IMG/VR virus record: IMGVR_UViG_3300042989_000002
Location: 1 to 24,031 of that record
Direction: 5' to 3' (one strand)
DNA from: a virus
Length of the DNA: 24,031 nt
Positions within the stretch are counted from its first letter, which is position 1. Every line of letters begins with the position of its first letter. Positions 1-24,031 of the stretch are shown piece by piece. Position numbers and translations under genes: made by a program. The notes below the pieces were generated by a model. That model worked only from the letters and a program-made list of their open reading frames with translations, did not search any database and was not told where the DNA came from.

Positions 1-62
1 TTCCATCCGTCAGTACACGGTTGCGCTTTGCGGATTTGATTTAATGTAATATATACGGTCAT
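1..62 (-). CDS. Alanine-rich repeat family protein, N-terminal fragment (runs off left edge)
   Basis: Only the first 20 codons are inside the window. They read MTVYITLNQIRKAQ and then PCTDGW, matching the start of the full-length gene at 17006-17617 (MTVYITLNQIRKAQ then LGTGGW). The ATG is at 62-60. The DNA from 31 to 124, covering the first 10 to 11 codons, the leader and the promoter, is identical to 17586-17679, so this is a recent duplicate with its own promoter. It is transcribed divergently from the neck gene at 170. The rest of the protein, presumably with an alanine-rich repeat tract, lies outside the window. The function is unknown. The family resembles alanine-rich Imm5-like putative immunity proteins seen in phages and bacteria, but that is from memory and weak. 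Confidence 0.75.
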   Translation of the reverse strand, partial: MTVYITLNQIRKAQPCTDGW

Positions 63-124
63 TTTGCTTTCTCTCTGTTTGGTTGATGGAATGACTATAA
101 ATCACTTTGACGGACTGGTCAACA
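31..124. repeat. 94-bp perfect direct repeat, copy 1 (gene start plus promoter)
   Basis: Every base from 31 to 124 is the same as 17586 to 17679. The block holds the first codons of the alanine-rich gene, its ribosome-binding leader, the -10 box and the palindromic -35/operator. Sequence diverges outside both ends, so the promoter has been copied or converted together with the gene start. Confidence 0.95.
94..122 (-). promoter_or_regulatory. Minus-strand sigma70 promoter with palindromic operator, copy 1
   Basis: Read on the minus strand: -35 TTGACC at 122-117, a 17-nt spacer, and -10 TATAGT at 99-94. The -35 box is one half of the inverted repeat TTGAC-N6-GTCAA (107-122); the second half lies in the spacer, where a dimeric regulator would block or aid RNA polymerase. 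Five further copies with the same geometry are at 1986, 10124, 10281, 17649 and 21288. It drives the alanine-rich gene at the left edge. Confidence 0.75.
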
Positions 125-131
125 CTTTTCA

Positions 132-140
132 TGATATGAT
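132..140 (+). promoter_or_regulatory. Possible extended -10 promoter for the plus-strand neck gene
   Basis: The plus strand reads TGATATGAT, an extended -10 (TGn followed by TATGAT), about 30 bp before the start codon at 170. No matching -35 box lies 17 bp upstream. Late genes may instead be read from a promoter to the left of the window. This is weak evidence from a short motif. Confidence 0.25.
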
Positions 141-169
141 GCGATTGAAAATTAACCATAGGGGGTTTT

Positions 170-583
170 ATGGACATCACAAGTGAAATGGTTACGGCGT
201 TTCGTGACCAGTTTAAAGACTTTGTAGACTTAATCAAATGGCCCGATGAAACGGTGGAACTGGCGCTGTGTGAGGCGGATACTGAAACAGGTGGCCGAGG
301 TTGGGGCACTTACCAAGACGTCTGTCAGAATTTCAAACGTCGCGGAATGTTCTACTTTGCTGCTGCCTGGTTATCGTCTAACTATGGTGACGGTGGTGTA
401 GCGAACGGTATAGCCTCAGAAGCTCGCCTAAACGTCGCCAGTAAGTCCATCGGTGATGAGTCAATAGCCTATCGAGTACCTGCAATGATGGAGGTGAACA
501 ACGACTGGCTCACTTACACAGTGTACGGGCAGATGTTCTACCGACTACGAAAGCGCGCGGGTATGGGTGCAAGAGCGGTGTAA
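170..583 (+). CDS. DUF4054-type neck / head-tail connector protein
   Basis: This 137-residue protein fits the DUF4054 family of phage neck or head-completion proteins: an acidic N-terminal helix (around [15 protein letters not shown]), a central WGTY segment followed by an aromatic helix (MFYFAAAWL), and a glycine/serine-rich [14 protein letters not shown] stretch. Such proteins join the portal ring to the tail and are usually 110 to 150 residues. The start is fixed by a strong AGGGGG ribosome site seven to eight bases upstream. It is the first of the plus-strand structural genes, but it is separated from the next one (2323) by a 1.3-kb block of minus-strand accessory genes that looks inserted between two neck genes. 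The family call is from pattern memory. Confidence 0.7.
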
Positions 584-590
584 GGGCAAA

Positions 591-607
591 AGCCCCATTA
601 CGGGGCT
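591..607 (-). terminator. Intrinsic terminator for the minus-strand accessory operon
   Basis: Stem AGCCCC (591-596), loop ATTAC, stem GGGGCT (602-607). On the minus strand it is followed by TTTT; on the plus strand only by TTCATC, so it should stop minus-strand transcription and mostly spare the plus-strand late transcript. It is almost the same hairpin as at 9709-9725, which ends the other accessory gene inside the late module. Confidence 0.65.
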
Positions 608-614
608 TCATCTA

Positions 615-764
615 CTATCCCACTTTATGTTTAAATCCGTTCACCGCAATAAATTGCGCCAGTTTATCCGTATCGACCCAACGCTGAACCGGATACAGAA
701 TGTAGATGAGCGGGAACACCCACCATTTACATTCTGTACTAACCGTCGTGTATAATTTAGCCAT
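615..764 (-). CDS. Small phage protein, 49 residues, unknown function
   Basis: Reading the minus strand from ATG at 764 gives MAKLYTTVSTECKWWVFPLI and continues to TAG at 615. The start has a good AGAGG ribosome site about six bases upstream. The sequence has one cysteine beside two tryptophans and a short hydrophobic aromatic stretch (WWVFPLIYILYPV), perhaps a membrane-associated helix, then a charged VDTDKLAQFIAVNGFKHKV tail. It resembles small phage proteins that start with a VTTECKWWV-type motif, recalled but not verified. It is the last gene of the accessory operon running from 1948 to the terminator at 591. The function is unknown. Confidence 0.6.
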   Translation of the reverse strand: MAKLYTTVSTECKWWVFPLIYILYPVQRWVDTDKLAQFIAVNGFKHKVG

Positions 765-831
765 ATCTTACCTCTGCTGGTTTAGGTTGTTCACCGTTTT
801 CTCGAATGATTCGAGTAGCGGTACAATATTA

Positions 832-1005
832 TCACACCATCCACCCTTTGCGAGCCGTGTTAACTTTCAATAACTCTTCTATAGTTCGCCTCGCGTCGTC
901 ACGTCCTGCCATATAACCTTTGAACCAATCGGTGTTGTCCGATTCAGTCGGAACATGTTTCAATTCTGCAATAAGTGATTCAAGTAATTGCTGATTGGTC
1001 ACCAT
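832..1005 (-). CDS. Small hypothetical protein, 57 residues
   Basis: The minus-strand ORF starts with ATG at 1005 and stops with TGA at 832. An AAAGGA ribosome site lies five to six bases upstream. The product is helical and charged (MVTNQQLLESLIAELKHVP, a DNTDWFKGYMAGRDDARR segment, then TIEELLKVNTARKGWMV). It starts one base after the stop of the 27-residue ORF, so the genes are likely translationally coupled. Past its stop, the +1 frame stays open for 25 to 30 codons (ending NIVPLLESFEKTVNNLNQQR) and stops inside the ribosome site of the next gene, without any ATG, GTG or TTG. That could be a frameshifted C-terminus or chance. The function is unknown. Confidence 0.55.
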   Translation of the reverse strand: MVTNQQLLESLIAELKHVPTESDNTDWFKGYMAGRDDARRTIEELLKVNTARKGWMV

Positions 1006-1006
1006 A

Positions 1007-1090
1007 TCAATCCTTTCGTTGTTCGTAACGTTCTGCTAAAGGGCGTCCCAATTGTTGAGCAAGCTGTTTAGCTGTTTCATAATTGGTCAC
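1007..1090 (-). CDS. Tiny ORF, 27 residues, GTG start
   Basis: A GTG at 1090 overlaps the TGA of the upstream gene as GTGA, and the ORF runs MTNYETAKQLAQQLGRPLAE then RYEQRKD to TGA at 1007, one base from the next ATG. The four-base overlap and tight packing are typical of coupled translation, and the product is a plausible amphipathic helix. No independent ribosome site stands out. It may be a real micro-gene or a translational coupler between its neighbours. The function is unknown. Confidence 0.4.
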   Translation of the reverse strand: MTNYETAKQLAQQLGRPLAERYEQRKD

Positions 1091-1404
1091 TCGCATGTAT
1101 CCAAAATCCCATGTGTTAGTGCGTGGGTCATATGGAATAGGCATTGGTCCTCCGCTGGCTTGGTTTCTAGGTACAATAGTGTGCCATCCTGAAAGTTATT
1201 CCAATCAGCCTGGTCATGTAGACAAACCACTCGCGCTGGTCTCGTGCCGTCAGAATCATAATCACCCAGCACAATCTGACCTATCGGCTCCAACGCTTTC
1301 AACTCTGCAAGTTGCTCACGCAGTGATAGCAGCTCGGTGGCGAGGGCTATCGTTATCTCACTGGCAGGGCTATTGATTATCTCTTTCAAGTCGTCCTTAG
1401 TCAT
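1087..1404 (-). CDS. Accessory phage protein with N-terminal coiled-coil, unknown function
   Basis: This 105-residue protein begins MTKDDLKEIINSPASEITIA and has a heptad-like helix (ELLSLREQLAELKALEP), followed by a compact domain containing PIGQIVLGDYDSDGTRPARV and DQADWNNFQDGTLLYL. This layout, a coiled coil followed by a PIGQ-V-type domain, is common in Ea22-like early accessory proteins of enterobacterial phages, where no biochemical role is established. Its ATG overlaps the end of the upstream gene by eight bases and has a GGAGGG ribosome site. It belongs to the 1948-to-591 minus-strand operon. Confidence 0.65.
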   Translation of the reverse strand: MTKDDLKEIINSPASEITIALATELLSLREQLAELKALEPIGQIVLGDYDSDGTRPARVVCLHDQADWNNFQDGTLLYLETKPAEDQCLFHMTHALTHGILDTCE

Positions 1405-1948
1405 AACGTGAGCCCTCCACCTTAAAACCGGCTACGCGGATTGCGTGTTCAACATCGAAACGGGAAAGCCAGTTACCGCCATCTTTAGGTATCATGACAT
1501 TTCGCTCGGATTCGTTAATTGGATGTCCGGCACGAACTGCGTAACAAATTGGCAGCACAACAGGCTTACTCAGCCTCTCGTTTGCCGCTGATAATGCGGC
1601 TTCTGCTTTATCGGCGCGTACACGCATTTTGTCTAGCTCGTCATCGTCATACCATTTGCGATATGTTTGGCCCTCTAACCGTTGAATAAGCTCACCGATT
1701 GGCAACGGCCTGAACAGTGCCCGCTCTGCGGCTTCCAGTTTGGAGCGTAAAACCTCGCTAATCCCTTCTGTTTTCCGAATGGATAAATCAAAATGGCGGT
1801 TAAGCTCTTTCAATTCATCGCGCTCTTTCTGTACCGATTCCAGTTGGGCTATCAGCTTTTTATATTCACTATAAGTAACATACGACCCATTTTCCGACTC
1901 AACCAAGTCATACATACCTAATTCGTTTGAGTTGTATCGCTGTACCAT
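1397..1948 (-). CDS. Ea22-like accessory protein with central coiled coil
   Basis: The 183-residue product opens with MVQRYNSNELGMYDLVESEN and a YVTYSEY segment, a start often seen in enterobacterial phage ead/Ea22-like proteins. A coiled coil follows (residues about 30 to 75 and again 105 to 125, rich in Leu, Lys and Glu), then a C-terminal region with KPVVLPICYAVRAG and a GGNWLSRFDVEHA motif. It is the first gene of the accessory operon and is read from the palindromic promoter at 1986-2014. The function is unknown; relatives are dispensable early genes. Confidence 0.6.
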   Translation of the reverse strand: MVQRYNSNELGMYDLVESENGSYVTYSEYKKLIAQLESVQKERDELKELNRHFDLSIRKTEGISEVLRSKLEAAERALFRPLPIGELIQRLEGQTYRKWYDDDELDKMRVRADKAEAALSAANERLSKPVVLPICYAVRAGHPINESERNVMIPKDGGNWLSRFDVEHAIRVAGFKVEGSRYD

Positions 1949-1985
1949 CTCTCACTTACTCCGGTTATTTGCTCTCAGTGATTCA

Positions 1986-2014
1986 ACTCTACATCACTTT
2001 GACCGTCTCGTCAA
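1986..2014 (-). promoter_or_regulatory. Minus-strand sigma70 promoter with palindromic operator, copy 2
   Basis: Minus strand: -35 TTGACG (2014-2009), 17-nt spacer, -10 TAGAGT (1991-1986). The palindrome TTGACCGTCTCGTCAA occupies 1999-2014. The bases between the palindrome and -10 start AAGTGAT, as in copies 1 and 17649. It drives the 1948-to-615 operon. Confidence 0.7.
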
Positions 2015-2322
2015 TACCTGTAACTCAATTTACCCTGAATACAGGGTAGCGTCAGGGGTGCTGTAAGTGTATGATTTCACACTGTAAAGTAGCGTTACCT
2101 GAAATACCCCGCGATTTCTCTACCTATTCACGGCTGGCGGTGTATATCCCCTACCATATTATCTCTATAGTAATTTCTTTTATAAGGGGTATTAAGGTAA
2201 ATAGTGTATAGAGTAAATAAAACAGTCACTTACAATACCTGAAAAATTACCCTGTATGGTGTATTGTTCGGGGTTATTACTATTTGTGAAATTATGCGAT
2301 ACTTGCTCAAGAGGTGACCAAT
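2015..2322. other. About 300-bp non-coding region with short direct and inverted repeats
   Basis: No convincing gene is seen. It lies between the accessory promoter and the next neck gene. It holds an inverted repeat TACCCTG-AATA-CAGGGTA (2031-2048), another with arms AGTGT and ACACT (2066-2083), and an imperfect direct repeat: AATACCTG followed by a TACCCTG block at 2013-2037 and again at 2234-2254. It may contain regulator sites or the late promoter of 2323, but no strong -35/-10 pair is visible on the plus strand. Confidence 0.4.
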
Positions 2323-2808
2323 ATGTCAATAACGTTAAAAACTGTCGATTTTCAACTGGCTAAAAATGAACTGATGCTGGAGATTAAAAAGTTTCGCGGC
2401 GGTAAGTCAGTTACAGTGGGAATACATGAAGGTGCGCCAGCGGTCGAGGGTGCAGCAGAAATTAATATGGCTACACTCGGTGCGGTGTTGAACTTCGGTA
2501 CGGATGACGGTCATATACCGGCCCGCCCCTGGTTGGCCCCCGGTGTAGAATCTGGTACACAGGAATACATCGCTGAAATCGCAAGCGCTGTCAAAGATGG
2601 GTCAACACTTGACCAGACATTAGAAATTATCGGTAATATTGCAGTGGGTAAAGTGCAAGAGTTTATGACCGAACTTGACAGCCCACCAAACGCCCCCAGC
2701 ACGATTGCACAAAAGGGTAGCGATAATCCCCTTATTGCAGACGGTCATTTGCGTCAGAGTGTTACCTACGCTGTCACAAGCGATAAATTAGAGGAAGGTC
2801 TATCATGA
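2323..2808 (+). CDS. Tail completion / neck protein (HK97 gp10-like)
   Basis: The 161-residue protein contains a glycine-alanine run, the ARPWLAPGVE motif and, near the C-terminus, NPLIADGHLRQSVTYAV. The pattern of a glycine-rich region, then an arginine-proline-tryptophan motif, then a D-x-x-x-L-R-x-S-I/V end is typical of HK97 gp10-like or related head-tail completion proteins, which cap the neck or complete the tail. An in-frame GTG at 2314 lies inside the ribosome site AAGAGG, so the ATG at 2323, eight bases after it, is the better start. Its stop overlaps the next start as ATGA. Confidence 0.65.
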   Translation: MSITLKTVDFQLAKNELMLEIKKFRGGKSVTVGIHEGAPAVEGAAEINMATLGAVLNFGTDDGHIPARPWLAPGVESGTQEYIAEIASAVKDGSTLDQTLEIIGNIAVGKVQEFMTELDSPPNAPSTIAQKGSDNPLIADGHLRQSVTYAVTSDKLEEGLS

Positions 2809-3164
2809 GTTTGAGCATGGTTGGTCATGTTGATGCAGTATTTAAATCCGTCACAGCGGTACGAACGTCAACGAGTGAGGGCGGTTATGTCGATGGTGTA
2901 TGGGTTCCGGGCACTTCTCTGACTGAATCATTTGTTGCCAACGTACAACCAGCGACAGATAGAGAAATTGATTTTCTGATCCAGGGTGGTGAGCGTGTTG
3001 TCGATGTGCGTCGGGTATATATCAACCGGGGTAACATGCAAAATATCGACCAAACGGGTGATTGGGAATTTCTTGGTCAGAAATGGAAAACGGTAAAGTG
3101 TGATAACCGTTACTGGCGCAACTACTGTAAATTACTGGTGAGTCGATACGATGAACAACCTTGA
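2805..3164 (+). CDS. Head-tail connector / tail completion protein, 119 residues
   Basis: Placed between the gp10-like protein and the terminator protein, it overlaps both (ATGA with the previous gene, 14 bases with the next). The 119 residues are mostly beta-rich, with VANVQPATDREIDFLIQGGE in the middle and a WEFLGQKWKTVKCDNRYWRN segment near the end. Size, order and fold pattern suit the small neck proteins that follow DUF4054 in contractile-tailed phages. No diagnostic catalytic motif is present. The role is inferred mainly from position. Confidence 0.55.
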   Translation: MSLSMVGHVDAVFKSVTAVRTSTSEGGYVDGVWVPGTSLTESFVANVQPATDREIDFLIQGGERVVDVRRVYINRGNMQNIDQTGDWEFLGQKWKTVKCDNRYWRNYCKLLVSRYDEQP

Positions 3165-3672
3165 GCTATTTCAAATACTGCGCCCCATCGTCCAAACTGT
3201 GACAGGTGTTCAGACTGTCATATTGGCAGACCAGAACCAGGCGGCACCGAAAGGCGAATATGTGACCATACGCCCGCGTCAATCAATTAATGAGCGTGGA
3301 CAAGCCAACATTCGCACAAAGAATGTTCCGGGTGATAAAGTCAGTACCGATGTACGAGCGCAAATCATCGCCACATGTAGCCTTAATTTCTATCGTGGCG
3401 AGGCGATGGCAAATGCTCAAAAACTGAAACAGTGTAATAAACGTCCTGATGTCAGCATGTCACTGTTTAAATCTAAAATCGGTTGGGGTGGTACTGATGC
3501 GGTCAATAACTTGACATCGCTACAGTCGAGCAATTGGGAACAACGCGCACAGGTTATGATTCGATTATTGTACGAAACATCTGATGTTGTTGAAATTAAT
3601 AATATTTTATCAACGCAGGTCATTCTACAGAATGAGAAAGGCACAACTTTGCAGATTATTGATGTTCCGTGA
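3151..3672 (+). CDS. Tail terminator-like protein
   Basis: This 173-residue protein has an N-terminal helix (LELFQILRPIVQTVTGVQ), then strands with GEYVTIRPRQSI and a long central region ending in WEQRAQVMIRLLYETSDVVE. It resembles phage neck/tail terminator proteins, which sit directly before the sheath gene and stop tail tube polymerisation. The location just upstream of the DUF3383 sheath fits. A GGTGAG ribosome site precedes the ATG. No motif decides the family, so the call depends on context and general pattern. Confidence 0.55.
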   Translation: MNNLELFQILRPIVQTVTGVQTVILADQNQAAPKGEYVTIRPRQSINERGQANIRTKNVPGDKVSTDVRAQIIATCSLNFYRGEAMANAQKLKQCNKRPDVSMSLFKSKIGWGGTDAVNNLTSLQSSNWEQRAQVMIRLLYETSDVVEINNILSTQVILQNEKGTTLQIIDVP

Positions 3673-3710
3673 TAAACTGGCAATGATTGCAATCAATTGA
3701 GGTTACCTAA

Positions 3711-4853
3711 ATGTCATATCCAGCGGGAAATATCATCCCCATCAACGTAAGAATCTCGCCAACAGGTTTGGCTACGGCTAACTTTGCTAGTGCGATGCTA
3801 TTTGCATCAGAAGCCGAAGCGCCGGTTAGTTTCATCAAAGATACATATCGCGAGTATTTTAATCTCAAATCGTTACAAGCTGATTTTGATGATGATACTG
3901 AGACATATAAAGCAGGTTCTAAATGGTTAGGCGGTACACCTGCAACACGTTCTCTACGTGTATGGTGTCGTGCTACAGCGGATGCTACATGGCCTGCATC
4001 ACTCGCTAAAGCGTTTGATAAAACATGGTGGTATTGGACTATGGTTACAGCCACATCATATGCTGTACCTGAGGATGTTATCGCCATTGCAGAATGGTGT
4101 GAAGCCAGTAATATCATGTTCATCAACGACCAAACAGGTGCAGCAGCTACGAAGATCCGCGACCCCGGTGCAAGTGATGACATTGCTACACAATTAACCA
4201 CTCTTGGTTATCGCCATGTGTATACAGCTTGTCATGCTACCGATTCGTACAGCGGTAATGCACTGGCTAAACATTTCGCAGCGGTGAATTATTCAGCTAC
4301 ACGTTCAACCATCACAGGCGAGTTTAAAAAGTCACCAGGTGTAGCGGCTGAGAGTTTGAGCGATACAGAATATGCAGCAATGCAGAAAGATACCAAAAAA
4401 GCTGTATTCTATACCGTTGTCGATTTGCAAGGTTCAACTGACCAAGGTCGTTGGTTAAATACTATCACTCACAGTACCTATGGTGAGTTCATTGACGATG
4501 TTGTGAACTTGGATGCCATGATCAATGGTTTGACAGTTTCATTATTTAACCTACTGGGTGGTCAGGTAACAAAATTACCACAGACTCCAGTCGGTCAGGC
4601 TATGTTAATTGGTGCCGCCCGCGCTGTAGGTGAACAATATATTCGTAATGGGTATCTGGGGCCACGTAACTACACCGACCCCGATGATGGTTTAGAAAAA
4701 TATACAGTAGGTTATGAAATTCTGACCAAGCCGGAAGATATCCTTGATATCTCTGAAGCAGATCGCGATGCTCGCAAATCAGCAGCGTTGCGTATACGTT
4801 TATTCCGTGCGGGTGCTGTACATCAAGCGCCGGTTGACGTTGACGTTTATTAA
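3711..4853 (+). CDS. DUF3383-family tail sheath protein
   Basis: The 380-residue product matches the DUF3383 type of short contractile-tail sheath protein. It has the beta-rich start (PINVRISPTGLATANFA), a central ADATWPASLAKAFDKTWWYW region, and a C-terminal part with LDAMINGLTVSLFNLL, VGQAMLIGAARAVGEQYIRNG and YLGPRNYTDPDDGLEKYTVG. The sheath surrounds the tube and contracts on infection. The GAGG ribosome site lies eight bases from the ATG. The tube gene follows after 15 bases, the usual sheath-tube pair. It sets this phage apart from siphoviruses. Confidence is high because the family, length and neighbour agree. Confidence 0.88.
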   Translation: MSYPAGNIIPINVRISPTGLATANFASAMLFASEAEAPVSFIKDTYREYFNLKSLQADFDDDTETYKAGSKWLGGTPATRSLRVWCRATADATWPASLAKAFDKTWWYWTMVTATSYAVPEDVIAIAEWCEASNIMFINDQTGAAATKIRDPGASDDIATQLTTLGYRHVYTACHATDSYSGNALAKHFAAVNYSATRSTITGEFKKSPGVAAESLSDTEYAAMQKDTKKAVFYTVVDLQGSTDQGRWLNTITHSTYGEFIDDVVNLDAMINGLTVSLFNLLGGQVTKLPQTPVGQAMLIGAARAVGEQYIRNGYLGPRNYTDPDDGLEKYTVGYEILTKPEDILDISEADRDARKSAALRIRLFRAGAVHQAPVDVDVY

Positions 4854-4868
4854 TAGGAGCCGTTAATT

Positions 4869-5282
4869 ATGGCATTGAATAATTTTAGTACGGATTTAAC
4901 GGTTGTTACTGTTAACGGACGTCAGATCACAGACTGGGGCGACACTGCAACACCTGTTACCGATGAGCCGATTGACCCACGTTCTACATTGCGTCGCGGC
5001 ATGGGTGGTAATGCGATACGTCTTGATCGTATTAACCCCGGTCGTCGGGTTAATTTATATCTGAATCCCGGTGGTACAGATAGTGCATTCATGCAGGGGT
5101 TGTTTAACTCAAACGCAAATATCACCTACACCTTCACTCAAATCGGCACGCTTGAAACAGCGGTTGGTACTGAGGGGGTAATGGTAAATGACGCATCACG
5201 TGGACGCGGCGGCACCACTATCAGCGATGACCAGTTCATTATGGAATTTAACGCGTGGACTGGTTTACGAGGTGGTAACTAA
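4869..5282 (+). CDS. DUF3277-family tail tube protein
   Basis: The 137-residue protein has the tail tube pattern of DUF3277: two opening strands around TVNGRQITDWGDTATPV, the RGMGGNAIRLDRINPGRRV segment, and strands with FMQGLFNSNANITYTF and DDQFIMEFNAW. Tube rings stack inside the sheath and carry the DNA. It directly follows the DUF3383 sheath, its usual partner, behind an AGGAG ribosome site. Its stop overlaps the next start as TAATG. Confidence 0.87.
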   Translation: MALNNFSTDLTVVTVNGRQITDWGDTATPVTDEPIDPRSTLRRGMGGNAIRLDRINPGRRVNLYLNPGGTDSAFMQGLFNSNANITYTFTQIGTLETAVGTEGVMVNDASRGRGGTTISDDQFIMEFNAWTGLRGGN

Positions 5283-5686
5283 TGTCACAGGTTAAATCGT
5301 TTACCATTGGTAACGTTACTTACAATGCGGCTATGGCATCAGCTATTCAACAGGACGAATTATTGAGCCTGTTGACAGCATCGGTTATGCAGCGCGGGTT
5401 ACAGGCTGCGTTGAGTGATACGAACATGGGCGAATATATCCTCGTTCCTATGTTCATGGCGATGCCTCAAGAAATCAAACGTCAAGTTGCCGGTAAACTA
5501 CTTCATAAAACAGTAGTGAACGGCGGTAAAGACATCATCACTGTTGAAAATTTCAGCGGTAAGATGGTTGAATACAACAAACTACTGTCGCAGTTATTGC
5601 AATGGAACCTATCCGATTTTTTTATTTGGTTGGAAAGCGCCCTAAAAGACGCCAGACCACCTCACCAAAACGACCCGGTGTTGTAA
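5282..5686 (+). CDS. Tail assembly chaperone, unshifted product (gpG-like)
   Basis: The 134-residue product lies between the tube and tape-measure genes, the conserved place of the tail assembly chaperones. It is largely helical (MASAIQQDELLSLLTASVMQ, VENFSGKMVEYNKLLSQLLQ, WNLSDFFIWLESALKDA). Its job would be to bind the tape measure and recruit tube subunits. A run of seven T at 5617-5623 sits in the right frame for -1 slippage and creates a longer partner (next entry). The start overlaps the tube stop (TAATG) with a GAGGTGG ribosome site. Sequence family is not certain; position and frameshift architecture carry the call. Confidence 0.8.
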   Translation: MSQVKSFTIGNVTYNAAMASAIQQDELLSLLTASVMQRGLQAALSDTNMGEYILVPMFMAMPQEIKRQVAGKLLHKTVVNGGKDIITVENFSGKMVEYNKLLSQLLQWNLSDFFIWLESALKDARPPHQNDPVL

Positions 5687-5841
5687 ATTGGTATATGATG
5701 CGTCCATGTACCGGGATAGTGGGATTGTGTCCACCACTTTGCACATGGGCCGAATTGAACGACGGAACATATTCACTTGCGGACGTTGAACGATTCAATC
5801 AAGCAATAGCTGAAATGGTCGCAGTAAGGGAGGCAGGGTGA
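5282..5841 (+). CDS. Tail assembly chaperone, -1 frameshift fusion (gpGT-like)
   Basis: If the ribosome slips back one base at 5617-5623, reading continues from 5623 in the -1 frame to TGA at 5839-5841. The fusion would be 186 residues: 114 from the upstream frame and 72 from the downstream one. The second frame has its own coding look (YLVGKRPKRRQTTSPKRPGV, then CTWAELNDGTYSLADVERF). Coordinates given here span join(5282..5623,5623..5841). Programmed -1 frameshifting just before the tape measure gene is established for many long-tailed phages, with both products needed for assembly. An internal ATG at 5602 is in this frame but has no clear ribosome site, so frameshifting explains the overlap better than a separate gene. 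Confidence 0.75.
5617..5623 (+). other. -1 ribosomal slippery site (T TTT TTT)
   Basis: The upstream frame reads GAT TTT TTT ATT, giving the heptamer T TTT TTT in the X-XXY-YYZ frame. After slippage the codons are TAT TTG GTT. No strong stem-loop or pseudoknot was seen directly downstream. Confidence 0.75.
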
Positions 5842-5860
5842 AAACCCTGTCTTTATTTTT
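5834..5860 (+). terminator. Terminator-like hairpin between chaperone and tape measure genes
   Basis: Stem CAGGGT (5834-5839), GAAA loop, stem ACCCTG (5844-5849), then TCTTTATTTTT. It overlaps the stop codon of the frameshift product and lies just before the ribosome site (AGGGGG) of the tape measure gene. The stem is short, so it probably lowers rather than stops downstream transcription. Confidence 0.45.
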
Positions 5861-5871
5861 AGGGGGTTATA

Positions 5872-7332
5872 ATGTCGTCAGTTTTAACACAATTTCTCAT
5901 CGGGATCGGCTGGCAGACCGATGATTTCAATAAGGGCGAACGCGAAATTAATCGCGGCCTTGAAAACGTCAAAACAAAAGTTACTGTAACTGGTGCTGCT
6001 ATGGTGGGCGCTTTTATTGGTGTGGGGAACCAGGTGGCGGATGTTGCTCATAAGGTTAACAGTATGTCTCTAAATACCAACACTTTGAACGCCAGTACAC
6101 GATTCGTCAACAACTATGGGTTAGCCTTGCGTGGCCTCGGTGGTGATGCTGGTGACGCCGTAGGAGAAATCAAAGGGGCTGAATCAGCATTAATGGATTT
6201 ACGTCTCAAAGGCGAGGCTGGGCCATTTGGTGGTGCATTGCAATTAGCAGGGGTAAGCGTTGACCCGTTGATGGTGGCTGAATCGGGCGCTGAGTTCATG
6301 CAAGAAATTGCTAAACAAATGCCGTCGCTAACAAAAGAACAACGATTATCAGTTCAACAAATCCTCAATCTTTCACCAGCCGGTGTCGAACTATTAGCTA
6401 AAGGTGAAGCAGAATATAAAAAGATCCTAAACCATGTGAATGCGGTCGCTGGGTTAACCCCTGAATTGATTTCAAACAGTAAAGAATTAAACGCTGCATT
6501 AGCGGAGACAGAATTGAGATGGGAGGGTATAAAAAACACAATTGCTCTCGGTATAATGCCGCGAATGACCGAAATGATAAAAGCCAGTAACGAATGGGTT
6601 ACCGATACCATTAAACCATTGGCTGAGAAAAGCCCCGTCAGCACTGCCGTAGGTGGTACAATGATAGGTGCTGGGGTAGGTGCTGGCGCTGCCGCCCCAT
6701 TACTTGGTGCTGTAGGTGCAACAGGTGTGGGTGCTGCCGCTGGCGCTGCCGCTGCCCCTTTGGTTATATTGGGTGCAGGTGCTGTAGCATTCAATATGGA
6801 CCAGAAAGATGTCAAAAACACCACTGGATTAGATTTACCAGAATGGATGTTTAAACCGATCGGCGAGCTGATCGATGATAGCGGAATGAAGCCGGTTGCC
6901 AATCCTTACGGACGTGGTATATACAATCCCACAATAGAAAGTTTTTCAGCTCCTGACGCAGAAAAAGCATACGAAGGTGGTATATACAATCCCACAATAG
7001 GAAGTTTTTCAGCTCCTGATGTCGAAAAAGCATACGAAGGTGGTATATATAATCCCACAATAGGAAGTTTTTCAGCTCCTGACGCAGAAAAAGCATATGA
7101 AGGTAGCGGGTATGAGGACATCAAATCAGCATTTAGTAAAATATTTAGTACAGAATCACTCGCACCTACTCAAAAAGTAGAAGTGCAGTTGAAGTCATCA
7201 AATCTACCTCCTATTCAGAATAATATTACTGTAGAATTAGACGGTAGAACATTTGAACATAAAGTGATGGAAATTAACGACAGACAAGCGCAAGGTGCGC
7301 AAGATGATTTGATGTCCACAACGGCGAGGTAA
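5872..7332 (+). CDS. Tail tape measure protein, short
   Basis: The 486-residue protein follows the chaperone genes. It has an N-terminal DUF-like start (IGWQTDDFNKGEREINRGLE), helical regions, and a glycine/alanine hydrophobic segment at about residues 255 to 305 (AVGGTMIGAGVGAG and onwards) that could cross a membrane, as in tape measures that help DNA cross the inner membrane. Residues about 349 to 411 are three tandem 21-residue repeats, GGIYNPTIGSFSAPDAEKAYE-like. Tape measure length sets tail length, and at the usual rule of about 0.15 nm per residue a tail near 70 nm is expected, an inference. The next genes are baseplate genes. Confidence 0.85.
   Translation: MSSVLTQFLIGIGWQTDDFNKGEREINRGLENVKTKVTVTGAAMVGAFIGVGNQVADVAHKVNSMSLNTNTLNASTRFVNNYGLALRGLGGDAGDAVGEIKGAESALMDLRLKGEAGPFGGALQLAGVSVDPLMVAESGAEFMQEIAKQMPSLTKEQRLSVQQILNLSPAGVELLAKGEAEYKKILNHVNAVAGLTPELISNSKELNAALAETELRWEGIKNTIALGIMPRMTEMIKASNEWVTDTIKPLAEKSPVSTAVGGTMIGAGVGAGAAAPLLGAVGATGVGAAAGAAAAPLVILGAGAVAFNMDQKDVKNTTGLDLPEWMFKPIGELIDDSGMKPVANPYGRGIYNPTIESFSAPDAEKAYEGGIYNPTIGSFSAPDVEKAYEGGIYNPTIGSFSAPDAEKAYEGSGYEDIKSAFSKIFSTESLAPTQKVEVQLKSSNLPPIQNNITVELDGRTFEHKVMEINDRQAQGAQDDLMSTTAR
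6916..7104 (+). repeat. Three tandem 63-bp repeats inside the tape measure gene
   Basis: Units at 6916-6978, 6979-7041 and 7042-7104 are in frame and nearly identical (a few substitutions, such as ATAGAAAG against ATAGGAAG and GACGCA against GATGTC). Each encodes 21 residues with the core IYNPTI-SFSAPD-EKAYEG. The near identity points to recent expansion. Confidence 0.95.
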
Positions 7333-7333
7333 T

Positions 7334-7990
7334 ATGTCAATAATCAATGTATTTACCAAGCAAGCGCCTACGCTGGCTGGACATTCGTTCGATGCGGTGC
7401 TGGAAGATTCACTCGATGCATCGGTCGAGTGGACAACCTACCCGGTTGAATCAGGCGTGAATGTCAATGACCATCGGATTATTCAACCCATCAAATGGTC
7501 GTTGACGGGTGCAATCAGCAATAACCCATTACAGACACAAATCACTGATTTCCTCGGTGGTGCATTATCTAACCTGACTAATAACCCTTACGTGGCAACT
7601 ATTGCCGGTTTATCTGCGGGATTTCTAGCTGGTAGTAATGAAACTCGCGCCAGTTCGACATTAAACCTTCTGATTAATTTAATGGTTGTTGGTGACCCGT
7701 TCGATGTGGATGCAGGTGATATTCAATTAAAAAATATGGTTATATCTCGCATTGGTCGAGTTAAAGACCCGTCGAATGAGAACGGATTAATATTTGTTGC
7801 TGACCTGCAAGAATTAATCACTCTTGACCGACTGGCAACACTTGGACAACCACGTCAATCTCAATTGCGCGATGGGGATGTCGCTAAATCGGGTATGGCT
7901 CGTATAATTAATAAAGGTCAGCAACTTACAAGTGAAGCGCCCAAAGCGGTTAGCAACGCTGCAAATGAAGTGCTAGATGGGATATTCTAA
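7334..7990 (+). CDS. Dit-like baseplate protein (distal tail N-terminal domain type)
   Basis: The 218-residue protein begins SIINVFTKQAPTLAGHSFDA and has VEWTTYPVESGVNVNDHRII followed by a strand-turn WSLTGAISN and a GDPFDVDAGDIQLKNMVIS region. The pattern of a split-barrel around the motif 'TYPVESG-x-x-x-DH' is characteristic of Dit-like proteins of simple contractile-tail baseplates. It would join the tube end to the hub. The GAGG ribosome site is within the end of the tape measure gene. The stop overlaps the next ATG as TAATG. Confidence 0.7.
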   Translation: MSIINVFTKQAPTLAGHSFDAVLEDSLDASVEWTTYPVESGVNVNDHRIIQPIKWSLTGAISNNPLQTQITDFLGGALSNLTNNPYVATIAGLSAGFLAGSNETRASSTLNLLINLMVVGDPFDVDAGDIQLKNMVISRIGRVKDPSNENGLIFVADLQELITLDRLATLGQPRQSQLRDGDVAKSGMARIINKGQQLTSEAPKAVSNAANEVLDGIF

Positions 7991-8286
7991 TGATTGAGAT
8001 ACCTCTTACAAATGGTTCGGCGAATGCACATCAAAAATTCAGCGTTCAATTAGGTGCGAATTATCTTGATTTTGAAATCAATTTTATTTCATATCTTGAT
8101 GCTCCTGCATGGACAATGAATGTAAAACGTGACGGGTATCCTCTAGTGTTAGGCGCAATGTTGGTTCCTGGCGCTGATGTCATTTCCACATATCGAGCCG
8201 GAATAGGTCGGTTGGTATTCGTTGGTGACGATGTAACATTAGATAACCTTGGTACAAATAATCATCTGGTATGGGTGGAACAATAA
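7990..8286 (+). CDS. Baseplate plug protein, cyanophage Pam3 gp18-like
   Basis: The 98-residue product is a small all-beta protein (MIEIPLTNGSANAHQKFSVQ, YLDFEINFISYLDAPAWTMN, then a DGYPLVLGAMLVPGADVIST segment). This matches the small plug protein described in the Pam3 baseplate (gp18), which sits between Dit-like and hub genes, as here. Both ends overlap neighbours as TAATG, so translation is coupled. It suggests a minimal myovirus baseplate of the Pam3 type. Confidence 0.7.
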   Translation: MIEIPLTNGSANAHQKFSVQLGANYLDFEINFISYLDAPAWTMNVKRDGYPLVLGAMLVPGADVISTYRAGIGRLVFVGDDVTLDNLGTNNHLVWVEQ

Positions 8287-9704
8287 TGACAACACGCCGC
8301 CTATGGAGCATGGATATCAACGGTAGCCCTTTCATTCTTCCATCAGACAACCGCCAATTTAGAGTTACTTTTGATGTCATTGTAACCCCCGCTGAAACAC
8401 TGAGTTTCGCTGATATCCGATTGTATAACCTTGCAAAAACGACTGAGATTACACAGAAAAAGTCTATTACTTTCCGCGCCGGTTTCACAAATGCAGTTGA
8501 TACTATTTTCAGCGGCTACGTGACAAACGTATACCGCGAACGTGAGGGGGCGAGCGTAGTCACTCGTCTACTGTGTAAATCAGGTGATGCTCGTGAGGAT
8601 AGAAACACCATAAATTCATCATACGGGCCTGGGGTTATGTTGGTTGATATATTAAAAGATCTGGCCCAGTCATGGCCGCGCCGATTAAATATTGATGAGT
8701 CTCAGTTTAACGATGTGGCACCTTTCAGTAGTGGGTATGTAGCGAATGGTGATATACCCACAATTCTTAATAAGTTAAAATACGCGTTTAATTTCGAATG
8801 GGTTCAAGATAGAGGGCAGATTGTCGTAACTCGCATTGATAAAAAACGCAACGGTGTCATATCGGAAGTTTCACAGTTTACCGGTATGATTGGTATACCG
8901 GAAGTTGCAGATGGGCCTAACGGTATAACTGTATTTGTGAGTCATACCCTCAACCCTTACTTCCGTATCAATGGTCGTATCAATGTTAAATCTGAATTTA
9001 GTACATTCAACACAGGTAACATGTTCGTCTCTGAAATGTCTGGCGATGCAAAGGCGTCTGGCGAGTATAACATATTCGCGTTGCGACACCGTGGGGATAG
9101 CTGGGGCAATCAATGGGTCAGTGAAATAGATGGTAAACGCGCGGGTACGACAACACGTACAGTAAGTACGGGTGCGTTAGTATGGGGCGGGGGTGCTAAT
9201 GTTGACCAGGCTTTCCGTGCGAAGGTGCGGGAAATCGCAGAACGTTTGGGGTTCGACCCTAATTGGTTGATGGCTATTATGGCATTTGAAACAGGTCGCA
9301 CCTTCCTTCCTTCACAAAAGAATATAGGAGGTAGCGGGGCTACTGGTTTGATTCAATTCATGCCAGCCACAGCCAAAGGATTGAAACCACCAACCACAAC
9401 AGCAAAGCTTGCTCGAATGACAGCGGTTGAACAATTGGACTACGTGGAGGCATATTTTCGACCTACTAAGTCACGCGTTCGTAATTTAGGGGATTGTTAT
9501 ATAACGGTATTAGCTGGCCCTAATTCTAGCGCAATAGGTCGCCCCGATAGTTACATAGTGTGGAGAGAGGGATCGCGTGAATATAATTCAAATAGAAACT
9601 TGGACGGTATAGACAAAACCCCAGTCAAAGGATACATAACCAGAGGTGACATGGTATACATGGTGAATAGGGAAATGATAAGTGGTCAACAATTCGCTAA
9701 ATAA
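8286..9704 (+). CDS. Baseplate hub protein fused to a lytic transglycosylase domain
   Basis: The 472-residue protein has an N-terminal hub half (gp27/gpD-like, from RRLWSMDINGSPFILPSDNR with repeated strand segments and FDVIVTPAETLSFADIRLYN) and a C-terminal SLT-type transglycosylase domain from about residue 310. The domain shows LGFDPNWLMAIMAFETGRTF with the likely catalytic Glu near residue 334, GATGLIQFMPATAKGL, and MTAVEQLDYVEAYF, the three SLT motifs. It would cleave the glycan strands of the cell wall while the tail penetrates. The ATG at 8286 overlaps the previous stop (TAATG); an in-frame ATG at 8271 would lie inside the previous gene. A minus-strand gene follows. Confidence 0.8.
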   Translation: MTTRRLWSMDINGSPFILPSDNRQFRVTFDVIVTPAETLSFADIRLYNLAKTTEITQKKSITFRAGFTNAVDTIFSGYVTNVYREREGASVVTRLLCKSGDAREDRNTINSSYGPGVMLVDILKDLAQSWPRRLNIDESQFNDVAPFSSGYVANGDIPTILNKLKYAFNFEWVQDRGQIVVTRIDKKRNGVISEVSQFTGMIGIPEVADGPNGITVFVSHTLNPYFRINGRINVKSEFSTFNTGNMFVSEMSGDAKASGEYNIFALRHRGDSWGNQWVSEIDGKRAGTTTRTVSTGALVWGGGANVDQAFRAKVREIAERLGFDPNWLMAIMAFETGRTFLPSQKNIGGSGATGLIQFMPATAKGLKPPTTTAKLARMTAVEQLDYVEAYFRPTKSRVRNLGDCYITVLAGPNSSAIGRPDSYIVWREGSREYNSNRNLDGIDKTPVKGYITRGDMVYMVNREMISGQQFAK

Positions 9705-9708
9705 AAAA

Positions 9709-9725
9709 AGCCCCATTAAGGGGCT
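9709..9725 (-). terminator. Intrinsic terminator for the NinX-like gene
   Basis: Stem AGCCCC (9709-9714), loop ATTAA, stem GGGGCT (9720-9725). The minus strand continues with a run of seven T (plus-strand A at 9703-9709), a strong terminator. The plus strand continues TTCATTCATC, so late transcription should read through. It overlaps the TAA of the minus gene. Confidence 0.75.
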
Positions 9726-10093
9726 TCATTCATCTTCAGGAATACAATCATTGCAGCGCGAAGTGGGTTTGAGTCATCGTGATAGTGAGTCGGGTTATTA
9801 TCCCAACACCAGCACCCTTCAATCATGACCCCACCAACGTGTGCGCACCATGATTTTTCAGTTTCACTCCAATTAAGGCTGATTTTATTCTCAATAATGA
9901 TGGGCCATGTTTCGTCTGGATTGTTGCAATAATCCGGCAAATAGCTAGTTTCATCCTCGATATCTCGATGAATAAGATCATCGGTCATCAAAGTTAAATT
10001 ACCTTCAATTTGTCTGTCTTGTTCAGGATGTTCCGAGCAAAGATAGACTTGAAAATTTATTTCAGGGTCAGTCATCTCGATATAGGATTCCAC
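9716..10093 (-). CDS. NinX-like (DUF2591) accessory protein
   Basis: The 125-residue protein has the C-terminal pattern of DUF2591/NinX phage proteins: DETWPIIIENKISLNW, a W-C-A-H-V strand, and NPLRAAMIVFLKM at the end. The N-terminal half is acidic (MTDPEINFQVYLCSEHPEQD). NinX-like proteins are small phage accessory proteins of unknown function, common in enterobacterial phages. The start is GTG at 10093 with a GAGG ribosome site seven bases upstream; ATG at 10075 lacks one. It is alone, antisense in the late module, with its own promoter (10124-10152) and terminator, so it looks like a moron. Confidence 0.65.
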   Translation of the reverse strand: MESYIEMTDPEINFQVYLCSEHPEQDRQIEGNLTLMTDDLIHRDIEDETSYLPDYCNNPDETWPIIIENKISLNWSETEKSWCAHVGGVMIEGCWCWDNNPTHYHDDSNPLRAAMIVFLKMNEAP

Positions 10094-10123
10094 TGTATTT
10101 CCTCTGTGTTGGTTGATGCACTT

Positions 10124-10152
10124 AATATATCAACCGTTGACGGACTAGTCAA
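10124..10152 (-). promoter_or_regulatory. Minus-strand sigma70 promoter with palindromic operator, copy 3
   Basis: Minus strand: -35 TTGACT (10152-10147), 17-nt spacer, -10 TATATT (10129-10124). The palindrome TTGACGGACTAGTCAA is at 10137-10152. The transcript would begin near 10117 and run through a leader CAACCAACACAGAGG into the NinX-like gene. Confidence 0.75.
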
Positions 10153-10167
10153 TGCTTTTATGCAAAT

Positions 10168-10192
10168 AAAAAAAAGCCCTCCGAAGAGGGCT
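10168..10192 (-). terminator. Strong intrinsic terminator of the candidate small RNA
   Basis: On the minus strand: AGCCCTC (10192-10186), TTCG loop, GAGGGCT (10181-10175), then eight T (10175-10168). On the plus strand nothing T-rich follows, so it acts only in the minus direction. Confidence 0.85.
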
Positions 10193-10274
10193 ACAACCTA
10201 CACAGAGAGGATGATACAGTTTACATAGAGCAAAGCTGTAATAGTGTTACTACGACTCGTAGCATCTTTGCTCT
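10168..10274 (-). ncRNA. Candidate antisense small RNA (5' hairpin, anti-leader segment, UUCG terminator)
   Basis: Promoter copy 4 would start transcription near 10274. The roughly 107-nt RNA begins AGAGCAAAG (10274-10266), which pairs with CUUUGCUCU (10235-10227) around a loop holding a further CUACG/CGUAG hairpin. A linker follows, then CCUCUCUGUGUAGGUUG (10210-10194), which is complementary to the leader box CAACC-(A)-ACACAGAG of the other minus-strand genes, then the terminator AGCCCUC-UUCG-GAGGGCU and eight U. No good ORF is present; an AUG at 10265 opens only 14 codons with no ribosome site. The layout is that of a bacterial trans-acting sRNA. It is an inference from sequence alone. Confidence 0.55.
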
Positions 10275-10287
10275 ATGTAAACTGTAT
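10214..10287. repeat. Perfect 22-bp inverted repeat with 30-nt centre
   Basis: Arms at 10214-10235 (ATACAGTTTACATAGAGCAA plus AG) and 10266-10287 are exact reverse complements. The right arm contains the -10 box (TACAGT) of promoter copy 4. The outer half of the repeat is not transcribed from that promoter, but the whole hairpin would form in the late plus-strand transcript that passes through, just before the spike gene. Confidence 0.95.
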
Positions 10288-10309
10288 TGCAATTTGACGT
10301 GACTGTCAA
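10281..10309 (-). promoter_or_regulatory. Minus-strand sigma70 promoter with palindromic operator, copy 4
   Basis: Minus strand: -35 TTGACA, a perfect match (10309-10304), 17-nt spacer, -10 TACAGT (10286-10281). The palindrome TTGACGTGACTGTCAA is at 10294-10309. No protein gene lies downstream before the terminator at 10168, only the small RNA candidate. Confidence 0.7.
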
Positions 10310-10345
10310 CACGTAAAACGTTAATATGTCGATAGAGGTGATTTG

Positions 10346-11029
10346 ATGATTAATAACTCAAATGTATACAGGGCAGCACATAGAGAACTATCAAAAGATA
10401 CTTACACTTCCATACCGGGACATGTGCTTGCTTTCGATCCTAAATTACAGCGCGCTCAAATTCAGATAGGCATCATCCGTGTGGATGTCAACGGTGCTGA
10501 GTTTAACCCTCCGCCGATTGTAGATGTACCAGTGCAGTTCCCCGGTGATGGTTTCTGTATGGAATTCCAGATAGACCCAAACTGCGAGGGTATAGTGCAT
10601 TTCAGCCAACGGTGTATAGATGCGTGGAAGAGTACAGGCGGTATCGCTAATAATCCTATCGGTCGCTTCCATGATATGCAGGATGCCATGTTTGTGCCGG
10701 GTGTACGCTCTCAAGGTAATGTGATACAAGGTTTCAGTAATAACGGCGTGAAACTACGTAACAAAGCCGGTACACAATATGCCTGGTTAAAGAATGACGG
10801 TTCAATAGACCTTAATAACGGTAGCGGTCATGTTACAATTGGTGCGGATGGTATAGTCAATATCAATGGTGTAATATTCGATACATTGGGTAACGTCACC
10901 ACGCCTACCATTGTTAAAGCTAAAACAGTTACAGCTACCGATTCATTAACTGTGAAAGGTAAAGAAATGAATGAGCATGTTCACAGTGGTGTAACAACGG
11001 GTACAGGTAACACGGGGAAACCGGTATGA
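10346..11029 (+). CDS. Baseplate spike protein, Gp138/gpV-like
   Basis: The 227-residue protein has an N-terminal OB-like domain (Gp138 N-terminal type: PGHVLAFDPKLQRAQIQIGI, VDVPVQFPGDGFCMEFQIDP), a beta-helical stem (LKNDGSIDLNNGSGHVTIGA) and a C-terminal GKEMNEHVHSGVTTGTGNT. The H-V-H motif is the apex of iron-binding membrane-piercing spikes. It would form the trimeric tip of the tail. The ATG at 10346 follows the AGAGGTG ribosome site; a TTG at 10343 is less likely. Its stop overlaps the next ATG (ATGA). Confidence 0.82.
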   Translation: MINNSNVYRAAHRELSKDTYTSIPGHVLAFDPKLQRAQIQIGIIRVDVNGAEFNPPPIVDVPVQFPGDGFCMEFQIDPNCEGIVHFSQRCIDAWKSTGGIANNPIGRFHDMQDAMFVPGVRSQGNVIQGFSNNGVKLRNKAGTQYAWLKNDGSIDLNNGSGHVTIGADGIVNINGVIFDTLGNVTTPTIVKAKTVTATDSLTVKGKEMNEHVHSGVTTGTGNTGKPV

Positions 11030-11373
11030 CAGTTCGTTTATTAGATGAAAATGGTGACATTGTCACACGTGGTGAACAATTCACTACTGGTCAAACTGAA
11101 ATAGCTCAAACAATTAAAACACGTTTAGCATTGTTCCTGGGTGAGTATTTCCGTGACGTCACCGATGGTACACCATGGTTTGAGCAAATCCTTGGTAAAG
11201 GTGTCGGTAATGATACTCGCGAAGCGGCATTACGTAACCGGATCGCTCGATCGCCTGGTGTCATCCGATTAACTTATTTCTCTGCTGATTTCGATATCAA
11301 TTCGCGTAAATATAGCGTGACAGCGGGTGTACTAACTCAATATGGTACGGACATGGTGACAGTCAATGGCTGA
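11026..11373 (+). CDS. Baseplate wedge protein, gp25/GPW-like
   Basis: The 115-residue protein fits the gp25-like family of sheath-initiating wedge proteins by size, by the segment TEIAQTIKTRLALFLGEYFR, by DGTPWFEQILGK in the middle, and by its place between spike and gp47-like genes. The EPR-type motif of gp25 is not clear. It would attach the first sheath ring to the baseplate. Its ends overlap both neighbours (4 and 8 bases), so translation is coupled. Confidence 0.78.
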   Translation: MTVRLLDENGDIVTRGEQFTTGQTEIAQTIKTRLALFLGEYFRDVTDGTPWFEQILGKGVGNDTREAALRNRIARSPGVIRLTYFSADFDINSRKYSVTAGVLTQYGTDMVTVNG

Positions 11374-12580
11374 GTTAACCCCACAAGGTTATAATTTAAA
11401 AACGCAAAACGAATGGTTCGATGAAGAGAAACAGCTTTATCTCGATATCGATCCACTGTGGAACCTTGACCCTTCTACACCTGATGGTTTGAAACTGGCA
11501 CATGATGCTGAGATATTCGGCTCGGTCGATGAGACATTACAGCAAGCGTATAACTCCAAAGACCCCAATAAAGCAACATTCGTAGACCTTGACACTTTAT
11601 GCGCTTTAACAGGTACAACGCGTGGCGAAGGTACGGCCGGCACAGTGTACCTCACGCTATCAGGTACAGCGGGTACTCTCATTCCAGCCGGTCGACGTGT
11701 TGAATCTGTCGCCAATGGTTCGCGTTGGGTGACAGAACAGGCGTTCACTCTTGATTCCACTGGCTCGGCCACCGTGCCGGCTATCTGTGCAACAGTGGGG
11801 GTCATACAGGCTGATATAGGCACGATAACGCGTATCGTAGATAATGTGGGAGGATGGGTAAGCGTTACTAATCTTACACCTGCCACAGTGGGGACGGATG
11901 TAGAGACTGATTCTACATTACGTGTCAAACGTGCAACAGCGGTAGGTCGCCCCGGCAATAACCAAATTGATTCAATGTTGGGTGAACTGTTTGCGGTTAA
12001 TGGTGTACGCCGTGTAAAAGTGTATGAGAATGATACGAATAGTGCAGCGGTGACGGTTGATAATCCGCATGGACTACCCGCTCACTCTATCGCCCCTGTT
12101 ATTGATGGTGGTATTGATACCGCTGTCGCGATGGCGATATACATCAAAAAGAACCCAGGTGTTTCATTGTACCAAGCGGGTACACCGGTGAGTGAAACAG
12201 TTGTATCACCCGTATATCCTACCAATTCAAAGTTAATCAAATTTAGTCGCCCTATTTATGTGGATATGGTGATTGCAATCACTTTGAAAAACGATGGTAC
12301 TTTACCGGCTGATGTTGAATTACAAATCCAAAATGCGTTTATGGAATTTGCAGCGGGGGGGCTAGTTCCAGCCCAATACGGGTTTAAGGTTCAAGGGTTT
12401 GATATTGGGGAAGATGTACCGTACAGCACGTTATTCACACCTATCAACCAAGTAATAGGGCAGTTCGGTAATAGCTACGTGCAAACAATGACAGTGAACG
12501 GTACTACAGCTAATACTACGATCTCATATAACAAGTTGTCACGTTGGACAACTTCTAATATCACGGTGACTATCGTATGA
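11366..12580 (+). CDS. Baseplate J-like / Mu gp47-like protein
   Basis: The 404-residue product matches baseplate J proteins: N-terminal SPDGLKLAHDAEIFGSVDET-like region (DPSTPDGLKLAHDAEIFGSV), a beta-sandwich with GTAGTVYLTLSGTAGTLIPA and the G-R-x-V-x-S turn, then DVETDSTLRVKRATAVGRPG, NQIDSMLGELFAVNGVRRVK, and a C-terminal helix with QIQNAFMEFAAGGLV. The protein forms the wedge that links the baseplate ring to the fibres. It overlaps the gp25-like gene (8 bases) and the DUF2612 gene (4 bases). Confidence 0.88.
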   Translation: MAELTPQGYNLKTQNEWFDEEKQLYLDIDPLWNLDPSTPDGLKLAHDAEIFGSVDETLQQAYNSKDPNKATFVDLDTLCALTGTTRGEGTAGTVYLTLSGTAGTLIPAGRRVESVANGSRWVTEQAFTLDSTGSATVPAICATVGVIQADIGTITRIVDNVGGWVSVTNLTPATVGTDVETDSTLRVKRATAVGRPGNNQIDSMLGELFAVNGVRRVKVYENDTNSAAVTVDNPHGLPAHSIAPVIDGGIDTAVAMAIYIKKNPGVSLYQAGTPVSETVVSPVYPTNSKLIKFSRPIYVDMVIAITLKNDGTLPADVELQIQNAFMEFAAGGLVPAQYGFKVQGFDIGEDVPYSTLFTPINQVIGQFGNSYVQTMTVNGTTANTTISYNKLSRWTTSNITVTIV

Positions 12581-13218
12581 ATGTTCCTGACCGCATATAT
12601 GCTCAATATCGGACAAAACCCAAGGCTGTAGCATGGTACGCAATCACCCGCACCATGAGTGGGGCAATTATTGATACCGCTGAACTGGTGCGGGTGATGT
12701 ATGATATTGACAATGCAGCAGGGGAACAATTAAATATTATCGGTCGTATAGTGGTGGTCGACAGGTCATTTATCGCTGATATTGAATTATTCCCCGGCTT
12801 ATTTGATTTAACAGACGGTGACCAGTTCGGTGATGACGAAGCTATGTTCAGCGGTTTAAGCGCCGGTGAAGATAGTCAAATGTCTGATGATTTATACCGA
12901 TTAGCAATAAAAGCCAAAATTATAAAAAACAATGGCGACGCTACAATTGAATCTATTTTACAAGGTATGAACTTTCTATTACCTAATGCCGAAGTGCTAA
13001 GGGTGACGGACGGCGAGGACATGTCTTTTAGTATTGAATTTTATGGTAGTATAACAGAATTACAACGTTGGGCGCTTTTAAATGCTAACCTTATACCAAA
13101 ACCTCAAGGTGTCAGATTTAACGGATTTCTTGAAGGTTATCAATATGTCGAATTTGGTGATGATGACGCTGAATTTGGTGATGAAACTGCCGAATTTGTC
13201 GGCTTCATAGGAGTTTAA
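12577..13218 (+). CDS. DUF2612 baseplate protein (gpI-like position)
   Basis: The 213-residue protein fits DUF2612 (NVPDRIYAQYRTKPKAVAWY, ELVRVMYDIDNAAGEQLNII, then GRIVVVDR). This family follows the J-like gene and joins the fibre to the wedge, in the place of P2 gpI. A C-terminal tail repeats a short acidic-aromatic unit (VEFGDDDAEFGDETAEFVGF). The repeat may mediate binding to the fibre, a guess. Start ATG overlaps the J gene stop (ATGA). The fibre gene follows after three bases. Confidence 0.8.
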   Translation: MNVPDRIYAQYRTKPKAVAWYAITRTMSGAIIDTAELVRVMYDIDNAAGEQLNIIGRIVVVDRSFIADIELFPGLFDLTDGDQFGDDEAMFSGLSAGEDSQMSDDLYRLAIKAKIIKNNGDATIESILQGMNFLLPNAEVLRVTDGEDMSFSIEFYGSITELQRWALLNANLIPKPQGVRFNGFLEGYQYVEFGDDDAEFGDETAEFVGFIGV

Positions 13219-13221
13219 TCA

Positions 13222-14115
13222 ATGGCTTTAAAACTTAATGAACGATACCCCGGTCGATTCAATTCACCGAATGCACAGTATCCACAGGGTTCTTTTAAAA
13301 ACCGTACAGCGCCGGGTGCTAAAGACGGTTCGTACCTCGAACAAGATTGGGCTAATGATGAGTTAGCATTTTTCTCATCATTACTATCTGGTGCGAGTAT
13401 CACCCCAAACGGCCAAGTGGATACAGTGGGAGCTAGTCAGTATTATACAGCATTGCAAAATATAGTAAAAAAGGCAGGGCTAGAGTTTAATAAAATCTTC
13501 ACTTTTCTTGTATCAGGGGCAATTCCTTTATCACATTTAGGTGGTGAAATAGTTGTAAATGGTTCTGGTGATATAGCATTGAGCCTCCCAACAACAGTGG
13601 GTCTAGACCCCGGTCTGTATGGTAAACTTATTATTTTACTGAATGCCTCTTCAGGTGACGTAACACTTACTGCTGCGGGGGCTGATAGTATTACAGCCGG
13701 CGCAGATTCTGTATCTTCAATAGTAATTAAAAGCGGTGACAGAGCAATAATCTCCCTAGCGTCGGCAAACTTCTGGCACTTAATTGGCGGTGAGGCGTCG
13801 CTTAAATATTCCGGGTCATTTAAATTTTCAAATACCCAAAATGGATATCAGAAATTACCCACTGGAATGATTTTGCAGTGGGGTATCACAAATAACGCTT
13901 TAGTCAATCCACAAACTGTAAACCTACCCGTGGCTTTTCCCAATGTTGGCCTCGTAATTGTTGCTTCGGATGCGAGCGGTTCATATACGCCGACTACAGT
14001 GATTTCGATTTGCTCAGGTCGTTACCTTTCAAACAGCCAAATTCAGGTCGCAAGCGCATATCAATACAATGTGCTTGGCTCAGATTCCATCCAGTGGTTT
14101 GCAATAGGATACTAA
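13222..14115 (+). CDS. Tail fibre protein with gp53-like C-terminal domain
   Basis: The 297-residue protein begins with a conserved adapter-like segment (LNERYPGRFNSPNAQYPQGS, FKNRTAPGAKDGSYLEQDW), carries a beta-rich shaft (GEIVVNGSGDIALSLPTTVG), and ends in a receptor-binding type domain (YQKLPTGMILQWGITNN, LPVAFPNVGLVIVASDASG, then SIQWFAIGY) like the gp53-like C-terminal domain found on fibres of enterobacterial phages. It is likely to recognise the cell surface. The AGGAG ribosome site is eight bases upstream. The downstream gene is the matching chaperone. Confidence 0.8.
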   Translation: MALKLNERYPGRFNSPNAQYPQGSFKNRTAPGAKDGSYLEQDWANDELAFFSSLLSGASITPNGQVDTVGASQYYTALQNIVKKAGLEFNKIFTFLVSGAIPLSHLGGEIVVNGSGDIALSLPTTVGLDPGLYGKLIILLNASSGDVTLTAAGADSITAGADSVSSIVIKSGDRAIISLASANFWHLIGGEASLKYSGSFKFSNTQNGYQKLPTGMILQWGITNNALVNPQTVNLPVAFPNVGLVIVASDASGSYTPTTVISICSGRYLSNSQIQVASAYQYNVLGSDSIQWFAIGY

Positions 14116-14116
14116 A

Positions 14117-14518
14117 ATGAGATATTCGTCAAGCGCATCTGGGTTTTACCCAGAAGATATTGATTATGGCAGCAATTCACCTAATGATCTGGTAACTATA
14201 TCCCATGACCTTTACTTATCCCTGCTTGAAGGGCAGTCATCAGGCAAGGTCATAACAGCAGGAGATGACGGTATGCCATTCCTGGCCGATCCGCCAGCCC
14301 CGACTGCCGCCGAACTAGTTACGGCGGCAGAGAGAAAAAAAGTGTCGATATTACAAAGTATCAATGCAAAGACACAAATATGGCAGACTCAACTTGTGCT
14401 TGGAATGATTAGCGATATAGATAAAGCGACCCTAATCATCTGGATGAAGTACGCGCAAGCTATCTGCGCTATAGACGCAAGTACTGCGCCAGATATTGAA
14501 TGGCCTATAGCCCCCTAG
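14117..14518 (+). CDS. Tail fibre assembly chaperone (Tfa-type)
   Basis: The 133-residue protein has the Tfa pattern: an N-terminal domain with SNSPNDLVTISHDLYLSLLE and GKVITAGDDGMPFLADPP, a hinge APTAAELVTAAERKK, and a helical C-terminus rich in Leu and Ile (LVLGMISDIDKATLIIWMKY) ending in APDIEWPIAP. Such proteins trimerise the fibre tip and may stay attached. It starts one base after the fibre gene, a usual pairing. Its stop codon is inside the stem of the terminator. Confidence 0.82.
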   Translation: MRYSSSASGFYPEDIDYGSNSPNDLVTISHDLYLSLLEGQSSGKVITAGDDGMPFLADPPAPTAAELVTAAERKKVSILQSINAKTQIWQTQLVLGMISDIDKATLIIWMKYAQAICAIDASTAPDIEWPIAP

Positions 14519-14530
14519 GGGGCTTTTGTT
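14509..14530 (+). terminator. Intrinsic terminator of the late tail operon
   Basis: AGCCCCC-TA-GGGGGCT (14509-14524), then TTTTGTTTT. The T-tract is on the plus strand, so it ends transcription of the tail operon. On the minus strand no T-tract follows for the Rz1 end, although that gene stops at the same point. Confidence 0.85.
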
Positions 14531-14763
14531 TTATACCAGTTCTGCCAACGTTCCAATGTATCCCGATCTTTGAGTAATACCTCACCATTATATTTAATCA
14601 CCGTGGCGGCTCGTTCAGGGTCGCCATTAGTCGCCATTAGTGGTGCAGGTACCGTGAGCATATCATTTGATACTGTCGGACATCCCAAGGGCAGCGTCGT
14701 AGAGTTCGAGCAGCCCGCTATCACGAACGCAGTCATGCACAACAACATTTTTAATCCTGTCAC
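14515..14763 (-). CDS. Rz1: o-spanin, outer membrane lipoprotein (Rz1-like)
   Basis: The 82-residue product has a signal peptide (TGLKMLLCMTAFVIAGC) with a lipobox ending I-A-G-C at residues 15 to 18, so the mature lipoprotein would be about 65 residues. It is on the same strand as, and partly nested out of frame inside, the Rz gene, which is a hallmark of spanin pairs. It would join the inner membrane Rz across the periplasm and disrupt the outer membrane after the endolysin has acted. The start is GTG at 14763 with a GAGGTGG ribosome site. Its stop is in the tail operon terminator. Confidence 0.85.
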   Translation of the reverse strand: MTGLKMLLCMTAFVIAGCSNSTTLPLGCPTVSNDMLTVPAPLMATNGDPERAATVIKYNGEVLLKDRDTLERWQNWYKTKAP

Positions 14764-15007
14764 GATATACCACCTCTTTTTTAATGACTGTTTCGGTTAT
14801 GACTTGTTGCTTCTTGGATTGTTCAGTGATTAACGCCTGATCAGACTTGTCTAGTTTGGTCTGCAATTCGTCGCGTTGTTTATATGCTTTACTTAGTGAT
14901 TCGGCTTGTTTGAGTCGTTCGGATGATACACCTGTAGACCTGCCGACGAGAAAGGAACTTGCTATAATCATCACTATCGCTACGACAGCTACCAAATATT
15001 CTTTCAT
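14663..15007 (-). CDS. Rz: i-spanin, inner membrane Rz-like
   Basis: The 114-residue protein has an N-terminal membrane helix (EYLVAVVAIVMIIASSFLV) and a long periplasmic coiled coil (SSERLKQAESLSKAYKQRDE, LQTKLDKSDQALITEQSKKQ) typical of i-spanins. The start overlaps the endolysin stop (ATGA) and the 3' part overlaps the o-spanin gene by about 100 bases in another frame. Both features fit the Rz/Rz1 arrangement. Its partner is the lipoprotein at 14515. Confidence 0.87.
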   Translation of the reverse strand: MKEYLVAVVAIVMIIASSFLVGRSTGVSSERLKQAESLSKAYKQRDELQTKLDKSDQALITEQSKKQQVITETVIKKEVVYRDRIKNVVVHDCVRDSGLLELYDAALGMSDSIK

Positions 15008-15561
15008 AGTGTCGCCCCGTCTGCGTCCATCGGTTTACTTCCTAACATGATAAGCGCCTGTTGAGGAGTGACTTTACCAAGGCAGATATCTTGCTCAATC
15101 TGGCGACGCTTCCACACTCCACTGCAATTGTTCGACTTGATAGAGCAATCCAGCTTTTTACCATTCACGGTAACAAATCGCCATTTGGGTAACTCCGCAC
15201 AGGCTTTATCATATTGACCGGACTTGAGGTATTTCCACGCTGTCGAAGATGTGGCAGCGCCTGTACCAATATTATATGTCCAGTCCAGCATAGCCAGGTG
15301 AACATTTTGAGGGAGTTCGTTCGGTAGCGATTCGAACGGTTTGTTATGTCGTGCGAGGGATTGCATCAACATATTATTACATTGTTCGGATGTAGCTTTA
15401 TCGCCCTTCTTTACACCGAGTGTTTCACCGTAACAGATGGTCCATACTTTGCCGGTATCGGGATATGCATCGGTTCGAAACCCTTCGAAACCGAATATCA
15501 ATCCCATCGCTATACCTAATATCCCACCTGTACCGCCGATTAAAATATTTCTCTTTTGCAT
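15004..15561 (-). CDS. SAR endolysin, GH24 lysozyme type
   Basis: The 185-residue protein hydrolyses the glycan strands of peptidoglycan. An N-terminal weakly hydrophobic Gly/Ala-rich segment (NILIGGTGGILGIAMGLIFG) is a signal-arrest-release domain. The GH24 catalytic triad E-8aa-D-5aa-T is exact: E26, D35 and T41 around GFEGFRTDAYPDTGKVWTIC. AMLDWTYNIGTGA is the second lysozyme motif. Start ATG at 15561 has an AAGGTG ribosome site; an upstream in-frame ATG at 15594 has none. Its stop overlaps the Rz start. No promoter of the palindromic class is seen upstream; a weak TAGAAT -10 lies nearby. Confidence 0.9.
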   Translation of the reverse strand: MQKRNILIGGTGGILGIAMGLIFGFEGFRTDAYPDTGKVWTICYGETLGVKKGDKATSEQCNNMLMQSLARHNKPFESLPNELPQNVHLAMLDWTYNIGTGAATSSTAWKYLKSGQYDKACAELPKWRFVTVNGKKLDCSIKSNNCSGVWKRRQIEQDICLGKVTPQQALIMLGSKPMDADGATL

Positions 15562-15614
15562 AATGTCACCTTGTTGTACAATTCTAAAACACATTTTAAC
15601 AGGAGTTAAATAGA

Positions 15615-15731
15615 ATGGCTAAGAAACCAGTACGTAAACCTGCAAAAGACGCTGGCGGTAACGGTAAGAGTAAAACCCCTACATCTTCATCGGATGCCGG
15701 TGGTAAAGGTCGAGTTAAGCAAAAGGCATAG
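15615..15731 (+). CDS. Small lysine-rich protein, 38 residues
   Basis: It has an ATG with AGGAG about 10 bases before it and reads MAKKPVRKPAKDAGGNGKSK, then TPTSSSDAGGKGRVKQKA to TAG. It is very basic and low in complexity, with no hydrophobic core, so disordered. Phages often carry such tiny basic proteins near lysis genes, of unknown role; nucleic acid binding is possible. The next ATG is three bases after its stop, so it is the first gene of a plus-strand unit. Confidence 0.6.
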   Translation: MAKKPVRKPAKDAGGNGKSKTPTSSSDAGGKGRVKQKA

Positions 15732-15734
15732 CAT

Positions 15735-16181
15735 ATGACTGTCCTATCAATATTACTAACCATTGCTACTTGTATCAGACCATCGATAGCGGCTATTATG
15801 TTTACAGCCGTTACTGTGGTATTTAGTGTGTTATGGGATAGTCTGGACGGTATGCTTTATTATCCGGCGGCAGCATTAGCAGATTTCACAGTGATACTCA
15901 TGTTATCATTCTTCACAGTTACCCCCGTTATCATTAGATTGTTCTGGTTATCAATATTATCAGTTCTGTTCAATGCCGGTGGGTGGTTGCTGTGGTGGGC
16001 TTATATGCTGCCGACTGTTTACAATTGGTGTTTTGGGTTACTCTATACTGTCGCAATCATTGTGATATTACTAAGGAATGATACGGATGGACTACGGTTT
16101 ATTAGACTATGTATCCGTCGGTTTAATCTTCATCGTAATAATATGTCGCGGGTTGCTGATGGTACAAAGGGCGGTAGATAA
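15735..16181 (+). CDS. Four-helix membrane protein beside lysis genes
   Basis: The 148-residue product has four hydrophobic stretches (IAAIMFTAVTVVFSVLW; AALADFTVILMLSFFTV; LFWLSILSVLFNAGGWLLWW; CFGLLYTVAIIVILL) and a basic C-terminal tail (RLCIRRFNLHRNNMSR). It lies between a small basic protein and a holin-like gene, opposite to the endolysin/spanin set. It could be a holin, an antiholin or a pinholin-associated protein, but it is not recognised as a known family. The ribosome site is AAAAGG. The next gene starts two bases after its stop. Confidence 0.6.
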   Translation: MTVLSILLTIATCIRPSIAAIMFTAVTVVFSVLWDSLDGMLYYPAAALADFTVILMLSFFTVTPVIIRLFWLSILSVLFNAGGWLLWWAYMLPTVYNWCFGLLYTVAIIVILLRNDTDGLRFIRLCIRRFNLHRNNMSRVADGTKGGR

Positions 16182-16183
16182 AT

Positions 16184-16426
16184 ATGAATTTACTAGACGG
16201 GCGAATAGGCGGCAGTGTCGCAACGGGGACGATCGGAAGCGGGATGGGGACATGGTTAGACGTGATCCCGAATGAGGTTGGTAAACTGGCAACTCTGGTC
16301 GGTATCATCCTTTCTATTACCCTCATCATTATGTACATTCGCAAAATGCGCCAAGAAGCACGTGAAAGTGATTTGAAATTAGAACTATTACGATTACAAC
16401 TGGCAAAAGAAAAAAACCCGGTGTAG
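16184..16426 (+). CDS. Holin candidate, one transmembrane helix
   Basis: The 80-residue protein has a short N-terminus, GTWLDVIPNEVGKLATLVG, then one membrane helix (IILSITLIIMYIRKM) and a long charged C-terminal helix (QEARESDLKLELLRLQLAKE). This matches the shape of HP1-like phage holins with a C-terminal cytoplasmic helix. A holin would set the time of lysis; for a SAR endolysin a pinholin is enough. Its stop lies in the loop of the terminator at 16414-16436. Confidence 0.6.
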   Translation: MNLLDGRIGGSVATGTIGSGMGTWLDVIPNEVGKLATLVGIILSITLIIMYIRKMRQEARESDLKLELLRLQLAKEKNPV

Positions 16427-16436
16427 TGCCGGGTTT
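16414..16436. terminator. Bidirectional intrinsic terminator between convergent units
   Basis: Arms AAACCCGG (16414-16421) and CCGGGTTT (16429-16436), loop TGTAGTG. The plus strand continues TTTGCTTA and the minus strand has a run of about seven T before TCTTTTG. It ends both the lysis unit and the accessory unit. Confidence 0.85.
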
Positions 16437-16444
16437 GCTTATCG

Positions 16445-16666
16445 TTAGACTGAGTTGTTCATTTTATCTTTACATTCATCAAAGATAGTTGAGTGATAAG
16501 GTAAATCTGAATAAGAAACAGTCCTACAAAAGCAAAGTCTCTTTTTATTATCACGTGAATGCCACCGCCAAACACATGTAAACCCCCCATCATCGGTGTC
16601 TTTTATTGTCAATTCAGCAGATGGGTTTGCTGCTTTTGCAGCATCAAGAATATCACCGATAATCAT
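16445..16666 (-). CDS. Hypothetical protein, 73 residues
   Basis: The protein has a helical start (MIIGDILDAAKAANPSAELT), then IKDTDDGGFTCVWRWHSRDN and a basic, cysteine-containing RLCFCRTVSYSD section. The pattern of GGFTCVWRWH followed by K-K-R-L-x-F could be a small beta sheet. It starts one base after the end of the secreted protein gene, with a GAGGTGA ribosome site within that gene. No family is recognised. It is the third gene of the minus-strand unit read from 17617. Confidence 0.6.
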   Translation of the reverse strand: MIIGDILDAAKAANPSAELTIKDTDDGGFTCVWRWHSRDNKKRLCFCRTVSYSDLPYHSTIFDECKDKMNNSV

Positions 16667-16667
16667 C

Positions 16668-17009
16668 TCACTTCACCTCTTTGCAGTTGTCCATGTACGC
16701 CCAAGTATCACCCGTATTGTTACTGAACTGGTATGTCCCTTCGCGTTTAATGAAAATGGTGTTACCCATTATAGAACGCTGAATACCGGGTTTAATTGTC
16801 ATCAGCATTGGCACAACTTGGTCGTTGTAAATCAATTGAAAACGTGAACCATTATCCGATATGAGAACCGGCTCTGACGCGGTATCAAGTGTCTTAGTTG
16901 GTTCGCCATCTATCGCTGCAATCACATAACCCTGACATACTTTAGTGAATACTTTTGCATGTGCTGGTAATGCGGCGGCAACAAGCGCCAGTACTATAAT
17001 ACGTTTCAT
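16668..17009 (-). CDS. Secreted (signal peptide) protein, 113 residues
   Basis: A clear Sec signal peptide (MKRIIVLALVAAALPAHA, with A-H-A cleavage) precedes a mature region of about 95 residues. The mature part begins KVFTKVCQGYVIAAIDGEPT and ends AYMDNCKEVK, with two cysteines, so a periplasmic disulfide is possible. Strands such as SRFQLIYNDQVVPMLMTI suggest a small beta-rich fold. No family is recognised. It overlaps the alanine-rich gene stop (ATGA), so they are translated together. Phage-encoded secreted proteins often act in superinfection exclusion, but that is a guess. Confidence 0.65.
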   Translation of the reverse strand: MKRIIVLALVAAALPAHAKVFTKVCQGYVIAAIDGEPTKTLDTASEPVLISDNGSRFQLIYNDQVVPMLMTIKPGIQRSIMGNTIFIKREGTYQFSNNTGDTWAYMDNCKEVK

Positions 17010-17617
17010 GATAACATTTCTTTCAGTTTAGCAACCTGAGCCTGTCGAGCAGCATCAGCAGCAGCACAAGCAGCATCAGCAGCAGCAGCATAATCAGCAC
17101 GTCTGGCAGCATAAGCAGCACATCTGGCAGCATCAGCAGCACGTCTGGCAGCATAATCAGCACAAACAGCACAAGCAGCATCAACAGCAGCATAATCAGC
17201 AGCATCAACAGCATAATCAACAGCAGCACAAGCAGCACAAGCAGCACAAGCAGCATCAGCAGCATCAGCAGCAGCATCAGCAGCATAAGCAGCATAATCA
17301 ACAGCACGGCTGGTAACGATTAATTCATCTTTCGTAGCTTTACCGTCTAAATACTGTTCGACTACATCAAGCGCCTTCTTACTGTCTTCGGTTTCCACTT
17401 GGCGAGCACACCAGAGAGCGAAACGTTGAGGGATTTCTTTATTATCTATAGCTCCGAAGCACCATAAAGTGTCTGCAAGGTCGTTCGACTCTAATACGCT
17501 TGAGAGTGGGAACGGCGTATCCATTCCTAAATGCTCATGGGCCTTGAGTACCTTCTTCCACCCGCCAGTACCCAGTTGCGCTTTACGGATTTGATTTAAT
17601 GTAATATATACGGTCAT
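17006..17617 (-). CDS. Alanine-rich tripeptide-repeat protein, complete copy (203 residues)
   Basis: The N-terminal domain reads MTVYITLNQIRKAQ, then a globular part with LSSVLESNDLADTLWCFGAI and FALWCARQVETEDSKKALDV, VEQYLDGKATKDEL. From about residue 110 to 195 the sequence is made of A-A-x triplets, x mostly Asp, Tyr, Cys, Arg or Val (for example AADAAADAADAACAACAACA), then ends RQAQVAKLKEMLS. The tract is 9-bp periodic and likely one long helix or helical array. Copies exist at the left and right edges. It resembles Imm5-like putative immunity proteins, unverified. It is first in the unit with the secreted protein, read from the promoter at 17649-17677. Confidence 0.75.
   Translation of the reverse strand: MTVYITLNQIRKAQLGTGGWKKVLKAHEHLGMDTPFPLSSVLESNDLADTLWCFGAIDNKEIPQRFALWCARQVETEDSKKALDVVEQYLDGKATKDELIVTSRAVDYAAYAADAAADAADAACAACAACAAVDYAVDAADYAAVDAACAVCADYAARRAADAARCAAYAARRADYAAAADAACAAADAARQAQVAKLKEMLS
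17044..17305 (-). repeat. 9-bp-periodic GCTGCT-NNN repeat tract inside the alanine-rich gene
   Basis: On the minus strand the tract is made of GCT/GCA GCT plus a variable codon, repeated about 30 times, giving A-A-x triplets. Such tracts expand and contract by slippage. Antisense and other frames give long but meaningless poly-Leu/Met and Gln/His ORFs. Confidence 0.85.
17317..17426. repeat. 110-bp perfect direct repeat, copy 1 (alanine-rich gene middle)
   Basis: This stretch is base-for-base identical to 23922-24031 up to the window edge. It codes for the WCARQVETEDSKKALDVVEQ region and the following YLDGKATKDEL before the repeat tract. Confidence 0.95.
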
Positions 17618-17679
17618 TTTGCTTTCTCTCTGTTTGGTTGATGGAATGACTATAAATCACTTTGACGGACTGGTCAACA
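17586..17679. repeat. 94-bp perfect direct repeat, copy 2 (gene start plus promoter)
   Basis: Identical to 31-124. Here the block also contains the last codons and the stop of the DNA polymerase gene. Confidence 0.95.
17649..17677 (-). promoter_or_regulatory. Minus-strand sigma70 promoter with palindromic operator, copy 5
   Basis: Minus strand: -35 TTGACC (17677-17672), 17-nt spacer, -10 TATAGT (17654-17649). The palindrome is at 17662-17677. The whole element lies in or directly after the end of the polymerase gene, whose stop TGA is at 17657-17659. It drives the alanine-rich, secreted and 73-residue genes. Confidence 0.75.
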
Positions 17680-19813
17680 GTGGTAACACTAATTTTTCAG
17701 CTTCTGCGATGTACCAATCATAATTTAATTCTGACCAGTTGAAATCATCAGCATTGGCACACTCTGTAACGCGCCAGCCAGCGCATAGCGATGTCTCAGT
17801 AGAATGACCGTGCTTAGTCCCCTTTTTATTGTGAATACGGTCGTCCCAAGGCACACCAGCCGCATCCACGTTGTCACCGCCTGTTCCTTGTATTTCTCTA
17901 ATTACAGCTTGATAAAAATCATCAGTTAATTTGTTTTTTCTTTTAAACGTCCCCGGTTGCCCTTTTGGTTGAGAAACTTTAATAAATTGGCACCCATTTC
18001 GACTGATAAAATACCGTGTGATGCTTTGAGTTTGCACTTCTGTTTCGAATTCAGGCCAACGTTTTATTATTTTGCATGATTTGTCAACTTTAGCCCTGCA
18101 CATAAAATCAAAAGGGTCACGGTGCGACGTAATGAATGACCGGATGTCGATACCATGAACCAACGCCGCCTCTGCCGCTTTAGGTACGACCAACGCGGAA
18201 GGGTCTTTATTATACGGAACCTCGCGTGTTGCTGGGTTCTCGTCTGATCTGACATACGCGTAAGCGCCGATGCGTTTTATATTTTTGGGGTTTTTAACAG
18301 CCAGGTATGAATTTACATCACGTATGCACATCTTTTCATATGTGACATCTTCTAATTCCAACTTTGTTACAGACTCCCACCATCTAAACAGAGTGTTCGC
18401 ATGGTCTACATACTGATGAGGGCATTTGAACGTAATGCCATCAGTATTAGCTTGTATTAATTTTAACCCCGGTATTTCTACCAACTTCTCAGCCAACATA
18501 CACAGTAGTAATTGCCCGTTGATAGTTGTGGACATAGTGTACTGCGGGTCTAAAAATGGAGAGTGTGCATTATTAGACCCGCCATACGCGCCATTCAACG
18601 CTAGTTTGAAAGCCCCATTCTCAGGTGCGGTTTTAGGATATTGTTTACGAGTTTGATAAACCCCATCATAGGCGTCACAAAACGCTTCACCTAAATGGGC
18701 CGGATAAATACGGTTCGCTATGGCAAAGTTAGGATAAAAACTAGCGACATCAGCGTCTATAATCACACCTTCTTCATCACTTACGATTATTTCATTTTTT
18801 ACAGACGCGTGCATCCCACCTTTACCAAACGCAAACTCAATACCACCGATAACAGGTAGGTTGAGACCCTCAAAAGATCCTTTCGTTTCTTTTATTGACT
18901 GAGTTTTCAAGAAGGATAAAACCCTGTCAAATTCAGGATTAGTGAAATTTATAAAAGGTAATACGAAATCTGATATTTTTATTTCATTTCGTATCGTTTG
19001 TTTTTTTACATTTCGGCCACCTACTACTTCGTAGCAGTTAATGCCTCTTTTTTTCATTTCAATAACAAGGATGGTTTCACCCATTTTCACATCTGACATG
19101 TTAATGAAATTTCTTTTAAACGTTTTTGACAACTCTTCACGCAACTTAATAGCTGTCAATGACCTCACATAAAATTTTAAAGTTTCTCTAGTGTCCCTGC
19201 GGTTGTAAACTATCAATTCGTCTCGTTCAGCATCGTTAAGTATTTTGGCATGGTGAAATGGCAGGTCTTGGACAATGTGAGACCGCATCATTATCTCAAG
19301 TGCTTTTAAGCTAGTCGCCTTTGAGACGTTATCAAAATGCCATATTTTATATAAATCTATTTGTTTGAATATTTGGTCATCGTCCCATACAGTAGGTGCG
19401 TACTGACCAAATGGTACAATTTGTTTCTGTGCTTTATCATATACTTGGTCAACTGTGCAACTTGGATTGTGAGCTATCCAATGCAATACAGGATAATCGA
19501 ACGATAAGTTATTAAACCCTACCCCACGCGCTCCAGATTTACCAAGTGAGAAAATAAATTCAGATAGCGCGATACCGTCATGCTTTCTATCTGATATTTC
19601 GAACTCTTGAATTAAACCGGTAGCAGCGTGAATAAAACACACTGTGAAAGTATTCTTGATTGTCTCAATATCATAACCCCAATCACGTACATCGAGTGGT
19701 GCAGGAGTTGAGAAAGCGGCAACTGCCCCACAGTGGGGGCAGTTGTGCAAATCAGATGGATAAGTCTTACCGCAACCCGCCATAGGGTCACACTGGGATA
19801 GGAAGTGTGTCAT
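17657..19813 (-). CDS. Family B DNA polymerase with zinc-ribbon N-terminus
   Basis: This 718-residue replicative polymerase has an N-terminal four-cysteine ribbon (C8, C14, C25, C28). A 3'-5' exonuclease domain follows: Exo I YDIET (D48, E50), Exo II GFNNLSFDYP, Exo III YNRRDTRET. The polymerase motifs are DADVASFYPN (motif A, about residue 351), KLALNGAYGGSNN (motif B, about 403) and QANTDGI (motif C, about 454), where the usual first Asp of DTD is Asn. After the thumb, a C-terminal module contains GVPWDDRIHNKKGTKH, also found in the 330-residue protein at 22463. The final residues LLTSPSK are encoded by the palindromic promoter of the next unit. No terminal-protein domain is apparent. Confidence 0.9.
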   Translation of the reverse strand: MTHFLSQCDPMAGCGKTYPSDLHNCPHCGAVAAFSTPAPLDVRDWGYDIETIKNTFTVCFIHAATGLIQEFEISDRKHDGIALSEFIFSLGKSGARGVGFNNLSFDYPVLHWIAHNPSCTVDQVYDKAQKQIVPFGQYAPTVWDDDQIFKQIDLYKIWHFDNVSKATSLKALEIMMRSHIVQDLPFHHAKILNDAERDELIVYNRRDTRETLKFYVRSLTAIKLREELSKTFKRNFINMSDVKMGETILVIEMKKRGINCYEVVGGRNVKKQTIRNEIKISDFVLPFINFTNPEFDRVLSFLKTQSIKETKGSFEGLNLPVIGGIEFAFGKGGMHASVKNEIIVSDEEGVIIDADVASFYPNFAIANRIYPAHLGEAFCDAYDGVYQTRKQYPKTAPENGAFKLALNGAYGGSNNAHSPFLDPQYTMSTTINGQLLLCMLAEKLVEIPGLKLIQANTDGITFKCPHQYVDHANTLFRWWESVTKLELEDVTYEKMCIRDVNSYLAVKNPKNIKRIGAYAYVRSDENPATREVPYNKDPSALVVPKAAEAALVHGIDIRSFITSHRDPFDFMCRAKVDKSCKIIKRWPEFETEVQTQSITRYFISRNGCQFIKVSQPKGQPGTFKRKNKLTDDFYQAVIREIQGTGGDNVDAAGVPWDDRIHNKKGTKHGHSTETSLCAGWRVTECANADDFNWSELNYDWYIAEAEKLVLPLLTSPSK

Positions 19814-19835
19814 ATCATTCTCTCTGTGTTAAATA

Positions 19836-20366
19836 CTACAACTCGAAACAGGCTTTACTTGCAATTTGAATCAGGTGGACAGCTTGCGATTTGGCATCGT
19901 CTAATGCGTTGTGGTGTGTTCCAACACGTTGTATTTCCACATCTGAATGAATGTTTTTAATTGTGCGATAACACATATCATTCCAGAATTTCCAAGGTTG
20001 TTCTAAATTAGACAGCCTGTAGGCGTTACCCAAAATAACATTATCAAACGCCGCACCATTTCCCCATACTTTAACCTTACTACCGTTAGTACCTACAAAC
20101 TGCGAAAATTTACTAAGAGCAACCCATAACGGATCGGCATATTCATTACCTTTAAATGCTGAACGGGCTTGGTCAGACTGTTTCAACCACCACAGGACGG
20201 TAGAGGTATCAATCTCAGCACCTAATTTCACATGTGACTCTAATTGAACCTGTGTATAAAATTCCCCACCTAACCCATTTTGGTCGAAATATACAGCACC
20301 GATGGTAATTAAAGGTGAGTTAGAATTATTACCCATCGTTTCTAAATCAAGCATGATATTGTTCAA
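19836..20366 (-). CDS. DEDDh 3'-5' exonuclease (Rv2179c-like / RNase T-like)
   Basis: The 176-residue enzyme has the DEDDh signature: LDLETMG (D7, E9), WGNGAAFDNVIL in the middle, and HHNALDDAKSQA at the end, where His and Asp close the active site. It also has ITIGAVYFDQNG, typical of the Rv2179c-like family of phage and bacterial exonucleases. It would trim nucleic acid 3' ends in replication or repair, next to the polymerase. The best start is TTG at 20366, giving MNNIMLDLETMG, with AAGG eight bases upstream; a GTG at 20375 overlaps the ribosome site. A strong UUCG terminator lies directly upstream. Confidence 0.82.
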   Translation of the reverse strand: MNNIMLDLETMGNNSNSPLITIGAVYFDQNGLGGEFYTQVQLESHVKLGAEIDTSTVLWWLKQSDQARSAFKGNEYADPLWVALSKFSQFVGTNGSKVKVWGNGAAFDNVILGNAYRLSNLEQPWKFWNDMCYRTIKNIHSDVEIQRVGTHHNALDDAKSQAVHLIQIASKACFEL

Positions 20367-20381
20367 AAGATACACCTTATT

Positions 20382-20402
20382 AAAAACCCCGCCGAAGCGG
20401 GG
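20382..20402 (-). terminator. UUCG-loop intrinsic terminator between ssDNA-binding and exonuclease genes
   Basis: On the minus strand: CCCCGC (20402-20397), TTCG loop, GCGGGG (20392-20387), then five T (20386-20382). It ends the DUF2815 transcript, and the exonuclease and polymerase must be read by leak-through or from another promoter. Confidence 0.85.
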
Positions 20403-20411
20403 CTGGTAGAA

Positions 20412-21245
20412 TTACGCGCGAGGTAGATTAGTTAAGTGGGCTTCACTCCATCCCGGCATTGCCAGTAATTGAGCTTTGGTATGCACCACACCGTTCACAT
20501 TATACTTTTCTTCCACCGGTGGAGCTGGCGGTGCAACAATTAAGTCGGTTGCAGGTGGTGGAGTCTGTACCACTGGTGGAGCAGTTGGGGTAGGCATTGC
20601 TGGTGCTACGCTGGTATCAACATGTGCGCCTACTGGAATCACCGGTGCAGATACACCGAACACGCTTGAAGCCGCTGGGGTGTTACTGGTGCTCACGATT
20701 TCAATACCGGCGCGAGACAGTTCGAACATCTGTGGATTGATATAAACGCCTGGTGACTGTGACGGTTTATTACCTTTAACCTGACACATTACACGACAGT
20801 AATCACCCTTCTTAATTTCTGCCTTATTCTGAATTGCTTGCATTGGCTCATAACGCCCAACATGATAGCAATTATAAACGATACGTGTAGACATATGGAC
20901 TACCCAATGACCTTTATACCCTTCCTGGTCACAAGGTTTATTACCTTTTTTATTAGGTACGGTACTGTCACCGTCTACAACTTTCCAACTGAATGCAGGT
21001 TGACCAATCTCACCATTAGGATAACCATTAACAGGGTCTTGAGCAGCAGCATAAATTTTAGCGCCCCACTCAGTCTGATTCCAATGTGTTTCAGTACCTT
21101 TAGGAAATGCAACACCGATGTAACGCTGTGTAGTAGGTACGCCATCCGCACCGATTACAGGCTTGTCGTTATTATCAGTTACAGCCTGTGGTTCCATCGG
21201 ATGACCTGAAACCAAACGACCAACGGGGAATAATACTTCTGACAT
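20412..21245 (-). CDS. DUF2815 / Enc34-type single-stranded DNA-binding protein
   Basis: The 277-residue protein matches the DUF2815 (Enc34 ssDNA-binding) family. The N-terminal OB-type part includes LFPVGRLVSGHPMEPQAV, GVAFPKGTETHWNQTEWGAK, WVVHMSTRIVYNCYHVGRYE and KKGDYCRVMCQVKGNKPSQ, then a conserved SPGVYINPQMFELSRAG. The last 80 residues are a Pro/Ala/Val-rich linker (APAMPTPTAPPVVQTPPPA) ending in a small helical tip (TKAQLLAMPGWSEAHLTNLP), as in SSB proteins with a partner-binding tail. It would coat ssDNA during replication. Promoter copy 6 is directly upstream, and a terminator follows, so it is likely to be produced at high level from its own transcript. Confidence 0.85.
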   Translation of the reverse strand: MSEVLFPVGRLVSGHPMEPQAVTDNNDKPVIGADGVPTTQRYIGVAFPKGTETHWNQTEWGAKIYAAAQDPVNGYPNGEIGQPAFSWKVVDGDSTVPNKKGNKPCDQEGYKGHWVVHMSTRIVYNCYHVGRYEPMQAIQNKAEIKKGDYCRVMCQVKGNKPSQSPGVYINPQMFELSRAGIEIVSTSNTPAASSVFGVSAPVIPVGAHVDTSVAPAMPTPTAPPVVQTPPPATDLIVAPPAPPVEEKYNVNGVVHTKAQLLAMPGWSEAHLTNLPRA

Positions 21246-21287
21246 AATTATGTTCCTTTTATCTCTGTGTTTGTGGTTGACGAGGTA

Positions 21288-21316
21288 ATACTAAGGCACT
21301 TTGACCAGTCCGTCAA
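21288..21316 (-). promoter_or_regulatory. Minus-strand sigma70 promoter with palindromic operator, copy 6
   Basis: Minus strand: -35 TTGACG (21316-21311), 17-nt spacer, -10 TAGTAT (21293-21288). The palindrome TTGACCAGTCCGTCAA is at 21301-21316 and contains the stop codon of the DUF2800 gene (21313-21315). It drives the ssDNA-binding protein gene. Confidence 0.72.
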
Positions 21317-22461
21317 CATGTTTTATCGAATATTAATTTTACTGATTTTTCATCACGTTCAACGAGTTTTAAACCGGTTGTCGGTGTCTCACTGTACTGT
21401 GCGATCACTTCTTCACTGATACCCTTTTTACGCACCTGTGACGGTGTATCAAGTTCTACTGGTTTACGAATATCAACACCCATCAAATCACCCATCATGA
21501 TAACCTGGTCAGTTGGCACGTCTTTCTTCCAGCGTTCCCGACCTTTCCCAGCTTGAGCACCAAAGAATGATACGTTCTTGCCGGATTTGATTTCGTGAAT
21601 AGCCTGTTCCTCCAACCCAGATAACCGATATTCCAGCATCTTCTTGGCGCGTTGTAACAGCTTCAACTCCACACCTAGCGAATGACCTGTAAGCGTGTGA
21701 GTCGATAAGTCGCGCATGTAGTCGATGTTGTCATAATTTACACTTGATAATGTGTCACAATTACTACGTGCTGAACAATACAGGCATTGCGGCCCGACTA
21801 CTGTCGGTGGTGTAGGATTGCGCACACTGTTCAATGCTTGAGTCAGCCGGGTTTCATAGATGAACAGATCGGCACGGCTCAATGACCACTCACGAATGAT
21901 ACCCCCACTGTGAAAACCTCGCGGCTGTACAACTCGTAAAGTAATGAGCGTTTGGTTATTCGGTCCCATTTCTTCAACTTTACCCATCGCATAAATCAGC
22001 ATGGGCCAATTCTCAAACGCTTCTACCAGTCGATGACCAAATTTAGCGTCCCAAATGACCAGAGTATTCTCAAGCGGGTTATATACCACTGCGTCAGGAA
22101 TACCGTACCATTCCGGTAAATATTTACTCAGACTAACACGCTGTTCAACTTGTAGTGCTTCAGTCAGACCGTTCTCACGGCAATACTTGAGTACATCATT
22201 GACATACTCCCGTGCCGCTTCGAATAGTTCCTGAGTGATGAGTACACCATCTTTCGATAATGATCCAACCAACTCACTGAATAATGGTGTATCTGGTTCA
22301 TTGCGAAATACGGCTATGATTTTTTGCGCCACTTCATGACATGCGCGACCTTCGAGTTTTGATTCGGATAATTCCCCCGGCGTACCGGGGTGTACTTCCT
22401 GAGCCAAAACCGAACCGTTGCACTTCATCCACTGGTTCGCACTATTGACTGTCGGTAGCAT
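21313..22461 (-). CDS. DUF2800-family Cas4-like PD-(D/E)XK nuclease
   Basis: The 382-residue protein fits DUF2800: N-terminal NSANQWMKCNGSVLAQE, then LEGRACHEVAQKII, the nuclease core GIPDAVVYNPLENTLVIWDAKFG with D and D-x-K residues, VVQPRGFHSGGIIREWSL, and the cysteine-containing QCLYCSARSNCDTL that may bind iron-sulphur like Cas4. It is likely a recombination exonuclease (RecB-like) paired with the neighbouring DUF2815. The ATG at 22461 has AGGTG six bases upstream; a GTG at 22470 is inside the ribosome site. The stop lies within promoter copy 6. Confidence 0.85.
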   Translation of the reverse strand: MLPTVNSANQWMKCNGSVLAQEVHPGTPGELSESKLEGRACHEVAQKIIAVFRNEPDTPLFSELVGSLSKDGVLITQELFEAAREYVNDVLKYCRENGLTEALQVEQRVSLSKYLPEWYGIPDAVVYNPLENTLVIWDAKFGHRLVEAFENWPMLIYAMGKVEEMGPNNQTLITLRVVQPRGFHSGGIIREWSLSRADLFIYETRLTQALNSVRNPTPPTVVGPQCLYCSARSNCDTLSSVNYDNIDYMRDLSTHTLTGHSLGVELKLLQRAKKMLEYRLSGLEEQAIHEIKSGKNVSFFGAQAGKGRERWKKDVPTDQVIMMGDLMGVDIRKPVELDTPSQVRKKGISEEVIAQYSETPTTGLKLVERDEKSVKLIFDKTC

Positions 22462-22462
22462 A

Positions 22463-23455
22463 TTATTCACCTACCATTACGCGGAGTTCTGCAATTACCT
22501 GTGGGATCAGGTCGGGACGTTGTGCAAGGTTTTGCAGTGCTGGCAAACCATGTGATGATACAACACCGTTAATCTGTTCAACCGTTATTTTCCCATGACG
22601 AGCAGTCAACCAGGTCATTAGTTGCGGGAATGTCACAGTTTCGATAGTTGTCACTGGTGGTGGAACAACTACAGGTGGTGCGATAGGGGTAACAACCGCA
22701 GTATATGCCTGAGATAAACCACCATCGACAGGAACGGGTTCACCGACTTCAATCACCTGTGTCATTACATGGGTAGCGTCAACCGGCGGAGCAGGGATAA
22801 ATACTTCTGCGGCTGGTGGTGGAACAACTACGGTGTCGCATAGCTCTGGCTCAACGCTACCCACCGGAATTTGCATCAGTTGTTTCAGTTCGGCGATAAC
22901 TTCATCGTAGTATTCTGTCCACTGTTCGGGTGTTTTGTCTTTCGGTGTACGACGAATACGCCATGAGTCATCAGCATTACGCGCTTTACTTGCAGCGTGG
23001 ATACGAACGTCCCACGGTAAACCATTGACATCTAACACAGCAGATGTACCAGCATCACGCCATGCGGCTTGTTGTTCTGCTGTGTAACGTATAAAGCCTT
23101 GCGATTCATAATCAGCAACTTCATTATCTGAACGACCCAACGAATAAGCATCGTTTACAGCGTCATACATATAAACAAATTGATCGGTCGGGTAACGTTC
23201 GTCACCGGTTAACGCCAAAGGGGCTTCAGGTAATGATGAGTCGCCGAGTTGAACCTCGCCGCTATTAGGTTCAGATTGAGCAATATTAAAAGTTATAGGG
23301 TTTAATGTAGGCGATTTAGAAATTTCACCGTTAAATGATTCAGGAGTGCTTTTTACATGCCCATTGTCAAACGCAATTTTCTGCAACGCCTCGCCAAAAT
23401 AATTCATAGCGCTTAGGTCATTGGATGGGATGATTAAAGTGTATGTATCGGACAT
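22463..23455 (-). CDS. Replication-module protein with PWDxRIH motif, 330 residues
   Basis: This protein sits upstream of the DUF2800 gene. It has a first region with no clear family (MSDTYTLIIPSNDLSAMNYF), a central segment with DVNGLPWDVRIHAASKARNA, DDSWRIRRTPKDKTPEQW (the PWD-x-R-I-H module also at the C-terminus of the polymerase), a long Pro/Val-rich linker (VVVPPPAAEVFIPAPPVDAT) and a C-terminal helical domain (FPQLMTWLTARHGKITVEQI). The C-terminal helix is often found in phage proteins next to DUF2815 genes. The role is unknown; a scaffold for the replication complex is a guess. An AAGGAA ribosome site is inside the preceding ORF remnant. Confidence 0.7.
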   Translation of the reverse strand: MSDTYTLIIPSNDLSAMNYFGEALQKIAFDNGHVKSTPESFNGEISKSPTLNPITFNIAQSEPNSGEVQLGDSSLPEAPLALTGDERYPTDQFVYMYDAVNDAYSLGRSDNEVADYESQGFIRYTAEQQAAWRDAGTSAVLDVNGLPWDVRIHAASKARNADDSWRIRRTPKDKTPEQWTEYYDEVIAELKQLMQIPVGSVEPELCDTVVVPPPAAEVFIPAPPVDATHVMTQVIEVGEPVPVDGGLSQAYTAVVTPIAPPVVVPPPVTTIETVTFPQLMTWLTARHGKITVEQINGVVSSHGLPALQNLAQRPDLIPQVIAELRVMVGE

Positions 23456-23697
23456 TATTTGTATTCCTTATCTGCGTTATAAATTTTAGAACGGTAAGTT
23501 GATTTTTTAATCTCACCGTCAATCTGTTCATCTTCTTGGGGATAACTGCCAGTTGGTACTGTTTCGATTGGTAGTTATCCCCAAGGTGTCATCGGCGCTA
23601 TGAATACCGTGGACAGTACCAAATACGTTTCGATATTGCATACCATCCGGCGCGGTAAACCAGTTGTCTGTAGTAATCAAATATTCAACATTCAGTT
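23456..23697 (-). other. Interval between the small protein stop and the 330-residue gene
   Basis: It holds most of the small gene below, the 16-bp inverted repeat (23536-23584), and about 39 codons open in the +1 frame that end at TAA 23457-23455, overlapping the next ATG as TAATG. Nothing else was seen in it. Confidence 0.6.
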
Positions 23698-23701
23698 TCA
23701 T
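23528..23701 (-). CDS. Small phage protein, 57 residues, probably frameshifted or rearranged
   Basis: The minus-strand ORF starts with ATG at 23701, overlapping the stop of the alanine-rich gene (ATGA). It reads MKLNVEYLITTDNWFTAPDG, MQYRNVFGTVHGIHSADDTL, GITTNRNSTNWQLSPRR. The N-terminal 50 residues resemble a phage small-protein family with EYLITT-NWF-APDG-QYR-VFGTV and TLGI-TN--STNW blocks, recalled, not searched. The product stops early. The +1 frame then continues in a coding-like run ending KKSTYRSKIYNADKEYK, with TAATG overlap to the next gene. A one-base deletion in the C-run near 23578-23582 would join the frames. It may be a pseudogene, a sequencing error, or a frameshift protein. 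Confidence 0.6.
   Translation of the reverse strand: MKLNVEYLITTDNWFTAPDGMQYRNVFGTVHGIHSADDTLGITTNRNSTNWQLSPRR
23536..23584. repeat. Near-perfect 16-bp inverted repeat with 17-nt centre
   Basis: Arms TTGGGGATAACTGCCA (23536-23551) and TGGTAGTTATCCCCAA (23569-23584) pair at 15 of 16 positions. It lies at the point where the small protein loses its frame. Confidence 0.9.
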
Positions 23702-24031
23702 GACAACATCTCTTTCAGTTTAACAACCTGTGCTTGTCGAGCATCAGAAGCAGAAGCAGCATAAGCAGCATAAGCAGCATAAGCAGCATAATCAGCAGCA
23801 TCATAAGCAGCATCATAAGCATCAGAAGCAGCATCAGCAGCATGATAAGTAGCAGCATCATAAGCATCAGCAGCAGCATAAGCAGCATGATAAGTAGCAG
23901 CATAAGCAGCACGTCTGGCAGCGATTAATTCATCTTTCGTAGCTTTACCGTCTAAATACTGTTCGACTACATCAAGCGCCTTCTTACTGTCTTCGGTTTC
24001 CACTTGGCGAGCACACCAGAGAGCGAAACGT
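23698..24031 (-). CDS. Alanine-rich tripeptide-repeat protein, C-terminal part (runs off right edge)
   Basis: The reading frame stays open to the window end, where it continues as RFALWCARQVETEDSKKALD as in the complete copy, so the start lies beyond 24031. The C-terminal part has VEQYLDGKATKDELIAARRA, then A-A-x triplets with x mostly Tyr, Asp, His or Ser (AAYAATYHAAYAAADAYDAA), and ends ARQAQVVKLKEMLS. Bases 23922-24031 are identical to 17317-17426, but the repeat tract differs in length and composition and the 3' end is close, not identical. It is the first gene in view of the replication cluster, and the next ATG overlaps its stop. Confidence 0.78.
   Translation of the reverse strand, partial: RFALWCARQVETEDSKKALDVVEQYLDGKATKDELIAARRAAYAATYHAAYAAADAYDAATYHAADAASDAYDAAYDAADYAAYAAYAAYAASASDARQAQVVKLKEMLS
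23745..23920 (-). repeat. 9-bp-periodic GCTGCT-NNN repeat tract, second copy
   Basis: The tract encodes about 58 residues of A-A-x triplets enriched in Tyr and Asp, against Asp and Cys in the 17044-17305 tract. It is shorter by about 85 bases. Confidence 0.85.
23922..24031. repeat. 110-bp perfect direct repeat, copy 2
   Basis: Identical to 17317-17426 through the last base of the window, so the real identity may be longer. Confidence 0.95.

Follow-up and report, generated by a model that had tools for sequence, protein, structure and literature searches.

A minus-strand locus in a viral DNA stretch of 24,031 nt (the window, to which positions refer unless another record is named) appears to encode a trans-acting antisense small RNA (sRNA) of the phage that blocks translation of early and replication genes. 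We give this reading a probability of roughly two in three; no transcript data are available, and both expression and repression are inferred. The gene structure, its conserved position, complementarity beyond chance and co-variation with the phage's own leaders were established computationally.

The sRNA would be made from its own sigma-70 promoter, guarded by a 5' hairpin and ended by an intrinsic terminator, with a segment that we call the anti-leader exposed just before the terminator. The proposed pairing partners of the anti-leader are the 5' leaders and Shine-Dalgarno regions of two groups of mRNAs: early mRNAs of the TTGAC-N6-GTCA promoter class, and those of replication genes (the polymerase and SSB-like genes, and primase in G001, a longer, near-identical record of 46,660 bp). 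Such pairing would block ribosome loading and thereby lower translation of the targets, and its purpose may be to hold back early and replication functions, or to turn them off, in the course of infection. RNA production, occlusion of ribosome sites and the shut-off role are inferences, and repression together with an early-to-late switch is inferred from the position and the partners of the pairing.

A predicted RNA gene with its own promoter and terminator

The elements of the locus are as follows.

10281..10309, minus strand: sigma-70-type sRNA promoter, with -35 TTGACA at 10309-10304, a spacer of 17 and -10 TACAGT at 10286-10281
10309-10294, minus strand: palindrome TTGACAGTCACGTCAA, containing the -35 TTGACA of the sRNA promoter
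10168..10274, minus strand: predicted small RNA of 107 nt, from promoter and terminator geometry; fold z -2.75
10227..10274, minus strand: 5' hairpin of the sRNA, from the RNA fold and an inverted repeat
10194..10215, minus strand: anti-leader AUCAUCCUCUCUGUGUAGGUUG, the segment of the RNA most complementary to the phage's own leaders
10168..10192, minus strand: intrinsic terminator AGCCCUC-UUCG-GAGGGCU plus U tail, with a seven-pair stem

The original prediction had placed here a promoter driving an RNA of about 107 nt with a 5' hairpin and a UUCG terminator, and between the two a 17-nt segment, CCUCUCUGUGUAGGUUG (10210-10194). The layout was confirmed in the sequence, without expression data, and the segment was found with the coordinates and sequence claimed. 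The window has six TTGAC-N6-GTCAA sites, among them the palindrome TTGACAGTCACGTCAA of the sRNA promoter. The predicted fold of the 107-nt RNA consists of the 5' hairpin, a mostly open segment and the terminator; with six extra 5' nt and some 3' flank, the fold z is -5.7 (versus -2.75 for the 107 nt), and up to 15 stacked pairs form in the 5' hairpin if folding starts just after the -10. The 25-bp inverted repeat of this hairpin (10214-10238 / 10263-10287) runs into the promoter, so that the -10 TACAGT belongs to one of its arms. The open stretch between the 5' hairpin and the UUCG terminator stem reads AUCAUCCUCUCUGUGUAGGUUGUA, and the UUCG stem and U tail put the end of the RNA at ~10168. 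By the presence of its own promoter and an intrinsic terminator, the locus qualifies as an independent transcription unit, on sequence evidence only, and relatives have the same layout.

No known RNA family accounts for the locus among the resources consulted. Rfam 15 covariance models gave no match at gathering score for the window locus or for the loci of nine relatives; matches of isrG over the Ala-rich repeats and of SpF51 over a terminator fell below gathering. ARAGORN returned nothing useful, literature searches found no description of this sRNA, and the locus carries no RNA annotation in the records examined.

Complementarity to early leaders

Sites in the window with complementarity to the anti-leader are listed below, together with the promoter of the nearest target; ranks are among 119 start sites of G001.

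10101..10115, minus strand: target box CAACCAACACAGAGG in the leader of the NinX-like gene (10093-9716; Pfam NinX); rank 2 of 119
19814..19829, minus strand: target box ACACAGAGAGAAUGAU at the ribosome site of the DNA polymerase gene (19813-17657); rank 1 of 119, with complementarity in 15 of 16 nt
21263..21279, minus strand: target box CAACCACAAACACAGAG in the leader of the SSB-like (DUF2815-type) gene (21245-20412); rank 13 of 119
17626..17640, minus strand: target box CAACCAAACAGAGAG in the leader of an Ala-rich gene (17617-17006), from the complementarity scan of start sites
71..85, minus strand: target box CAACCAAACAGAGAG in the leader of a second Ala-rich gene, cut by the window edge, from the same scan
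771..789, minus strand: target box CAACCUAAACCAGCAGAGG before a 49-aa ORF (764-615); rank 3 of 119, no class promoter seen
10124..10152, minus strand: class promoter (TTGACTAGTCCGTCAA, -10 TATATT) for the NinX-like gene, immediately past the sRNA terminator

All five leader boxes named earlier (NinX, two Ala-rich, SSB-like and polymerase) are present; the polymerase match proved longer than had been seen, covering 15 of 16 nt and reaching the AUG, and the match before the 49-aa ORF (771-789) is an addition. The primase ribosome site, which lies outside the window in G001, ranks fourth, so the best four of the 119 start sites belong to DNA polymerase, NinX, the 49-aa ORF and primase. G001 holds twelve TTGAC-N6-GTCAA sites, and the leaders that follow class promoters mostly start with AUCAACCA, followed by an (A)CAGAG or AAGAAGG box. 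Predicted cofold gains of the sRNA with seven leaders range from -13 to -24.5 kcal/mol, the latter with the NinX leader.

A whole-genome thermodynamic duplex scan in 40-nt windows was dropped, as G-U pairs and bulges made it too noisy and NinX came only about third after self, and scoring by complementarity with matched controls was adopted instead. By this measure, the mean complementarity of the G001 anti-leader to eight same-class leaders is 16.5, compared with 9.9 +/- 0.9 for shuffled RNA (0/60), and the top-5 start-site score is 19.6 versus 15.3 +/- 1.0 for dinucleotide shuffles (0/200). The pairing is thus far above that with shuffled sequences; the opposite outcome would have refuted the original prediction. 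A generic purine-rich Shine-Dalgarno sequence accounts for part of the pairing; however, same-class leaders score above the other ribosome sites of G001 (p = 0.0055), which indicates that the anti-leader is not only an anti-Shine-Dalgarno sequence. The z-scores against shuffles are 7.6 for G001, 3.8 for G004, 6.3 and 5.6 for G010/G019, 3.3 for Klebsiella Jedunavirus KpV79, ~2 for G002 and 7.9 for Edwardsiella phage PVN06 (Yokohamavirus). Targets encoded elsewhere and partial complementarity at ribosome sites above chance fit a trans-encoded antisense RNA.

Conservation and co-variation in relatives

A nucleotide search of public phages with the sRNA and an exact pattern search in IMG/VR returned nothing beyond G001. 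Relatives were gathered via the neighbouring baseplate-spike protein, giving 25 and later 80 IMG/VR loci plus Klebsiella, Pantoea and Edwardsiella phages; further spike searches from L121 and L007 added few. In a large part of these relatives, a minus-strand RNA gene lies between the spike gene and the preceding gene, divergent from the spike, and RNA lengths run from ~50 nt to ~500 nt. The promoter sequence TTGACAGTCACGTCA has one copy per genome, always at the sRNA gene, in 8/8 relatives scanned. Class-promoter sites number 0.99 per 10 kb in loci with the RNA promoter versus 0.11 in those without (p = 1e-9), although this contrast is not independent, since it compares related loci and the count can include the RNA promoter. 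In several relatives, TTGACAGTCACGTCA (window 10294-10309) also stands upstream of a TATTAT-like plus-strand -10. The promoters of the sRNA and of the spike operon thus appear to be overlapping and back to back, and a palindrome shared by the sRNA promoter and a likely spike-operon promoter would fit joint control, which is untested.

Whole RNAs were scanned in 20-nt steps against their own leaders in G001 (107 nt), KpV79 (218 nt) and G004 (466 nt). In all three, complementarity is highest in the segment directly before the terminator, ~35-50 nt from where the terminator stem ends; G022 shows the same peak position, more weakly. The RNA of the G010 group and of G002 is little beyond anti-leader and terminator. 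In Jedunavirus and Peatvirus, the middle of the RNA is highly variable, and the anti-leader is constant in all compared records but one. The anti-leader and terminator of Edwardsiella MSW-3 are identical to those of PVN06.

Lack of conserved pairing in relatives would have spoken against the original prediction; instead, the pairing is kept in six lineages with lineage-specific co-variation, the segment just before the terminator being complementary in each to that phage's own early leaders. Pairing within the own lineage is the best of all permutations, at 1/120 for five lineages and 1/720 for six. Primase leader and RNA change together, with exact matches ACACAGAGAG in G001, ACAAGAGAGAA in G002 and ACACGGAGAG in G004 (3/720 in the exact-match permutation test). 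When 22 shared genes were tested over five lineages, co-variation was strongest for primase and polymerase and averaged near zero for the 17 non-early genes; the set-wide contrast between early and late genes is only a trend (p = 0.09). By mean target rank across lineages, the SSB-like gene and primase are the best of all shared genes, polymerase and a 330-aa early gene are also in the top five, and most structural genes fall mid-list. These permutation tests rest on few lineages, with scoring and segment choice made by the analyst, and are supportive rather than proof.

PVN06 was inspected as a prediction, after the model had been formed. The region upstream of its spike gene contains TTGACA-17-TATAGT, GCUCCUGUUGUGUUGAC and a terminator. 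Its own-leader score is 21.4 versus 10.3 +/- 1.4 for shuffles (0/300), with only three leaders passing the automatic filter. Among 160 starts, primase ranks 6, polymerase 11 and SSB 12, and the best sites are mostly those of early genes.

The pattern has exceptions. The compensatory changes that the original prediction looked for in related phages are supported by the 1/720 and 3/720 permutations but not by the close relative CWW26, which has an altered anti-leader, CUCUCUCUCCAUUG, yet leaders that mostly retain ACAGAGAGG-type boxes; taken as a natural variant test, it lends co-variation no support. In AAM22-type phages, G022, G023 and the two Vibrio-type lineages, the 3' segment does not match the leaders significantly, which means that the anti-leader role is not universal for the RNA gene. 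Taken over all its leaders, G002 gives a weak signal, and for G010 and KpV79 the scores across all starts do not differ significantly from dinucleotide shuffles. Locus L086 was considered as a further sRNA, but a spike ribosome site is the better reading.

Several other explanations were weighed. An origin of the segment by chance, as a functionless inverted duplicate of the neighbouring leader, would agree with the likeness of its reverse complement to the NinX leader over ~25 nt, including AUACAGU, and with the closeness of the two, which adjoin ~80 nt apart. We find this quite improbable, as the six lineages have different anti-leaders and those of the five others each fit their own leaders; the segment also always takes the same place between RNA promoter and terminator, and it stays constant while the adjoining RNA varies in Jedunavirus and Peatvirus. 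The box could instead act on the plus strand and belong to the spike operon, either as its ribosome site or as an element of its 5' UTR, much as CACCACACAGAGG lies ~13 nt before a spike-gene start codon in L086. However, L086 lacks the conserved sRNA promoter, and the promoter and U-tail terminator of the other relatives point to the minus strand. A suitably spaced plus-strand start codon after the box is missing in G002, G004, G010 and KpV79, and the window ATG that touches the box opens just five codons, leaving plus-strand action improbable.

A role for the RNA other than leader pairing is harder to set aside, although we still regard it as unlikely. The RNA may be real with a different main job, such as acting on a host target or serving in defence or replication as a structured RNA; the anti-leader would then be for fine-tuning only or be a generic anti-Shine-Dalgarno sequence. 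RNAs of relatives reach 200-500 nt, some have variable long hairpins or no leader match, and part of a domain is also found in temperate phages such as Enterobacter phage Tyrion; AAM22-type RNAs are conserved and structured, with 13 pairs changed on both sides, so that other or additional roles are possible there. Against this, the window, G002, the G010 group and PVN06 have little but anti-leader and terminator (in the window, plus the hairpin), and the pairing goes past the Shine-Dalgarno sequence and co-varies. Pairing might also protect or activate early mRNAs without repression, since it begins at or near the predicted mRNA 5' end and might shield them from decay. It also covers the Shine-Dalgarno sequence, however, and reaches the polymerase start codon, which normally blocks initiation, and the leaders hold little structure to open (fold energies of about -0.4 to -6 kcal/mol); protection or activation is thus very improbable.

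Known phage RNAs, significance and genome context

We file the sRNA as a variant of trans-acting antisense sRNA, with no Rfam family matched; its expression and its regulation of targets are inferred from sequence alone. Like Hfq-type trans-encoded bacterial sRNAs, it has its own promoter, a seed region, a terminator with U tail and several ribosome-site targets, but its source is a phage from an apparently lytic family, and its predicted targets form that phage's own early regulon. The CI immunity RNA of P4 is a short phage RNA complementary to leader sequences of its own early operon; it derives from the leader of that operon and, in the prophage state, brings about early transcription termination, whereas the sRNA here has a gene of its own and is predicted to pair at ribosome sites.

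Phage-encoded c4 RNA of P1/P7 blocks translation of a phage gene by pairing in the region of its ribosome site (PMC12197685), and the sRNA described here would act in a similar way. c4, however, has a role in lysogeny and immunity: its target is an antirepressor mRNA, and the complementary sequences probably lie in RNA loops. The present sRNA has its own promoter, a linear anti-leader between hairpin and terminator, and many predicted early and replication targets, and so is not of the c4 type. P22 sar RNA and lambda OOP RNA are further small antisense RNAs that phages use to control their gene expression (PMC12197685). Each is antisense to a single phage gene (antirepressor and cII, respectively), whereas the sRNA has several distant targets; no target lies opposite 10168-10274, all being elsewhere in the window or G001, so it is not of this cis-antisense type. 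Reviewed phage antisense RNAs mostly concern lysogeny, immunity or host genes (PMC12197685), and the proposed targeting of the ribosome sites of a phage's own replication regulon, with co-evolution, would contrast with these.

The phage family seems lytic, because a search of bacterial genomes with the promoter signature gave only two matches, in Polaromonas and a Bacteroidales genome. These bacteria are unrelated, and we read both matches as chance, their surroundings being uninspected. The results suggest that apparently strictly lytic phages, this one and at least five other lineages, make an RNA of their own that restrains their early genes; if true, such phages also pace their gene programme by RNA. 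A broader view, to which we give somewhat less than even odds, is that one conserved RNA gene serves as an antisense master switch for the early and replication genes of its own phage across an apparently lytic myophage family (Jedunavirus, Peatvirus, Yokohamavirus and many uncultured phages), co-evolving with a dozen leaders and with extra structured domains grafted in some branches. Direct testing is possible, as cultured isolates carry the locus (Klebsiella Jedunavirus; Edwardsiella MSW-3, PEi21 and PVN06).

Further observations concern the RNAs of relatives and the genome. L030:24501-24844 and its relatives (AAM22 type) have a long structured RNA of ~240-344 nt, in which 13 pairs show two-sided changes. 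Pantoea phage AAM22 carries a tRNA-like insert in its variable hairpin, and Rfam gave no match in two scanned relatives of this type. One domain of the Jedunavirus RNA (GGCAUAU.GCACAUGUGUC...CGGGUAGCCGGAAUGUG) recurs in temperate phages at ~78-81% identity, in Tyrion (L192:1268-1660) downstream of a promoter-like sequence, and is possibly a mobile phage RNA family.

Window 1-17679 corresponds to G001 6725-24403 (99.97%) and window 17437-24031 to G001 1-6595 (100%), with ~22 kb skipped; the join lies in the repeated Ala-rich gene, pointing to repeat-mediated deletion or assembly collapse. The Ala-rich genes (17023-17338 and 23728-23964) hold AGC/GCA-type repeats in several genome copies, the repeat stretch differing by copy. 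The noncoding stretch 2015-2278 is repeated (96-98%) at G001 32185-32488, immediately ahead of the gene for the terminase small subunit, and is possibly a shared late control region. A conserved 100-aa protein of G001 (L034:8084-8386), behind its own TTGAC-N6-GTCAA site, has no Pfam match; relatives are annotated as TetR-type regulators, and it is a candidate regulator of the promoter class. In the NinX-like gene, 207 bp (9729-9935) show 84.5% identity to the NinX gene of vB_YenM_29.18 and other temperate Yersinia phages. No other part of 9000-12000 matched public phages at the nucleotide level, and the gene was likely transferred recently. Three direct repeats with 63-bp spacing lie at 6907-7104, inside a probable tape-measure gene.
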